From assembly GCF_022788635.1 (NCBI RefSeq), contig NZ_CP076024.1, positions 3,038,001-3,102,000 on the forward strand: DNA of 64,000 nt. The letters are read 5' to 3'. The notes under the pieces are model-generated. The model saw nothing but the letters and a program-made list of their open reading frames with translations. It was not told the DNA's origin and did not search any database. This DNA is from Methylobacter sp. S3L5C (GTDB lineage: Bacteria > Pseudomonadota > Gammaproteobacteria > Methylococcales > Methylomonadaceae). Position 1 is the first letter of the stretch; every line of letters begins with the position of its first letter. The position numbers and the translations under genes are program-made. This document shows positions 1 through 64,000 of the stretch, piece by piece.

Positions 1-557
1 CGCGTATCTGGCTGGAGGGGCAATCTCGTTGGGACGATAACTTTAGTCATTGGTATCAAGGCATGGCACGCGCAGCGGTTGGCTATTCGCTTACTGACCG
101 CGCAACGATTTGGGCAGGTTACACCTATCTACCCACTCAAAATGTTGGCAAGCACTCGGTCGCTCAGCAAGATGTGTGGCCCGCATTCCGCTATGTCATG
201 CCGACCAGTCTTGGAACGCTCAGTTTTAGAACCATGATCGAAAGCAATTTCTTACCGGGCAATAATAATGAAGTCAGGGTACGTCCACGGCAGATGATTA
301 AATTCATGCACCCGTTGGATTTTGATCCGCGCTTGAGCGTGATTGCATGGGATGAGTTCTTCGTGATACTCAATTCGACGCGCTCAGGGGGACAATCCGG
401 CTTTAATCAAAACCGTGCATTTGCTGGACTTGGCTGGACTTTTAATAAAAACTTCCGGGTCGAAGGTGGATATCTCAATCAGTATCTGGATGATGCGACA
501 CATACCAATAACACCATGCACCACTTAATGATGGGGTCTTTGTTTGCCAATTTTTAA
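1..557 (+). CDS. DUF2490 outer-membrane beta-barrel protein, 3' part
   Basis: The reading frame is open from the window edge (first full codon at base 3) to a TAA at 555-557, so the true start lies outside. The 184 visible residues alternate aromatic and polar positions as in outer-membrane strands, with landmarks RWDDNFSHWYQG, WAGYTYLPT, RVRPRQMIKF and a C-terminal aromatic ending (FANF). This matches DUF2490 family proteins, small predicted outer-membrane barrels of unknown function. An internal ATG at 63 is not the start because similarity continues upstream of it. No downstream partner on the same strand is evident. Confidence 0.75.
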   Translation, partial: RIWLEGQSRWDDNFSHWYQGMARAAVGYSLTDRATIWAGYTYLPTQNVGKHSVAQQDVWPAFRYVMPTSLGTLSFRTMIESNFLPGNNNEVRVRPRQMIKFMHPLDFDPRLSVIAWDEFFVILNSTRSGGQSGFNQNRAFAGLGWTFNKNFRVEGGYLNQYLDDATHTNNTMHHLMMGSLFANF

Positions 558-922
558 CTTTATTTGAAAAACTTTTCATCGACTTGCCAGTTTATTAGTA
601 AGCCATTGAACGATTGGCTGACTACATAGGGGGTTAATGTGCAGTGGAACGAATAACTGTGTTAGCGTCTAACAATACTTCAGGCAGTTATCGTTGTTGA
701 GTACATTTTTACCTGCTGGAGGTTCCCTAGCCATTTTTTAATCAAATCAAAACTGTTCGAAGTATTGATTAATTGACTCGATTTATAAAGAAATGTGTTA
801 AGAAGAAAACGCTTCGGACTTCGCTTAATCCGCATTGCCGTTCACTATAATCTTGAATTAGGTACTTTAATGAGTTACATAGGAAGTTTAAATGTGTGTT
901 TGTCCAGAAAATAAGCTGTAAA
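558..922. other. intergenic region, no gene seen
   Basis: AT-rich spacer between the DUF2490 gene and the MFS remnant. Short open frames on either strand lack ribosome sites and resemble nothing I know. No convincing terminator with a T-run was found. Confidence 0.5.
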
Positions 923-1291
923 ATGTATCTTAAAGCACTGCTTCGGTCTTTGTCGCACCGTAATTTTCGCCTTTTTTTTCTTGGACAAGGCATTTCGCTG
1001 ATCGGTACGTGGATGCAGCAAATCGGCATGTCGTGGGTGGTATTCCAGTTGACGGGATCTTCTTTTCAGTTGGGTCTTGTGCTTTTCTGTGGACAGCTTC
1101 CCGCGCTCTTTCTATCTCCGCTGGCAGGCGTATTGGTTGATCGCTGGAACCGCCGTCGATTACTGTTGCTTACCCAAAGCATTGCCATGATTCAGGCATT
1201 TGGGCTGGCTGTTCTTGACATGTCCGGAACGATCGCCGTTTGGCAGATATTGTTGGCCGATTGGGTGAGGTCGCCAACGACTGCTTTGTAG
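923..1291 (+). pseudogene. truncated MFS transporter (MFS_3/EntS-like)
   Basis: The first 120 residues are a typical start of a twelve-helix major facilitator exporter: SLSHRNFRLFFLGQGISLIGTWMQQIGMSWVVFQLTG, then helix 2 and the loop-2/3 signature GVLVDRWNRRRLLLLTQ. The frame stops after WQILLADWV, at about helix 4, while the family is about 400-430 residues long. The following bases do not continue the protein in any frame I could follow. It is therefore a 3'-truncated remnant and cannot form a transporter. An in-frame ATG at 896 is a possible earlier start, but the conserved N-terminus begins at 923. Confidence 0.7.
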
Positions 1292-1693
1292 CACTCCAGT
1301 TCTCAGAATCTGGATTTGACTGACTGACCGCTTTGGAGAAACGCGACAGGCGGGTTTGGGTCGAAACTGCTCATTGAACAAAGAATAGCTCCATTCATTT
1401 TTTTATCAAACTTGGCAGTCCCAGTTCGGCCAACAGCTGCCCGACAGCTACTCCCAACCAGCATCTGCAATATGTGCAATTGCTGTCGTTTAGGCACTTT
1501 TTACTACTAGAGATTTGAAGCGCAACGGTACGAAAAGTAACGGTAGTCTCTAAATTTAGAGTACATAGAACTGACAATTGTCCTATAGTAGCTCGACTAA
1601 TAGATTATTTTCCAAGAATTAGAATGCAAAAAATTTAAAAACTTGAACATCAATTTATAGGTAATATTGAAAAGTCGTACGGCATTAAGTACA
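1292..1693. other. intergenic, presumed rearrangement debris
   Basis: Lies between the broken MFS gene and the SCO gene. Overlapping minus-strand open frames (1303-1577) contain no recognisable domain. The sharp end of MFS similarity suggests a deletion or insertion scar, but I found no transposase or inverted repeat to prove it. Confidence 0.4.
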
Positions 1694-2350
1694 TTAACCT
1701 GCATTATTTTGTTTCATTATATTATCGTATTCACCGGTGACTGCATCAGGACTTATAAATCCTTCTAACCTAATCCAAGGTTTACCTGCGTATGCTCTCA
1801 TAAAAATAACAGGCGTATGGTTCATCTTGTCACCTCGATAAACATTAAAAGCCTTTTGAATAGCGATACTTGCCTCTCTGGTACCTGTGTAAAAATCCCA
1901 GCCTGATCCTGCACCAAATTTTTTGGCATATTCAGTTAAAGTTGCTGGTGTATCGCTTTCCGGATCAATTGAAATAGATATTAAATGAGCTTTCTTGCCG
2001 TCCTTATTCAATTGCGTTTCGATTTTTGAAAAGACATGACTAAGCATTGGGCATATTGCCGAACAAGAGACAAATACAAAATTGAGAATCACCGGACGAC
2101 CATCGTCTAATTCTTGGCTAAAAACTAATTTTTTGCCATCCTGACGAACCATGCCAACATCAGGTACTTCGTAATTAACAACGGTACGGATAAAATCGGA
2201 AGTAGCCGTTTTTTGCCCAGGATCATTTAACGCCGTAGCCCTTAAAGGATAAGACGAACAGAAAACAACACAGAAAATTATAAGGGGTAGTTTAGTCAAA
2301 AGGCTCATTAAATGCCTGGTTTGATTGAAGTAATACATATTATTTTTCAT
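1694..2350 (-). CDS. SCO1/SenC/PrrC-family copper chaperone-like protein
   Basis: Thioredoxin-fold protein of the SCO family, which deliver copper to or reduce the CuA site of oxidases in the periplasm. The copper/redox motif CSAIC (C96 and C100 in the 218-residue form) and the distant His in NHTPVIFM (about H178) supply the usual two Cys plus His ligands. SIDPESDTPATLTEYAKKFG is the typical mid-domain signature. A hydrophobic segment near residues 14-31 serves as signal or anchor. I placed the start at the ATG at 2350; an upstream start at 2392 would overlap the next gene and adds no conserved sequence, and an ATG at 2311 is also possible. It directly follows the cytochrome/PBP fusion gene, so the two are probably co-transcribed. 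Confidence 0.82.
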   Translation of the reverse strand: MKNNMYYFNQTRHLMSLLTKLPLIIFCVVFCSSYPLRATALNDPGQKTATSDFIRTVVNYEVPDVGMVRQDGKKLVFSQELDDGRPVILNFVFVSCSAICPMLSHVFSKIETQLNKDGKKAHLISISIDPESDTPATLTEYAKKFGAGSGWDFYTGTREASIAIQKAFNVYRGDKMNHTPVIFMRAYAGKPWIRLEGFISPDAVTGEYDNIMKQNNAG

Positions 2351-2376
2351 TGGGTTATATTGTTCTTTCTGTGAAG

Positions 2377-4056
2377 TCACGGCACTATCCACCCGGAATC
2401 AGTCACCAACTTGCCATCATGGGCAATGTGCGCAATATATGCACCCTTGGAAGCAAAACGTTGTTCACGAGCAAGGCTTAAGTGCGGATAGGCTGAGACA
2501 TTGGAACCCGTGCTCAACATGTCCTCGGCACGTTCTATCATATAATCTCGATAAAGATTATCCAGCATTTGAGAACTAAGATCAGTCAAGAACAACACGT
2601 TAAAAAAAACCTCGGCCTGAAATGCCTCATTAACCAATGGCAGTTGCCAGGTTTTTAACCATTCTTTCATTGTTGCTATATTTTTCTGTCGTTTATCACC
2701 CAATTCATAAGGATAAACTACTTGAACATGAGACTTCCATGGCTTTGAAACAAAGCTATAGTTATCCTCAGACAAAAACCCGGATAAATAGATTACAGCT
2801 GGTGGATGTTTTTGTGCGGCTTTGTTGACCGCCGACAAATCTGCCGGACGTAACCACAACATGACTGCATCTTTACTGGAAAGACCTTTCAATGCCGCTT
2901 TCAAACCTGCCGGTTCTTGACCGTGAAGCACACGATTTTCAATCTTGATATGAGAACCTTGCAAAGCATTGGTCAGCGCATTGGCCGCCCCACGCCCCAT
3001 TTCGTCATCTTGGTAGATTTGAAGTAACCGGCTAGGCGCTTTTTTTCCTTTATCGCGTAAATGTTTGGCGAGAACGTCTGCTTCCAACGCCACACCCCGA
3101 GAATAATAAAGTGAATAAAAATTCGTCTGGGCAGGCAACAGGAAAACACTAGGAAACAAACACGGTAATTTTTCTTGCTGACAAAACGTATCTACCGGTG
3201 CCCAAGTGGTTGTTGAAAGTCCCGAAATCACCGAAAAAACAGGTTCTTTATTATATTTTTCAACTAGTTGCTTACCCCAGGTGTCTGGCGCTCCCTGTAA
3301 TTCCCAAACCGTCAACTCCCAATTACGCAAAGTACGTGGAATAAGGTCCAGAGGCGAGCGCATACGTCCAGAGTATGATTGTTGACTGGCATTGCGCTGA
3401 GCAAAAGCTGAACGAATCATCTTTACCATCACTTCACTTTGTTTCGGATCAACATCTGGCGTAATGATAGTAGCAAAATGCAGGCTATCAGCACCGACAC
3501 CAGGCGACACTTCGGTGGATAGTTGCCGCAAATAAGCTGTTAATGCCTTAATCTCTATATCGTTTAAGGCATATTTTGGCATCAGAGGACTCAGTGGGCT
3601 TCCATTGATATTAACTCCCTCTCGGAGTGACTTGCTTAACGATGCTTCAGTATAAGGTGCATGTGCTCTTGTTAAGTTTTTGGCTGCACGCGGGTCAACC
3701 AAGGCAAGTGGACGATTATCTTCCGTAGCAAACAAAAAATGGCCAGTAATGGGTGTTATTGCAATATTACCTTCCAGACTTCCCATACCACTATTCCGAT
3801 GACAGGTCTCACAGGATGCTGAAGGTCCTTCGACATCAACGGCATTAAGACGCTTACCAATCAACGGTTCACCGGACGGTAAAATACCTTCCATATAAAT
3901 TCGTTTACCCAGCCCCACTTCCTCGTTACTGGTAACTGACTGTTCGGCAGGCGCAATTAATGCCAAGGAAACTAACCCCAAACAAATTAACCAGCGGCTT
4001 GACAATAACCATGAAAATTCCTTACGAGTACTTGGAGAAACAGCAGTTTTTGGCAT
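2377..4056 (-). CDS. cytochrome c fused to a periplasmic-binding (type 1 ABC) domain
   Basis: 559 residues. A signal/anchor segment (about residues 19-38) is followed by a class I cytochrome c domain with one heme site, CETCH (C82, C85, H86), and a plausible axial Met in SPLMPKY (M159). From about residue 190 the rest resembles the leucine/branched-chain amino-acid type of substrate-binding fold (FATIITPDVDP..., LLQIYQDDEMGRGAANAL, AVIYLSGFLSED). The fusion should place a redox heme next to a small-molecule sensor or binder in the periplasm. Its 3' end lies next to the SCO-like gene. The substrate is unknown; an electron-entry or ligand-gated redox role is inference. Confidence 0.75.
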   Translation of the reverse strand: MPKTAVSPSTRKEFSWLLSSRWLICLGLVSLALIAPAEQSVTSNEEVGLGKRIYMEGILPSGEPLIGKRLNAVDVEGPSASCETCHRNSGMGSLEGNIAITPITGHFLFATEDNRPLALVDPRAAKNLTRAHAPYTEASLSKSLREGVNINGSPLSPLMPKYALNDIEIKALTAYLRQLSTEVSPGVGADSLHFATIITPDVDPKQSEVMVKMIRSAFAQRNASQQSYSGRMRSPLDLIPRTLRNWELTVWELQGAPDTWGKQLVEKYNKEPVFSVISGLSTTTWAPVDTFCQQEKLPCLFPSVFLLPAQTNFYSLYYSRGVALEADVLAKHLRDKGKKAPSRLLQIYQDDEMGRGAANALTNALQGSHIKIENRVLHGQEPAGLKAALKGLSSKDAVMLWLRPADLSAVNKAAQKHPPAVIYLSGFLSEDNYSFVSKPWKSHVQVVYPYELGDKRQKNIATMKEWLKTWQLPLVNEAFQAEVFFNVLFLTDLSSQMLDNLYRDYMIERAEDMLSTGSNVSAYPHLSLAREQRFASKGAYIAHIAHDGKLVTDSGWIVP

Positions 4057-4103
4057 TATGTAAATTTCCCAATAAAATTAATAAATCAGACTGTAAGCCT
4101 GAT

Positions 4104-4871
4104 TTAAAGTGAAGTTGGTTTCGCTTCGCCTGACTGTATACCGATCAGTTCCACCTCAAAAGATAACGTAGCGTTCGGACCGATATCGCGACCAGCACCC
4201 CTCTGTGCATAAGCGAGTTGCGGTGGAACGATGATCAGCCATTTAGAACCTACCGGCATCAACTTTAGCGCTTCCTGCCAGCCGGGAATAACACCACCAA
4301 CCATAAATAATGCAGGCTTACCCGTCTGGTAAGAGCTATCAAATACAGTTCCGTCAAGTAGCGTACCTCGATAATTACATAACACAGTATCTTCTGCTGT
4401 TGGTACATTACCCTCTCCTTTGGTAAGAATTTTGTACTGCAAGCCACTTGGTAGAGTCACCACACCTTCCTTCTTGCTATTTTCAGCCAGAAAAGCCTCA
4501 CCCGCTTTTTGATTGGCATCGCCTATCGTTTTCAGGGCAATGATCTGCTTTTGCTTTAGTTCATTTTGATAAGTACTCATAATAGTGCGCAATTCGTCCT
4601 CTGAGAGGTCAAGCTTTTTACCTGCATTGGCATCTTTAAGGCCTTTAGCCAGGATATCTAAATCCAGATCAAGTCCGAGACGTTTAAAGTTCCTGCCGAT
4701 ATCAACACCGACGCCGTAACTGACCGACTTCTTATCAAACTTTTCTACGACTGCTACAGTGCTTTTCACAGCAGATTTCAAAGGGGCAGAATCGTTGGCA
4801 TTAGCCATCGATAACAAAGCGCAACCCGTTATCAAGGCTGCCAACCCGTTCCATTTTTTTTGCATTGTCAT
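4104..4871 (-). CDS. FKBP-type peptidyl-prolyl cis-trans isomerase, periplasmic
   Basis: 255 residues with a cleavable signal peptide (WNGLAALITGCALLSMANA). A helical FKBP_N dimerisation region (about residues 45-130) contains DIGRNFKRLGLDLDLD and LSEDELRTIMSTYQNELKQKQ. The C-terminal FKBP domain has GDGT-like residues LLDGTVFDSSYQTGKPALFMVGGVIPGWQEAL and LAYAQRGAG.DIGPNATLSFEVELIGI. It belongs to the FkpA/Mip group of folding catalysts for exported proteins. The start at 4871 is supported by GAGGTC five bases upstream. Its position next to SCO and cytochrome genes suggests help in folding the exported redox proteins (inference). Confidence 0.9.
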   Translation of the reverse strand: MTMQKKWNGLAALITGCALLSMANANDSAPLKSAVKSTVAVVEKFDKKSVSYGVGVDIGRNFKRLGLDLDLDILAKGLKDANAGKKLDLSEDELRTIMSTYQNELKQKQIIALKTIGDANQKAGEAFLAENSKKEGVVTLPSGLQYKILTKGEGNVPTAEDTVLCNYRGTLLDGTVFDSSYQTGKPALFMVGGVIPGWQEALKLMPVGSKWLIIVPPQLAYAQRGAGRDIGPNATLSFEVELIGIQSGEAKPTSL

Positions 4872-5267
4872 TATGACCTCATAAATAATTAAACTTGCGG
4901 ATAAAATCCACCTTAAAAAATCATCGTTTAAACTGCCAAAACCAGATTATCTTAGGTCTATATACAATTGCTAACGAGTACATTTTTTTGGATAAGTAAT
5001 TAGTAAAATGTTAAGCCCAATTTTTTCAACAATATATTGGATTATGACAAAACTGTTGTAATTGTGTATTTACAGCAAACCATTACTTTTACTTTGTTAA
5101 TCAATCTTCCTTGTTGCTTTAAATCTTAGCCTTTAGGCAGAATAGAGCACCCCATAAAAAGCTGAGTAAAGCTACTTTATTGGTCCCGGATTGGGAAGGG
5201 ATGTATACATCTTCCCAATCTTTGGCTTCATTCCAGCATCCCCAACGGGATGTTTCCTTATTGCTGA
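4872..5267. other. intergenic region with hairpins
   Basis: About 400 AT-rich bases upstream of the FKBP gene. It should hold the FKBP promoter, but I could not pick a clear -35/-10 pair. Two hairpins near 5189-5252 lie just beyond the end of the PEP-CTERM-like gene. Confidence 0.4.
5189..5252 (-). terminator. tandem hairpins after the PEP-CTERM-like gene
   Basis: Stem GATTGGGAAG/CTTCCCAATC (5189-5220), and CATCCC/GGGATG around 5238-5252. Neither has a strong T-run on the minus strand, so termination is only likely. Confidence 0.4.
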
Positions 5268-6065
5268 TTAAAAATTAGCTGTTTTTTTACGATGGCTTAA
5301 TGACAATAAACCCATCAAACCACTACCGAATAACCAGACAGCAACAGGTGTCGGTACAGCCGTAACTAGCGTACCGTTAAGGGAGAACGCACGGTCCCTA
5401 GATCCTGGATTACAACTATAACTATTTGCATCGCAATATTGAATATTAGAACTGCCACCGGTCCCACTGGCTGCCCAGCTCCACAGGGTGCTACCGTTGG
5501 ATTCAATGTTAATCCAGTAACCGGTGTTCTTGACAAGATTGAACGGAGTCGGCAGATCCATAGTAAAATTATAATATAAGGGAAGTGTATTTGTGCCGAC
5601 TGGGCCGTCAGTCTGATTAGCATTTCCCGGAACAGTGCTAGTCATCAGAGGCTTCACGGTTGAGAGCTCGGGAAGCACAGCTGAATCGATTAAACCTGAG
5701 AGGATCGAGATGGTAAACCCGCTATTGATAACGGGTTGCGCGTCGCCCTGCCAAGTGATGTTTGAAACGGCACCGGATTGAGTGGCTATAAAATAGTTAT
5801 AGAGCCAGCCATTGCCAGTCGACGAATCCATGGGATTAAGGAAAGATGACGGTGTCTGGGAATAAAGTGTACTGGCAAAAGCCGGGAGCGAAGCCAAGGA
5901 TGCACAAATGACACCCCCTAAGACAAACGCTTGTCTTGCGCTTCGCATGACACCGTTGAATCCGTTCAAAGGTAAGTTTTTTGATGCCTGTGGCCCTAAC
6001 AAAGAAATTTGATCCTGCCCATGATATAAGCCCGCTTCCACTTTATGTTGTTGTTTTTTTTTCAT
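5268..6065 (-). CDS. secreted protein with PEP-CTERM-like sorting tail
   Basis: 265 residues. The N-terminus has a long polar lead and a hydrophobic signal segment (AFVLGGVICASLASLPAFA, about residues 46-64). The C-terminus reads VPTPVAVWLFGSGLMGLL followed by SHRKK: a short proline motif, one membrane helix and a basic tail, as in the PEP-CTERM/exosortase sorting system of EPS-producing proteobacteria. The middle is rich in Ser, Thr, Asn and Gly with aromatic strands (GYWINIESNGSTLWSWA) and one Cys pair (YCDANSYSC); I do not recognise a domain. The start at 6065 is preceded by AGAGGAAAG. Surface attachment or release is inferred from the tail; an exosortase is not in this window. Confidence 0.7.
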   Translation of the reverse strand: MKKKQQHKVEAGLYHGQDQISLLGPQASKNLPLNGFNGVMRSARQAFVLGGVICASLASLPAFASTLYSQTPSSFLNPMDSSTGNGWLYNYFIATQSGAVSNITWQGDAQPVINSGFTISILSGLIDSAVLPELSTVKPLMTSTVPGNANQTDGPVGTNTLPLYYNFTMDLPTPFNLVKNTGYWINIESNGSTLWSWAASGTGGSSNIQYCDANSYSCNPGSRDRAFSLNGTLVTAVPTPVAVWLFGSGLMGLLSLSHRKKTANF

Positions 6066-6272
6066 TATTTCTTTCCTCTTGTAAAGATTGTTTTAAAAAT
6101 TTTTATTTCGGTTGTTCAACAGGGATAGCGTTGATCCAGCTTTAATTTATTAAGTGTAGTTATTAAGGTGGTCAACGTCAGTTTATCTGCCACCTAAAAT
6201 GTTTAAACCAGCCTTCCTGTCAAGCCGGTATTATTTCTTTTTTGGATGCTATCGAAACCTTCTATAGCATCC

Positions 6273-6297
6273 AAAAAAGATCGGGAATCCCTCCCGA
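6273..6297 (-). terminator. rho-independent terminator after the large multicopper oxidase
   Basis: On the minus strand the stem TCGGG...CCCGA (6281-6297) is followed by TCTTTTTT. A second stem, GGGTCA/TGACCC, lies at about 6310-6336, closer to the gene end. Together they make a credible end for the oxidase transcript. Confidence 0.7.
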
Positions 6298-6391
6298 CCG
6301 TATTTAAAATGGGTCAACGATAGTGCTGCTGACCCGGTTTTATTAAAATAAGGCTAACTTCACGGTGGTTTGTCAAGCCGGCCTGATCAGT

Positions 6392-9300
6392 TTAGTTAAC
6401 AATAATGGTAACGGTAGCTGGATTTGAAGTGACGCCGCCATAAGTGACTGTATAGGTAAAGCTATAGGTACCTCGCTTCGATACTTGTCTAGCAGAATTG
6501 CCTGCATTGCCATTAGTGGTAACCGGTGAAGTCAATACCATACTTACAGCCCCAGTACCCGTTATAGATACAATTGCCGTAGCGGGAGTAGTGCCTCCAC
6601 CTGTATGAGTTACCATACTGACATTGGTTACCGTCCGACCAGCGATACCTAAAGGCAGTGAATTGGTCAATACGTTCACCCCAATATTCGTAGCGCTAAG
6701 ATTTTGCGATGCAGTAGCTGTTGCAGTTGCATTTGCACCAGATGTCACTGAATACGCAGCCGCCACAGGAATTGCTATACCCGTTGCCGTCAGCACCACA
6801 TTCTGCGTACCGGCACCGTCAACAATAGCCAGGGTCGCAGGCAAAGCCGCCGCTGTAGCCCCCGGCGTGAATGTCACTCCGATGTTACAAGCCGCGCCTA
6901 CTGCCAGAGGTGAAACACAGGTGTTCGATGTCAGTGAGTACTTGGCAGGATTAGTGCCAGCTAACGTTGCACTGGTGTAGCTTAGCTGACCGATCCCCGT
7001 GTTGGTCAGTGTCACGAGCATTGGAGTGCTGGTAGTACCTACCTGAACATTTCCAAATGCAAGCGACGTGGTAGCTGTTGCTGCCGGATTGGTCGCTGTT
7101 GCTGTCAATGCCACCGCACCGTAAACAGCTGGCGCAGTCCCCAAGGTACCGAAGTTAGCCACTCTCATATAGGCAGTTTTAGCACCGGCAGTTGTAGGCG
7201 TCAGTGTGATGGTAATAGTACAACTTGCGCCTGCAGCAACTCTCGTACCGCAAGTATTCACTTGTGAATAGTTTGCAGGTGCGCCAGTTTTAGTGCAATT
7301 ACTGAGAGCACCAGTACCTGTCGTACATAACACCGGAGTAGTAAACGTCTTTGCAACTGCACTCGTGTTAGTGACAGTCACAAGTTGTACGCTGGATGAA
7401 GGTACAAGGGCTGAAGTGACCTGCATGTTTCCAAAAGCAAGTGCTGTTGGCGATAACAGTAGTATTCGCGAGCCTACTCCGGTTGCACCGGAAGAAAAGG
7501 CTGACTCGGTCGTGACATTGTCATAACCTGCCAAACCAGGCGTTAACGGAGTGACAGCACCATTAGCAATGGTTGGAAGCAGAACGGGAAGCGTACGATT
7601 GGCATCGCCAGCACCCACTGTATTGTTAGCCATTACCCGGTAATAGACCGAGCTTTGTAATGCTCCAACAGAACTATCAACAAAGTTACGGGCACAGCCT
7701 GTCTGAACAGTACACTCTGGTTCTTGCACATTGAAGGTCGTCAAGCCGGTCGTGAAACCCATATCTGACGCCCGTTGGATAGTAACCCAGTTAGATATAA
7801 GGGAGTTATCGATCCAGTTGACAGTAACAGTAGTGGCAGTACCTGTAACCGATACGGCACTAGGAGTATCTGGCGTTTGTGCTACAGCGATAGTCCGCAT
7901 CATGTCGTTTTCTTCATGACCCAGAATATGGCAATGCCAGATGTATTCCCAACCGTAATTAACATTGACGTTAGTGACGGTGGACGCATTACCGGTAATT
8001 GGATCCAGATTAAAGAAGCCATTACCGGCACCAGGTACCTGTGCTGGATCCAAAAGACGATGACTATTAGGTACTTTAAATGGCAGTGTGGTCATGACCT
8101 TGGGACGCAGGGCGACAACAACATCCTCCAACGGATTCATTCGCACGGTGTCTTTCCAACCTAGTTCGTTAGGTTCTGTTGGACGGATAGTGCCATCCCA
8201 ACCGACCCGGTTGACTATTTGAACATGAAACAGATGGAAATGCATCGCATGAGAATCAACACCATTGTGAGTAATTCTCCACAATGTAGTACCATCCGTA
8301 AGTGGTGCAGCGCCAACAGCAGAACTGTCGTTGGGCGATATTTTGACCAGCTCGGTAGGTGGATCAATATAACCCAAGGGCAACGCAGTATTGGTAGTTG
8401 CCGTCGTTTTTGGAAGTTCTACACCGAGCAGAGCGTTCATACGGCCATAATCCATCGTCCAATCTTCGATGATGGTTTTTGGCTGCATGTCCATCAATAC
8501 CGGCGCAGTGACTGCACCACTATTTACTGGATCGGCATAAGGCGTGTAGTTCAGCGAATAATCCTGAATCAGCGCTAGGTTATGGTTCGCATTACTTGCC
8601 AGCGTACTATCGTTAACAGTCGAATTGTAAACTGCATTGTATGCAGCTTGCGGAACGATAATCGGCTCTTGGCTGGTTCTGAACGCTGTTTGTACGGCAG
8701 TGGTAAGATTGGCTATGTTAATGGTGCCGGTATCATCCACAGGGTGGGAGCCACCTGAACCGCTAACCTGAATCTGCATGAGAGTACGGGTATTTGGCCC
8801 GTAGCCTGGCAGAGTCGAAAACGCGCCACCGGTATCGGTATTGTCATAATCGCCGGTAAAGTAATCCAAACGTAAATCAAATGCCGGCATCGGCGCTGGC
8901 GCGTCATTGTACATCAGCAACGTAGAGCCAGCGAAGTTACTAAAATCAACCACAACATCGGCACGTTCTGCAGGGCCTAGCAACAAAGCATGTTGTTTGA
9001 CATTGGTAACGACGATATTTTTCAGGTTATATTCGTAGTTAACTGGCTGATTTTGGATGACCACTGGCGTCGACAAAAAGCCGCCATCGGTGCCAATTTG
9101 AACCATCGCAGGACCACGTGAAGCCGGATCGAACACGCCCGATGGACGTCCATCAAACGTTACGCCACCTTTTTGCAGGGTATACCACCAATCCGGAAAT
9201 TTGGACACCTTATGCTGAGTGGCATTGAACGGCACCATTCTGGCTTCGGTACATAATGAGGGATCAACTGTTGTACTGCCATCGCACATTACCGTAGGGT

Positions 9301-11356
9301 TGGCAGTCGGGACTGCTGTCTGAAGTGCAGTGTTTGGGGTGTCATTTTTTGCTGCTACGACCAGCGACAAATTAAGCATGCGGTCGTTACCAACACTTAG
9401 AATACGCAAACGATACTGCTTGGGATCCACTTTTAATACAGGGTAAGCTGTACCATTAACCAGAGGGGTGTCATTGAAGGATTCCGGTGTGCCGGTAGGT
9501 TGGCCCAGCGTTAAAAGAGTGGGGTCAAAAGTAACCGGTAAAGTTGTTGAAGTATAGGTATTACCGTTAGGTACACCCGGTATGTACTGCCCTTCGCAAT
9601 AGTTAGATACCGATGATACACAAGTAGCATCGTAATAAGGATTAACAACTGCTCCGTGCGTTATGCCAGTGAACGGTGGCCAGAACCAAGGACCATAATC
9701 CCAACGCCCGAAACTGTTGGCACCGGAAATATCACCAGGATTCTGGTTCGGCATGTAAACATGGGGAACCCAGAGGTCGCCAGTACCGTTGGGGTTTATG
9801 CTGGTAGCAGCCACGCCGCTACCCCAGCGCCATGTTGGATCAGAGGAACTAAGCTGGGAAGCAAACGGACCGAAAAAATTTAATACTGGTGTAGTATTGT
9901 CAGGCACAAAGGTCTTTTCTTGAATCACCAGAGGAATAGTGTCCTCAATAGGTGGCAAGACTTGAAGCAGTGCTGCGTTATTTCCCGATACATTGGTTCC
10001 CTTGACCAGATCCTGCTCGGTATCATCTTGAAGTATATAGCCAGCCGCCAGACCGTCATATACGTTCAAACGAGTAAGGCCTTCAGCGTGATCGTGATAA
10101 AACATTAATCGGGCACTTTGCTCGTTGGTAAAGAAGAAAGTAAGCGCACCATCACCAGGATTAGTAGTTGCGTTTGCAGGAAGTTTGGTTTGCGATTGGC
10201 CTGCTGGTAATGAACAGCTCGACGTAACTGTTGTACTACAGGCTCGCACAACCGCACCCGCTACAAAATACATATCCGGAACATTAGTTGTACTGACACC
10301 TTTGTTGGCACCCACTTCACCAGCAGGTTTAATCCACTCGCGAGGTGTTCCATCACTGATCCACGGAGTGTTACCGCCATGCATGTGTAAGGCAGTACGG
10401 TTATCGGTGTCAGTAGCGCCGGTAGCACCCATGTAAGTATGATCAACCGGGAGTGGCAACTGATCACCGTTATTAGTGCCTTTAATCGGCAACTGGTTAA
10501 CCAGCTTCACCCGCACTGGACGGTTTTTTAGGGCGATAATGATCGGGCCTAAATACTGGTTACTGACTGATGCACTACCGACAGGAGCATTTAGTTGCTT
10601 GTAACCACGCAAATGGGTAGCCGGCAGGCCGGAGTGTAGTTGCTGAATATACGCCGTTTCAGCGATTTCATAATAATCGGAACCTGGGAAAGTAGTGGTA
10701 TCGGCAACCGCTACTGGTAAACCTTGACCGAGGTCATTAAATCCTTTGGTGTAATCAGCGCCTGAGGTGTACGAAGAAACACCTGGAATACCTGATAAAT
10801 AGTTGATAAATTTCTTCAGACCGGTTCCGGTGACTGGAACGGTAAAGCCTGTACCTAAATAAGTTACTGGTGTCGCCAGGTTACCGATGTAACTTGGATT
10901 AGGTGCAGTGGTATTAAGGCCTGTAGTTGTATCCCGTACAAAAGGATTAAACTCCAAAATACCAACAATGACCCCATTAAAAATTTCCGGAGTTACCGTA
11001 ATTGAGGTTACACCGACACCACCGTTAATGGTAACCACTGTACTTGCATCGTAGCCAATGCCGCCATTAAGAATCTGGACATCAGAAATACCACCTGTAT
11101 AAGCCCCGGGCTCGATAGATTGGTAATCATAAGTAGTTGCCGCCGCGATTGCGCCAGTGCCTGATCCAGTAATTGCAACCTTAGCCAAAACCGGCTGCGG
11201 GCTGTTTGCGTAGTTACCTGTTACACCAAAATAATCCGGTATTTGGCCTGGTCCCGGCGGTGGATTTTGAAGGCCAATCGCAGCCAGCGAACCCGCAGCA
11301 AAAGTGGCTGTGCCACAAGCCAACATTATTTGCCTGATCGATTTATTTAGATTCAT
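6392..11356 (-). CDS. giant secreted multicopper oxidase with Ig-like C-terminal repeats
   Basis: 1654 residues with an N-terminal signal peptide (about 1-26). All four copper clusters are visible: HMHGG (about 322), FYHDHA (about 418), HAMHFHLFH (about 1035) and WHCHILGHEENDMM (about 1140, with HCH and a Met ligand for type 1 copper). The catalytic core is therefore stretched over about 850 residues, much longer than a laccase (about 500), by large insertions. After the core come a fibronectin-III-like domain (about 1165-1255), two repeats of the type LAFGNMQVTS/LAFGNVQVGTT as in ASPM/SPD2/Hydin-like domains, and a final Ser/Thr-rich Ig-like region. Large secreted oxidases of this type include Mn(II) oxidases, but the substrate cannot be read from sequence. 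The start is preceded by AGAGAGG, and the gene overlaps the upstream small ORF by ATGA, indicating translational coupling. Confidence 0.88.
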   Translation of the reverse strand: MNLNKSIRQIMLACGTATFAAGSLAAIGLQNPPPGPGQIPDYFGVTGNYANSPQPVLAKVAITGSGTGAIAAATTYDYQSIEPGAYTGGISDVQILNGGIGYDASTVVTINGGVGVTSITVTPEIFNGVIVGILEFNPFVRDTTTGLNTTAPNPSYIGNLATPVTYLGTGFTVPVTGTGLKKFINYLSGIPGVSSYTSGADYTKGFNDLGQGLPVAVADTTTFPGSDYYEIAETAYIQQLHSGLPATHLRGYKQLNAPVGSASVSNQYLGPIIIALKNRPVRVKLVNQLPIKGTNNGDQLPLPVDHTYMGATGATDTDNRTALHMHGGNTPWISDGTPREWIKPAGEVGANKGVSTTNVPDMYFVAGAVVRACSTTVTSSCSLPAGQSQTKLPANATTNPGDGALTFFFTNEQSARLMFYHDHAEGLTRLNVYDGLAAGYILQDDTEQDLVKGTNVSGNNAALLQVLPPIEDTIPLVIQEKTFVPDNTTPVLNFFGPFASQLSSSDPTWRWGSGVAATSINPNGTGDLWVPHVYMPNQNPGDISGANSFGRWDYGPWFWPPFTGITHGAVVNPYYDATCVSSVSNYCEGQYIPGVPNGNTYTSTTLPVTFDPTLLTLGQPTGTPESFNDTPLVNGTAYPVLKVDPKQYRLRILSVGNDRMLNLSLVVAAKNDTPNTALQTAVPTANPTVMCDGSTTVDPSLCTEARMVPFNATQHKVSKFPDWWYTLQKGGVTFDGRPSGVFDPASRGPAMVQIGTDGGFLSTPVVIQNQPVNYEYNLKNIVVTNVKQHALLLGPAERADVVVDFSNFAGSTLLMYNDAPAPMPAFDLRLDYFTGDYDNTDTGGAFSTLPGYGPNTRTLMQIQVSGSGGSHPVDDTGTINIANLTTAVQTAFRTSQEPIIVPQAAYNAVYNSTVNDSTLASNANHNLALIQDYSLNYTPYADPVNSGAVTAPVLMDMQPKTIIEDWTMDYGRMNALLGVELPKTTATTNTALPLGYIDPPTELVKISPNDSSAVGAAPLTDGTTLWRITHNGVDSHAMHFHLFHVQIVNRVGWDGTIRPTEPNELGWKDTVRMNPLEDVVVALRPKVMTTLPFKVPNSHRLLDPAQVPGAGNGFFNLDPITGNASTVTNVNVNYGWEYIWHCHILGHEENDMMRTIAVAQTPDTPSAVSVTGTATTVTVNWIDNSLISNWVTIQRASDMGFTTGLTTFNVQEPECTVQTGCARNFVDSSVGALQSSVYYRVMANNTVGAGDANRTLPVLLPTIANGAVTPLTPGLAGYDNVTTESAFSSGATGVGSRILLLSPTALAFGNMQVTSALVPSSSVQLVTVTNTSAVAKTFTTPVLCTTGTGALSNCTKTGAPANYSQVNTCGTRVAAGASCTITITLTPTTAGAKTAYMRVANFGTLGTAPAVYGAVALTATATNPAATATTSLAFGNVQVGTTSTPMLVTLTNTGIGQLSYTSATLAGTNPAKYSLTSNTCVSPLAVGAACNIGVTFTPGATAAALPATLAIVDGAGTQNVVLTATGIAIPVAAAYSVTSGANATATATASQNLSATNIGVNVLTNSLPLGIAGRTVTNVSMVTHTGGGTTPATAIVSITGTGAVSMVLTSPVTTNGNAGNSARQVSKRGTYSFTYTVTYGGVTSNPATVTIIVN

Positions 11357-11637
11357 TGTTCACCTCTCTGACCATTTCCAGTGTAGCCTATTTCCAGCTT
11401 GGCAATACCTTGTAGTTGTTGTTGATGTTGTTGCCCATGAGACTGTCTGAGACGAACAGCAGAAGCTTTGCGGTCACTATGAGGCATCTTATGCCGACTG
11501 TTTCTTGACTGAATCTGATCTGAGTTGTTTATTTGATCAGGAGTTGAGTTATCGCCTTTAGCATACGCTACCCCCCATCCCCAGATCACACCGAAAATTA
11601 TCAAAGATAACCCCGTTACAAATTTATTTTTTTTCAT
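11353..11637 (-). CDS. small secreted His/Gln-rich protein coupled to the multicopper oxidase
   Basis: 94 residues. Signal peptide KFVTGLSLIIFGVIWGWGVAYA, then a short polar mature part with HKMPHSD and SHGQQHQQQLQG, so several His and Gln but no Cys. No family recognised. AAGGAT precedes the start, and the stop overlaps the oxidase start (ATGA), so both are translated from one message. A role in copper loading or as an oxidase partner is possible but only inferred from position and His content. Confidence 0.7.
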   Translation of the reverse strand: MKKNKFVTGLSLIIFGVIWGWGVAYAKGDNSTPDQINNSDQIQSRNSRHKMPHSDRKASAVRLRQSHGQQHQQQLQGIAKLEIGYTGNGQRGEQ

Positions 11638-11890
11638 TACGTTTATCCTTCATTCTCGGAATTTAAAAAGTTGTTTTTTTATTCTTGGCCATAAGCTTTA
11701 TCTAAATGATTTTTTGTTAATAAAATTTTTAGTAACCTGACTCATTTCGATAGGAGCATGGGTCCAACATAAACTTCAATTAGACTTACAGAAGTAACAA
11801 GCAAATTTTAAGCCAAAAACATATACTGATGATTTCAATAGATATTTCTCAATCTATTGAAAATAAAGACTGGATACATGCAAGTATCAC

Positions 11891-11908
11891 TGTAATATTT
11901 TTATTACA
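11891..11908. promoter_or_regulatory. operator-like dyad, perfect copy
   Basis: TGTAATA-TTTT-TATTACA is a perfect 7-4-7 inverted repeat. The preceding TCAC and the left half (TCACTGTAATATTT) recur 68 bp further on. The location upstream of the multicopper oxidase operon suggests a binding site for a dimeric regulator of unknown identity. Confidence 0.5.
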
Positions 11909-11958
11909 TAAAAAGAGGCCTTGCATAAAGAGAACACAAGAATAATGCGAGGAGTCAC

Positions 11959-11976
11959 TGTAATATTTCTGATACA
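11959..11976. promoter_or_regulatory. operator-like dyad, degenerate second copy
   Basis: TGTAATATTTCTGATACA shares its first ten bases with the perfect dyad 68 bp away and keeps the outer TGTA/TACA arms. Confidence 0.4.
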
Positions 11977-12716
11977 CAGAAAAAATACTTAATCAGTGCA
12001 GAATGAAAAAAAACAAGAAAATGATGCTAATGACTGGCAATCGCTGAAAATCTTAGAAACGGAGCGACAGCGAAGTGGTGCGACTGGCATGGTAGTCAGC
12101 TAGCTGGTGTAAGTCCAGCCATTGCCCTGTGAGAAGGGAAAATGTAGGCGAAGGCAAGGGTGTCCAAAGAAACTTTCAATAGCTACTCAACAGGGAAACA
12201 CGGTTATTGATAGCCAATGCGGAATCTGAAGGAAGCCCTAGCCAAATCAGTCACCTAAACGAAAGTGAACCTTCGTAAGGCGGCAACATGAGGGTAAGGT
12301 GCCCGCGACCACCGAAGCCCAATATTCTCACCGTAAACGTGTTGTCGTATTGAAGGTAGGTGGATTGAGAAAGTAGACTATCTTACCCAGTGACGGGCCG
12401 TCGGATTCGGGTCGGAGTAACTGCGACTCTTTAAGCCCTAAGCGCAGCAGTAATGTTGACGTTATGAACCGAGGGTCTTCAGACGAAGCCATAGTAATCG
12501 TAAAGTTCTGTGCCGTTGAATTCATGGTGACATGAAGGAGGGTAAAACACAGGATCAGCAACAGGATGTTAGAGGTGAAGGGCGGAACATGTAAGCGGCC
12601 ATGGTCGTTACATTTGACTGGCAGTTTGAGATCAGCCAACTAAGGAGCCAACGACTATCCGCGCCGTAAACAGTGGACGAATCGTTGGTGCACGATTGAC
12701 GAAAGACTGCTGCAAC

Positions 12717-14039
12717 ATGAGTAAAATGAGCGATATGAGCCTATTAATAGAGGAACCAAGACTTTTCGACAACCTATGCTCAACGCTGTATTTGGGAGTA
12801 GGCTTTAAATTGGTTAAGAAGAACAAAGGTGCGGCCGGTATAGATGGTGTGAGCATTGATGACTTTGAAGCCAATTTAGACGAGGAGCTAAGTCAATTGC
12901 AACAGGAGCTTTGTAATTGGACTTATCAACCTTCGCCGGTACGACGAGTAGAAATCCTTAAGCCTGATGGCAAAGGTGTGCGTTTACTTGGCATACCGAC
13001 GGTGCGTGACCGCGTGGTGCAAACAACACTAAAGCTGTTACTGGAACCGATTTTTGAGCCGTGTTTTTCACCGCACAGTTACGGATTTCGTCCAAGTCGC
13101 AGCGCGCATCAAGCCGTAGCAGCGGCACAACAGATTATCAATAATGGTAAACCTTACGTGGTGGACATCGACCTAGAAAAGTTCTTTGATCGAATAAATC
13201 ACGATCGGCTGATAGCCCGCATGGGTGAAAAGATCAGCGATAAACGGCTACTGAGATTGGTGGGGATACTGTTGCGCAGCGGCGTTATGGTCAATGGTGT
13301 TGTTAACCCCAGCAAGGAAGGTGCAATGCAGGGCGGTCCTTTAAGCCCGTTGCTTAGCAATATAGTACTGGATGAGTTAGATCAGGAATTGGAGCGGCGA
13401 GATCTGGAATTTTGCCGGTTTGCTGATGATTGCAATATATTCGTAAAATCGCAAAAAGCAGCGGAACGGGTGATGGAAAAGGTCAGCCAATTCATAGAAA
13501 AGAAACTGAAGTTAAAAGTGAATCAAGATAAAAGCCAAGTTGCTTTATCTGATAAGGTGAAGTTCTTAGGTTTTACCGTGGTCAACGGGACGATTGCGAT
13601 AGCGCATAAAGCCCTGCAAATGGCCATGAATAAAGTCAAAGCACTGATACCAAGAGGCACTCATAACACTCTGGAAACGACCATGGACAAGATCAATCAA
13701 TGGTATGTGGGCTGGTCGAACTATTATAATTTGACCAACTATCCCTCACAATTGGGGAAAATAGAAGCCCATATCCGGCGGAGACTAAGATCAAGGCTAG
13801 TGAGTCAACAAAAGAGAAGACAGTTTCTTTATCAAAACCTGGTAAAACGGGGAGTACCGTTCAAGCAAGCGTCAAAAGCCGCCTTTTCAAATAACAAACG
13901 ATGGGCGCTCTCTAATACCCGAGCGGTAACGAAAGCCTATCCCAATAGTTGGTTTATTAACCTGAAAGGGCAGGAAATACGCTCCGATCAAAAGCTAGCG
14001 CATTGGTTTGATGTTTCTCAATGGATAAGCCTTGCATGA
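12717..14039 (+). CDS. ltrA: group II intron reverse transcriptase/maturase
   Basis: 440 residues from the ATG at 12717 (an in-frame TTG at 12696 is possible). Reverse transcriptase blocks are complete: GAAGIDGVSIDDFE, YGFRPSRSAHQAV, VVDIDLEKFFDRINHD, GGPLSPLLSNIVLDELD and the catalytic RFADDCNIFV, with FLGF following. The C-terminal part (INQWYVGWSNYYN...KIEAHIRRRLRSRL) is the maturase X/DNA-binding region. I see no HNH endonuclease motif, so mobility would rely on replication-fork priming or similar routes. No frameshift is visible, so the protein may still be active. Confidence 0.92.
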   Translation: MSKMSDMSLLIEEPRLFDNLCSTLYLGVGFKLVKKNKGAAGIDGVSIDDFEANLDEELSQLQQELCNWTYQPSPVRRVEILKPDGKGVRLLGIPTVRDRVVQTTLKLLLEPIFEPCFSPHSYGFRPSRSAHQAVAAAQQIINNGKPYVVDIDLEKFFDRINHDRLIARMGEKISDKRLLRLVGILLRSGVMVNGVVNPSKEGAMQGGPLSPLLSNIVLDELDQELERRDLEFCRFADDCNIFVKSQKAAERVMEKVSQFIEKKLKLKVNQDKSQVALSDKVKFLGFTVVNGTIAIAHKALQMAMNKVKALIPRGTHNTLETTMDKINQWYVGWSNYYNLTNYPSQLGKIEAHIRRRLRSRLVSQQKRRQFLYQNLVKRGVPFKQASKAAFSNNKRWALSNTRAVTKAYPNSWFINLKGQEIRSDQKLAHWFDVSQWISLA

Positions 14040-14040
14040 G

Positions 14041-14072
14041 GAGCCGTGTACGGATCCGTACGCACGGTTCTG
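14041..14072 (+). ncRNA. group II intron domain V
   Basis: GAGCCGTG pairs with CACGGTTC, with the two-base bulge (CG) and a four-base-pair upper stem TACG/CGTA. The catalytic AGC triad is present at 14042-14044. The apical loop reads GATC by my fold rather than the usual GNRA. Confidence 0.75.
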
Positions 14073-14108
14073 TGGGCAGACGGAGGCTGCGGCCTCCTCT
14101 GACCCGAT

Positions 14109-14955
14109 AAGATTTTTAGTCCGCGATAGCTGTAGGGCATGTGTTTTCACGAAGCGTAGCGTAGTGAAAATGCAGGCTTTACGAAACAGCGTCAAGTCAT
14201 TTGGAACCTATGTTTCGACCCCTTGTTGGGTCGAAACGAGGTGACGAGGACGAATCGGGGCAGCCGAAGGCATTGGCGGTCGCGTAATTTTTTGCTGATT
14301 TTTCGAGCAGGAAGCCCGGAAAAATCTTTCGCAAAAATAGCGACTCCCTTTTAGGCATTAAAAATTTACCGATAACAGGCTATTAAATTCAAAGGCTTAG
14401 AAATTAATAAGCGTTGCAGGAATTATCGCAAGTGCTTCAACTTTTTTTAAGAATGACCAAGTGGTTAATAAACCGGATTAGGTATTATTTTTTAACTGTT
14501 ACCTAATTGATATACTTGGAGGCTGACCGGGAATAGGAACCATAGCGAGGGGGTAGCTATTTTGGTCATTTAAGGTAAATAATTGTTCTATATAAACGAA
14601 AATGAGCGGAAAAATGGATCCAAAATAACTTTTCCGCAGTCGATTTTTTATTCATGGACAGCCTGCAAATAAACCTATTGATTAAAAAAATATACCAATT
14701 TAAGTTCGGGCAGGATGAGTTTGAGCCGTTCATGGTGAGTCATTTACACCATGAACGGCTCAACCATCAACCTTCGATTAACTCAGGGCAAATTGACCTC
14801 TACTTGTTAAGATACCCATGACTAAAGGCCAAAGTTTAGGTCAGCATGGATTATTGATTAAAAATTTAGGCATTCTTCATCCCTCGGAGGAACTTGCAAA
14901 ACCCGTTAAAGCGAGCGGAATTAGTAGCCAGAATAGCCAAAAAAGAAAAACAACT
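14109..14955. other. intergenic, repeat-bearing
   Basis: About 850 AT-rich bases with no credible gene. It holds a hairpin GTTTCGACC/GGTCGAAAC (14212-14237), a stretch at about 14550-14613 that resembles the flanks of the duplicated unit at 22.3 kb without its inner inverted-repeat element, and the long hairpin listed next. Confidence 0.5.
14721..14763. repeat. long perfect hairpin (dispersed repeat type)
   Basis: TTGAGCCGTTCATGGTG and its exact complement (17-bp arms) flank a nine-base loop. The core 'GAGCCGTTCATGGTG' resembles dispersed extragenic palindromes common in proteobacteria. There is no T-run, so it is more likely a repeat than a terminator. Confidence 0.6.
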
Positions 14956-16159
14956 GGTTCAAAATGATAAAATAAAAGATTAAAAATCTAATTATTATTA
15001 ATAGTATGAGTAGGTTACGAGATACATTATCACAGACATGGCTTAATATACAAAGCTCATTATTTCCTTGGTTATCAGAAGAACTGGGGCCACTGACCGA
15101 GAAACAACAGGAATTGGTGACCACCTTAGAAGTGGTGCGTATCGAAGAATTCATCTATTCCAGTGCTGGATTTCCAGGACGTCCGCCTCAAGACCGCTCG
15201 GCCATAGCCAGGGCATTTGTGGCAAAAACGATTTATAACCTGCCGACGACACGCGCTTTACTGGATCGATTAGAGGCTGATAGTGCCTTAAGAAGGATTT
15301 GCGGTTGGGAGCGCAAAAACGATGTCCACTGATGAGTGGACATTCTCAAGGGCATTTGCCGAGTTCTCGAAATATCGTTTACCTGAGCGGGTTCATGAAG
15401 CGTTTATTAAAAAAAGCTATGCAGGCGAAATCGTGGGGCATAATTCTCGCGATTCAACCGCGATAGAGGCACGGGAAAAGCCGCTCAAAAAGGAACCTAT
15501 CCAGAAAATAGCAGCAAAACGTGGACGTCCTAAAAAAGGCGAAGAACGCATTAAACCATTGACCCGTATTGAGCGGCAAGCCAGTGGTATGGATATGGCG
15601 GACATGCTTAACGATTTGCCGACAGCTTGCGACGTAGGCACCAAGAAAAACAGTAAGGGTTATAAAGTCAGCTGGATCGGCTATAAGTTACACATCGATG
15701 TGGCGGATGGCGGTATTCCTATCAGCGCGGTATTGACCTCCGCCTCTACTCACGACAGCCAGGTTGCTATTCCATTAGCAATAATAAGTAATGAGCGCGT
15801 TACTAATCTTTATGATGTCATGGATTCTGCTTATGATGTGCCGCAGATTCACGACATGAGCCGACAGTTGGGGCACATTCCGCTGATTGATGTGCATCCT
15901 CGTCGGGATAAAGCCTTAAAAGAAGAGCTGACGGCTGAAAATAAACGTTGTCGATTGGTCGGACATAGAATGGCCGAAGCAATACGCTATAACGAGCGTA
16001 GTACTGTTGAGCGTGTTAATGGTCGACTGAAAGATGAGTTTGGTGGACGGGTTGTGCGAGTCCGCGGTCATGCAAAGGTGATGTGTCATTTGATGTTTGG
16101 CCTTCTGGCCTTAACAGCCAATCAGATGGTGATTTTAGTGACCTAGAAATCATTTTGAC
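14956..16159 (+). mobile_element. IS5-superfamily-like insertion sequence
   Basis: Bounded by a possible short inverted repeat, GTTCAAAATGAT near 14957-14968 and ATCATTTTGAC at 16149-16159, closely around the transposase. Exact ends are uncertain. Confidence 0.5.
15006..16146 (+). pseudogene. frameshifted DDE transposase (DUF772-type, IS5-like)
   Basis: Two overlapping frames together make one transposase. The first (15006-15332) has the DUF772 N-terminus PGRPPQDRSAIARAFVAKTIYNLPTTRALLDRL...LRRICGWERKNDV. The second (15322-16146) continues WTFSRAFAEFSKYRLPERVHEAF and holds the catalytic part: RDSTAIEAREK, KLHIDVADGGIPISAVLTSASTHDSQ, DSAYD and RSTVERVNGRLKDEFGG. At the junction (around 15320) the frame moves by one base at GTC CAC TGA, right inside a conserved block. 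No classical slippery heptamer is present, so inactivation is more likely than programmed frameshifting. Confidence 0.75.
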
Positions 16160-16448
16160 GGCTATAACATGGTTATTTTATGGATAGTAGGGATAACTAT
16201 GCCCTGATTCTTATACAAACGATAAGATTACAGTGTAAATGGCCTAATAGTGAGCCATTTGTTCAAAAAACGACTTATTAGAAGTCATGTGCAACTTACC
16301 GCGTTTTTCGGTCGATAATTTTGCAAGTGGCTCCTCGGTTTACACTTTTTGCAATTACAGGTTTTATAAACCAAGAAAAAGGGATCCCTTCGATGTACAA
16401 ATGAATCAGAAAAACCTTCAGCTCATTGTACACTGAAGGTTTATATTC
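16160..16448. other. intergenic with a hairpin
   Basis: No gene seen. An AAACCTTCAG/CTGAAGGTTT hairpin (16412-16442) sits directly upstream of the transposase fragment. Confidence 0.4.
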
Positions 16449-16691
16449 ATGCCATTTGCCAATCCAGCAGATTTCCACTTTCCACTTGAAGAGCCTTTTT
16501 ACGGAAGGCTATTTACGCGGCCTCCCGATCTTACCAACGATATTCGTTTACTCATCGGCACTAACGCTCTTCATGCCCTATTGAACGGTGTCTGGGGAAC
16601 AATAACTCATTTGGCGGATCAATATGGCATTTCCAGAACGTTCATTTATGCGCTGGCAAATATAGATACCGAAGCTAATAAAAGGCCATGA
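16449..16691 (+). pseudogene. transposase-like N-terminal fragment truncated by a repeat
   Basis: The 80-residue frame begins with a possible element-specific N-terminus and contains LNGVWGTITHLADQYGISRTFIYALA, like the helix-turn-helix start of a DUF6399-type transposase-like family. The last residues (IDTEANKRP) are encoded by the duplicated repeat that begins near 16661, so the original gene was cut by arrival of that repeat. Non-functional. Confidence 0.5.
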
Positions 16692-16762
16692 TAAAAAATT
16701 AGCCAATGCTGACCTTGGTTAGCAAGCTCACCTATGTAGTTTAATTAGCTTCGATATCTATA
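16661..16762. repeat. inverted-repeat element at the end of the duplicated unit, copy 1
   Basis: TATAGATACCGAAGCTAAT and ATTAGCTTCGATATCTATA form about 19-bp imperfect arms around about 57 bases. It may be a MITE-like element or a long terminator hairpin for the activator gene. Confidence 0.6.
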
Positions 16763-16821
16763 GTTATTCTAAATAAATGAAAATGATCGGAAAATTTATG
16801 TGCTGCCAGATAGATGAAGCT

Positions 16822-18219
16822 CTAAAAATCCAAATTCTCTATAGTATACTTATGCATCAACCGGTAGAGGCTTACACGCGAAATACCCAGTAATTGCGCA
16901 GAGCGACTAATATTGTTGTTGGTATGACGCAGGGTTGTAAAGATCAACTCACGGTCGGTAATTGCCCTAGCCTGCTCAAGGGTCTGTAATGTACGATTTT
17001 TATGACGTTTCTCCAGCCCTAGATCCATCGGAGTAAGTAGACGATTTTCCGACAAGACAATAGCATGACGAATAACATTCATTAATTGCCGGACATTGCC
17101 AGGCCACTCGTAATTTTTTAACAGGAAAAGAGCATCTAAACTAAATCCTCTCGACTTGTAATTTCTACCTGCAGAAAATTTATTGAAATAATAGTAAGCA
17201 AGTAGTTCTATGTCATTTTCCCTCATTCGCAATGATGGCGTTTTTATTTGCAGTACCTGAAGACGGTAATAAAGATCTTCCCTGAAGGTTCCGTTTAGTA
17301 CCGCTGCTTTAAGATCTACATGGGTTGCAGCAATTACCCGCACATCAATAGCAATTTTCGCTGACCCACCAATACGCTCAATTGTTCTGTCCTCAAGAAA
17401 ACGTAACAGATTAATTTGTTGTTCAAAAGGTAAATCCCCTATCTCATCCAAAAACAGGGTTCCACCCTGTGCCGATTCAATACGGCCAATTTTAGATTGC
17501 TGTGCTCCGGTAAATGCGCCTTTTTCATAGCCAAATAACTCTGCCTGAATTAAATCTTTTGGAAATGCACCACAGTTTATTGCAACAAGCGGATATTTGG
17601 AGCGGTTAGAATTATTATGAATGGCGTTAGCAACCAATTCCTTGCCGGTTCCGGTTTCGCCTTCGATAAGAACTGAACAGTCTTCTTTAGAAACTTTTTG
17701 AAGCCGGTTAAATAAATCAACCATCAATGAACTATTGCCAATAATTCCAAAGCGGGAAGGATAGTGAGTGATTTGTTTTTCGACAGGCAGATCAAATTTA
17801 TTTGTACCATAAGCATGACCCAAAGCAATTAACAAGTCCTTAATATCAACTGACAAACTGGTGTCATCGTCGCAATATTTAGCGATTAACTTACTGGAAT
17901 TAAAATCAGGCGATATTTGTGATCGGCACTCTTTATGCAAACCTGTTATCCAATTAATGGGTACATCTGAATTAAATAATAAATGTAGCTTGGCCAGCAG
18001 CTTTCCGTTTGTGCAATTATCGATCAAACAGTTGTCGCCGCACATCATGTCGTTCAGATACAAGCCTACCTTGAACTTATGTTTATATAATAATTGTGTC
18101 GCTTGCTCCAGATCATTGGCAATATACACAACCCAATTGTGAAGCAATAATTGATTACTAATTTGATTTCCAAATATCGATGGCTGAAAAACGATCAAAT
18201 TGCGAGTTGCTACAGACAT
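16822..18219 (-). CDS. VpsR-like sigma-54-dependent activator, copy A
   Basis: 465 residues. An N-terminal receiver-like domain of the VpsR type (about 1-140) lacks a clear phosphoacceptor Asp pattern. It is followed by the AAA+ activator domain: GETGTGKE (Walker A), GAFTGA loop for sigma-54 contact, GGTLFLDEIG (Walker B) and YYRLQVLQIKTPSLRMR. The C-terminal Fis-type helix-turn-helix is NISRSAQLLGISRVSLYRLMHKY. VpsR relatives bind c-di-GMP and control exopolysaccharide genes; whether this one does is inference. A near-identical paralogue lies 5.7 kb away, with two genes between them. Confidence 0.9.
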   Translation of the reverse strand: MSVATRNLIVFQPSIFGNQISNQLLLHNWVVYIANDLEQATQLLYKHKFKVGLYLNDMMCGDNCLIDNCTNGKLLAKLHLLFNSDVPINWITGLHKECRSQISPDFNSSKLIAKYCDDDTSLSVDIKDLLIALGHAYGTNKFDLPVEKQITHYPSRFGIIGNSSLMVDLFNRLQKVSKEDCSVLIEGETGTGKELVANAIHNNSNRSKYPLVAINCGAFPKDLIQAELFGYEKGAFTGAQQSKIGRIESAQGGTLFLDEIGDLPFEQQINLLRFLEDRTIERIGGSAKIAIDVRVIAATHVDLKAAVLNGTFREDLYYRLQVLQIKTPSLRMRENDIELLAYYYFNKFSAGRNYKSRGFSLDALFLLKNYEWPGNVRQLMNVIRHAIVLSENRLLTPMDLGLEKRHKNRTLQTLEQARAITDRELIFTTLRHTNNNISRSAQLLGISRVSLYRLMHKYTIENLDF

Positions 18220-18313
18220 AAGTCAATAAACTCCTTATCAAACGTTAATATAAATTTTAGCATTAGCCATATACAATTCTAATCTATCTATTCCATGTGT
18301 GTAAGTATTCAGT

Positions 18314-18390
18314 CCCCCCCTCTTTGAAAAAGAGGGGTTAGGGGAGATTTTATTAGATTAATTCCCTTCAATCCCTTTTTTTCAAAGGGG
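18314..18390. repeat. G/C-block dispersed repeat
   Basis: CCCCCCTCTTTGAAAAAGAGGGG followed about 40 bases later by CCCTTTTTTTCAAAGGGGG. Nested inverted repeats of this kind are typical dispersed extragenic elements. Confidence 0.5.
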
Positions 18391-18504
18391 GTGGTGAATA
18401 TTTACCAATGTGTTTGTCTATTTATTTATAGTCTTTACTAAAGTTACAATAGCGAAAATAGTACATCTTTTACCCCTATAGATTCTCAAATAAATAATTT
18501 CGAT

Positions 18505-18546
18505 GCTACCAGATAACCTTCGCTGGAAGGGAGGTTATCTGGTAGC
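18505..18546. repeat. perfect 15-bp hairpin
   Basis: GCTACCAGATAACCT / AGGTTATCTGGTAGC around a 12-base loop. No T-run follows; function unknown. Confidence 0.5.
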
Positions 18547-18928
18547 CTTAAAACGAAAATTTAATCTACATGTAAAGCATAGTTTACAAAATAACATTCA
18601 ACTCATAAGTACTGTCGATAATTATTGGATTTGCAGAAGAACACCCAAAATCAGATTTTCGTGTTTATGTATTCAAATGGCGTGTAAGCAAAAGTACAAT
18701 GCGTGTTACCGGTCACTATTAGCCATTGACGCACGAATGGGAGTCCACCTTGGCTCAAGTATTTGCCTTCAGGGCATAATTTCGGCAATAGTCGAAAGAG
18801 CTATGGTACTAAGTCACTCAAAGGACATCAGGACATACTTCAAATCGAAACGCCACAAGACCGTAACGGCACTTTTGAACCCCTGTTTTTAAACAAAGCC
18901 AATCACGCTGTCTATGCTGAATAGAGTT

Positions 18929-19455
18929 TTATGAAGGAGTTGCGTCATTTATAGAAAACCCCACTTTAATTGGTTTTGCTATAACCTGAGTTCGAGATAA
19001 GAGATAATCACAATGATAACAAATCTCTTCTTCGTAAATTGAACTCAGGCTTTTTATCTTGGTAAAAATTAAGCGACTAAAAAGACGATAACATTGATCA
19101 TATAATTTGTCATGGAACGATGCCTGGAGTGCTAAGCTGAAAAATATTTTTGAGCCCACCATTAATAGTTTTAATAATCCTGGATTTTCTCAGTAAAAGT
19201 ACATCAACAGCGCTGATAAATTTGGGTTTCATATTTTTTTTGATTGTTGTAATTAACTCAACATCAATTGCCAATAGTTTATTTTCTTTCACCAGTTTCT
19301 ATTAACTTTTTCCCATTCTGGAGTAAATGTCTGACATAAATCGTCCATATCACAAAATAATCTCGTTAAAATTATAATTCGACAGCCTTTTAAAAAATAT
19401 AATCTTGATCGATTTTATAAAAGCTGCCAATTTTTTTATCCAGAACTCAGGTTAT
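18929..19455 (-). pseudogene. IS982-family transposase remnant with inverted ends
   Basis: Minus-strand fragments LITTIKKNMKPKFISAVDVLLLRKSRIIKTINGGLKNIFQL (19110-19292) and, in another frame, FHDKLYDQCYRLFSRLIFTKIKSLSSIYEEE match the C-terminus of IS982 transposases (consensus around KNMK...LLRKRxIIETINDQLKNI..IEHSRHRS). ATAACCTGAGTTC at 18981-18993 and its complement at 19443-19455 look like the element ends. Only about 475 bases remain, with at least one frameshift, so it is dead or at most passively mobile. Confidence 0.65.
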
Positions 19456-19783
19456 ATAAGTCACAAGTACAAAAACTGGCAAACTTAGATGCACAAAAAC
19501 AATTGGAATATTAAGCCACTTCTTTTACTCAAAACTTGTTATTCAAATAAATAATGATAAATTTAAGTACATGAAGTTTCCAGTTTTAAAATATAGCCAA
19601 TTACGTAGCCTATGCGGGATAAAGACTTAATGAAGAGTTTTAGTAATTTATAGCAAACCTCAGTTTAATTAGTTTCCCTATATGTAACGAGAAAAAAATG
19701 GCAATCTTCAGCTTTTAACTAAAGCAACTGTAAATGGTGAGTCTTCGAATTATTATTTGTTTCTTATAGGCAGGTATAGAGCT
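19456..19783. other. intergenic upstream of the secreted unknown gene
   Basis: AT-rich. A diverged direct repeat links about 18905-18980 with about 19612-19680 (both around ATGAAG-AGTT...TTTATAG-AAACC-CA-TTTAATT). A GG...GC pair near 19698 (TGGCAATCTTCAGCTT) resembles a sigma-54 promoter but has one base too few between the elements. Confidence 0.35.
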
Positions 19784-20821
19784 ATGGCCAAGCAAAACAG
19801 GACCATAAAAAATGGTTTTTTAAAGGAACAAAAAATCTGGCGCTTTTTGTTAACTGTGATGGCATTAAGTATGATTTCTCCCGTGCTTTCTGCAAATATG
19901 CCGGATTCTATAGCGATGATTCAACAATTAGGAATTAAACCACAAGATCTTGCGAGCCTGGATCAGGGAGGAATTGTTTTTTTCAATGTTGCAGGAAGTA
20001 GCGAAAAAGAGTTAACCATAGGTGCTGCAATGTATTTGTTGGCAGAGCCCTCCAAAATTATTGAGTTGATCAAGAGGGAAGACTTGGTATCCTTGGATAC
20101 CGGCGTTCTTGCTGCGGGTGACATTCCGTTACAGGCAACGCAGGATGTGTTCAAAGGTTTTGCTTTGCGAGCTGGGAGCGCTGCCGCTGAAGATTTTTTG
20201 GCGGCAACGCCAGGCAGTCAATTTAATTTGTCCACACAAGAATTTCAGATTATACGAACTATAAGTACGGCACTACCTGATGCGGCATCCGAAGTTTATA
20301 GAAAGATTTTATGGCAGCGATGGCAGTCTTATCGTAAGACAGGCTTGAAGGGCATTGCAAATTATGATCGTGGTGATGGCACGGAAGCTAATCCGGCGGG
20401 AGAGTTACAGACAGCGGCGTTAGAAAGCAAAGTGCTGGCGCATTATTTTCCTGAATTATTTAAGGCTTGGCTGAATTATCCGGTTGCTTTACCGATTGGT
20501 GTCGAAGAAGCATTTTTCTGGAGTAATCGCGAAGTCCAAGGTAGTCCCACGGCTATTCTTGTTCACCGTGTCATGTTGAGTGAGCGTGGTGGCGAGTTGA
20601 TTCTTACCCTGCAATTTTATGCCGGGCATTCTTTTAATTCTAATCAGCTAGTTATTGTTTGCTTACCCTATCGTGATGGTTCCCTGGTTTTCTATGAAAA
20701 TCGAAACTTTACTGATCAAGTTGCTGGTTTTGGAAGCAATTTAAAACATGCTATAGGCAATAGTATGGCGCAAAATGAAATCAGTAAGTTACTGAAAGAT
20801 TTGCGTAAGTCTCTTAAATAG
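19784..20821 (+). CDS. secreted protein of unknown function between the two VpsR-like genes
   Basis: 345 residues from the ATG at 19784 (GGCAGG upstream); an in-frame ATG at 19757 is less likely. A signal peptide WRFLLTVMALSMISPVLSA is followed by a soluble domain: IAMIQQLGIKPQDLASLDQGGIVFFNVAGSSEKE, WQRWQSYRKTGLKGIANYDRGDG, FFWSNREVQGSPTAILVHRVM and a final basic helix. No catalytic motif recognised. Because it and the DUF2156 gene lie between paralogous sigma-54 activators, they may be their targets (inference). Confidence 0.7.
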   Translation: MAKQNRTIKNGFLKEQKIWRFLLTVMALSMISPVLSANMPDSIAMIQQLGIKPQDLASLDQGGIVFFNVAGSSEKELTIGAAMYLLAEPSKIIELIKREDLVSLDTGVLAAGDIPLQATQDVFKGFALRAGSAAAEDFLAATPGSQFNLSTQEFQIIRTISTALPDAASEVYRKILWQRWQSYRKTGLKGIANYDRGDGTEANPAGELQTAALESKVLAHYFPELFKAWLNYPVALPIGVEEAFFWSNREVQGSPTAILVHRVMLSERGGELILTLQFYAGHSFNSNQLVIVCLPYRDGSLVFYENRNFTDQVAGFGSNLKHAIGNSMAQNEISKLLKDLRKSLK

Positions 20822-21146
20822 AAATCTTTTCTAAATACTGCCATAGCGTAAGTTAACAAGAGCAGCCACTAAATGACATATCAGGGAGTAATGTGTGTGC
20901 TCTTCCAAGTAAGCTGCCAGCTTGAGGTGAAGATGCAGAAAATATTCTGGTGATAGGCCGCAATCCCTGGGAATTCTTCAGGCTTGTGTGCGGCCAGTTG
21001 GTCATAAGGGATTGGGTATCCAGGTTTTCAGCGGTGGATTGTTATTTTAACCTTATCAAGGCCAATTTTTATGTCGGTTATTTAAGAAATATATCTAATT
21101 AAAATAATCAGTTACACGAAATCATTTACACCCTTTGGAAAATATT
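20822..21146. other. leader region with a possible RNA fold
   Basis: 325 bases. GGCCGCA (20956-20962) and TGCGGCC (20989-20995) enclose CCTG...CAGG, and an outside AATCCC can pair with GGGATT at about 21008-21013. This could be a structured leader of the DUF2156 gene; no known riboswitch class was recognised. Confidence 0.35.
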
Positions 21147-22151
21147 ATGAAAACCTCGTTAGAAAACGAAAAGCAACTTTTTGACCGTAATTCCTTGGTA
21201 AACCTGGTGCGTAAATGGGGCGATGTAAATACCGAAGGTATATTGTCAGCCACATGCCAAATTTTTTCCGATCCATGTATCGAAGGTTTTATTGGCTATC
21301 GTATCGAAACCGGTAACGCAGTAGTTTTTGGTGATCCAGTATGCGCCGCAGTAAATAAACAAGCACTAGCCAAAATGTTTCAACAGTATTGCCTAAGCCT
21401 GAAAATAGGTGTTGTTTACATCATTGTATCAGAAGAATTTGCCAACTTGGCAGTGCAAAATCTCGGTTCTGTTCTGATTGAATTCGGGGAAAAATTTGTA
21501 TTAAATCCTCTCAGTAATCCCATTGACCGTAAAGGCTCAAAAGCTGGACTTGTCCGCAACAGGGTGAAGCGCGCACGACTGGAAGGGGCTTTGGTACAAG
21601 AATACTCTGGAGATAATTCTGACATTGAAAAAGCATTGCAAGAAGTCGCAATAACATGGCAAAAGGAACGCCAAGGACCTCAAGTCTTTTTAGCTGACTT
21701 TACTTTGTTTAATGATCGTGTAGGCAAACGTTGGTTCTATGCCAAAAAAGAAGAAAAAATAGTTGGAGTTATACTACTCAGCGAACTTCAATCGCATAAT
21801 GGATGGCTTATAAATAGTATTCTAACAACTAAAGATGCCCCCCATGGTATTTCAGAATTATTGGTCATCTCTGTGCTACAAACTTTAGCACAAGAGAATT
21901 GTCAATACGTTTCAATGGGGCCTGTTCCGGGGAACCAACTGGGAGAAATCATCGGACTGAATGACTTTTCCAAAACAGTTGCACACTGGGTCTATCAATT
22001 AGCAAAGAAAGTTTTTCATCTCGGCGGCCGAGCAGCCTTCTGGAAAAAATTCGAACCAATAATTCACCCCTCATATTTGTTGTTTCCTGAAAAAAACCTA
22101 TCCTATTCAAGTATAAAATCTCTTCTTAAAGCCCTCAATGCTCATGTTTAA
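21147..22151 (+). CDS. DUF2156 protein (MprF C-terminal-like acyltransferase)
   Basis: 334 residues from the ATG at 21147; the upstream TTG at 21135 has no ribosome site. The sequence shows the two-GNAT arrangement of the lysyl-phosphatidylglycerol synthase catalytic region (DUF2156): SDPCIEGFIGYRIETGNAVVFGDPVCA, KAGLVRNRVKRARLEGALVQEY, GWLINSILTTKDAPHGISELLVISVLQTL and VSMGPVP. There are no membrane helices, unlike full MprF. Family members aminoacylate lipids or small molecules; the substrate here is unknown. It lies in the segment flanked by the two VpsR-like activators, which may couple it to envelope or exopolysaccharide control. Confidence 0.75.
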   Translation: MKTSLENEKQLFDRNSLVNLVRKWGDVNTEGILSATCQIFSDPCIEGFIGYRIETGNAVVFGDPVCAAVNKQALAKMFQQYCLSLKIGVVYIIVSEEFANLAVQNLGSVLIEFGEKFVLNPLSNPIDRKGSKAGLVRNRVKRARLEGALVQEYSGDNSDIEKALQEVAITWQKERQGPQVFLADFTLFNDRVGKRWFYAKKEEKIVGVILLSELQSHNGWLINSILTTKDAPHGISELLVISVLQTLAQENCQYVSMGPVPGNQLGEIIGLNDFSKTVAHWVYQLAKKVFHLGGRAAFWKKFEPIIHPSYLLFPEKNLSYSSIKSLLKALNAHV

Positions 22152-22347
22152 AAAACCAAACACCTCACTTCCAATCCTAGATTAATATCAAGGATGCTTA
22201 CACAAAACATGGTGTTAATTATCTGAAAATATATAGATCACTTGGTATAACTTCCAATGGAGCAATATAGCACTGACACAGCGTAGCAGAAAAAATTCAA
22301 ATCTATCGGCAATTGTGGGATAGCTATTTTTGGTCATTTAAGCCAAA
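22152..22347. other. intergenic flank of the duplicated unit
   Basis: Contains TAGCTATTTTTGGTCATTTAAG (22321 onward), which recurs near 14555, where it is joined directly to sequence like that to the right of the inverted-repeat element. Confidence 0.45.
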
Positions 22348-23929
22348 TATAGATACCGAAGCTAATAAAAGGCCATGATAAAAAATTAGCCAATGCTGAC
22401 CTTGGTTAGCAAGCTCACCTATGTAGTTTAATTAGCTTCGATATCTATAGTTATTCTAAATAAATGAAAATGATCGGAAAATTTATGTGCTGCCAGATAG
22501 ATAAAGCTCTAAAAATCCAAATTCTCTATAGTATACTTATGCATCAACCGGTAGAGGCTTACACGCGAAATACCCAGTAATTGCGCAGAGCGACTAATAT
22601 TGTTGTTGGTATGACGCAGGGTTGTAAAGATCAACTCACGGTCGGTAATTGCCCTAGCCTGCTCAAGGGTCTGTAATGTGCTATTTTTATGATGCTTATC
22701 CAACCCTAGATCCGCCGGAGTAAGTAGACGATTTTCCGACAAGACAATAGCATGACGAATAACATTCATTAATTGCCGAACATTGCCAGGCCACTCGTAA
22801 TTTTTTAACAGGAAAAGAGCATCTAAATTAAATCCTCTCGACTTGTAATTTCCACCTGCAGAAAATTTATTGAAATAATAGTAAGCAAGTAGTTCTATGT
22901 CATTTTCCCTCATTCGCAATGATGGCGTTTTTATTTGCAGTACCTGAAGACGGTAATAAAGATCTTCCCTGAAGGTTCCGTTTAGTACCGCTGCTTTAAG
23001 ATCTACATGGGTTGCAGCAATTACCCGCACATCAATAGCAATTTTCGCTGACCCACCAATACGCTCAATTGTTCTGTCCTCAAGAAAACGTAACAGATTA
23101 ATTTGTTGTTCAAAAGGTAAATCCCCTATCTCATCCAAAAACAGGGTTCCACCCTGTGCCGATTCAATACGGCCAATTTTAGATTGCTGTGCTCCGGTAA
23201 ATGCGCCTTTTTCATAGCCAAATAACTCTGCCTGAATTAAATCTTTTGGAAATGCACCACAGTTTATTGCAACAAGCGGATATTTGGAGCGGTTAGAATT
23301 ATTATGAATGGCGTTAGCAACCAATTCCTTGCCGGTTCCGGTTTCGCCTTCGATAAGAACTGAACAGTTTTCTTTAGAAACTTTTTGAAGCCGGTTAAAT
23401 AAATCAACCATCAATGAACTATTGCCAATAATTCCAAAGCGGGAAGGATAGTGAGTGATTTGTTTTTCGACAGGCAGATCAAATTTATTTGTACCATAAG
23501 CATGACCCAAAGCAATTAACAAGTCCTCAATATCAACTGACAAACTGGTGTCATCGTCGCAATATTTAGCAATTAACTTACTGGAATTAAAATCAGGCGA
23601 TATTGGACATCGGCACTCTTTATGCAAACCCATTATCCAGTTAATAGGTACATCTGAATTAAATAATAAATGTAGCTTGGCCAGAAGCTTCCCGTTTGTA
23701 CAATTATCGATCAAACAGTTGTTGTCGCACATCATGTCGCTCAAATACAAGCCTACCTTGAACTTATGTTTATATAATAATTGTGTCGCTTGCTCCAGAT
23801 CATTGGCAATATAAACTTCCCAATTGCGTACTAATAATTGATTTATAATTTGATTTCCAAATATAAATGGTTGATAAACAATCAAGTTGCGTGTTGTGAA
23901 AGGCATAAACTAATAAGCTCCTTATCAAG
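22348..23929. repeat. 1.58-kb duplicated unit, copy 2
   Basis: Second copy of the unit at 16661-18242, including the terminal inverted-repeat element (22348-22449) and a whole activator gene. Flanks differ from those of copy 1. Confidence 0.85.
22509..23906 (-). CDS. VpsR-like sigma-54-dependent activator, copy B
   Basis: 465 residues, same length and motifs as copy A (GETGTGKE, GAFTGA, GGTLFLDEIG, Fis-type helix-turn-helix). Differences cluster in the first about 40 residues (MPFTTRNLIVYQPFIFGNQI versus MSVATRNLIVFQPSIFGNQI), in a linker before the DNA-binding domain (DLGLDKHHKNSTLQ versus DLGLEKRHKNRTLQ), and at single positions. The AAA+ core is almost unchanged. This pattern fits duplication followed by gene conversion, or selection for distinct sensory ends with the same output. 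Confidence 0.9.
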   Translation of the reverse strand: MPFTTRNLIVYQPFIFGNQIINQLLVRNWEVYIANDLEQATQLLYKHKFKVGLYLSDMMCDNNCLIDNCTNGKLLAKLHLLFNSDVPINWIMGLHKECRCPISPDFNSSKLIAKYCDDDTSLSVDIEDLLIALGHAYGTNKFDLPVEKQITHYPSRFGIIGNSSLMVDLFNRLQKVSKENCSVLIEGETGTGKELVANAIHNNSNRSKYPLVAINCGAFPKDLIQAELFGYEKGAFTGAQQSKIGRIESAQGGTLFLDEIGDLPFEQQINLLRFLEDRTIERIGGSAKIAIDVRVIAATHVDLKAAVLNGTFREDLYYRLQVLQIKTPSLRMRENDIELLAYYYFNKFSAGGNYKSRGFNLDALFLLKNYEWPGNVRQLMNVIRHAIVLSENRLLTPADLGLDKHHKNSTLQTLEQARAITDRELIFTTLRHTNNNISRSAQLLGISRVSLYRLMHKYTIENLDF

Positions 23930-24121
23930 TATCACTGAACGACCATCAGCTAAAGCTGGTGGGTTAGTATAATGAACTGACATCTGGATACGGGTTATAA
24001 AGCCCGTTTAACCCTTTGTTTTAAAAATTTTATTCTATTTTATCGTCAGAAAATTTTTTAACGTGAAAAAGTCGGGCACGAAAATATGTGCCCGACCTGG
24101 CTAAAATAAGCGGACGGTGAT

Positions 24122-26110
24122 TTATAGAGCGGATCCGGTAATATTAATAGCTCCCATCATCCCGCCATCTTCATGATCTAAAATATGGCAATGGAACACA
24201 AAGTCACCTGCGATAGCAAAAGGAATTTCTACAACAACCGGAGTGGTTTGACAAGAACCATTTCTCCAACTTGCAACCGTACCATCACAATTAACCGTTC
24301 CCGATAAAATCGGCACATTGTCTTGTAATATCGCTTTGGAAGACCGGCCTGACGTCCCATCCAATATTTCTCCAGCCGTTAAAACCCGAAATTTAGTTTG
24401 ATGAATATGGAAGTTATGATCTTCATTGGCTAAGTTAATTAGTTCCCATTTTTCATAGACGGGGGTATTGCCCGTACCTAAAGGTAGACAAATTGATTTG
24501 GCTGCATTTGGATATGCTGCTACATCCTGAAATGAATTAGGTACTTGGTTACCTTTATCATCTACTAATTCAAAGCCCAGACCAAAATTATCTATAGTAG
24601 GATTACCATAAAAAATTCGGCGTTTCCAACCTTTAGGTAATGGTTTGCAAGCCGCATTGGGTAAAACTGAGGCATTTGATGTCGCGAGATCTTTAGCAAG
24701 TGCAATATTATTGATGCCACTACCGCCATTGTGCATGGGGTCATTGATTTGCAGTACCTTGGGAATATTGCTTTGACCAGGACCGGTAAATGTAATTTGC
24801 GCTAAATCAATTGCTGGCCATGCATCACCGCTGATTCCTGTTATATAACCAGTGGTTTGTAATACCGCTTTACTGTCGTCCGGATTGATAATGCTGCCAT
24901 TGGCATCACGATTAATTACCCATACTTCAGCACGAGCTGATGGCATTAAGTGTAGTTTATCGGTACAAATGGTTGGAGGGCTATTACTGGTGATGCCAGG
25001 ACAAGGAATAGGTCTGAATTTACCGCCGCCTATTTGTTTCAAATCCCCCATACTTATAGCAGCGGTCGGTGTTGCACTAATACCATCTACTGATAGTATT
25101 TGTAACGCCATACCGGTTGATGAAGCTGCTCCGCCTGTAATCTTCTTGGAAAGTTGCAAGTCATAAGTAACACTACCGGACGAATTGACAATTCTTCAAA
25201 CTTGTCCTGTTGCATTTACATTAATGGATGGGTTTAATTGACCGCTTAAAGTAAAATACCATTTGCCATTGTTAGCACCATTGCAAAAACCGGGTTGAGT
25301 TGCTAATGAAGTGCAAAATCCGGGGTCCTCTTGATCATTTATTGTGTTATCGCCATTGACCTGAATATCTTTCAAAATAAGATTGTTGACTTTTGTACTT
25401 GCAGGAAGTCCTGTAACATAATCAGTTAACTGTCCAACCGTAAGAGCACCGGATAAGCCTGCAGAAATCTGATTCATCGAAATTCCATGCGCATGCGGAT
25501 GAAACCAAAATAATCCAGAGGGGTGATGTGCAGGAACAGTGATTTGATAATCCGTTGAATCCATATTGACATCGCCATGAACGTGTGTGTTGGGCGTGAT
25601 TATCGGTTGGCCATTATTAATATTAAAAGTTAAGACAAATATATTGTCACCGTATTTGGTATTCGGGGTATTGGGCAATAAAGAAGTGGGGGTTACCAGC
25701 ATCCCATGGGTATGGATGTTAGTCGGGTTTTGTATTAAGAATTGTTCACCCGGATCAAATTGGTGTATTGCTTCTGGCGCTAAAGGAAGTTCATTGATTA
25801 GATGTATTTTTAAGGTATCCCCTTGGTTAATTTGTAAGCGAGATCCACCATAAGGATTCGGGTTGGTTTTATCCTTCTGGCATTGATCACCTATGCTGTA
25901 TTTACGTTCGCAAATATTATAGACCCAGCCATTAACGCCCGGTAAGGCATTGATGGGCCCAGGTTTAGCGACCATTAGTAAATCCAGTGTTTTAGTATTA
26001 CGGTCACTGGTAAAGACAAAAGGGTCTACAAATTGGGTTGCATTTGCAATTAGACTTGTGCTGGCTAATACCAAACCGTACAAGGTGTTTCTACATAATT
26101 TTGTTTTCAT
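24122..26110 (-). pseudogene. second multicopper oxidase (laccase-like), interrupted by one in-frame TGA
   Basis: Two open frames in the same phase are separated only by TGA at 25196-25198. Reading through gives ...NATGQV-stop-RIVNSSGSVTYDLQL..., where the family normally has Trp (GQVWR), so TGG to TGA is the simplest change. The combined 662 codons carry a signal peptide (LYGLVLASTSLIANA) and all copper ligands: NIHTHGM, FWFHPHAHG, HNFHIHQTKF and FHCHILDHEDGGMM. Everything else is intact, so the lesion is recent, is an assembly error, or is suppressed. The C-terminal piece alone cannot bind a full trinuclear cluster. Confidence 0.85.
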
Positions 26111-27173
26111 GATCTATTCAGAATGGTTAGATTTAAAGTTGCTAATTTGTAGGTAAATACCCACAAAAATGATTATGGCGTTTTCTTTTTTACAAGAAAT
26201 CAAATACAGTGCCATTCTGTAGATTGCTAACAAAAACTACTGTTGCGAATCTCACATCAAATCATCTTTAGCTGATAGTTACTTTATATCAACTCCAAGA
26301 AACACTATATGTAGTGTTTTTTAAATCTCACGAACCACTAGAAAAATAAGCGAAGGGTGGGTGTAATGCCTTAGTCCCGATTTTTAACCGCATTGATGAA
26401 TTGCAGATAATTTTAAATATATGACTTCCAAGTAGGTAATCAAAAATATCTTAACAAAATCAATTATTACTAACGCCATATTGATGTATCAGCTACTTGC
26501 TATATAGCAAATTATTAATGCAGGGTACGTTTAAAAAAACGACAGATTTGTTTCGCGGGGCTTTTTCAATGCTACGGCTGGCATAGCTTTAGAGTACTTT
26601 TGAACTTCTGAAATTTAATTATGTCTGATTATACTTTTTTGAAAAGTATCTGCCATCGGTGCTCACAAGTAGATCGGCCACACTGAGCGAAAATAACCGT
26701 TCAAAGGTTATTTAACATTTTTAGGGGAATTTTACTTTCAGGCGAAATTTACGGTATAAGATTTGCTAATGTTAGCCAAGATTTCAAAACGATTCATAGG
26801 TATAAAAAGATATCCTACTTATCTGTCAATGAAGACTAATTTAATACGTTTATCCACCTCATTTTCAAGATAACTTTGAATAAATTTGACTTGTTTTATT
26901 TAAAATAATTTATGATGTTTGAATGACTATTGTTACATAATTAGCTGATAATTTTAAATATGTCGTAAATGTCGCTTATATGTCAAGAATTCGTGAAAAA
27001 TACAATTTATGCAAAATATGGCTTTCATAAGGCTATCTGCCAAGTTCTGGGGTTACTATTTGTCGACTATTTTGTGTGTGGTTTTTATCCTGTAAAAACT
27101 AGAAGTATAACTCAGCGCTGATAAAAGCATAAATCCCTTCGAAGAATTCATTTCTGCGACTAAAAGAAGGCTT
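26111..27173. other. 1.06-kb AT-rich intergenic region
   Basis: No credible gene on either strand. It should contain the oxidase promoter and the end of the IS1182-type element. One short hairpin with a T-run is listed separately. No terminal repeats of the IS could be fixed with confidence. Confidence 0.4.
26300..26322 (+). terminator. AT-rich hairpin with T-run
   Basis: AAACACTA-TATG-TAGTGTTT followed by TTT on the plus strand. An 8-bp stem, mostly A/T; no plus-strand gene precedes it, so its role is doubtful. Confidence 0.35.
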
Positions 27174-28612
27174 TTATGCCCCCAATGCGGTTATGAGAGC
27201 CGCAGTGCCCATGATATTCATGACTCGCTTCAAATTATAGGCAAGCACATGCAAGCTCATTTCTGCACTAACCTTATCTAATGTTCGCATTTGGAAGTGC
27301 GTGTAACTCATCCAGAGCTTAAGCGTTCCAAAAGGATGCTCTACATTTTCTCGCCTGACTTTCATCATTTCCGGTGCTTGGTTAATGCGTTTTTCTAAAG
27401 CATCTAATACGGCTTCATGTTCCCAGCGACTAATGCGCCGATTGACACCGGTGGTACATTGCGGTTTCATGGTACATTTAACACAGGAAGAAGACCAATA
27501 ACGCCGCATGGTTTTACCTTTGTCCAGTGAATCATAGCGGAAGATTGCCCGCTCACCAGCAGGGCATTCGTACTCATCATCTTCAGGTTTATAGATAAAA
27601 TCCCGCTTACCGAAGAGTCCTTTGGCTTGATTACCCGACGTTTCTGATTTAGGGAGATACAACTCGATATTTGCTTCACCGCAAGATTTTATTTCTTGGC
27701 CACTGTAATAACCCCGATCAGCGACGGCGGTTAAGGCATCAACGTCAAGAGCGGCTTTAGCTTGCCGAGCCATATTGGCTAACTGGGCACGATCATTACC
27801 TACATTAGTCACTTCGTGAGCAACGATAAGGTGATGTTTAGTATCTACGGCGGTTTGCACGTTATAGCCAACCAGGCCGTTACCCGCACTGATCATGGAG
27901 CGAGCATCCGGATCGGTTAGCGAAATTTGCTTATCGGGGCTGGCCTGTAATTGCACTTCAATTATACTTCAATTATATTGAGTCGCCCGATTTCCTTTTT
28001 GAGTTTTTCAATCTTATTTTCCAGTCGTTCTGTTTTACCCTTAGCAACTGAATCGTCCAGTCGATCTGCGCTGGTAATTTGCCCCAGATAGCGGGCAATA
28101 CTTTCATCAATTAATTCGAGTCTGCGCTTTAATTTAGCTTGCGTGTAATTCCGGTCACGGTTGTTGACGGCCTTAAATTTACTACCATCAATGGCAACAA
28201 ACGCCTCACTAAAAAGCTTGAGTTTACGGCAAATAATAACAAACTCACGACAAACCAATCTGATGGCTTTAGTATTATTTTTGCGAAAATCAGCAATGGT
28301 TTTAAAATCCGGAGCCAAACGCTTCAGTAACCACATCAGCTCAACATTACATCCGGCTTCCCGTTCTAATCGGCGCGATGATTGAACGCGATTTAGGTAG
28401 CCATACACATAAAGCTTTAGCAGGGTTTCAGGATGATATCCAGGTCGACCAGTGGCAGCCGCTAGGGTTTTAAACCCCGTAGCCGACAGATCAATACCAT
28501 CAATGAATATGTCGATTACTCTGGTGGCATTGTCTGCCGAGATGTAATCATCGAGTTTTTCTGGAAATAAGGTCGCATGAGTGCGAGCTTCGCCCGTTAT
28601 AAATCCGCTCAT
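27174..28612 (-). pseudogene. IS1182-family transposase broken by an 11-bp tandem duplication
   Basis: The N-terminal frame (27962-28612) has the IS1182/DUF772 start SADNATRVIDIFIDGIDL, GRPGYHPETLLKLYVYGYLNRVQSSRRLEREA and AIDGSKFKAVNNRDRNYT. The C-terminal frame (27174-27956) has DPDARSM, GLVGYNVQTAVDTKHHLIVAHEVTN, ADRGYYSGQEIK and ENVEHPFGTLKLWM. Between them ACTTCAATTAT occurs twice in tandem (27955-27965 and 27966-27976). Removing one copy restores ...LNIIEVQLQASPDK... in one frame. The element is inactive unless the duplication reverts. Confidence 0.88.
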
Positions 28613-28688
28613 ATTGATATACTTTCAATTGAAAATATAATTATAGCTGGATTGTAGTTTTCACACAGTCTGGGCCAATTGCGGACCG

Positions 28689-29105
28689 CTACGTTGTATG
28701 CGTCAGTGACAGCAGTTGAGTCGATAGCTGCCTGTTAGACAAGATGCGTGATTGCAAGACCCCTTGGCCTCTTGTTAGGTGCTTAGTATTTTTTATAGCT
28801 ATCAAGTGACAGTCCTTGCTCACCAGATATTTTAATAATGTCACAAACAATTTCAAAGTATTGAGGCTGAATACCCGGTTATTTTGGGCTACGTCGCTTA
28901 TTCGAAGTTTGACCAGATCGCAGCCACGTAATTTGCTGTCAATGGCCAAGTTGAACAACGCCAACTCCCGAGTGTTTTTAGCCATCTGCAAACGAATCCG
29001 AATTGCCCAAATCTCTTTCAATTTGAGCGGTGATTTCTGACCAATCAATTTGCCCTTGTTCCATGGGACTTGATAGTTCTTTTGATCGTTGGTATCTTGC
29101 TTCAT
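28689..29105 (-). pseudogene. truncated phage-type integrase (tyrosine recombinase)
   Basis: The first about 75 residues, WNKGKLIGQKSPLKLKEIWAIRIRLQMAKNTRELALFNLAIDSKLRGCDLVKLRISDVAQ, are the N-terminal part of a small tyrosine recombinase common in proteobacterial genomes. After QNN the similarity ends and no catalytic R-H-R-Y part is seen; the remaining residues look like readthrough of unrelated sequence. Probably a remnant of an integration event next to the IS1182-type element. Confidence 0.65.
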
Positions 29106-29641
29106 AACAAACTCCTAAAATGTAAGTAAAGGAGTCTTATTGTTATACTGCTTCCAGTAAGTGGTCAGTGACTAATTGGCTATAAACCAACCGACCAGTA
29201 TGAGACAGATGCTGGTTTACAATGAACGGCTGCTTAACCCTTGAAAACAGTCATTCAGAGTCCTCCAGAGATAGGCACCCAAGTGTCCAATCGACCCTAT
29301 TCTCAGACAGCAAAATAGGATCCAAGCCATCCTTTTTTCTTCCCTAGTACTCATCTAATGAACGCCATATTAATGGTGATAACGTCTGAAGCAATTGATC
29401 ATCTTGTGCAGGTTTTTTGACTTGATATAAACATATTGTCAATTCTGGCTATCTAAAAAATCAACATTTTAGCTTATCCCTCCAAAGACACCGGAATGTA
29501 ATCAGGGTCTTATTATTATGTTTTATGGAATGGTATCTTGCAAATGATGGCTATTCTTCTTTTCAAATAGGTCTTGTAAACTTTAACCACTCGCAACACT
29601 GTGAGTAAGGCAACTACATTAACTTATCTTGGAGAATCATC
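29106..29641. other. intergenic, promoter region of the stress block
   Basis: 536 bases without a gene. It should hold the promoter of the AhpD-like gene; CTCGCAACACTGTGAG just upstream is a weak dyad. No clear -10/-35 pair chosen. Confidence 0.35.
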
Positions 29642-30190
29642 ATGAACCGAATTGCTATCCCAACTACAGAACAAACCCCTGCCGCCTCTTTGCCGTTACT
29701 GGATGCTGTTAAAAAGCAATTGGGTGTCGTGCCCAATTTAATGAAGCTGGTGGGCAATAGTCCGGCAGCTTTGGAAGGCTATTTGAGCCTTAATAATGCT
29801 TTAGGTAAAGGAGCGCTTGATCCAAAAACCAGAGAACGTATCGCCCTGGCTATTGCAGAAATCAATGGTTGCAGTTACTGTCTGTCCGCTCATACTTATC
29901 TCGGCAAAAACATCGCAAAGCTTGATGATGCTGAAATCGCGGCGAACCGTAACGGGCATTCATCTGATCTTAAAGCCGCCGCTGCCGTCAAATTTGCCAC
30001 CCGCGTGGCGCTGGAACGTGGACATGTTTCCGATGCCGACCTTGCTGCGGTAAAAGCGGCTGGCTACAGTAATGCTGAAATTGTGGAAATAGTGCTTCAT
30101 GTTGCACTGAATACATTGACCAACTATATCAACGAGGTTGCCCAGACTGAAATAGATTTTCCTAAAGTTGATCTGAAAATCGCGGCATAA
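29642..30190 (+). CDS. AhpD-like carboxymuconolactone decarboxylase family protein
   Basis: 182 residues. The alkylhydroperoxidase-type core is clear: ALAIAEINGCSYCLSAHTYLG holds the redox CxxC and the proton-relay His, and LDPKTRERIALAIAE precedes it. The N-terminal PLLDAVKKQLGVVPNLMKLVGNSPAALEGYLSLNNAL is typical of the 'peroxidase-related' subgroup. It probably reduces peroxides with a thiol partner. TTGGAGAATC lies upstream of the start, and four more plus-strand genes follow. Confidence 0.88.
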   Translation: MNRIAIPTTEQTPAASLPLLDAVKKQLGVVPNLMKLVGNSPAALEGYLSLNNALGKGALDPKTRERIALAIAEINGCSYCLSAHTYLGKNIAKLDDAEIAANRNGHSSDLKAAAAVKFATRVALERGHVSDADLAAVKAAGYSNAEIVEIVLHVALNTLTNYINEVAQTEIDFPKVDLKIAA

Positions 30191-30253
30191 ACGTTATGTT
30201 TTGAACCTTATCCGGCGGCGATCAATACCGCCGGTTCTTTTTGGAGATCTATC

Positions 30254-30868
30254 ATGGCTACTGCCTTTGCTGAAATCGCCTTTACTCCCAGCGTCAAAGC
30301 AGCTCAAAACCGTTATGGTAGCCGGGAGGCCAATAGTCGCTTTGAATTGGCCGATGATCCAGGGTTTGGGATGACTGAACAGGAAATTGACTTTATCGGC
30401 GAACGAGACAGTTTTTATCAAGCCACGGTATCGGAAACCGGCTGGCCTTATGTCCAGCATCGGGGCGGAGCTAAAGGCTATTTAAAAGTGCTTGATGAAT
30501 GCACCATCGGTTTTGCCGACTTTCGCGGCAATCGTCAATACCTGAGCGTCGGCAATCTCAATGCGAATGATCGTATCTCGATGATTTTGATGGACTACCC
30601 GAACCGGCAACGCCTTAAAATTTGGGGGCGAGCGCGTATTGTCCATGAACACGAAGATCCCGAATTAATTGCGCAACTCCAAGTACCGTCCTGTCGCGCC
30701 CGTGTTGAACGCGGTATCGTCATTCATGTTGAAGCCTGTGAATGGAATTGCCCTCAACACATTACACCGCGCTATTCTAAAGCTGAAGTCGATCATTTAT
30801 TAACGCCCTTGCTTGAGGAAATTCAATCGCTAAAAGCACAGCTTTCTTTGTCAAGGCTATCAACTTAA
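30254..30868 (+). CDS. pyridoxamine 5'-phosphate oxidase-like flavin-binding protein
   Basis: 204 residues. The split-barrel signature is [40 protein letters not shown], followed by [24 protein letters not shown]. The C-terminus is [11 protein letters not shown] and a short helix. Such proteins bind FMN or F420 and reduce small molecules; this one lacks evidence for a vitamin B6 role. It begins 64 bases after the AhpD-like gene with GGAGATCTATC before the start, so co-transcription is likely. Confidence 0.82.
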
Positions 30869-30914
30869 AGAGAGAAAACTCACAAATATTTATTCAATTA
30901 ACCAGGAGTTATCA

Positions 30915-31394
30915 ATGAACACTACCGAAGCAGCACGTCCACCCCTACCGCCTTTTACTCATGAAACGGCGGCCCAAAAAGTACGCATGGCCGAAGATGG
31001 CTGGAATGGCCGCAATCCGGAAAAAGTTGCCTTGGCCTATACGATTGACAGCCAGTGGCGAAATCGTGCCGAATTTCCCGTAGGCCGGGAGCAAATCATC
31101 GCGTTCCTAACACAAAAATGGGCGAAAGAGCATGAGTATCGCTTGATAAAAGAGCTTTGGGCTTATGAAGGCAACCGCATCGCAGTCCGCTTTGCCTACG
31201 AGTGGCACAGCGACAACGACGAGTGGTTCCGTTCTTACGGCAATGAAAACTGGGAATTCGACCAGAACGGCTTGATGCAGCGTCGCTACGCCTGTATCAA
31301 TGATTTACCAATTAAAGAATCTGACCGAAAATTCCATTGGCCGCTGGGGCGTCGACCGGATGATCATCCTGGATTAAGCGACCTCGGACTGTAA
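30915..31394 (+). CDS. DUF1348 / NTF2-like small protein
   Basis: 159 residues of the nuclear transport factor 2-like fold: [36 protein letters not shown], the strand block [28 protein letters not shown] and [11 protein letters not shown]. This matches DUF1348 closely. The function of the family is not established. CAGGAG lies upstream, and it is in line with the neighbouring redox genes. Confidence 0.85.
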
Positions 31395-31507
31395 AGCACC
31401 CATCAATACAGGGCTATATGAAAGCCTGAAGCTCCCATTTGTAATGGAATACGTTGTGCCCTACTTCTTTTTTCATAAACGCACTATTTAAAAAATGAGG
31501 CCTGAAC

Positions 31508-32530
31508 ATGACCCAGAACTCCAGAAGTTATCACCTTGTTCGATCAGGTGAAACAAACAAGCTTATTTGTAGCGATAATGCAGCTCCCAAACCTGATCAT
31601 CATCAGGTATTGATTCGGATGGGCGCAGCCAGCCTCAACTATCGAGACCTGCTAACCCGGCAGGACATCACTTCAAACCGTGCCGGCTTGATCCCTCTGT
31701 CTGACGGTGCCGGCACCGTTGTGGCCGTGGGTTCTGAGGTGTCGCAATGGAAAGAAGGCGACCGTGTCAGTCCCAACTTTTTCCCGAACTGGCACGGCGG
31801 TGCTTTCTCGCTCACATATCCTGCAAAGGCCTTGGGTGGTGGCCAGACCGATGGTGTTCTGAGTGACTACATCGTCACCGAGGAATCTTCCCTGGTCGAG
31901 GTTGCGTCGCACCTGACGCTGGCCGAAGCGGCCTGTTTGCCTTGTGCAGGTCTGACTGCCTGGCAGGCGCTATTCGAGCGTGGCGGACTGAAGGCTGGCG
32001 ATACGGTTCTCGTTCAAGGCACGGGAGGAGTGGCTTTATTCGGTCTTCAGTTGGCCACCGCATACGGTGCTCGGGTGATAATGATTTCGTCGTCAGACGC
32101 CAAGCTGGAACGCGCACGTAACTTCGGCGCCTGGCAAACTATCAACTACCGCACCCAACCCGAGTGGGACAAGGTCGCACTTGATCTTACCGATGGCAAG
32201 GAGGTGGATCATATTCTTGAGCTTGGTGGTCCCGATACCTACAACCGTTCTATTGCCGCGATTGCTGCCGGTGGCCGTATTGCTCAAATCGGCGTGCTGA
32301 CCGGCTTTGCCTTACAGCCTGACATTCTCCCGTTAATGTTCAAGAACGCCAGTATTAACGGCATCTGCGTAGGATCGGTCACGCATTTTGAGCGGCTCAA
32401 TCGCTATATCTCCGATCATCAGATTCACCCGGTGATCGAACAGGTTTTCGGCTTCGATGACGTGCCTGAAGCCTATGAACTGCTGAAGTCCGCGTCTCAT
32501 TTCGGCAAGATTGTTATCGACCTGTCCTGA
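31508..32530 (+). CDS. MDR-family zinc-less or zinc-type alcohol dehydrogenase/quinone reductase-like
   Basis: 340 residues. N-terminal GroES-like domain: LIRMGAASLNYRDLLTRQ, GAGTVVAVGSEVSQWKEGDRV. Rossmann domain: GDTVLVQGTGGVALFGLQLATAYGARVI (dinucleotide-binding GTGGVA) and HILELGGPDTYNRSIAAIAAGGRIAQIG. The usual GHE zinc ligands and the Cys cluster are missing, so it is closer to quinone oxidoreductase-like members. Likely NADPH-dependent reduction of a reactive carbonyl or quinone. It may be co-transcribed with the upstream genes across a 113-bp gap. Confidence 0.85.
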   Translation: MTQNSRSYHLVRSGETNKLICSDNAAPKPDHHQVLIRMGAASLNYRDLLTRQDITSNRAGLIPLSDGAGTVVAVGSEVSQWKEGDRVSPNFFPNWHGGAFSLTYPAKALGGGQTDGVLSDYIVTEESSLVEVASHLTLAEAACLPCAGLTAWQALFERGGLKAGDTVLVQGTGGVALFGLQLATAYGARVIMISSSDAKLERARNFGAWQTINYRTQPEWDKVALDLTDGKEVDHILELGGPDTYNRSIAAIAAGGRIAQIGVLTGFALQPDILPLMFKNASINGICVGSVTHFERLNRYISDHQIHPVIEQVFGFDDVPEAYELLKSASHFGKIVIDLS

Positions 32531-32742
32531 ACCGTGGTGCGGGTGACGGAAGGCATTCGCACTAACCCTCGTGACTATAATGATTCAGATTTTCTGCCTG
32601 ACTGTCAAAGTCGACAGATTAAGCATTGCCTCTGGAATGAGGACGTCGTATTCTAATGATACAGGGACACGAAGCCTGGCTCGAGGGAATACGCTTACGC
32701 GAAAGCTATAACACGACTTCTACAGGTGATGAGGATAGGACA

Positions 32743-33408
32743 ATGATTACTCTCTGCGGTTTTGGTGTCAGCAATTATTACAACAAACTCAAGCTGATAC
32801 TGCTTGAGAAGGAAATCCCGTTTCACGAACGATTGGTCTATCCGTGGCAGCGTGAATCGTTCAGGGAATCTTCGCCGCTCGGCAAGATTCCCTTTATAGA
32901 GACAGAGTATGGCAGTTTGTCAGAATCCCAGGTTATTCTGGACTACTTGGTAGAACGCTATCCAGAACAGCCACTGTATCCAGCGACGGTATTTGCGCGG
33001 GCCAAGTGTCGGGAGCTTATTCAGAACCTTGAACTTAACTCAGAGTGGGTGGCCCGGCGTCTCTATAAGGAGTCATTCTTTGGCGGCAGCGTTTCGGAAG
33101 AAACCAAACGCGAAGCCAAAGAAAGATTAACCAGCGGTCTGAAAGCCGTGGCTCAGTTGGCACAGTTTTCCCCATACATTTTAGGTTCCACTTTCACCGC
33201 AGCCGACTGTGTCGCCTACGTCCACTTTTTGATGATTGACCAGACAACGATGAAGATCTATGGTGAAAACATGCTTGAGCGATATCTGCCCAATGTAGTC
33301 GCCTATATGAAGTTTATGGACTCCCGTCCCCCTATTCAGACTATGATGGAGGATCGGGATGCCGCCCTAGCCGCTTTCCTGAAGCTTAACGTAAAATACG
33401 ATGGCTAG
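32743..33408 (+). CDS. glutathione S-transferase
   Basis: 221 residues from the ATG at 32743, which has AGGATAGGA upstream; the open frame extends back to 32656 but those residues are not part of the fold. Thioredoxin-like N-domain: LCGFGVSNYYNKLKLILLEKEIPF, LGKIPFIETEYGSLSESQVILDYLVERYP (the ES-Q glutathione motif). An all-helical C-domain follows, with SPYILGSTFTAADCVAYV. It probably conjugates or reduces electrophiles. Its 3' end overlaps the convergent FMN-reductase gene by about 23 bases. Confidence 0.88.
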   Translation: MITLCGFGVSNYYNKLKLILLEKEIPFHERLVYPWQRESFRESSPLGKIPFIETEYGSLSESQVILDYLVERYPEQPLYPATVFARAKCRELIQNLELNSEWVARRLYKESFFGGSVSEETKREAKERLTSGLKAVAQLAQFSPYILGSTFTAADCVAYVHFLMIDQTTMKIYGENMLERYLPNVVAYMKFMDSRPPIQTMMEDRDAALAAFLKLNVKYDG

Positions 33409-33919
33409 CGATAGCTTGCAGTTCAAAAAGAGCACTGGCAATGGCTATCGATATTTCCGGGTGATTCGCAATTTCATCTTCTGTGAGCGAGGAGCTTAGC
33501 AGCCGAACGGAGATAGATGCAGACTCGACAAGCTCAGCGGACATGGTTTTGAGTATTTCACGCAATGCTGCATCGGAATGACGTGCCCGTGGCGACGCAT
33601 TCAGCAACGCCACGGGTTTATTGGCGAACGGCTCGAAGCTAACCAGCCAATCCAGCGCATTTTTGAGGCTGCCGGTCACGCCGTGCGCATATTCCGGACT
33701 TGCGATCAGCAATGCCTGTGAGTCAGCCACTTGAGTACGAAACTTCGCAACTTGGACAGGGACGCAATGTTCAAGGTCTGGATTGTACGAGGGCAATTTC
33801 CCAATGTCCGGAAACATGACAATTTCCATGTCGGGTGGCGATAGCCGAATTGCGGCATGCAGCAGCATACGGTTGATTGACACTGACCGCAAACTGCCAC
33901 AGATCGCCAGTACGTTCAT
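33386..33919 (-). CDS. NADPH-dependent FMN reductase (ChrR/YieF-like)
   Basis: 177 residues. Flavodoxin-like fold: the FMN-binding LAICGSLRSVSINRMLL at the N-terminus, LLIASPEYAHGVTGSLKNALDWLVS (the SPEY..G..G.LKNALDW signature), and KPVALLNASPRARHSDAALREIL. The start at 33919 has AAGGA nine bases upstream and overlaps the msrQ stop by ATGA, so it is translated with msrQ. Reduces flavin or quinones; in this operon it might supply reducing equivalents for MsrPQ (inference). Confidence 0.88.
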   Translation of the reverse strand: MNVLAICGSLRSVSINRMLLHAAIRLSPPDMEIVMFPDIGKLPSYNPDLEHCVPVQVAKFRTQVADSQALLIASPEYAHGVTGSLKNALDWLVSFEPFANKPVALLNASPRARHSDAALREILKTMSAELVESASISVRLLSSSLTEDEIANHPEISIAIASALFELQAIASHRILR

Positions 33920-34560
33920 GATAGCCATCCTTTGCGGGGTATCATGGGTATGTTCAATCCACTCAGCCAATAGATCAAACGAATCCCCAGCAACAGGCCA
34001 AGCAACACTGCAAAAGTCAGCGGATTGGTCAGGTCTTTTTTTACCAGCCACCAATAATGCACGACGCCACCAACGGCACACAGATACACCAAGCGATGTA
34101 ACAGCAGCCAGCGTTTGCCGCCCAATAACTTGATCATACGATTATTTGAGGTAATGGCGAGTGGAACAAGTAGGATAAAAGCTGGGAAACCGACCGTAAT
34201 ATAAGGCCGCTTGACAATATCGTTAACGATACTTGCCCAATCGAAAAATTGATCCAGCACCAAGTAGGTCAAAAAATGCAGACTGGCGTAAAAGAACACG
34301 AACAAGCCCAACATACGCCGCAAACGCATTAGCCAATTCCAGCCTGAGACGCGCCGCAACGGTGTAATTGTTAACGAAATTAATAAAAAAGTAAGCGCCC
34401 AATAACCTGTTGTTCGGGTTATTTTTTCAATAGGATTGGCACCCAGACTGTCTAAATAAGCAGAGATTCCTAAGTTAGCCAACGGAATTAAGGCCAGCAG
34501 AAACACGGTGATTTTCACCCAGGCGATTATCTTGTTATCAAGCTTTTTAATCGAGATCAT
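33916..34560 (-). CDS. msrQ: MsrQ, heme b membrane subunit of the MsrPQ methionine sulfoxide reductase
   Basis: 214 residues with six hydrophobic segments and the ferric-reductase-like core: TTGYWALTFLLISLTITPLRRVSGWNWLMRLRRMLGLFVFFYASLHFLTYL, then KLLGGKRWLLLHRLVYLCAVGGVVHYWWLV with heme His residues. YedZ/MsrQ passes electrons from the quinone pool or flavin to periplasmic MsrP, which repairs oxidised methionines in envelope proteins. The start is two bases after the msrP stop. Confidence 0.92.
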   Translation of the reverse strand: MISIKKLDNKIIAWVKITVFLLALIPLANLGISAYLDSLGANPIEKITRTTGYWALTFLLISLTITPLRRVSGWNWLMRLRRMLGLFVFFYASLHFLTYLVLDQFFDWASIVNDIVKRPYITVGFPAFILLVPLAITSNNRMIKLLGGKRWLLLHRLVYLCAVGGVVHYWWLVKKDLTNPLTFAVLLGLLLGIRLIYWLSGLNIPMIPRKGWLS

Positions 34561-34562
34561 CT

Positions 34563-35492
34563 TCAGAAATTTTTAGTCAGATCCATGCCGGAATACAATT
34601 GCGCAACTTGGTCTGCGTAACCGTTAAAAGGCAGGGTGGGGCGTTTTAAAAACTCGCCGATGCGTCGCTCTTTCGCCTGCGTCCAGCGTGGATGATCGAC
34701 GGCTGGATTCACATTTGAGTAAAAACCGTATTCGTTAGGTCCGGCTTCCATCCAGCTGGTCATGGGCTGTTTTTCCACCAGGCGGATTTTTACGATGGAT
34801 TTGGCGCTTTTATAACCGTACTTCCACGGCACCACGAGGCGTATCGGTGCGCCATTCTGATTGGGCAATACTTCACCATAAAGACCGACGGCCAGCAATG
34901 TTAAGGGATGCATGGCTTCGTCAATGCGCAAGCCTTCCCGATAAGGCCAGTTTAACGTAGCTGATTTTTGTCCGGGCATTTGCTTAGGGTCTTCCAGACT
35001 GACGAATTCGACAAATTTGGCCTTACCGGTTGGTTCTACGTGTTTAAGTAATTCAGCTAACGAATAGCCAATCCAGGGAATGACCATCGACCAGGCTTCT
35101 ACGCAACGCAGGCGATAAACGCGCTCTTCCAATGGGGCAAGCTTTAGCAGTTCCTCCATATCAAATACTTTGGGTTTATTAACTTCGCCTTCCACGGTGA
35201 TAGACCACGGGCGCGTTTTTAGGCTACCCGCGTTTTGGGCAGGGTCTTCCTTACCGGTACCAAATTCATAGAAGTTGTTGTAATGGGTCACATCTTTGAA
35301 AGGCGTTAATTCGTCAGGTAAACTTCCAGCCGCTTTTTTAACGTTTGCCAATTGTTCACCAGCTAAGACACTATGAGGCAATAAACTCGCCAGGGTCGCG
35401 CCTGCTGCTAACTCCATAAAATGCCGCCTGTTATAAAATAATTCTCGTGGCGTGATCTCTGATGATGGGATGATGGGGATAAGAGCAGTCAT
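34563..35492 (-). CDS. msrP: MsrP, periplasmic molybdopterin methionine sulfoxide reductase catalytic subunit
   Basis: 309 residues. A twin-arginine signal [19 protein letters not shown] sits near residue 22, as expected for a Tat-exported molybdoenzyme. Conserved blocks: [51 protein letters not shown] (the Cys ligates Mo), and [34 protein letters not shown]. With MsrQ and the FMN reductase it forms an operon. Confidence 0.95.
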
Positions 35493-35515
35493 GGTTTTAA
35501 TCTCAATTAATAGGA

Positions 35516-35553
35516 TAGCAAGCGCTAAGGACAGGAGGCCTAAGCGCTTGCTA
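35516..35553 (-). terminator. hairpin between the beta-propeller gene and msrP
   Basis: TAGCAAGCGCT ... AGCGCTTGCTA, at least 10 bp perfect stem, with a short inner extension. The T-run is poor, so it may attenuate rather than stop transcription into msrP. Confidence 0.5.
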
Positions 35554-35570
35554 AATCCAATGCTATTGGT

Positions 35571-36710
35571 TTAACGTACAATTAGCCCGGTGACGCCGAT
35601 GGGCAGGGCGTCGAGATTTTCCAGTTGTTGCAGTGTACCGCCTTTTTGAATTTTGTAAACGCCGATATGATGTTCGCCGCCACTGAGCGTATAGAGAACC
35701 GAACCATCCGAGGCCACGGCCAAGTCTGTTGGCCGGGTTTCTTGGGCTGCTTTCGAATTCAACAGCGCTACATGACCGGTACGGTCGATCGCAAACGAGG
35801 AAATGGCACTGGCCGGGGTATCGGCAGTGAAGGCCATCCGCCCGTTGGGCGTAGTGATCAGCCAGCAGGCTGCCGTTTGTCCAGCCGCAATGGCACCGTC
35901 TATCAGTTGAGCAGTTCCATCTTCCAGTAGTTGATAAGAAGAAACCGTTGCGCCGTTGACGGCACCGCCCTGGGCTTCGGCGACAAAAAATTGACCGTGT
36001 TTACCGAAGGAGAAACCAAACGGTGTCGTTCCGGCAGAGTCGATAACATGACGTTCCAACGGCAGACCTTCTTTATTCAGAGAGAAGGTAGTGATTTTGT
36101 TGGTCGCTTTTTCGGTGACGACCAACGCATCCGCATCCCTATCAAAGCTGATTTGGGCAGGACTGGTGCCTTCGGCACTGAGTTTACGGTATGATTTTGG
36201 TAGTGGTTTCAGTTTGCCGGTTTCAGGATTGAATTCAAACCCGAAGATCGAATCATCACCCGCATTGACCACATAAACCCGGTTATGACTGACGGTCACA
36301 CTAACTGGCGTCAAGCCTTTATCAGCAGCACGGTCGACCAGTATCAGCTCATCATCCTTTACGCGAAATACCGAAACGTCGTTGCTACCGGCATTGACGG
36401 CAAACAAATAACGTTTGTTGTCGCTGAGCGCCAGAGCACCCTGGTTGCCCAGGCCGTGACCAGTCCCCACGCCGCCGGTGGCAAAATGACCGGCAGCTTC
36501 CATGTGTCCGTTAGTAAAACGCTGAAAAGCCAGTACCTCATTTTGTCCGGCATCGTTGGACAGGGTATATAGGGTTTCGTTGGACTTATCCGAATCGGCA
36601 AAGCCGACGGTGGGTAGGCATGAGGCGAAACACAGTGAGATAGCGGTCAGTTTGAATTTGTTTTTAATGAGGATGGCGGTGGTTGGATTAACGGCAGTAA
36701 TGCTTGACAT
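35571..36710 (-). CDS. secreted seven-bladed beta-propeller (lactonase/YncE-like)
   Basis: 379 residues with a signal segment (LTAISLCFASCLPTVGFA). The repeats LYTLSNDAGQNEVLAFQRFTNGHMEAAGHFATGG, RYLFAVNAGSNDVSVFRV, VYVVNAGDDSIFGF and LYTLSGGEHHIGVYKI are the blades of the 6-phosphogluconolactonase-like fold. Exported members more often act as binding or scaffold proteins than as lactonases. It lies upstream of msrPQ on the same strand and divergent from the LysR gene, which is the natural candidate regulator. Confidence 0.85.
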   Translation of the reverse strand: MSSITAVNPTTAILIKNKFKLTAISLCFASCLPTVGFADSDKSNETLYTLSNDAGQNEVLAFQRFTNGHMEAAGHFATGGVGTGHGLGNQGALALSDNKRYLFAVNAGSNDVSVFRVKDDELILVDRAADKGLTPVSVTVSHNRVYVVNAGDDSIFGFEFNPETGKLKPLPKSYRKLSAEGTSPAQISFDRDADALVVTEKATNKITTFSLNKEGLPLERHVIDSAGTTPFGFSFGKHGQFFVAEAQGGAVNGATVSSYQLLEDGTAQLIDGAIAAGQTAACWLITTPNGRMAFTADTPASAISSFAIDRTGHVALLNSKAAQETRPTDLAVASDGSVLYTLSGGEHHIGVYKIQKGGTLQQLENLDALPIGVTGLIVR

Positions 36711-36749
36711 AATGGTTCTCCCAAGACGAGTAGTTTAAGATTTATGATA

Positions 36750-36772
36750 GTGCCTGGCTTTATTCTTGGCAC
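36750..36772. promoter_or_regulatory. candidate LysR operator in the divergent intergenic region
   Basis: GTGCC-N13-GGCAC dyad, with TGCC/GGCA arms, placed between divergent propeller and LysR genes. This is the usual position for a LysR-type binding site; sequence-specific proof is lacking. Confidence 0.45.
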
Positions 36773-36851
36773 GGAGATAGGTTACGGTATTTTAAAAAAG
36801 TAATGAATAGTCTAAAATCACAAGACACTCTTTCATTATTTGGAATAATTT

Positions 36852-37751
36852 ATGGATCGCTTTCACTCCATGCAGGTGTTCGCTGCGGTAGCGGATACTC
36901 AAGGTTTTGCTTCGGCGGCCAGGAAACTGTATATGTCACCGCCTGCTGTCACGCGAACCATCGCGGCCTTGGAAGATCATCTTGGTGTGATGCTTTTTCA
37001 TCGAACGACCCGGTTAGTTAAGCCGACTGACGCGGGTATACGTTTTTTGGAAGATTGCCGACGTATTCTGGCTGATCTTGATGAAGCCGAGGAATCTGTA
37101 GCCGGTGCTCACCGCGTTCCCCGGGGAAAATTATTCGTAACGGCATCCTCGCGATTTGGATGTCTGCACGTAGCACCGCTGTTAATTGAATTTCTGGAAC
37201 GTTACCCCGAAGTTTCTGTGCAAACGCTATTCGTGGATCGTGTGGTCAATCTGATTGATGAGGGACTCGATGTGGCAATACGGATTGGCGAATTGCCGGA
37301 TTCGTCCTTGACAGCCATTCGAGTAGGGTGGGTGCGCAGGGTGATTTGTGCTTCGCCCGAGTACCTTGATGCTCGCGGTATCCCGCAAGTGCCAGAGGGC
37401 ATCAGAGCACACGACATCGTGCAGTTTTCGAGTCTGGCGTCTAAGGCCGAATGGCACTTCAAAGGACAATATGGTGACATCACCGTCCCTTTCTCAACCC
37501 GACTTACCGTCAACACCGCAGATGTCGCGATTGCAGCCGCCGTTGCCGGACGCGGGTTAACCCTGGTCTTGTCGTACATGATTGCGCCCGAGGTTGTATC
37601 AGGAAGACTCAAGATTGTTCTCGCCGACTATGAAAATGCGTCATTACCTGTTCATGTGGTCTATCAGGAAGGCCGAAAAGCGGCTGCGAAGGTACGCGCC
37701 TTTGTCGATTTCGCAGTAGAACGCTTGCGGGAACTGACATCAATTAATTGA
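36852..37751 (+). CDS. LysR-family transcriptional regulator
   Basis: 299 residues. N-terminal winged helix-turn-helix: MDRFHSMQVFAAVADTQGFASAARKLYMSPPAVTRTIAALEDHLGVMLFHRTTRLVKPTDAG. The effector domain follows with FGCLHVAPLLIEFLERYPEVSVQTLFVDRVVNLIDEGLDVAIRIGELPDSSL. This is the CrgA-like subgroup. It diverges from the propeller/msrPQ genes and probably controls them in response to an oxidant or electrophile (inference). Confidence 0.92.
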   Translation: MDRFHSMQVFAAVADTQGFASAARKLYMSPPAVTRTIAALEDHLGVMLFHRTTRLVKPTDAGIRFLEDCRRILADLDEAEESVAGAHRVPRGKLFVTASSRFGCLHVAPLLIEFLERYPEVSVQTLFVDRVVNLIDEGLDVAIRIGELPDSSLTAIRVGWVRRVICASPEYLDARGIPQVPEGIRAHDIVQFSSLASKAEWHFKGQYGDITVPFSTRLTVNTADVAIAAAVAGRGLTLVLSYMIAPEVVSGRLKIVLADYENASLPVHVVYQEGRKAAAKVRAFVDFAVERLRELTSIN

Positions 37752-38011
37752 CAGTTATTGCACTGAATAAAAAACGCTGCTAATTTATCAGCAAACTAAG
37801 AATTCGTGGATGATTCAAATGTTACCCGGGCTTTCAAGGTGACTGTCTGCGGTACTCACGCGAATAATGATACGACAAAGAAGTGCTGCTTTTTGACATA
37901 CTGATAGTCGATAGTCGGCCAATTGATCTAATTGCCCCGTTGAATTGACCGTCAGCTTAGGGTTAGTTAGCCGACAGTCGAAAATCTGAGGTGAATGTCT
38001 CTTATGGGTCG

Positions 38012-38233
38012 CTATGTATAGCTATGCATAGTGGTAAATAAGAGTCCGATATTGGAGGCATGAATGATACCGTTTGTCGGCGGTGTTAAAGCTGCGGCCA
38101 GAAAAAGATAACGCAGCTTGGCGATAACGACGCCAAACCCCATCATTGCCATGCCCGTTCTGAGCCAAGCGAGGGATGTAAGCTCATTTGCAAGGTGATC
38201 GCGTATGCGTTCATCATCGTTTGAATCTTGCAT
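38012..38233 (-). pseudogene. truncated YidH/DUF202 membrane protein
   Basis: The first 45 residues [39 protein letters not shown] match the conserved start of DUF202 proteins (DxxRxxLAxERTxLAWxRTGxAL). The protein ends at residue 73, before the second and third membrane helices of this family of about 115 residues. It may be a remnant. Confidence 0.65.
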
Positions 38234-38422
38234 TTTGTTGTCCGGTAGACTGTACTTCGAGATTCTATAGAAGAAACGAGAAGACGTTATTTATAAATTA
38301 TCCGTTGAGTGCCGTTGACCTCCATGTGATCTGGGGCAAGCCCTCCTAGCGTTTACTATTAACGGCTTTTATCAATAGTTAAAAGCTGCTTACGGAACCG
38401 TGATAACTTTATAATTTTGCTG

Positions 38423-38935
38423 TCAATCCGGCTCGGCCAAAATTGATCGAACTGTTTCTATTGTCATAACGAGGGTCATTGGTTGCAAGGGCGATTCCAC
38501 AAAGCCGCGTGACAGATAGAACTGCTTGGCTTGGTCAGAAAGAGCATGAACCAATAGGGCGAACACACCCGCATCGCTGGAGACGTTGATCGCCCGCATC
38601 ATCGCATCGCGCAGTAGTGCCTGCCCAATTCCCTGATTGTGGTAGCGCTTATCGACGGCGAGTCGACCAAGCAACAGGACTGGTAACGGGTTGGGCATAT
38701 TGCGCCGCATCGCTTTGGGGGCGGCCTCATGGCTGATCGCACCAGCCGATAGGCTGTAGAAGCCAATAACGTCCGAACCGGTACACAACACGAAGCAGCG
38801 CGAAGCCCCAGTCGCATGGTTCTTGAACGCCCGCTTCTTGAGCCATTCGTTCAGGGACAATTCGCCGCTGTCAAAATTTGCCAGTTTTTGATCAGCCGTG
38901 ATCGGTGCGGGCGGTGTGAGATTGAGCGCGATCAT
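38423..38935 (-). CDS. GNAT-type toxin (TacT/AtaT-like)
   Basis: 170 residues from the ATG at 38935. GNAT fold: SRCFVLCTGSDVIGFYSLSAGAI, LPVLLLGRLAVDKRYHNQGIGQALLRDAMMRAI (acetyl-CoA-binding Q-x-x-G-x-G/A form), and HALSDQAKQFYLSRGFVES. The related toxins TacT and AtaT acetylate charged tRNA and stop translation. The start overlaps the antitoxin stop (ATGA), so the pair is translationally coupled. Confidence 0.88.
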   Translation of the reverse strand: MIALNLTPPAPITADQKLANFDSGELSLNEWLKKRAFKNHATGASRCFVLCTGSDVIGFYSLSAGAISHEAAPKAMRRNMPNPLPVLLLGRLAVDKRYHNQGIGQALLRDAMMRAINVSSDAGVFALLVHALSDQAKQFYLSRGFVESPLQPMTLVMTIETVRSILAEPD

Positions 38936-39219
38936 TTTTCCCAAGGTGCTTTCGTCTTGAGTAACCGACGGAGCTTGTCAGTTGGCGGTAACGGTTGATC
39001 GAGCAGTGCATGAAATTTAGCAAAGGTGCCTTCATCGACCGTAAAGAACGCCTGATCGAGCAAAACATCTTCCGCTTCACGACAAGCGGCTTCAAGCATA
39101 AAATCCGACCGACTGCGGCCTAGACGTTCTGCGGCCTGATCAATGAGATCGCGCTGCCTGGCCTTTGCGCGGATATTGATGGAAACGGAAACCGTTTCTC
39201 TGGTTTGTGCATGGAACAT
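38932..39219 (-). CDS. DUF1778 antitoxin (TacA/AtaR-like)
   Basis: 95 residues. N-terminal ribbon-helix-helix DNA-binding part: VSVSINIRAKARQRDLIDQAAERLGRSRSDFMLEAACREAEDVLLDQAFFTVDEGTFAKFHALLDQP. The C-terminal tail ends in LLKTKAPWEK and is the toxin-neutralising part in this family. It is first in the operon, as is usual, and likely represses its own promoter through the dyads just upstream. Confidence 0.9.
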   Translation of the reverse strand: MFHAQTRETVSVSINIRAKARQRDLIDQAAERLGRSRSDFMLEAACREAEDVLLDQAFFTVDEGTFAKFHALLDQPLPPTDKLRRLLKTKAPWEK

Positions 39220-39246
39220 GGTAATACTCCTTTGTATATGCTTTAA

Positions 39247-39264
39247 CTATACATTTCTGTATAG
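39247..39264. promoter_or_regulatory. operator-like palindrome of the toxin-antitoxin operon
   Basis: CTATACA-TTTC-TGTATAG, perfect 7-4-7 dyad, 28 bp upstream of the antitoxin start. An overlapping GTATA...TATAC pair (39234-39252) suggests cooperative binding of the ribbon-helix-helix antitoxin. Confidence 0.6.
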
Positions 39265-39519
39265 AATATTACAACACAAATAACGTTGTGTCCCATCCTC
39301 TTTTATACATATAATGTCCTTTGACAAACTAACGAAAGCGGTTTGTCTCGATCATTTAGGCCTGAAAACATTCATTTTTTTTTTGCCCGAATTAATTGCA
39401 AATCAGAAAATACAGGCTATTCCAATGAAAGCAATGGGATGGACTCCTCTCATCTTGCTGCATCGAAGCGCCAGATTGCTAGAATATAATTTTCCAAACA
39501 TACATCGGAGGAATCCGAA

Positions 39520-39782
39520 ATGAATATTAAACACATAGACATTGATTTAGCAAAAACAGTATTTCAATTACATGGTGTGGAGTCGCGAACAACCGGTATT
39601 GCGCAAGAAATTGAAACGTGAGCAGATGTTAATCTATTTTCGCATTATCGCTCCCTGTTTGACTGGCATGGAAGCCTGCAGTGGGACCCATTATTAGGCA
39701 CGGGAACTACAAAAACTTGGGCATTCTGTTAAACTGACTGCGCCCCAATTTGTGAAGCCTTGTCCCGGCAAACGATGTGGCT
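39520..39782 (+). pseudogene. IS110-family transposase remnant
   Basis: GGAGGAATCCGAA precedes an ATG and the frame MNIKHIDIDLAKTVFQLHGV, the typical IS110 start. After a frameshift comes LRKKLKREQMLIYFRIIAPCLTGMEACSGTHY, then an in-frame TAG, then ARELQKLGHSVKLTAPQFVKP. Internal residues are missing and the rest of the gene is gone, so it is dead. Confidence 0.8.
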
Positions 39783-39905
39783 AATTTGTTTCATTAAGGT
39801 GGATAGGTTGTTTATTTTAGACTGAGTCACGACTTTACTTAAGGTGGCGAAACCCACGGTATATTGAGCAGTTTTGGGTCATGACCCCGATTCAAATGGC
39901 TGATT

Positions 39906-41712
39906 TTATGCCTGACCTGGATTAAGCAAAACCGCTAAAGCCGTCTGTCTTTTGCTAACATCCTGTTGGCGTATGGCCATGGCTAAGGCTTTCCGGGTGC
40001 CGACCAGAACCGCCAAGGTCTTGGCCCTGGTTAATGCGGTATAAATAAGGTTCCGATACAGCATCTTAAAATGTTGGCCAAGGACAGGAATAATAACGGC
40101 TTTAAATTCACTGCCCTGAGACTTATGAATGGTAATCGCATAAGCCAGATCGAGTTCCATAATGTCGTCTTTTTGATAGTGCACGACCCGGTGATCCGGA
40201 TAAAAACTGACCACAGCCGTCAACTCCTCATTATCCAGGCTAACGATTTTGCCAATGTCGCCATTGAACACATTAAGATCGTAATTATTACGTCGATGAA
40301 TCACTCGATCGCCTTCCCTGAACAGGCGTTCTCCCACTTTCAATTGGCACTTGTTGTCTGCGGGCGGATTGGCTTGTTCCTGAATCACCCTGTTGAGATT
40401 GGCAGAACCCAGACTGCCACGGGTCATGGGGGTTAAAATTTGAATTTCGGTATCCGCACCGTGATATTTGGGAATCCATTCAAGATAGAGTTTAACCACA
40501 CTGTCAACCGCAGAGAGGCCATAATGCAGTGACGACCACGGATGTATCTTCCTGACCACGGCTTTCAGCGCCTCAACCTGATCCTCGCTTTGCGTTAATT
40601 GCGCAATAGCGACATGTTTGAATTTATCGGGGACGACGAATTCTACTTCATAAGCAGACTTGATCGGCTCTTCTATTCTGAACTCAAAAGGTGATTGCGT
40701 GAACTGATCGGCGGTCAATGTCTCCAGTTCCGTTGTTTTCCAATCAAAATGCCGCTTCACCCGGGTAATAAAACCCAGTTGCTCTTGCGTCGCCTCATCC
40801 GAATCAATAAACAAACAATCGGCTTGGGTATGCCAGAGTTCAGGATTTTTAAACGGCGACCCCATGGCCGGTGTTTGGCCCTTATTAATCTGGTGGGCGT
40901 ATTGGATGATCAAGGACGCTTGCGCCTGCCGAAACACCTGCGTTAATCGAAAGCAAGGGATAACCGCAGAAGCGATCATATCCTTGAGGACATTACCGGC
41001 ACCGACGGCGGGTAATTGATCCGGATCACCGATAAACAGTACCTGACAGTCAAGTGGTACCGCTTTTAATAAGGCCGCTGTTAAGCTGATATCCAACATT
41101 GAGCATTCATCAACAATCAGGACATCGGTTGTTAAGGTGGAGTCGGCATTCATCTGAAACTCACCGCCTTTCCATTCCAGCAGTCGATGAATGGTTTTGG
41201 CTTCTCGGCCAATCACCTCGCTCATCCGTTGTGCAGCGCGTCCGGTTGGCGCTGCCAGTAACACGGTCTTGTTCATGGCCTCCAACAACCGCACGATGAC
41301 GAGAGTCGTCGTAGTTTTACCGCAGCCCGGCCCGCCTGTGAGTATTGAAAAACGCTGTTGTGCCACGCCGTTAACGGCATCGGTTTGTTCTTCGCTTAAC
41401 GCGATGTTTTCACGCTCACAATAACGGCTGACCCATTGGGCAATGCGTGCCGGCTCACTGACAATAGGATCCTGCATGCCGCGTAGTATCGTGGCAACCG
41501 CCGTTTCATCATAAAAAAGACTCTTTGAGTAATAGCCGATGCAATCCACGTTCTCGTGCTTAAGGTATCGGGTACACAGTAAACCGGTTTGCTTCATGAC
41601 ACCCAGATAGTCGTTTAATCGTTCGCCCAGGTTAATATCAATCAGTTCAATGATGCCGGTAGTAATCTGCTGTGCCGTCAGATAACAATGGCCTTGCTCA
41701 CGACTCGCGGCC
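39906..41712 (-). pseudogene. recD2-like helicase, C-terminal part cut off by an IS3 element
   Basis: The frame runs from the IS edge (ASREQGHCYLTAQQITTGIIELIDINLGERLNDYLG) into the superfamily 1B helicase core: ILTGGPGCGKTTTTLVIVRLL (Walker A), LAAPTGRAAQRM, LIVDECSMLDISL (motif II), FIGDPDQLPAVGAGNVLKDM, and the C-terminal LDLAYAITIHKSQGSEFKAVIIPV with LIYTALTRAK. The C-terminal fragment could start at an internal Met (41597) and still keep all ATPase motifs, but lacks the OB and HhH domains. RecD2 proteins unwind DNA 5' to 3'. Confidence 0.85.
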
Positions 41713-41773
41713 CCCCTGCGTCAGAATAGTTGTCGCCTCAACTTTTAAGAAAAAATAAAATTTGAGAGTAGAA

Positions 41774-42274
41774 ATGAAAAAATATAAAAGGTATTCAGTA
41801 GGCTTCAGAGAGCAGGCCCTGGTAAAAGTATACAATCGTAGTAATGACCAATCAGTTCAGTCCGTCGCAAACGAATTGAATATCCATTTAACAACCTTGA
41901 AGGCTTGGATGAAACAGAAGGAACAGGACGTCAAACTTGCACCGCTAAAATCAAAGCGTCCCGAAGATTGGAGCTCTGAAGAACGCTTTACTGCTTTACA
42001 AAAAACCTATAATTTGATCGGTGAAGACTTAAATGCCTGGTGTCGTGAACGCGGCGTTTTTATTCATCAGTTGGAACAATGGAAAGCTGATTTCTGCCGC
42101 CAGGATGACTTAGTAGACAAGCGTGAAGAAGCGCGGGTCCTGCGTATATTGAAAGAAGAAGTCCAAAGCCTTGAGCGCAATTTATTGCGTAAAGACAAAG
42201 CCTTAGCAGAAGCCGCAGCGCTGTTGGTACTGCAAAAAAAGTTCCGGGCGCTCTTGGGGGGAGAGGTCGAATGA
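41774..42274 (+). CDS. IS3-family orfA-type transposase subunit
   Basis: 166 residues from the ATG at 41774 (a TTG at 41762 is the earlier option). Two helix-turn-helix regions: YSVGFREQALVKVYNRSNDQSVQSVANELNIHLTTLKAWMKQ, and LIGEDLNAWCRERGVFIHQLEQWKADF. A coiled-coil tail follows (EEARVLRILKEEVQSLERNLLRKDKALAEAAALLVLQKKF). The stop overlaps the orfB start (ATGA), so reinitiation rather than -1 frameshifting may couple the two. Confidence 0.85.
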   Translation: MKKYKRYSVGFREQALVKVYNRSNDQSVQSVANELNIHLTTLKAWMKQKEQDVKLAPLKSKRPEDWSSEERFTALQKTYNLIGEDLNAWCRERGVFIHQLEQWKADFCRQDDLVDKREEARVLRILKEEVQSLERNLLRKDKALAEAAALLVLQKKFRALLGGEVE

Positions 42275-43299
42275 CTGGCCACGAAGAGCGCGAACAAGTG
42301 ATTGCTTTACTTAATGAATCAGTAACTGCGGGAGCACGTCAAGCTAAAGCCTGTGAAGTATTAGGACTTAGTGAGCGTACCTTACAACGCTGGCAGACAG
42401 GTGAGACGATTCACTGCGATCAACGCCCCTTGCGTGACTATCAACCGCCACACAAACTAACAGCAATCGAGCGTGCCGAGGTGCTGATCGTCGCTAATTC
42501 AGATGAATTTGGTCATCTGCCACCGAGTCAGATCGTGCCACGACTGGCCGACCAAGGTAGCTATCTGGCGTCTGAGTCGACCTTCTATCGCATCCTGCGC
42601 GAGGAAAAACAGCTTACCCATCGGCGTAGCGAACGTCCGGCTCAAACACGAACAAAGCCACGCGCGGCATGTGCTACAGCACCTAATCAACTGTACAGTT
42701 GGGACATTACTTATCTGCCATCACTGATCCGTGGACAGTTTTTCTATCTGTATCTATTTGTTGATATTTTCAGCCGAAAGATCGTCGGTTGGCAGGTGTA
42801 TGAAGAAGAAAACAGCGCCTTGGCTGGCGAATTGTTACGTGATCTCTGTCATCGTGAAGGGATACAGGCAGAACAGCTTATCCTGCATTCTGACAACGGC
42901 AGTCCGATGAAGGGATCGACTATGCTGGCGACCTTGCAACAACTGGGTGTCATGCCTTCGTTTAGTCGGCCATCGGTTAGCAACGATAATCCGTACTCAG
43001 AATCGTTGTTTAAGACCTTGAAATATCGTCCTAACTATCCGCTAAAGCCGTTCGCCGATGTTACGGAAGCGCGTCAGTGGGTCACAAGCTTAGTGGAATG
43101 GTACAACCATGAGCATCGTCACAGCGCTATTCGGTTTATTACTCCAGCGCAACGCCATGAAGGCTTGGACGACAAGCTTCTGGATAACCGTAAAGTCGTC
43201 TACGAAGCAGCACGTGCTAAACATCCGCAACGCTGGACTGGAAGTTCCCGTAATTGGGAAAAAATCCAGACAGCCCACCTTAACCCAGACAAGGTCTAA
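42271..43299 (+). CDS. IS3-family orfB integrase/transposase
   Basis: 342 residues. Helix-turn-helix AKACEVLGLSERTLQRWQTG, then the rve integrase core with all three acidic residues: SWDITYLPS (D), LHSDNGSPMKG (D) and NPYSESLFKTLKYRPNYP (E). KIVGWQVYEEENSALA and EWYNHEHRHSAIRFITPAQRH complete the signature. No stop or frameshift; likely active. Confidence 0.92.
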   Translation: MTGHEEREQVIALLNESVTAGARQAKACEVLGLSERTLQRWQTGETIHCDQRPLRDYQPPHKLTAIERAEVLIVANSDEFGHLPPSQIVPRLADQGSYLASESTFYRILREEKQLTHRRSERPAQTRTKPRAACATAPNQLYSWDITYLPSLIRGQFFYLYLFVDIFSRKIVGWQVYEEENSALAGELLRDLCHREGIQAEQLILHSDNGSPMKGSTMLATLQQLGVMPSFSRPSVSNDNPYSESLFKTLKYRPNYPLKPFADVTEARQWVTSLVEWYNHEHRHSAIRFITPAQRHEGLDDKLLDNRKVVYEAARAKHPQRWTGSSRNWEKIQTAHLNPDKV

Positions 43300-43395
43300 A
43301 CAAAAAAATGCTACCAAGGAAGTGATTATTTAGAAAACAAACCAGAGTAAGATTTAACCGTCGAGGCGACAACTACATTGACAATTACCGCGGCC

Positions 43396-44075
43396 AAGAC
43401 ATGGCGGATAGCGGCAAGCAGTCGTTGTTGACTGTCTTTTGCCAAACCAATACTCAGCGCGACTTTATCCGCCGAGAAAAAGCCAATCCCATAAAAATCA
43501 TTAGCCAGCCGATAGGGATCTTCAGTGACCATCGCTATCGCCTTATCGCCATAGACTTTGTAAATACGCACCGCAAACAGGGTGCTGATACCATGACCCT
43601 GAAGAAACAGCATTACGGTTCTAATGGCGCGATGCTCAATCCAGGCCTGCTCAATGATGTTCAGTTTCTTGGTGGCGATGCCCGGTACTTCCATTAAGCG
43701 GTGAATGGCATGTTCAAAAATATCCAGGGTTTCTTTCTGGAAATAATGCACGATCTTTTTGGCGGTTTGCGGGCCCACCCCTTTAATAAGACCCGAGCCC
43801 AGATATTTTTCAATGGCGGCGGTAGTGGCCGGTTTTTTTTCCAGTGCTTCGGTGGCTTTGAATTGGCGCCCGTACTTATTATCAAGAGTCCAGGCACCAC
43901 GAAATTCCATGGTGGCACCGGCAAAAACTTTGGTTTGATGCACTGTCACCGTTTCTTGTTGTGCTGATTGAAACGGCTGCACACGCAAAACAGACCAGCC
44001 CGTCGCGGCGTTGTGATAGGTTACCCGATTGACAATGCCGGTCAACGTTTCGGTAAGCGTGGGTGTCGACGCCAC
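43396..44075 (-). pseudogene. recD2-like helicase, N-terminal part
   Basis: LTGIVNRVTYHNAATGWSVLRVQPF is the N-terminal OB-fold of RecD2, followed by EKYLGSGLIKGVGPQTAKKIVHYF and the tandem helix-hairpin-helix block LMEVPGIATKKLNIIEQAW, MVTEDPYRLANDFYGIGFFSADKVA. The frame runs into the IS3 element and stops at 43326. A GTG at 44075 is the likely start; no good ribosome site is visible, and the 99-residue gene ends 15 bases upstream, so coupling is possible. Confidence 0.82.
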
Positions 44076-44090
44076 TTTAACGTACGTTGC

Positions 44091-44390
44091 TCATGAACGG
44101 CTAGCGGGTAACAGCGATGAAACAGGGGGTATGTCGGTATTATGAGGCCGGGATGAACTGATATCAGGCAAGCCTTGCCGATAAATCACCTCAGGTTGGT
44201 GACTAACATAAGACGGGGAAATAACTTCCTGCCAATAATTATCCGATAAACCGTATTTCAGCAGACTTTCTAACGAACGAGTTAAAGCCTTTTCATCAAT
44301 CGTTGGCAGGGCTTCTATTCGCTGTTGGGTATGGCTATAAATCGCCGGTAACGGATTATGTGCCGCTTTAATAACTGCTTCTGTGGTCAT
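44091..44390 (-). CDS. small protein of unknown function upstream of recD2
   Basis: 99 residues, soluble, N-terminal helical (TEAVIKAAHNPLPAIYSHTQQRIEALPTIDEKALTRSLESLLKYGLSDNYWQEVI), C-terminal half rich in Ser and Pro. No family recognised. The start overlaps the stop of a 35-residue ORF (ATGA), indicating an operon running toward recD2. Confidence 0.6.
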   Translation of the reverse strand: MTTEAVIKAAHNPLPAIYSHTQQRIEALPTIDEKALTRSLESLLKYGLSDNYWQEVISPSYVSHQPEVIYRQGLPDISSSRPHNTDIPPVSSLLPASRS

Positions 44391-44494
44391 GATTTGCTTG
44401 AGCGGCGCTTCTGTTGATAGGCATTGAGATCAATAATCTTATTCACCAGGGACTGGTTGAGTCGTTTTGATACATTAGCGGCTATTTTTCTCAT
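44387..44494 (-). CDS. 35-residue ORF coupled to the next small gene
   Basis: A basic peptide starting MRKIAANVSKRLNQSL and ending QKRRSSKS, a predicted helix with net positive charge. The TGA stop overlaps the following ATG by four bases, the main reason to call it. The ribosome site is weak. It may be a leader peptide or a small DNA-binding helix; unknown. Confidence 0.4.
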   Translation of the reverse strand: MRKIAANVSKRLNQSLVNKIIDLNAYQQKRRSSKS

Positions 44495-45027
44495 GGCTTA
44501 CTGTACGTGAATGAGGATAAATGAACAAGGGGTGACAACTTTTCAAGATGCTCGGTCCATAAAGGGCAAGTTAACAGCTTAGGTTGTCAGGTAATGTTAC
44601 GTGCTGCCGTTCATAAAATTTATAAGCACTCATCATATTCACAAGTCGGCGGTCATAATGCTGTTATGTGTCGCCAGGTATAGGCTGGAATCAGATCGAC
44701 CAAAAATTGGTCAATTGATGGCATAATAACGGGAGCCATCGGATTACTTATCGCGGGGTATGCCTAAATAAGGCAGTCTTCTTGTCGACGGTTCTGCTGC
44801 ACTCAACCGTTCCGGTATTTTGTAGCCATATCATTGATACGCCCGGGCATCGGTGTAAAATACCAAGCGGTTTGTCGGGATCATCGTCAGAAGTGGATAC
44901 GCGGCCTAAAACGCCGTACCTTTCAGGTTCGTTTAACTGACCGCGCTATAATCAAAACGTGAGTAAAATGCTACGATCAAGACTGCCTCACCATTTATTC
45001 GCCAGTATTTTATTTAAGGAGCTTTTT
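44495..45027. other. intergenic, promoter region of the HU gene
   Basis: 533 bases, no gene. TATAAT at 44946-44951 is a likely -10 for the HU gene, without a convincing -35. GACCAA-AAA-TTGGTC near 44698 is a short palindrome. Confidence 0.4.
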
Positions 45028-45303
45028 ATGAACAAGTCGGAATTAATTGCCGCCATCGCTGAACACGCCAATCTCACCAAAACCGATGCAAACCGTGCGT
45101 TGGACGGCTTGCTTAAAGCCGTTGAAACCACCCTGGCATCGGGTGATTCCGTGGCATTGGTCGGTTTTGGCTCATTCGAGGTGAAGGCAAGGGCAGAACG
45201 TAAGGGCCGTAACCCACAAACTGGCGCGGAAATTACCATTTCTGCGGCAAATATCCCTTCTTTTAAGCCCGGTAAGGCTTTGAAAGACGCTGTTAATCAG
45301 TAA
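45028..45303 (+). CDS. hupB: HU-family DNA-binding protein
   Basis: 91 residues from the ATG at 45028, which has TTAAGGAG upstream; an earlier in-frame ATG at 44959 would add a non-homologous extension. [66 protein letters not shown] is a full HU fold with the RNPQTG beta-arm tip for DNA minor-groove intercalation. A nucleoid-bending protein; a homodimer is likely. The symbol is by closest type. Confidence 0.9.
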
Positions 45304-45372
45304 CGTTAACAGGTTAAGAGCCTTATAGCATAGATTTTTAACCGATACCCATCATGAAAAAAGGCAGAAAGC

Positions 45373-45669
45373 ATGGCATTAACGAAGGCAGATTTCAGCG
45401 CACAATTGTTTGATGAATTGCGCTTAAGCAAGCCCATGATAAAAGACCTGGTTGATTTGTTTTTTGAAGAAATCAAAGTGACTTTGGAGCACGGTGAGTT
45501 TGTCAAAATATCCGGCTTCGGTAAATTTGAGCTTCGCGACAAAGTTGCCCGCCCCGGCAGGAATCCGAAAACCGGTGTAGCGATACCCATCACTGCCCGG
45601 CGAGTGGTCACCTTCAAACCCGGCACTCTGCTAAAAGCAAAAATTGACAGGGTAGCGACTGCCTCTTAA
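45373..45669 (+). CDS. IHF alpha-like DNA-bending protein
   Basis: 98 residues. [91 protein letters not shown] follows IHF-alpha closely (the RPGRNPKTG arm and [10 protein letters not shown]). The absence of the usual pheT neighbour suggests a paralogue rather than the housekeeping ihfA. AAAGGCAG precedes the start. It stands 70 bp after the HU gene, so the two DNA-bending proteins may be co-expressed. Confidence 0.85.
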
Positions 45670-45842
45670 CGGTATATAACGGTTTTTTGTGGATCGTTAG
45701 GAATATTCTAAATTGTTGTTAGTTAAAATGCGGTAATGGGTATAAGGCCATTAGCGGTTTGTCATGAAGGACCGCTAATATGGCGATGAATATAGCTGAG
45801 TGAAATTGACCATTACATTGGCCAAAAAATCGTTTATAGAAA

Positions 45843-47381
45843 TCAAGTAAGCTCCAGTCGTTTTAGTAAGCGATGGAAATTACCCCGTTCCAGACCCAGC
45901 ATGCGTGCAGTAGCGGCTATATTGCCCTGCTGTGCTGCAAGCTGTTGCTGAATCAGTTGACGCTGAAACTCGTCAACGGAATTTTTTAAATTTATGGGCG
46001 CAGATGGCGCTGTTATTGTCTTTAAATCCTGATGACTCAACTGCTTGGCCTGAACAGGCATGATGTTCAGATAAGCGAGTGACAGGGTTATAAAATCCGC
46101 TTGACGATTTTCCGTAGTCGCTGATTTCAATGCCGCGCGACTCAATAAATGCTCAAGCTCACGAATATTCCCAGGCCAGTCGTAAGCCAATAAGGCTTGT
46201 TTGGCATCTTGATCCAGACGCAATTTTTTAATGCCCAGACGTTGCTGATTTTTTTCCAGAAAGGCACCCGTTAGCAATAACACGTCTTTGCCTCGTTCCC
46301 GCAAGGCCGAAACCTGCATGGGATAAACCGCTAATCGATGATAAAGATCCGGACGAAACAAGCCTGCAGAGACTTCCTGTTGCAAATTACGGTTGGTTGC
46401 GGCAATAATCCGCAGATTGACTTTAATTTGCCGATCGCTACCGACGCGCTGGATCTCGCCATTTTGCAGAGTGCGTAATAATTTGGCCTGAATAGACAGC
46501 GGTAATTCTCCGATCTCATCCAGAAAAATCGTGCCGCCGTCAGCTAATTCAAACTTGCCGGTTCGATCAGCAATAGCACCGGAAAATGCCCCTTTGACGT
46601 GACCAAACAATTCACTTTCGGCAATACTCTCAGGCAAGGCCGCGCAATTGACATACACCATGACTTGATCGGCGCGATTCGATTCACTATGGATGCGCTG
46701 TGCAACCAATTCTTTACCGACACCCGTTTCGCCCAAAATTAAAACGGCCAAATCCGACGGTGCGACGATAGAAATTTCGTTACGCAATGTTTTCATGCAA
46801 TCACTATCACCGATCATCTGCTGGGCAGTATTATCCTTTAATAAGGTTTGCGTCGCATAACGTACGCGCTGCTCTAAAGAAGTAATTAGTCCGGCCGCCT
46901 TGACTGTGGCAGCGGTCAGGCTGATAAAGGTACTCAGTTCGATCGGATCAATATGATCAAAAGTTCCGGGAGTCAGTGCATCCAGCGTTAAAACCCCCCA
47001 AGGTTCTCCATCGATAAACAGCGTAACGCCCATACAATCATGCACCAGTAATTGATCATCAGCTGATTCAACGAGTCCATCGTAAGGATCGGGCAGGTCG
47101 GAATCAGCAGCAAAGCGCACCGCTTGATCGGATGCTAAAATCCGGGCCAGACGCGGATGTTCACTGACGATAAAACGCCGACCCAAGGTGTCTTCCGATA
47201 AGCCGTTAACTGCCAGTGGTATCAAACTATGGTTTTCAAACTTCAATAATGCAGAGGCATCACAAGGAAAAATTCGGCCTAAGTGTTGTAATAAACGTTG
47301 ATAACGTTGCTCGGCAGACATGCGTATAGACAGGTCGGCAACCATCGAAATTAGCGAAGTAAAAAACAGGTTTGTAGTCAT
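45843..47381 (-). CDS. norR: NorR, nitric-oxide-responsive sigma-54 activator
   Basis: 512 residues. An N-terminal GAF domain (about 1-170, with HPRLARILASDQAVRFAADSDLPDPYDGL) binds ferrous iron and senses NO in NorR. The AAA+ domain has GETGVGKE and GTIFLDEIGELPLSIQAKLLRTLQNGEIQRVGSD; its sigma-54 loop reads GAFSGA, not GAFTGA. The C-terminal Fis-type helix-turn-helix is NIAATARMLGLERGNFHRLLKRL. It diverges from hcp, with NorR-type half-sites and a sigma-54 promoter in between, so it very likely controls hcp. Confidence 0.93.
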   Translation of the reverse strand: MTTNLFFTSLISMVADLSIRMSAEQRYQRLLQHLGRIFPCDASALLKFENHSLIPLAVNGLSEDTLGRRFIVSEHPRLARILASDQAVRFAADSDLPDPYDGLVESADDQLLVHDCMGVTLFIDGEPWGVLTLDALTPGTFDHIDPIELSTFISLTAATVKAAGLITSLEQRVRYATQTLLKDNTAQQMIGDSDCMKTLRNEISIVAPSDLAVLILGETGVGKELVAQRIHSESNRADQVMVYVNCAALPESIAESELFGHVKGAFSGAIADRTGKFELADGGTIFLDEIGELPLSIQAKLLRTLQNGEIQRVGSDRQIKVNLRIIAATNRNLQQEVSAGLFRPDLYHRLAVYPMQVSALRERGKDVLLLTGAFLEKNQQRLGIKKLRLDQDAKQALLAYDWPGNIRELEHLLSRAALKSATTENRQADFITLSLAYLNIMPVQAKQLSHQDLKTITAPSAPINLKNSVDEFQRQLIQQQLAAQQGNIAATARMLGLERGNFHRLLKRLELT

Positions 47382-47396
47382 AATGATAGCATTGTT

Positions 47397-47431
47397 GTTA
47401 ATTTAACACCTTGCGGCGATGTTAAATTGAC
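47397..47431. promoter_or_regulatory. two NorR-type enhancer sites
   Basis: GT-N7-AC elements GTTAATTTAAC (47397-47407) and GTTAAATTGAC (47421-47431), 24 bp apart. The spacing and core fit published NorR enhancer sites. They lie 42-76 bp upstream of the sigma-54 promoter of hcp. Confidence 0.7.
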
Positions 47432-47472
47432 AACAATACCTTTAATAGCCCTATAAATACAAGGTTTATTGC

Positions 47473-47490
47473 TTGGCATGGTAAGTGCTT
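47473..47490 (+). promoter_or_regulatory. sigma-54 promoter of hcp
   Basis: TTGGCATGGTAAGTGCTT matches TTGGCACG-N4-TTGCTT with the invariant GG and GC ten bases apart. It is 77 bases before the hcp start codon. Confidence 0.85.
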
Positions 47491-47566
47491 TTACGTAGGC
47501 AGTGGGGAAGAAATTCCAATTAACCTATGTCCGACCTTCCATTCAATCCAGTTAGGAGAATATTTG

Positions 47567-49234
47567 ATGTTTTGTTACCAATGCGAACAAACCGATCGTT
47601 CCAATATCGACAGCGGTTGTGCAAGTGCCAAAGGCATGTGTGGCAAAGATGCTACAACCTCTGATTTGCAGGATTTACTGATACACGGCATCGAGGGTAT
47701 AGCCCAATATGCCAAACGCGCTCGCGCCCTGAATGTACCGGATAATGCAGCCGGTGAATTTATGCTGTATGGAATGTTTACTACCCTAACTAATGTCAAT
47801 TTCAATGCGACCCGTTTCAGTACGCTGCTACAGGAAGCTGCGCTGGTGCGTGACCGGGTCAAGACCGGTTATATTACTGCTGCGCTTGCCGCCGGCCAAA
47901 TACCTGAAGAACTGACCGGTTCTGCTGTCTGGCAACCGGCTGCGGACCTGGAGGGTTTACTCAAACAAGCTGCCGAAGTGGGTATCAATGCCGGACTTGA
48001 AGTAGTCGGTCCAGACATCATCGGCTTACGCTCATTGGTACTTTATGGTCTAAAGGGTGTTTGCGCCTATGCTCATCATGCTTATGCATTGGGCAGGGAA
48101 AGCGCTACCGTTTATGCGGGTATCGAAGAGGCGCTGGATTTTTTAAGCTCGGCGCCTACCGATGTCGACGCGTTACTGAATCAATCAATGGCGTTGGGTA
48201 CCTTAAACCTTGAAGTAATGGCTTTACTGGATGAAGCCAACACCGGCAGTTTTGGTGCGCAACAGCCGACTCAGGTCTTGGTCACACCGACTATGGGTAA
48301 AGCCATCCTGGTTTCCGGTCACGATTTGGGTGATCTGGCGGCATTGCTGGAGCAAACCAAAGATGCCGGTGTCAATATTTATACGCACGGCGAGATGCTG
48401 CCTGCTCATGCATACCCAAAGCTGAAAGCTTATCCGCATCTGGTTGGAAATTACGGGGGTGCCTGGCAGGATCAGCAAAAAGAATTTTCCGAGTTTCCCG
48501 GTGCCATTTTAATGACATCCAACTGTATCATTGAGCCGCAACCCCAATACCGTCAACGTATTTTTACCGCAGGTCCGGTAGGCTGGCCCGGCGTCCGTCA
48601 TATCAGCGACAAGAACTTTACGCCATTAATTCAGGCGGCGAAGGCCTCGCCCGGTTTTAAAGATAATGTCATCGAAAAAACCATTACCATTGGTTTCGGT
48701 CATGATGCGGTACTGAGTGTGGCCGACAAAGTGATAGCGGCGGTCAAGTCGGGGGCGATCAGGCACTTCTTTTTGGTCGGTGGTTGTGATGGCGCGGCAT
48801 CCGGTCGTAATTATTACACTGATTTTGCCGAACAAGCACCACAGGATACCGTGATCATGACCTTGGGCTGTGCCAAATATCGCTTTAATCAGCATGACTT
48901 TGGTGATATTGGTGGTATTCCACGCCTGCTGGATTTAGGGCAATGTAACGATAGTTATTCGGCAATTAAAATTGCTACCGCGCTGGCTGGTGCTTTTGAA
49001 TGCGGTGTCAATGAACTGCCCTTATCATTGGTGATATCCTGGTTTGAACAAAAAGCCGCCGCTGTGTTACTGACCTTACTGGCGTTGGGTGTCCGTAATA
49101 TTCGTCTGGGACCCACGCTACCGGCTTTCCTGACACCCAATCTGGTTCAGGTCATGGTCGACAAGTTTGGACTACTACCCAATACCACTGCACAGGCTGA
49201 CATCGAGGCATCATTGTCACGCAAAGCGGCTTAA
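47567..49234 (+). CDS. hcp: hybrid cluster protein (hydroxylamine/NO reductase)
   Basis: 555 residues from the ATG at 47567; AGGAGAATATTTG precedes it. Class II N-terminal cluster: [11 protein letters not shown]...[11 protein letters not shown] has C-x2-C-x11-C-x6-C spacing. The hybrid Fe-S-O cluster ligands are visible as [30 protein letters not shown] and [10 protein letters not shown], plus the [17 protein letters not shown] end. Hcp reduces NO (or hydroxylamine) under low oxygen. Transcribed with the reductase gene 64 bp downstream and under sigma-54/NorR control by the sites above. Confidence 0.97.
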
Positions 49235-49298
49235 TCCTTTTTGCTGCCGGAATTATTTTAGTGCTTCCGGTAGTGCTTTTCTGAAGCCCGGATAAAAC

Positions 49299-50333
49299 AT
49301 GAATATACACGCTATTGAACTCACTACCCGCGACGGTAATCAGCTTCGTTTCGATTGCACAGACGATCAGAATCTGCTGGAAGCCGCCGTTAATGCTCAT
49401 ATTGTTTTACCTGCCCAGTGTGGCCAAGGAAATTGCGGTACTTGTTATGCCGAGATTACCCATGGCGACTTTACACTTGGCAAGCATAATCCTTCCGCAC
49501 TGTCCTTGGAAGATAAAGAAAAAGGTGGAACACTGCTGTGCTGCACCTTTCCTCATAGTGATTTACATATTTCGTTGCCCTTTAATCATGACCGTATTTT
49601 AATCGGTGAAATAAAGAGTAGAAATGCCGAAATTATCGCCATCGAAACGGTGGGTGAAAACACCCTGCGCCTCGAACTACAATTAGCAGCAGATGAAGAC
49701 GGCAATAGCGTGGCCGAATTTGAGCCTGGCCAGTTTATGGAACTAGAGGTGCCGGAACGGGGCATCAAACGTGCCTATTCTCTGTCCAATACCGGAAACT
49801 GGGAAGGGCGTCTGGAATTTTTGATTCGTCTGCAACCCGGTGGATTATTTTCTACCTGGTTAAAAGAACAGGCAGCAATTGGACAGACGCTGCTCGTACA
49901 TGGCCCCAAAGGTGCATTCGGCTTGTACGAGAGCGGCTTAAGACCCCGCTGGTTTGTGGCTGGCGGCACCGGTCTGGCACCGATGCTGTCGATGTTAAGG
50001 CGCATGGCCGAGTTTCAGGAACCCCATCCCGCCCGGCTTTATTTTGGCGCAAATCGGGCTGAAGACTTGTTTTGCCTGACCGAACTAAAAACCTTGCAAG
50101 CAGAACTGCCTCAGCTCCAAGTCATTTACTGCGTATGGAAGCCTGATGAGAGCTGGGAGGGTTTTCGTGGTACGCCGGTGGATGCGTTAACTAAAGATCT
50201 AGCGGCCGCGACAGTTATACCGGATATTTATCTGTGCGGCCCACCAGCGCTGATAGATGCTGCTGAAGCGACCGCAAGAGCTCATGGCGTACCCCATAAA
50301 CAAATATTAATTGAAAGATTTCTGCCTGCGTAA
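49299..50333 (+). CDS. MmoC/BenC-type 2Fe-2S flavoprotein reductase paired with Hcp
   Basis: 344 residues. An N-terminal plant-type ferredoxin domain, LPAQCGQGNCGTCYAEITHGDF and GTLLCCTF (2Fe-2S Cys set C-x4-C-x2-C...C), is followed by an FAD domain (FEPGQFMELEVPERGIKRAYSLSNTG) and an NAD domain (RWFVAGGTGLAPMLSMLRRM, YLCGPPALIDAAE). Sequence and order resemble methane monooxygenase component C and not E. coli Hcr, whose ferredoxin domain is C-terminal. Adjacent to hcp and with no mmo genes nearby, its job is most likely electron supply from NADH to Hcp. Confidence 0.88.
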   Translation: MNIHAIELTTRDGNQLRFDCTDDQNLLEAAVNAHIVLPAQCGQGNCGTCYAEITHGDFTLGKHNPSALSLEDKEKGGTLLCCTFPHSDLHISLPFNHDRILIGEIKSRNAEIIAIETVGENTLRLELQLAADEDGNSVAEFEPGQFMELEVPERGIKRAYSLSNTGNWEGRLEFLIRLQPGGLFSTWLKEQAAIGQTLLVHGPKGAFGLYESGLRPRWFVAGGTGLAPMLSMLRRMAEFQEPHPARLYFGANRAEDLFCLTELKTLQAELPQLQVIYCVWKPDESWEGFRGTPVDALTKDLAAATVIPDIYLCGPPALIDAAEATARAHGVPHKQILIERFLPA

Positions 50334-50549
50334 ATTTTTACAAAGATGGCGTCAATTAATAGCGCTACTTTGCCAATGACCGGTATCGAAAAGTGTAAAT
50401 ACCTATACCAAGGCTTGGCGTGGATCGTGTGCTGACTGTTGATAGCGACTCTGGCCAACACTGTTTGCGGGTACATTTTTTTGCATAAAAATATCGCTTA
50501 TGTCACAAGTCGAGGTTCTTCGCGGCGGTGAAAATAGGGGCTACTTCAA
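50334..50549. other. intergenic between convergent genes
   Basis: 216 bases after hcp/reductase and before the convergent helicase gene. No strong hairpin with a T-run recognised. Confidence 0.35.
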
Positions 50550-53369
50550 TCAGTTTTGTTTTTCTGTAATCAACTGCTTCAATAACGCTTTGCAGTCAGC
50601 CATTTTCTTCTCGGCATGCTCGTTGTGATCACTATACCACCAGTCTTGCCTAACCTGGTATTTTGGAGCCAGTCGATCAATCATTAACAACTTATAGATA
50701 TTGATCCATTCATCATCGACTTTGAGTGCCAGTTTGGGATTGAAAATATAAGCCCCGCGCAACACACGACAGAACAGTTTGCGGTTATATTTATCGTCTT
50801 TGTCGATTTCGTTTTTGGACAAAATACCGGATAAATAAGCGCGTTGTTTGCGGCGTTCCGGCAGAATGCTGTCGGGGATGTGGTGCATGGCAGCGATGAA
50901 ATCCTGGGTAGAAAAACCTTCAATGCGATAGGTCATTTTTTTCGGCATCACCCGGTAAAATAGCGCAATCATTAGATTGAGCATAAAAAACTCCATGCTG
51001 TTTTTGTCGAGCTTGATCAGGCGACCATCGACCTGAATACTCATGCTGGTCGGTTCCAGTTGTTCGTAAATATCAACCAGCTTCTTTTTGGCGTAAGTTT
51101 CACTGCGATCGGTTTGCGCCAAGGCGATTTGAAAAGCCGTTAGCCCGTTGCCGTCGACTTTTTCGGTGTTGGCACCCAGTTCAAATAGTGCCTTAATCAC
51201 TTCGGTATTACCCATCCAGGCCGCAACCATTAACGGCGTTTGATTAAAAATATTGCGAAAATCAGGGCCGTATTGATCAATTTGTTTGAGTACGGCATCC
51301 GGTTTTTTAAAGCTGTAACTGCTGTAATGCTTTTGCTGTAGTAGCTGCAAGCCTTTGTCCAGTTGCTTGGCGGCTTTAAAATCGATTTTAAGCAAGCTGT
51401 TGATGATGTCACGGTCTTCATAAACCAAGCCATATTCAAACAAGGTCATCTTGGCATTTTTATCGTTGCCTTCAAAGGCCTTACGTTTTAGCTCGACCAG
51501 TGTTGCCGGTGTAATAACTTCCCAGTCAGGGGTTTTTTGTTTAAGGATTTCGCTGCGAATTCGCTCGGCTTGTTCCTGTTTGCCTTGCAGTTCAAGTTTA
51601 TGTGCTTCCTGACGCCAAGCGTCAAGACTGGAATTTTGATTGGCGAGTTGCAAACTGCCCTGGGCATCGCGTAAACCCACCAGACCGAGTAACGGTTGCT
51701 TGGGGCTACTCTCAATCCAATACAGATTTTTAACGGCCCGGGTGATGGCAACATACAAGGCGTTAACATAAAACTTATAGACCTCCAGGGATTTGTCGGT
51801 TTTATCCTTGCCACGGGTATATTTAAGATCCAGTTCCAAATCTGCCGCACTGACGCCTTTAGTGATTTCCCGGTAGCGGGCTTCTTCCTGGCTTAAAAAG
51901 TTATAGAGAATAATATTTTCATATTCCAGACCTTTGGCTTCCTGGATGGTAAACACCAAGGGCGTACTAAAATGTTGCTGTGCTGCGGGTTTTTGGTCGA
52001 TTGTCATAACAATAACCGCAAACAGCGTAGAGGCTTTGGTTTTACTGTCCAGCTCTTGGCGAATGGTGGCCGTGTCTTGCAAAAACAGCACTTCGCCCTG
52101 ATTATGGCCGTTACTTTCCACCAGATAATGACTTTCTTTATCAATAGAGCCAAAGCGCTGGTTTTTAATTTTTAAAATCTTGTTGGCAATATCGGTAACT
52201 TGCGGCGAATTGCGATAATTGGTGTTAAGAATCCGGATCAGCTCATCAGAGGTTTGTAACTCATCCTGCCGGTAAAACAGGCTTTTCACTTTCGACCAGG
52301 AAAAGAAGTTGGGATGGACAATCTGATTGGAATCGCCGCACAAGATAAAATCCTGCGCCCGGCGTAGTGATTTGATAATCAGATACAGTTGGATATTGGT
52401 TAAATCCTGTACTTCATCGACAATGACAAAATCGTAACGGGGTTCAATAGACTGTAGATAGTGGTGACTGACAATGTTGCTGTCGTAGAGCTGCTGTTCT
52501 TGTAAAAAAACCAGATATTTTTCAAAAACGGCATACACCGACTCCCGTTCTTCCGCGAGAAAGATGGATTCTTTAATGCCCAGATTTAGATAATCTTCAC
52601 GGCTTAACCAGCTTTTATCGGTAGCAGGGCCGGTGATAACGCCGCGAAACTCCTCAAACAGTTTATGCGCATCTTTCAGCTGACCGTGGCGATGGCGGCT
52701 AAACCATTGCTGAAAAGCCTGAAAAGTAACCGGTTTACCGGCTGGTACCTGGATGCTCTCCAGAAACTCTTGAAACGATAAAAAGTCGATTTGTTGATCA
52801 GCATTATCGTAATGATGAGCGTAATACAGGTCCCGGGAGTTTTTAACCAGATAAGCCGACTGCGTTACATACAGCACATCGCCCACGGCCTGTTTCATTT
52901 TTTCCAGGGTCAGGGCAGTTTTACCACTACCGGCTGAACCGATCACAATCAACGGTGGTTGCAAATCAAAAATCGACTGCTGACGATCATCAAACGAGAT
53001 AATTTTATCCAGCAGGTTAAATGAGCCGTGGTTGGGATTAAGATAAACCAGGGCTTTCTCACTGGTTTCATCGGGCTTGTCTATAACGGGGATTTTATCT
53101 TCATCGATACTGCTGACCTGGCGTAAAAAGCGCGAATCCTGGTAAGTGTGGTTTTTGATAAACTCCAGCAGCAGTGCGTAGTTTTGTTCCTGATGACGAT
53201 AAATGGAAAACAATAAGCGGTCGCGTTGATTAAGGCGTGCCCGGTATAAATTATCACCGACTTTTTTAACCTCAGCCGATTTAAAATCATCATCTTCCAG
53301 ATAGCTTTTAAGTTTGGCAAAGCCCGGAATGGTTTTGGGATTAAGTTCGTTGTAGACCAGGACTTTCAT
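50550..53369 (-). CDS. UvrD-like helicase with ParE/RelE-like N-terminus and ankyrin region
   Basis: 939 residues from the ATG at 53369 (an upstream in-frame start at 53516 would add 49 unconserved residues). The N-terminus (about 1-100) has a RelE/ParE-toxin-like stretch YRARLNQRDRLLFSIYRHQEQNYALLLEFIKNHTYQD. Superfamily 1A helicase motifs follow: IVIGSAGSGKTALTLEKM, FVIVDEVQDLTNIQLYL, DFILCGDSNQI, and VFTIQEAKGLEYENIIL...YVAITRA. An ankyrin region near residues 720-790 has QTPLMVAAWMGNTEVIKALFELGANTEKVDGNGLTAFQIAL. The C-terminal about 150 residues are unassigned. Stand-alone with no DNA-repair neighbours; a defence or stress role is possible but not shown. Confidence 0.8.
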   Translation of the reverse strand: MKVLVYNELNPKTIPGFAKLKSYLEDDDFKSAEVKKVGDNLYRARLNQRDRLLFSIYRHQEQNYALLLEFIKNHTYQDSRFLRQVSSIDEDKIPVIDKPDETSEKALVYLNPNHGSFNLLDKIISFDDRQQSIFDLQPPLIVIGSAGSGKTALTLEKMKQAVGDVLYVTQSAYLVKNSRDLYYAHHYDNADQQIDFLSFQEFLESIQVPAGKPVTFQAFQQWFSRHRHGQLKDAHKLFEEFRGVITGPATDKSWLSREDYLNLGIKESIFLAEERESVYAVFEKYLVFLQEQQLYDSNIVSHHYLQSIEPRYDFVIVDEVQDLTNIQLYLIIKSLRRAQDFILCGDSNQIVHPNFFSWSKVKSLFYRQDELQTSDELIRILNTNYRNSPQVTDIANKILKIKNQRFGSIDKESHYLVESNGHNQGEVLFLQDTATIRQELDSKTKASTLFAVIVMTIDQKPAAQQHFSTPLVFTIQEAKGLEYENIILYNFLSQEEARYREITKGVSAADLELDLKYTRGKDKTDKSLEVYKFYVNALYVAITRAVKNLYWIESSPKQPLLGLVGLRDAQGSLQLANQNSSLDAWRQEAHKLELQGKQEQAERIRSEILKQKTPDWEVITPATLVELKRKAFEGNDKNAKMTLFEYGLVYEDRDIINSLLKIDFKAAKQLDKGLQLLQQKHYSSYSFKKPDAVLKQIDQYGPDFRNIFNQTPLMVAAWMGNTEVIKALFELGANTEKVDGNGLTAFQIALAQTDRSETYAKKKLVDIYEQLEPTSMSIQVDGRLIKLDKNSMEFFMLNLMIALFYRVMPKKMTYRIEGFSTQDFIAAMHHIPDSILPERRKQRAYLSGILSKNEIDKDDKYNRKLFCRVLRGAYIFNPKLALKVDDEWINIYKLLMIDRLAPKYQVRQDWWYSDHNEHAEKKMADCKALLKQLITEKQN

Positions 53370-53970
53370 TTTTCTGATAACAGTTAGGCTGTGGCAGCGG
53401 TTAAAAAATAATTTATTGGGTTTTCTGATTATACCGGTTTTTACCAAGCCTTTTAGCCTGACAGCGATTGCTGATTTAATTTCATTCCTCCATTCAGTAT
53501 TAATGATATCAGGCATTACGTAGTTATCACTGGAAAATAAACAGACAAATCAGCGCTTTCAAAAAAACTGATTTATTCACCAGTCCTTCTCAAAGCGTGT
53601 TGATTTTTAGCTCGGATTTAGTATGCTATTAACAGGATGGTCTGGTGTATAGCATGGAAAAAATTATGCGATTGCCGTCGCGTATGTAAACTCTCCTCGA
53701 TAAAGTATTGTGCAAACAATGGCTCTGCTTTGATGCCATGTAAAACTTCCTGCGTAGCGCAAGCAATCAGCATCTTGATCTTAACGGGACGATAGTGAAG
53801 TTTCTTCAGCAACGGCATAATCTTCAATCAGCGTAATGAAATTACTGTTAATGGCAGCGCAGATGCTATCAAACGCGCACACCAGTTCGACACGATTACG
53901 CAGCGCTGCCATTGACCAGTCGCCGGACACGATATAAAGTAACTAAATCCTTTAACTTTAAGGAAAAGCT
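53370..53970. other. intergenic, no supported gene
   Basis: 601 bases. A 69-residue minus-strand frame (53618-53827) reads like a weakly coding stretch but lacks a family match and a good ribosome site. No repeats noted. Confidence 0.4.
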
Positions 53971-54348
53971 ATGTTTAAGCCATTTTCCAGCATTTTTCAT
54001 TTCCTCAGTCCTGGCAGGACCGGGCAATGCTTTCAGCCACGAAAACCGATGGCCATTCCGGTTGCTACGGACGCTCATAACATTCAGTTATGCAAAAAAC
54101 TTTTCACTCAACTGGATGACGCGGAAGCCGAGATATTGAATGACATCAACGATCCGGAAAAGGCTTGGCAACTCTTGAGTAAAATTCGCCAACTGAGACG
54201 AGAAAGCCAACAAGAATTTGCCATCCTGTTACCGGCGGGTTCAATAGCAATCATTAGTGATAATGAAACCGCACTAAATCCTGTTCGCACCGTGATGACG
54301 CGAACAGGTTTTCAGTGGACTATTTTCAATGGCGGACGTTCTGGGTAG
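53971..54348 (+). CDS. small protein of unknown function at the ICE edge
   Basis: 125 residues, with AAGGAAAAGCT upstream of the ATG. Predominantly helical (NIQLCKKLFTQLDDAEAEILNDINDPEKAWQLLSKIRQLRRESQQEFAILLPAGS), no recognised family. Its end overlaps the convergent membrane-protein gene by 23 bases. Direction and spacing differ from the minus-strand ICE cluster. Confidence 0.6.
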   Translation: MFKPFSSIFHFLSPGRTGQCFQPRKPMAIPVATDAHNIQLCKKLFTQLDDAEAEILNDINDPEKAWQLLSKIRQLRRESQQEFAILLPAGSIAIISDNETALNPVRTVMTRTGFQWTIFNGGRSG

Positions 54349-54865
54349 ATGCATCTGCCTTAATGTTGCCGCCCTTCAAAGCTGCGCGTAATTGCTGCAC
54401 CTGATGTGATCTTGTGGAGGGCAGGGTGTCTAAAACCTCGGAAGTATCCTGTTTTGATGGTCTGCGCTTTTTTCCTGTCTCCGGCTCTTGTAAAACCACA
54501 GCGGGTTTGATTTTGAGTAATTCCTGCTCCAGTTTGGCGATTTGAATATCGGCTTTGAATAACTCCATGGTTTTCAATTTCACCTGTAACTGGGCATCCA
54601 ATCGATCGGCTTCACGGCTAACCCCGGTGTTGCGCCGATGAATTTCATGGCGAAGACTATCCGCCATTATGTCCCACTCAACAGGGTGTGGCAGACAGGG
54701 CATAATAACAGGCGCGGATGCTCGTAAAGCTTGCTTTGCCATACGCTGTTGGAGAACCTGAAGTCCGGATTTCAAAAAAACGAGAGTTTGCAACAACGTT
54801 GCCCAAATCACCCTGACGGCGATGATGAGCAACGCCAACACAATAATGCCAAAAATAAAGTTCAT
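54326..54865 (-). CDS. membrane-anchored coiled-coil protein of the ICE cluster
   Basis: 179 residues from the ATG at 54865 with TTAAGGAG upstream. The open frame continues to 55111, but that extension is translation of the leader RNA. The N-terminal helix MNFIFGIIVLALLIIAVRVIW is followed by a long helical, charged region (EADRLDAQLQVKLKTMELFKADIQIAKLEQELLKI) likely to form a coiled coil, and a basic tail. Family not recognised. Its leader carries both RNA element types, so it is probably the first gene of its own unit. Confidence 0.7.
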   Translation of the reverse strand: MNFIFGIIVLALLIIAVRVIWATLLQTLVFLKSGLQVLQQRMAKQALRASAPVIMPCLPHPVEWDIMADSLRHEIHRRNTGVSREADRLDAQLQVKLKTMELFKADIQIAKLEQELLKIKPAVVLQEPETGKKRRPSKQDTSEVLDTLPSTRSHQVQQLRAALKGGNIKADASTQNVRH

Positions 54866-54898
54866 GGAAAGTCTCCTTAAAAGTACCTCGAATAAACA

Positions 54899-54940
54899 GT
54901 TCCCCATCGGGCCATGATCGTCCGAAGCGGGATTAAAAAA
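54899..54940 (-). ncRNA. type B leader element, weakest copy
   Basis: Read on the minus strand: TTAATCCCGCTTCGGA, then an inner CCC-GAT-GGG hairpin, then AAGGAG before the start. The outer stem is weak here, unlike in the other six copies. Confidence 0.5.
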
Positions 54941-54968
54941 TAATGCCAAAGGCAATACAAATAACTGA

Positions 54969-55121
54969 CGGGCTTGACGCACCCGATACATGCTGGGTTT
55001 CCCCTGCTCGCCGCCTAAAGACGGAACGCCGGTCAAAGCCGGATTCAGCATTCCCGAAGGAACGCATGAATAGTCTGTTTTTCCATTGGTCTCGACTAAT
55101 AACAAGACCATTGGAAAAAAC
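54969..55121 (-). ncRNA. type A structured RNA element, copy 1
   Basis: In plus-strand coordinates: CGGG-CTTGACGCA-CCCG at 54969-54985, a variable hairpin, CCGCC..GACGG, then AACG, CCGG..CCGG, TTCC-CGAA-GGAA, and a long TTTTTCCATTGGTCT/AGACCATTGGAAAAA hairpin at 55077-55121. All copies lie in the leader of a minus-strand gene, so the RNA is read from the minus strand. The overall layout may correspond to a described radC- or icd-type motif; this was not checked. Confidence 0.7.
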
Positions 55122-55199
55122 CTCTGATTAATAAGCGATCAATAGCCACAACCCCCCGGCTTGATGCCAGGGATTGGGCTACTGATTGCTGACCAGGGC

Positions 55200-56951
55200 T
55201 TAGGCCACCAGCAACAACGCTTTCGAGAGTTCGAACAATTGCGTTCGCAACGCCTGAAGATCGCTAATGGCAAGGGCGACCGGAAACAGATGACTGACAT
55301 CGACTCCCAAGCCAATACCCACGGTTTCGATACCGCTGTCACGGCAGCGCTGCAAAATATCCAGCGTACTCCCGATATCATCCGGTTGACCATCGGTAAT
55401 CACCATCAGCACTTTGCGGGGTTCCCGGCAGTGCAACAAAGCAGCAGCACTAAACCAAACAGCTTCAGTCATCGGCGTACTGCCAGTCCCTGCCAACGAA
55501 AAGTTCCCCGTTCGTTGCCGGATGCGTTGACCATGATCCAGCAGACGGTATACCGAACCTTCTTCCTGGTTACCCGGAAAGGCGGTTATGCCCGGATTAA
55601 CTCCGGCCATACCTTCAAATGCCAAGGCCAGCGCCAACGTCGCTTCCAGGGCAATCGGGATGCGCGAACCCAGGGGTTGTCCCAGTCTGTCCAACACCGG
55701 ATAGCCCATGCTTTCCGATTTGTCGAGCAACAAATGAATAGCCGTATTCGGTGACGGTTTGACGCTACTACGCTGAAATACGTGGGTATCTCCCAAGCAT
55801 AAACGGTGTAAACGCTTACCATTGAGTCGTCCCCGGCCGCCAGGCTGCGAGTGGTTCAAGCTATGCGACTGCACCAGTCCTTGCAGCGCGGCGCGGATTT
55901 TTCCCGATTCACCCTGTACCTTTTGAAACAGCTGCAAACCGGCCCGATTATCCGTCGGCGGTTCATCGCCGACGGGCATGACGTACTCGGACACACTGTC
56001 AGGTTCCAAAGCCAGTGCCGCTTTAACGGTTTCAAACACATCCTGTTCAATATCGCCCTCTTCAGTAGTCAATAACGCTGTCAAGACCGGATTGTGATCA
56101 GGGCTTTCACCGTCATCATCGCCGCCAGGGTTGGCGGTAGGGTCTTCGGCCGGATGGCTTGGCTCATCGTCAGCTTGCGTAGCCTGAGTGATGTCGTCAT
56201 CCACCTCGTCAGCATGACCGGACTCATCGGAAGTCGTGGAGTCATCCGCTTGCTTCGCTTCGGCGTCAGCAGAGGATGGATTATCCTTCGCCAACGCAGG
56301 GGCTGACTGATTACTTTGTCTTGGCTGCTCGCATTCTTGTTGAATCATCGTCAGTATGCGATCGGCCAGATGCAGGCAATCGCTTTCCGAGGTCAGGCCA
56401 TTGGGCACTTCCGACAACAAATCCTTAAGCCGTATCACGGCACCTTTAGGAAAACAGGCGTTCAGCGCCGTTTCAGTCAAGTCGACCAACGGCTTCAAGG
56501 CTGCTTGGCCAAGTACCCTTGCTCGCAGGCTTTTCAACACATAGCCATAAAGAATATTGGCCGGATGTTCAGCGCTGCTGCAGGCGGTAAAACCACCGTT
56601 GGCGATCATTTTTTCAATCACCGCTCTGAGCGTCAGCCGGGTGCCGGGAAAATCTTTCGCCAGTTCATGTTCGATACGGACATCTTCAATAGCCCCGCAT
56701 AAGCGCCGACGCAATACCGAGTCGCCATAAGTAAGGGTAAAGTCCGAATAACGAATATGGGCGGCCTCGTGCGCCAGCAGTCCCCAGGCAACTTCCTGAT
56801 AATCCGGATCATCGCCATCGTAAGCCGGCAACTGGATTGCCGAGCCCGTGGTATAAGCCTGATCGCCGCCGACACTGACCTTGATGCCAAAGCGATTGCC
56901 AATCGCGGCGGCAACAATGGGAAATGCGTGTTGCAATGTTTTGTTTTTCAT
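55200..56951 (-). CDS. CobT-like protein with HExxH and von Willebrand A domains
   Basis: 583 residues from the ATG at 56951 (CAGGAG upstream). The N-terminal part has a zincin-type motif, WGLLAHEAAHIRYSD (H61, E62, H65), and a later GAIEDVRIEHELAKDF that could give a third ligand. A long acidic low-complexity linker covers about residues 230-320. The C-terminal VWA domain has a complete metal-ion site: LLLDKSESMGYP (DxSxS), GTGSTPMTEAV (T) and VITDGQPDD (D). It resembles the CobT-like partners of MoxR/CobS ATPases and probably works with the AAA+ gene two genes upstream. The HExxH adds possible peptidase activity. Confidence 0.85.
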   Translation of the reverse strand: MKNKTLQHAFPIVAAAIGNRFGIKVSVGGDQAYTTGSAIQLPAYDGDDPDYQEVAWGLLAHEAAHIRYSDFTLTYGDSVLRRRLCGAIEDVRIEHELAKDFPGTRLTLRAVIEKMIANGGFTACSSAEHPANILYGYVLKSLRARVLGQAALKPLVDLTETALNACFPKGAVIRLKDLLSEVPNGLTSESDCLHLADRILTMIQQECEQPRQSNQSAPALAKDNPSSADAEAKQADDSTTSDESGHADEVDDDITQATQADDEPSHPAEDPTANPGGDDDGESPDHNPVLTALLTTEEGDIEQDVFETVKAALALEPDSVSEYVMPVGDEPPTDNRAGLQLFQKVQGESGKIRAALQGLVQSHSLNHSQPGGRGRLNGKRLHRLCLGDTHVFQRSSVKPSPNTAIHLLLDKSESMGYPVLDRLGQPLGSRIPIALEATLALALAFEGMAGVNPGITAFPGNQEEGSVYRLLDHGQRIRQRTGNFSLAGTGSTPMTEAVWFSAAALLHCREPRKVLMVITDGQPDDIGSTLDILQRCRDSGIETVGIGLGVDVSHLFPVALAISDLQALRTQLFELSKALLLVA

Positions 56952-56969
56952 GAATTGCTCCTGTTGGTG

Positions 56970-57022
56970 AGGGCAAACCATGCTCCCGCCGGGACAATGG
57001 TTTGCCCCAAGGGGTTAAAAAA
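56970..57022 (-). ncRNA. type B leader of the VWA gene
   Basis: Minus strand: AACCCCTTGGGG, then outer stem GGGCAAACCAT/ATGGTTTGCCC around CCC-GGC-GGG. It directly follows the DUF3150 stop. Confidence 0.75.
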
Positions 57023-57031
57023 TACGCAGGG

Positions 57032-58228
57032 TCAGAACCAGTAGTCCTGAGCCGTGCTTTCCTCTGACGTTACCACTTCAAGCCCGGCTTCATCATTGGG
57101 TCGGGTCAAAATCGCTGCAGTGCTTTGACGTTGAGCGATCAGCGTATCGATCGCCTCGTTGCCTGCTTCATCCTCACTCTCAATATCGCCATCAAAAATG
57201 CCGTCAAACAGATTGGAAAAACCAGTCGGAATCTGCTCTGCATCAGCATCAATGACGTTTGGAATTTTATCAACCGGTACAAACGTTTCCGGCACCGGTG
57301 TCGGTATTGCCAACACAGATACTGGTTCATCGACAGTCAATTCAGCAATTTCATCCTCGGCACTGTCTGCCTTCGGTAAATTCTGAGCTACCAACAAGCC
57401 CTCACCGTGACGCCGGGTTTTAACCGGATCGGCCAACAGCAGGGCAGTCGCTAGTATCTCTTGCAAAATACCGCCGGTAATTGCGCCTTTGACAGGGATT
57501 TTTACCAACAAGTCGTCAATGGTATTGACCACCGGTGCAACCCGATAATCGAGAAAGCTCAAGCCATCAAGTTTCTCACGCATGCGGCGTATCGGTCGTA
57601 GCGCGCTACGCGTGACTTGATCCTTACCCAATAGTGATTGCTCGATAAATTGATTGGCTTCCACCGCTATTTCGTAGAACATCTGCTCGCTCATAGAACC
57701 TATTTTGGTCTCCAATCGCGTAACATCTTCCAGTGGTAGTGCTTCTGGCATGCCGACGGTGACCAGTAAATAGTCAAACGATAACCGCGTCGACACAAAC
57801 TCAACCGAATCCACGGCTTGCTCGATGATGCCGGCAAATTCAGGATGGCGCACCACCCAATCGGTCACCGCTGCATCATAGCCGGCCAAAAAATTGGTTT
57901 TTGCCACAGCAAAGTCTCGGGCAATACGCTCAAGCTCTGCGGTAATATCTGCGGCCGACTCGTTAGGGATGGCAAAACCGCCCAAAAATCGGGTGCCGAC
58001 TCGCAAACAAATGCGTTCGGCTTCCTTTTTCAGACGGTTGAATACCGTTAACTGGTCTGGATCAAGTAAGCGCTTGGAACCCAGACTGGCCAAATCCTCG
58101 GGTGGCAGTTTGCTGCCATCGGCCAGCACCAGATCTTCTTTTTTCAGTTTTTTACGGGCACCGTAGATGTTGGCTTCGACTTTTACCAATACAACGCGCT
58201 CTAAAATGATGTTTGCTTCATGAGTCAT
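57032..58228 (-). CDS. DUF3150 protein
   Basis: 398 residues. LVKVEANIYGARKKLKKEDLVLADGSKLPPEDLASLGSKRLLDP and RFLGGFAIPNESAADI are typical of DUF3150, a family seen beside MoxR/VWA genes in conjugative plasmids, ICEs and phages. The mid-part is helical, followed by an acidic disordered C-terminal about 110 residues, ending STAQDYWF. The start has CAGGAGG upstream. Function unknown; likely an adaptor between AAA+ and VWA proteins. Confidence 0.85.
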   Translation of the reverse strand: MTHEANIILERVVLVKVEANIYGARKKLKKEDLVLADGSKLPPEDLASLGSKRLLDPDQLTVFNRLKKEAERICLRVGTRFLGGFAIPNESAADITAELERIARDFAVAKTNFLAGYDAAVTDWVVRHPEFAGIIEQAVDSVEFVSTRLSFDYLLVTVGMPEALPLEDVTRLETKIGSMSEQMFYEIAVEANQFIEQSLLGKDQVTRSALRPIRRMREKLDGLSFLDYRVAPVVNTIDDLLVKIPVKGAITGGILQEILATALLLADPVKTRRHGEGLLVAQNLPKADSAEDEIAELTVDEPVSVLAIPTPVPETFVPVDKIPNVIDADAEQIPTGFSNLFDGIFDGDIESEDEAGNEAIDTLIAQRQSTAAILTRPNDEAGLEVVTSEESTAQDYWF

Positions 58229-58247
58229 GTGAACCTCCTGAGTGAAA

Positions 58248-58300
58248 GAGGCACACCACGTCCCGAATGGGCTGGATTGCCCCTTTCGGGTTAAATAAAA
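58248..58300 (-). ncRNA. type B leader of the DUF3150 gene
   Basis: Minus strand: AACCCGAAAGGGG, then GGCA..CC/GG..TGCC outer stem around CCC-ATTC-GGG, then the CAGGAGG ribosome site. Confidence 0.75.
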
Positions 58301-58315
58301 TGCATAAAACGTTGT

Positions 58316-59053
58316 TTAAAACCAGCAATCGTCAGTGTCGCATAAAGCTAAAGCCAGATTCAATCGGGGTTTAAGCAAGCCTAACAGTTCAGCTATTGCT
58401 CTAATGCTATCCAGATCAGTGCCGAAAAACGCCAGAATGTCCGGCTCAGCCTTCAGATCGACTGACACCTCGCGACTGCTTTCGGTGGCCATGCCGATCT
58501 CAACGCCGTTAATGGCTTGGCGTTTTAATGCCAGTAAAAATAACCAGGGTAGAACACCGTGCGCTTGTCTGATCTGCCCGCTTTGTACAAACGGCTCGGC
58601 GTTTACACTGAGATCAAGTAGTTGTTGCCATCCCGACCAGGTTTGCTCGTGGATAGCTTCATACTCTGTCAAAGCTTGCACAACGTCGAACAGTCGTCTG
58701 ATTTCGCTGGCCAAAGCCATGCCGGTGGCAGGATTGGCTCGATATTCGATATGCCAATACAACGTACCAATCGCGGGTAGTGGCGATTCTGGATGTTCAT
58801 GCATGGCTTGCCCAGATAAAAACACTTGGCCTTCGCTGTCAATGTCGACTTCGGCCACGAATACATAACCTTTGGCCTGTTTCTGCCGTTCAATGTCGAA
58901 CTGCCTGATACCGTTGCGGGTACTAACCCCTGGCAAGCGGGCTGCGGTTTTTCCCCAACGGCTGGTAATACTGCCATCAGGGTTGGTTTTGACCGCCCAG
59001 TCTTTGGAGCCGCCGTCACTGTTACGGTGACGGTATAAACGCCAGGCTGCCAT
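58316..59053 (-). CDS. WGR-like protein of the AAA+/VWA cluster
   Basis: 245 residues. The N-terminal about 70 residues (WRLYRHRNSDGGSKDWAVKTNPDGSITSRWGKTAARLPGVSTRNGIRQFDIERQKQAKGYVFV) resemble a WGR-type domain with RWGK in place of the usual WGR. The rest is helical without a recognised family. The C-terminus DTDDCWF recalls two other cluster proteins. Begins 2 bases after the AAA+ stop, so translation is coupled. Role unknown; WGR domains usually bind nucleic acid. Confidence 0.6.
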   Translation of the reverse strand: MAAWRLYRHRNSDGGSKDWAVKTNPDGSITSRWGKTAARLPGVSTRNGIRQFDIERQKQAKGYVFVAEVDIDSEGQVFLSGQAMHEHPESPLPAIGTLYWHIEYRANPATGMALASEIRRLFDVVQALTEYEAIHEQTWSGWQQLLDLSVNAEPFVQSGQIRQAHGVLPWLFLLALKRQAINGVEIGMATESSREVSVDLKAEPDILAFFGTDLDSIRAIAELLGLLKPRLNLALALCDTDDCWF

Positions 59054-59055
59054 GA

Positions 59056-59997
59056 CTATACCTGCCAGTCATCACCGAACACGTCCCGTGCGATGCGATG
59101 AATCGCTTCGCGTTCGGCCGGTTCTGCCCTGAAAGTTAACGCTCTGTCCAGGGAATAGGCCAAGGCATTGGGAGCACTTTTAAAGGTGGCTACCAGGGAC
59201 GCCCAGCGTACCAAGCCTCGGGTCGAAAGCGTTACCGACAACATGCCGCCGCCATCTTGCCCACCAATAAACACCTTGCGGATCTGATTGGCGACCTTGA
59301 TCATACTTGCGCGTACCGTTTCCGGCATGCTAGGCACCACAGTAGCCAGCAGTTTCATTTCGTCTTCCGGGTCGGGGTAACCCACTTCCAGTAAACGAAA
59401 ACGATCCAGGAATGCCAAGTTTTGTCTCAACACGCCCTGATACAAGCCCGACTGATCGCCAGAACCCCGACTGTTGCCGGTGGCCGCCAGTCTAAACTTG
59501 GGGTGCGGCATGATCACATCTCCGGTTTGCGGAATTGTCAACGGCTTACCTTCAACGACTTCGTTCAAGCCAATCAATTCAGCCGGATCGACCGCATCAA
59601 TTTCATTAAGTAATAACACATGGCCTAGACGCACCGCCAGGGTCAACGGGCCATCAACCCATCGCATGGCACCGCTCTCGACCAGCATATACTGACCCAG
59701 TAAATCGTTGAGCTCCAAACGACCGTGCCCGGTGACGGCATGGACGCCCCATTGCAGTCTTGCAGCAACCTGTTCCAGTAACGAGGTTTTACCTGAGCCG
59801 GTAGGGCCGGTCAGATACAAACCATCGCCATTAGGAAAGCCCAGAAAAGCCAGCACATCACGTAAGTGATCTTTACGAAACACATATGGCTTGTTAACCG
59901 GCACATACGGATTTTGTGCAGGACTAAAACCTTCCACCGTCATGGCCGCCGGCGCCAAAATGCCGAAAGTGTCGGCAATAGAGTAATGTTGAATCAT
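59056..59997 (-). CDS. MoxR/CobS-like AAA+ ATPase
   Basis: 313 residues. Walker A is YLTGPTGSGKTSLLEQ, Walker B is HVLLLNEIDAVDP and sensor 1 is RLAATGNS, with GHGRLELNDLLGQYMLVESGAMRWVDGPL between them as in the CobS/MoxR group. RLLEVGYPDPEDEMKLL and TLSTRGLVRWASLVA are the C-terminal signatures. Such ATPases remodel a partner, usually a VWA protein; here the VWA gene is in the same cluster. Homologues accompany bet/exo in SXT-type ICEs. TTAAGGAG precedes the start. Confidence 0.9.
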   Translation of the reverse strand: MIQHYSIADTFGILAPAAMTVEGFSPAQNPYVPVNKPYVFRKDHLRDVLAFLGFPNGDGLYLTGPTGSGKTSLLEQVAARLQWGVHAVTGHGRLELNDLLGQYMLVESGAMRWVDGPLTLAVRLGHVLLLNEIDAVDPAELIGLNEVVEGKPLTIPQTGDVIMPHPKFRLAATGNSRGSGDQSGLYQGVLRQNLAFLDRFRLLEVGYPDPEDEMKLLATVVPSMPETVRASMIKVANQIRKVFIGGQDGGGMLSVTLSTRGLVRWASLVATFKSAPNALAYSLDRALTFRAEPAEREAIHRIARDVFGDDWQV

Positions 59998-60036
59998 GGT
60001 GAACTCCTTAAAATTGGGTTGAAACCCGAAAGATAA

Positions 60037-60084
60037 GGCACACCAAACCCCGGAAGGGCATAGTGTCGCCCCTTCGGGTTGATT
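60037..60084 (-). ncRNA. type B leader of the AAA+ gene
   Basis: Minus strand: AACCCGAAGGGG, then GGCGACAC/GTGTGCC outer stem around CCC-TTCC-GGG. A further GGGTTTCAACCC hairpin lies between it and the ribosome site. Confidence 0.75.
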
Positions 60085-60140
60085 GGTTTCCTGAAAATAA
60101 CCAGGGATGTGTCAGTTGAATTTAGGTTAAGAAATCCCGC

Positions 60141-60356
60141 TTATCGAGCCATGGATAACCGACTGACGTTCGCCACTTCCGCGCGGGCGACAAACTCCTC
60201 GTCCATTAAGCGCAAGATCCGGCGAATATCGGTTTTTAGACCCAGATCGTTGGACTCGCCGAGCATGTGCTGCACTAATTGTTGCTTGACAGTGATTTCT
60301 TCCAGACTGGCCGTTTCCAGCCAGCAATACAGGGTTTTCCAAAAGTCTTTGTTCAT
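60141..60356 (-). CDS. small helical protein of the ICE cluster
   Basis: 71 residues. Start at 60356 with an excellent GTAGGAGGTCACTC ribosome site. Acidic-helical (FWKTLYCWLETASLEEITVKQQLVQHMLGESNDLGLKTDIRRILRLMDEEFVARAEVAN). No family recognised. It is the first gene of the unit that continues with AAA+, WGR, DUF3150 and VWA, following leaders of both types. Confidence 0.7.
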   Translation of the reverse strand: MNKDFWKTLYCWLETASLEEITVKQQLVQHMLGESNDLGLKTDIRRILRLMDEEFVARAEVANVSRLSMAR

Positions 60357-60379
60357 GAGTGACCTCCTACAATGAAAAC

Positions 60380-60430
60380 AGGGGGCACCCTGACCCGACC
60401 GGGCAAGAAACCCCGACGGGACTGAAAAAT
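60380..60430 (-). ncRNA. type B leader of the small helical gene
   Basis: Minus strand: GTCCCGTCGGGG, then GGGG..CCCC outer stem around CCC-GGTC-GGG, adjacent to a type A element. Confidence 0.7.
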
Positions 60431-60586
60431 CAGGCTTGACGCACCTGATACAGGAAAGGGCTTACCTTTTCCTGCCGCTGAACAGCGGAACGCCGGTTGA
60501 GACCGGATTCGGGCCTCCTCGAAAGGAATGCCTGAAATGTGCTGATTTTTCCTTTAGCCTTGGCTGACAAGGACAGAGGAAAAACC
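60431..60586 (-). ncRNA. type A structured RNA element, copy 2
   Basis: Plus-strand view: CAGG-CTTGACGCA-CCTG, CAGGAAAGG/CCTTTTCCTG, CCGCT-GAAC-AGCGG, AACG, CCGGT-TGAG-ACCGG, TCCT-CGAA-AGGA, and TTTTTCC.../...GGAAAAA. Stems differ from copies 1 and 3 by paired changes while the loop CTTGACGCA and the AACG spacer are kept. Confidence 0.75.
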
Positions 60587-60620
60587 AGGACACCCTGCAG
60601 GCCTCAGTAGCCATGCAGGG
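60583..60620 (-). terminator. hairpin after the exonuclease gene
   Basis: CCCTGCA/TGCAGGG stem (60593-60620) followed on the minus strand by TGTCCTGGTTTTT. It could end the bet-exo unit before the next leader. Confidence 0.45.
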
Positions 60621-60646
60621 CGTTCTGTTCTGGATAAAAACAACCC

Positions 60647-61648
60647 TTAAAACCAGTAGTCGACCCGGATCAGGTCTTTCAACACCTCGGCATCGAAAGG
60701 CACTTCAGCCCGTTTTCCGTCATCCTCGCGACAGGTGATACGGACTCGGTTAGCCGGTTTTTTGCGATAAGCCTCCAGCACAGCTTCTTGCAATTCAGGC
60801 AACTGAGCGTTCAGCACCGCTTTGTAATCAATACTGCCTTGCACCTGAAAGCGATTGACCCGCAAGCCGGAGTGCTCGGCCGACATGAATTCGCCCATCA
60901 AGCCCACCAAGGTTTGTTCGATGCCGGCTTGCTGTAATTCCAGAGCTTTGAGCCGAGTTTTGATATCGTCAATCTTCATTGCGTTCTGACGATAGTTAGC
61001 CGCCAGCTGTTGCCACTGTTGTTTTGTAGTGCCGTTGGGTAAATAAAGATCACGTTCAGTATCTTTCGGCGGCTCCCTCCCGGTTTTTACCGCTGACAAA
61101 AAGTCCATGGCGGTTGCGATGAGCTGCGTAAGAAAGGCTTCATTACGCGCAATCTCAAACTCTACATCTTGCCCTTGGTGATAAAAGAACAAGAAACCGC
61201 GCGTTGCATCGGCTACCAGCAGTTGTTGTTGTACTTGGCACCAATACAGTTGATAGGCCGCAGCTTGCTTGCGGTTTAACAGCACATCCAGAAAAGTCGT
61301 TTCATGAGGACATTTGACTTCTACCGGCTCATTGTTTTCGGATAAACCATCAAACGACGCTCGCATCAGCGGATAGCGCTCGGACTCGCCGCACAACGGC
61401 AGCAACAGGACATCGTGTTTTTCCTCAAAGCATTGCAGGGCTTTGGATTCGGTTTCGATACCGAACCGGATCAAGGGATTGTTGTCCAGCGGTTGTTCCA
61501 GCACCAGTCCGGTCTTTTCTGCCCACAATCGCCAGGGCGTCTTATACGGAGAGCGCCCCATGATAATCGCCGCCTCACTGGCGCTAAGGCCTTGTGAGCG
61601 CCACAAGCGCCATTCGGGTGAACGTTGCGATACATTAATGACGTTCAT
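60647..61648 (-). CDS. YqaJ/lambda-type exonuclease
   Basis: 333 residues. RSPEWRLWRSQGLSASEAAIIMGRSPYKTPWRLWAEKTG is the YqaJ N-terminal block; FGIETESKALQCFEE, LMRASFDGLSENNEPVEVKCPHETTF (D...E-x-K nuclease core) and YQLYWCQVQQQLLVADATRGFLFFYH complete it. This 5'-3' nuclease makes 3' tails for the Bet annealing protein. The start shares one base with the upstream stop (TGATG), so translation is coupled. Ends IRVDYWF. Confidence 0.92.
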   Translation of the reverse strand: MNVINVSQRSPEWRLWRSQGLSASEAAIIMGRSPYKTPWRLWAEKTGLVLEQPLDNNPLIRFGIETESKALQCFEEKHDVLLLPLCGESERYPLMRASFDGLSENNEPVEVKCPHETTFLDVLLNRKQAAAYQLYWCQVQQQLLVADATRGFLFFYHQGQDVEFEIARNEAFLTQLIATAMDFLSAVKTGREPPKDTERDLYLPNGTTKQQWQQLAANYRQNAMKIDDIKTRLKALELQQAGIEQTLVGLMGEFMSAEHSGLRVNRFQVQGSIDYKAVLNAQLPELQEAVLEAYRKKPANRVRITCREDDGKRAEVPFDAEVLKDLIRVDYWF

Positions 61649-61980
61649 CAGTCAGCTCCGTGCAGTTGAATATGGCAACCCCAACGCTGGGTCGACAGAC
61701 CGAGCTTAAGCAGTTGAAGGTCGCAACGTCTGGCCCAGTGATAGTCATCAAAAATCAGCAGTAGCTGACCGGCCGTAGTCAGGCATTGGCCGCCATAGCT
61801 TTCAGCCAGCTTGTGCAATTGGGTATCGGATAACGTGGCTGAGTTTTTTATTGTCAATCCCGATTTCCAGGAGCACTCCAGAAAATCGCGACCGTGGCGG
61901 CGAAGCACTGTGGGTGAATCGTAGCGGTGCCAGTCGGTATGCCAGGGTATTCGGTTGGATGATTGATCAATGGCATTCAT
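61648..61980 (-). CDS. small protein of unknown function between bet and exo
   Basis: 110 residues with AAAAGGAGATGTT before the start. WHTDWHRYDSPTVLRRHGRDFLECSWKSGLTIKNSATLSDTQLHKLAESYGG and LLLIFDDYHWARRCDLQLLKLGLS are not a family I know. Its position and coupling to the exonuclease suggest an accessory factor of the recombination pair. Confidence 0.7.
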   Translation of the reverse strand: MNAIDQSSNRIPWHTDWHRYDSPTVLRRHGRDFLECSWKSGLTIKNSATLSDTQLHKLAESYGGQCLTTAGQLLLIFDDYHWARRCDLQLLKLGLSTQRWGCHIQLHGAD

Positions 61981-61998
61981 AACATCTCCTTTTAATAA

Positions 61999-62052
61999 AG
62001 AGCATCATCCATCGTCCCTAGGGCGATGGATGATGCCCGGAAGGGTTTGATA
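61999..62052 (-). ncRNA. type B leader before the bet-exo spacer gene
   Basis: Minus strand: AAACCCTTCCGGG, then a long outer stem GCATCATCCATCG/CGATGGATGATGC around CCC-TA-GGG. It has the longest perfect stem of the set. Confidence 0.78.
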
Positions 62053-62099
62053 AAGACGAGCTTGGTAGCCGGTATGAACAGAAACGGTTTTTACGTCAA

Positions 62100-63143
62100 T
62101 TAGCGTAGCGAAGCCAAGGTCTCGCGTGCTTTGGTTAAGGCTTCCGATGCTGGCGTAGATACTGACGGTATGGCAGCATCATCGGTCGGCGCAGTCTCAC
62201 CGTCAAAGGAATATGACTCCATCTTGGTGACTTGTTCTGCTTGTGCCGCTTTGTCCAGTTCGGCGTTGGCGTAAGTCAAATCAAGGCCCGAGAACTTGCA
62301 GTTGGCATAGTCGTAAGCGGCTTTCCAGGCACCGGCCAGGGTGGTGCGCCTGACCAGTTCCGTGACCGCTTTTTGAATACGGGGGCTGATCATGGACAGA
62401 TCTACCACGCGGTGTAATTCCCCTCTATCGACTTCATTAATGCGACTGGCCGTGCCGTTAAGCACCGTGCCATCATTTATATCGTTCAGGCTTTTACCGT
62501 CCATTTCCTCGGCGGCATAGCCGCATTCTTCGGGAAAAGCAGCTCGTAGCGAGGCCGCTTTGCCGCATTTACCTAACTGGCCTTTAGGGCGTTTTATCCA
62601 CATGGCCGTCGGTAACTGCGAGTTTTTCCCGCCAGCCGTGCTGTAGGCCTCCAGCCAGTACACTTCTTCAGTGAAGGGACAGCGACGACCACCAACCAGA
62701 CGGTAAACCGTCACCGCCACCCACTCGGGAAACGTCACCGTAATGGTATTTTCTTGCCAGGTGTCATTGTCGTCTTTAAAGCGCCCGGTAAAGGACTGAG
62801 TCACATCAGGGCCCCAGACCGGTCTATCCATCCCTGCCCACAGACCGGTTCGGGATGCCGTGGTCTGGATTTCCATAATCGAAGGCCAGACGGTTTCGAC
62901 ACTACGCCCCAAAGCGGCACTCCACATTGGCACCACATGCACCGGTTTTTTAAAAATATCAAGCTTGCGGGCTTTGCAGTAATCCAGTGCCATCATGATG
63001 GCTTCCGGAGTTTTGGCCGTGGGGAAAGTCACTTCGGTGAGTACTTTCCAGGATTGTTCAGACAGACCGTAAACCTGATTGGCGTCAACCGGCATCGGCA
63101 GGTTGCGGGTTTTTTGAGGATTATTTATGGATGAATTGCTCAT
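62100..63143 (-). CDS. RecT/Bet-family single-strand annealing protein
   Basis: 347 residues from the ATG at 63143 (ACAAGGAGAAACGCA). The open frame back to 63353 is leader RNA read as protein. Core: FPTAKTPEAIMMALDYCKARKLDIFKKPVHVVPMWSAALGRSVETVWPSIMEIQTTASRTGLWAGMD and KAASLRAAFPEECGYAAEEMDG, as in phage Bet proteins. Longer than lambda Bet (about 260) by a C-terminal acidic extension. Works with the exonuclease in recombination, as in SXT-type ICEs. Confidence 0.93.
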   Translation of the reverse strand: MSNSSINNPQKTRNLPMPVDANQVYGLSEQSWKVLTEVTFPTAKTPEAIMMALDYCKARKLDIFKKPVHVVPMWSAALGRSVETVWPSIMEIQTTASRTGLWAGMDRPVWGPDVTQSFTGRFKDDNDTWQENTITVTFPEWVAVTVYRLVGGRRCPFTEEVYWLEAYSTAGGKNSQLPTAMWIKRPKGQLGKCGKAASLRAAFPEECGYAAEEMDGKSLNDINDGTVLNGTASRINEVDRGELHRVVDLSMISPRIQKAVTELVRRTTLAGAWKAAYDYANCKFSGLDLTYANAELDKAAQAEQVTKMESYSFDGETAPTDDAAIPSVSTPASEALTKARETLASLR

Positions 63144-63165
63144 TGCGTTTCTCCTTGTAAAAAAC

Positions 63166-63216
63166 AGAGGACGCACTGCCCCAACTTGGGAACGCGTCCC
63201 CAGAGGGTTAAAAACC
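63166..63216 (-). ncRNA. type B leader of bet
   Basis: Minus strand: TTAACCCTCTGGGG, then GGACGC/GCGTCC outer stem around CCC-AAGTT-GGG, then AAGGAG. Confidence 0.78.
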
Positions 63217-63274
63217 GGTACAGCGGTGACTGTAACGGCAGGATTATCAATGTTGGGTTTGCATTTAAAATCAT

Positions 63275-63420
63275 CGGGCTTAACGCACCCGACACGTCGA
63301 TGAATCTCATCCACGCCGCCTAAAGGCGGAACGCCGACGAAAAGTCGGATCAAACCATCCCGAAAGACAGCATGAATTGTTAGGTTTTAGTTAAAAGGTA
63401 ATACGCCCAAGGAAAAAACG
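63275..63420 (-). ncRNA. type A structured RNA element, copy 3
   Basis: Plus-strand view: CGGG-CTTAACGCA-CCCG, GATG-AATCT-CATC, CCGCC-TAAA-GGCGG, AACG, CCGAC-GAAAA-GTCGG, then CATGAATTG and a TTTTTTCC end. It lies in the bet leader, upstream of its type B element. Confidence 0.72.
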
Positions 63421-63565
63421 AATCAGCGTAATTGCCGGCTATTGAAACGGATACCATTGGCTTAGTGTTTGCAAAAGATTGTTAAAACGGCTATTTTTTG
63501 CAGGTTTGGACAGACAAAAGAAACCTACCATCGAATATTATTCGACCCTCCTCAGAGGAAAAGGT

Positions 63566-64000
63566 ATGGCAGACAATACCGCCCAGGAAAAGATCGTTCG
63601 TCCGGCGATTAGTCGTCCGGTATTTGAACGCAGTATTAAAATTCAAAGCGAACAAGCGATTCGGGTGATTCGCCGCAGTTATGGCCGCTTGATTCGATCG
63701 CTGTATGCGATTGATGTCATCTTGCGGATAGTTGGACAAGAGCAGGCAATTGACGATGTCGAAGACGTGGTCAGTAAAATGATCAGTGACTGTGCCGAGC
63801 AGTTGCAGCAGGAAAAAGCCCGCCTTGACAAATTGTGTACTGATAACGGCATTGCCGAGGCGCCGGGCTATACTCATCCCGCCGATTTTAAAGCCAGAAT
63901 CACTTCGCCGCAGATTGCCCAGTTTGTGGAGCTGATCCGGTTATTGGATCAATTGATGATTGCCATGGATACCCTGTGGTTGTGCCAGATACTCACCAGC
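63566..64000 (+). CDS. DUF1845/AcaB-family ICE regulator, 5' part
   Basis: Open for 145 codons to the window edge, with AGAGGAAAAGGT before the ATG. IVRPAISRPVFERSIKIQSEQAIRVIRRSYGRLIRSLYAIDVIL, GYTHPADFKARITSPQIAQFVELIRLLDQLMIAMDTLWL matches DUF1845 (ICE family PFL_4669), related to AcaB. It diverges from bet across a 422-bp leader region. Probably a transcriptional regulator of conjugation genes by family; partial here. Confidence 0.8.
   Translation, partial: MADNTAQEKIVRPAISRPVFERSIKIQSEQAIRVIRRSYGRLIRSLYAIDVILRIVGQEQAIDDVEDVVSKMISDCAEQLQQEKARLDKLCTDNGIAEAPGYTHPADFKARITSPQIAQFVELIRLLDQLMIAMDTLWLCQILTS

Follow-up and report, generated by a model that had tools for sequence, protein, structure and literature searches.

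Why would the cistrons of one ICE-like module carry a structured leader wherever a gap precedes them, and at what level would such leaders act? Seven gaps raise this question in the window analysed here, a stretch of 64,000 nucleotides from Methylobacter sp. S3L5C.

Leaders of the module and their distribution

A covariance model, R1, built from 62 sequences that include six of the seven window leaders (all except 59995-60080), matched the seven on the minus strand with E-values from 5e-11 to 3e-5, and each of them (7/7) ends at the start codon of the gene that follows. The leaders are those of bet (RecT, 62100-63143; leader 63141-63208, E 3.2e-8), a 110-aa gene (61648-61980; leader 61978-62047, E 7.7e-6), a 71-aa gene (60141-60356; leader 60354-60422, E 1.4e-9), a cobS-like MoxR ATPase gene (59056-59997; leader 59995-60080, E 1e-8 and absent from the model sequences), a DUF3150 gene (57032-58228; leader 58226-58291, E 4.8e-11), a CobT/VWA gene (55200-56951; leader 56949-57016, E 1.7e-9) and a 179-aa gene (54326-54865; leader 54863-54932, E 3e-5), the last being the weakest copy. 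No leader was found in the window for the YqaJ exonuclease gene exo (60647-61648, minus strand), whose start overlaps the preceding gene, or for a 245-aa gene (58316-59053, minus strand) that starts 2 bases after cobS. The first-pass annotation had placed a leader before each gapped cistron and none before coupled genes, and on both counts the model agrees with it. Its consensus wording, AACCC-N3-5-GGGG, was too strict: it misses the copy at 60.38 kb, which reads AGTCCC...GGGG, and the one at 54.9 kb (AATCCCGCTTCGG), and the copy at 62.0 kb has GGG, not GGGG. Beyond the seven leaders, the best R1 match in the window lay antisense to the cobS leader (E 0.049), the best in the next 40 kb reached only E 3.2, and the best elsewhere in the 4.8-Mb genome was E 0.047, with none besides the seven below E 0.04.

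The leader is retained in orthologous gaps at CobS (25/26), DUF3150 (24/26), CobT (23/24), the 110-aa gene (22/22), bet (21/22), the 54.9-kb gene (20/21) and the 71-aa gene (19/19), and among orthologues of the two leaderless genes, exo and the 245-aa gene, the finder made only 3/24 and 1/26 calls. R1 matches occur in 37 of 274 gammaproteobacterial genomes, and related leaders are present in an SXT/R391 ICE and in IncA/C plasmids; the module that bears them, in ICEs as well as in plasmids, includes recombination genes and genes of the RadC type. In the SXT/R391-family ICE R997 the bet leader is matched by R1 (L026 5578-5642, E 1.1e-7; it is also a model sequence), and the match ends at the annotated bet start, as it does at bet in the window.

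Three helices and their proposed competition

The two-hairpin leader of the first-pass annotation is one of two alternative folds. A second partner had been overlooked, as the 3' arm of the hairpin also pairs with the Shine-Dalgarno sequence (SD) and start codon of its own gene. Three helices can be drawn: S1, formed between the CCC-N-GGGG and inner CCC-N-GGG blocks; S2, the outer stem of the earlier description, in which the 3' arm pairs with a 5' arm further upstream, a mimic of the SD/start region; and S3, in which the 3' arm, as an anti-SD strand, pairs with the SD/AUG. The other fold, S1+S3, had no place in the earlier picture. A pseudoknot of S1 and S2 together was set aside by reasoning only, being judged sterically too tight. 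We propose that each leader is probably a cis-acting translational attenuator in which the three helices compete. In the closed state, S1+S3, the start would be hidden and S1 would keep the SD/start mimic inside a hairpin loop; in the open state, S2 plus a small inner hairpin, the SD and start codon would be freed. The closed state would be expected to lower translation, for which the attenuator reported upstream of bet in SXT offers outside support.

The case for competition is carried by gene-specificity, which, like the leaders and their spread, was computed directly for S3 and S2, and for S1 outside the window. Averaged over loci, pairing of the 3' arm with the SD/start was best of seven with the own gene for 7/7 genes, and none of the 5040 gene permutations gave a lower value; in the window alone the own pairing lay within the best 2 of 5040; the leader finder makes no use of this pairing. 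It does itself favour stems, so the corresponding tests on S2 are biased. The outer stems, which had been said to pair in every copy, are gene-specific overall (in the window the own arrangement is one of the two best among 5040; own rank 1 in 5/7 genes and rank 2 for DUF3150 when averaged over loci), with the exception of the 54.9-kb gene, which ranked 7. There the outer stem amounts to only -3.2 kcal/mol, the 5' arm pairs better with the 3' arm of any other gene (own rank 7 of 7) and the fold is no better than that of shuffled sequence (z -0.69, against -1.55 to -5.09 for the remaining six).

In a first set of 101 leaders the own combination gave z-scores of -18.4 for S3, -11.7 for S1 and -22.7 for S2 (finder-biased), with 0 of 20000 permutations as good for each, and of -15.0, -9.3 and -16.8, respectively, when leaders were permuted within their element; the same-sense control had a z of -2.3, so a small bias is present in this set. 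An independent set of 108 leaders gave -16.2 for S3, -13.4 for S3 without the SD, -13.4 for S1 and -18.9 for S2. When 104 leaders of 16 other genomes were permuted inside each genome, S3 had a z of -10.2 (0 of 20000), S3 without the SD -8.9, S1 -9.1 and S2 -11.2, the own pairing being better in 15/16, 14/16, 14/16 and 16/16 genomes, respectively, and the same-sense control stood at +1.3. S1 was initially dropped for want of gene-specificity among the methanotroph elements, where the permutation fraction was 0.04 over loci and 0.18 for the window, and was reinstated on the wider data; for the window leaders only, it has a z of -0.6 (5752 of 20000 permutations).

The excess of G-U pairs over A-C mismatches is clear in S2 and small in S3 and S1, as expected if the leader is an RNA read from the coding strand. 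Because the 3' arm is specific for its own SD and start codon and G-U pairs are in excess, translation is the probable level of control; the earlier suggestion of structure kept by selection and acting on translation is strengthened to this extent. Column covariation among CobT orthologues was modest for S3 (0.135 versus 0.109 shuffled, 1 of 500; one pair has changed on both sides) and stood at 59 of 500 shuffles for S2, and fixed-register pairs on the R1 alignment covaried weakly (best z 3.1). MAFFT columns across genes lose register, and the argument stands on the register-free tests. The minimum fold contains S3 in 56/101 leaders. In the window it is S1+S3 for the 71-aa gene, for DUF3150 and, in 75 nt, for CobT/VWA, where it turns S2-like when more upstream sequence is included; it is S2 or S2-like in 3/7, namely S2 for bet and the 110-aa gene and S2-like for cobS.

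What could open the leaders

Our leading guess on opening has two halves: nascent RNA would go via S2 while the SD has yet to be transcribed, relaxing afterwards to S1+S3, or some factor would hold S2. In the former version of the attenuator model, which we put forward tentatively, the nascent RNA would adopt S2, leaving the SD accessible for a period of translation, and would then close by itself as S1+S3. When the RNA is cut before the SD, S2 is favoured over S1 in 141/202 leaders, in the full RNA S3 is favoured over S2 in 174/202, and both conditions are clear in a predicted 112/202; a rough path search put the median barrier from S2 to S1+S3 at 14 kcal/mol. However, S1 is favoured before the SD is made in 61/202, 3/7 window leaders remain S2 in the full RNA, and the required energy order, present in 0.62 of leaders, is no commoner than the product of its two parts (0.66 x 0.955), so that no tuning of the energies is seen. 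The version with a factor is possible to a similar, limited degree: a protein of the element or host, or a small RNA, would hold S2 or CCC1 and so open the gene. It would suit the near-invariant C/G blocks of 216 leaders (partly made by the finder), the A directly before CCC1 in 82% of them and the rewritten arms, but blocking CCC1 had little effect in an equilibrium model of the 216 leaders, with SD/AUG opening up in 68 and down in 29. Occlusion of CCC1 as the trigger was rejected, the modelled opening moving only from 0.370 to 0.406, with a linker control at 0.444.

Another explanation is that a ribosome terminating on the preceding cistron sits on segment 1 and thereby opens the gene downstream. 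We regard this as unlikely: where a long upstream frame was identified (248 leaders), its stop lies at most 30 nt from CCC1 in 100, but the distances spread from 0 to 300 nt and 18/266 leaders are without such a stop. The triplet before CCC1 was also considered as the upstream stop codon and discarded, a stop triplet being there in only 59/266. A hairpin at the 5' end of a cistron could protect or process its mRNA, and the rarity of G in the ten bases preceding CCC1 would be compatible with this; for such a role one hairpin would suffice, and why the 3' arm should match the SD and start codon of its own gene is left unexplained, which makes it improbable that the leaders are explained in this way. 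Very improbable is a signal in the DNA, whether a SetCD/AcaCD-type operator or a single-strand (Frpo-like) promoter. The module has genes of the kind found in the leading regions of conjugative elements, where structured promoters are described (PMC11541004), but the leaders end at the start codon and SetCD sites are placed upstream of the -35 box (PMC4344509; compared by this position rule), there are no conserved promoter-like columns around CCC1 in alignments anchored on the blocks, and the G-U excess also speaks against it.

Perhaps, and this extension of the nascent-RNA version of the attenuator is speculative, the leaders are portable self-timed switches, the same three-helix device with freely rewritten arms standing ahead of numerous genes for recombination, of the RadC type or for anti-restriction; only fresh transcripts, such as those made on arrival in a new cell, would be translated, and closure would follow by refolding without a regulator. 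The attenuator model would provide a sequence-level account of how ICEs and plasmids could hold back well-transcribed genes. The leaders would also offer naturally occurring RNA switches for testing how helices compete, and could mark the module and true start codons in unannotated elements.

Comparison with known systems

Membership of an Rfam family, radC having been one suggestion, was not borne out: no leader matched, either at the gathering score (window and seven loci) or in the stretches searched with relaxed E-values. The radC model (RF01754) had no match in the window at the gathering score, at E <= 10 in 44-64 kb or in two short stretches tested, and none in the organism's own genome at E <= 0.001. 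Its setting is similarly ICE-like, and in the one genome of 274 with radC RNA the four copies adjoin R1 leaders, but it is a separate 149-position model. A comparable logic is that of the ermC-type translational attenuators, in which segments 1:2 and 3:4 pair in the closed state and 2:3 in the open state, and opening is triggered when a ribosome stalls in a leader peptide. The competing helices around the SD are paralleled by own-specific S1, S2 and S3 (S1 not in the window alone). The upstream frames examined here are those of at least 60 codons, with stops 0-300 nt before CCC1. Delayed folding is described for the maturation-gene leader of MS2, where a transient fold permits translation before a stable fold shuts the start (PMC6733600), although this is a single phage gene with another structure, and the timing in the present leaders is predicted. 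EGeRS1 of pLS20-family plasmids also consists of repeated structured elements ahead of genes in conjugative elements, there the establishment genes of conjugative plasmids, but these elements are 400-600 bp long, stand before operons and belong to Bacillus hosts (PMC8708921).

The nearest precedent is the strong translational attenuator reported upstream of bet in SXT (Garriss et al. 2013, J Bacteriol 195:1991, via the review PMC4542580), which is said there to hinder translation of the well-transcribed bet and exo and to occur in IncA/C plasmids too, its role in the latter being left open. In the literature searched, which included few subscription papers, this sentence on bet was the sole earlier report and none dealt with a leader family of this sort; the leader family and its three-helix logic look new. 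As the SXT attenuator is reported (PMC4542580), the kind is already known at one gene, and it is the same gene and the same place in a homologous cluster. The report in SXT concerns one site before bet, whereas here each gapped cistron has its own leader with three competing helices, in many elements, so that a single attenuator in print would become a family across the module, with its arms rewritten and its logic constant.

The leaders and the module that carries them

The window covers bases 3,038,001–3,102,000 of a genome assembled as one 4.8-Mb contig. The gene module runs on the minus strand from 63.2 to 54.3 kb of the window and encodes, in order, bet (RecT), a 110-aa protein, a YqaJ exonuclease, a 71-aa protein, a cobS-like MoxR ATPase, a 245-aa protein, DUF3150, a CobT/VWA protein and a 179-aa protein (Pfam families). 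The first-pass annotation had placed a structured leader in seven of its gaps (54.9–63.2 kb), each just upstream of a cistron's ribosome site. All seven, which end at the next gene's start codon, were recovered by R1, a covariance model of the kind that annotation had proposed as a check, built from 62 leaders (six from the window), and, identically, by a script that calls leaders (the finder). R1 found nothing comparable elsewhere, whether inside the window, over the adjoining 40 kb or across the remaining genome (next-best E 0.047). The finder called no leader at the window's two overlapping genes, in line with the earlier remark that coupled genes lack one, and leaders were retained in orthologous gaps at between 19/19 and 24/26 loci per gene group. 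The opposite strand of the cobS leader (60047–60105, +) also matched R1 (E 0.049), as did, weakly, those of other strong leaders; this is as expected of near-palindromic C/G blocks.

The module is similar to a gene cluster of IncA and IncC plasmids and of the ICE R997, a member of the SXT/R391 family. Within the genus, 3 of the 35 genomes, counting the window's own, encode the bet protein, and the 19 loci fetched for an approximately 90% identical CobS are mostly from Methylomonas and related methanotrophs. ICE is a fair label for the element, as the genome's only MOBH relaxase and TraG matches, one of each, lie on the module's right, 66–74 kb away. Some strains carry the module more than once: Methylomonas sp. 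LW13 has four copies (loci L005, L009, L016, L017), M. methanica R-45363 has three (L001, L003, L007) and M. fluvii EbB also has three (L002, L006, L011). The window also contains a group II intron (12207–14108, +; D1–D4 and domain matches) and encodes a protein of 988 aa that matches SF1 helicase (UvrD-like) and ankyrin families (50550–53516, −).

Predicted folds and gene-specific pairing

The blocks of a leader are ordered C1 (CCC), G1 (GGG or GGGG), 5' arm, C2, G2, 3' arm with C3, Shine-Dalgarno sequence (SD, G4) and start codon. In the predicted closed state, C1:G2 and G1:C2 would form stem S1, and C3:G4, together with pairing of the 3' arm to the start region, would form S3; in the predicted open state the outer stem S2 (G1:C3, arm on arm) would enclose C2:G2 and leave C1 and the SD free. 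Clear closed folds were obtained for the leader before a VWA gene in L022 and for that before the 109-aa gene at 4799 in L026 (R997). Across 216 non-redundant leaders the C and G blocks hardly vary, in part since the finder requires them; an A directly precedes C1 in 82%, and G reaches at most 12% at the ten bases before C1.

The minimum fold contained S3 in 56 and S2 in 18 of a first set of 101 leaders. Within the window (73–93-nt pieces) the CobT, DUF3150, 71-aa and 179-aa leaders (4/7) gave the S1+S3 fold and the cobS, bet and 110-aa leaders (3/7) the S2 fold, with shuffle z-scores for the seven from −5.09 to −0.69. In 202 leaders (the 216 minus 14 dropped for lack of room), S2 was favoured over S1 in 141 when the RNA was truncated before the SD, and S3 over S2 in 174 when it was complete; a rough path search gave a median barrier of 14 kcal/mol. 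This energy order was no commoner than the chance combination of its parts, so that energy tuning is unsupported, and C1 blocking and upstream ribosomes had weak or no support as openers of the switch.

Pairing specific to each gene was assessed for S3 by pairing the 3' arm with the 16 nt immediately preceding the start and six bases of coding sequence, comparing same-gene (own) with other-gene (cross) partners. With loci averaged, every gene (7/7) paired best with its own partner, and of the 5040 gene permutations the own arrangement had the lowest sum; for the window by itself it was among the best 2. The first-pass annotation had described outer stems that differ between copies and still pair; for these stems the own partner ranked best in five of the seven genes, second for DUF3150 and last for the gene at 54.9 kb. 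The first set (101 of 102 entries, the remaining one having no parse, from 11 element groups) yielded z −18.4 for S3, −15.0 when permuted within element and −2.3 for the same-sense control.

An independent set was drawn from the 37 of 274 gammaproteobacterial genomes matched by R1 at E ≤ 0.001, counting the window's own; 25 of the 37 had two or more matches. From 19 of the other 36, picked for many or strong matches, 25 stretches were fetched, giving 166 matches at E ≤ 0.05. The best 150 were aligned, and 147 of them terminate at a start codon, in part owing to how the model is constructed. The 108 leaders remaining once redundant, short and unparsed ones were removed gave own versus cross z-scores of −18.9 (S2), −16.2 (S3), −13.4 (S3 without the SD) and −13.4 (S1), against +0.9 for the same-sense control. 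Permutation within genomes (104 leaders, 16 genomes having three or more) gave −11.2, −10.2, −8.9 and −9.1 respectively, with a control of +1.3.

G-U and A-C pairs were scored alike, with mismatched leader pairs as reference. S2 held 264 G-U and 51 A-C pairs versus 850 and 347 in the reference, a clear contrast that favours RNA over DNA; it was slight for S3 (259:167 versus 925:776) and S1 (107:70 versus 509:378). On CobT orthologs 96.8% of cells were paired for S3, whose covariation score was 0.135 versus 0.109 shuffled (1/500 shuffles), and S2 gave 59/500; S1 plus SD pairs across 62 leaders scored 0.216 versus 0.170 (0/500). Fixed-register counts on the R1 alignment were weak because the register slides from leader to leader. 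The earlier suggestion of structure kept by selection is upheld: this is a real, selected, element-borne RNA family, one of leaders with a predicted translational-attenuator logic.

Occurrence in other elements

Finder counts cover the genes submitted to it, a subset of those annotated. In R997, leaders were called at 9/16 genes in the block-bearing stretch and at 0/24 elsewhere, transfer genes among these; in an IncA plasmid they were called at 7/15 and 16/46 genes in two block-bearing stretches (one gene common to both) and at 1/49 in the remainder. Outside the block, R1 had no match at E ≤ 1 in L029 or L030, each a 50-kb stretch, and the single finder call there is therefore unsupported. 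The best-scoring leader in the R1 search of these elements (54.3 bits) lies on the IncA plasmid at L027 7302–7366 (+); no gene is listed at its terminal start codon, possibly a missed small gene. In a phylum sample, matches at E ≤ 1e-4 occurred in 11/249 genomes: nine belong to the window's class, its own genome counted, and two to other classes. Matches in G141:C2 (15–310 kb) are dispersed across a 320-kb contig rather than clustered, and in G281:C2 one pair of matches recurs with equal scores at about 1.50, 3.14 and 3.49 Mb.

Behind the leaders lie 158 distinct proteins. The 96 from the independent set, which were scanned, comprised 36 families overall: DUF3577 (10), RadC (8), DUF6094 (6), SNF2 (5), DUF3275 (4), DUF6573 (4), DUF932 (2) and, once each, ArdC, RecT, DUF3150 and DNA methylase among them.

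Neighbouring elements and known systems

A further structured element, roughly 100 nt long and carrying GGTGCGTCAAGCC or a close variant, lies directly upstream of three window leaders, those of the 179-aa gene (~54970–55070, −), the 71-aa gene (~60430–60540, −) and bet (~63270–63375, −). Its 11-base core, GTGCGTYAAGC, occurs in 18 of the 19 loci L001–L019, 13 of these with three copies, and in L021; it is absent from the other loci compared. In two stretches examined, the element matched no Rfam family. One genome (L058 and G296:C1 1356538–1401475) has four Rfam radC RNAs, an RNA listed in PMC2864571, each adjoining an R1 leader: three are separated from it by 28, 18 and 11 nt and the fourth overlaps it by 33 nt. 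Among these leaders, one is weak (E 0.018). These pairs are similar to the window's tandem of element and leader.

SetCD and AcaCD are described as acting at promoters (PMC4344509, PMC4207636), and conjugative elements as having early genes and other means of timing them (PMC11541004, PMC8708921). One site of this kind is already in print: a strong translational attenuator upstream of bet in SXT, said to occur in IncA/C plasmids too (PMC4542580). Parallels are found in MS2 and hok (PMC6733600). The family and its SD-mimic competition appear to be new within the literature searched.
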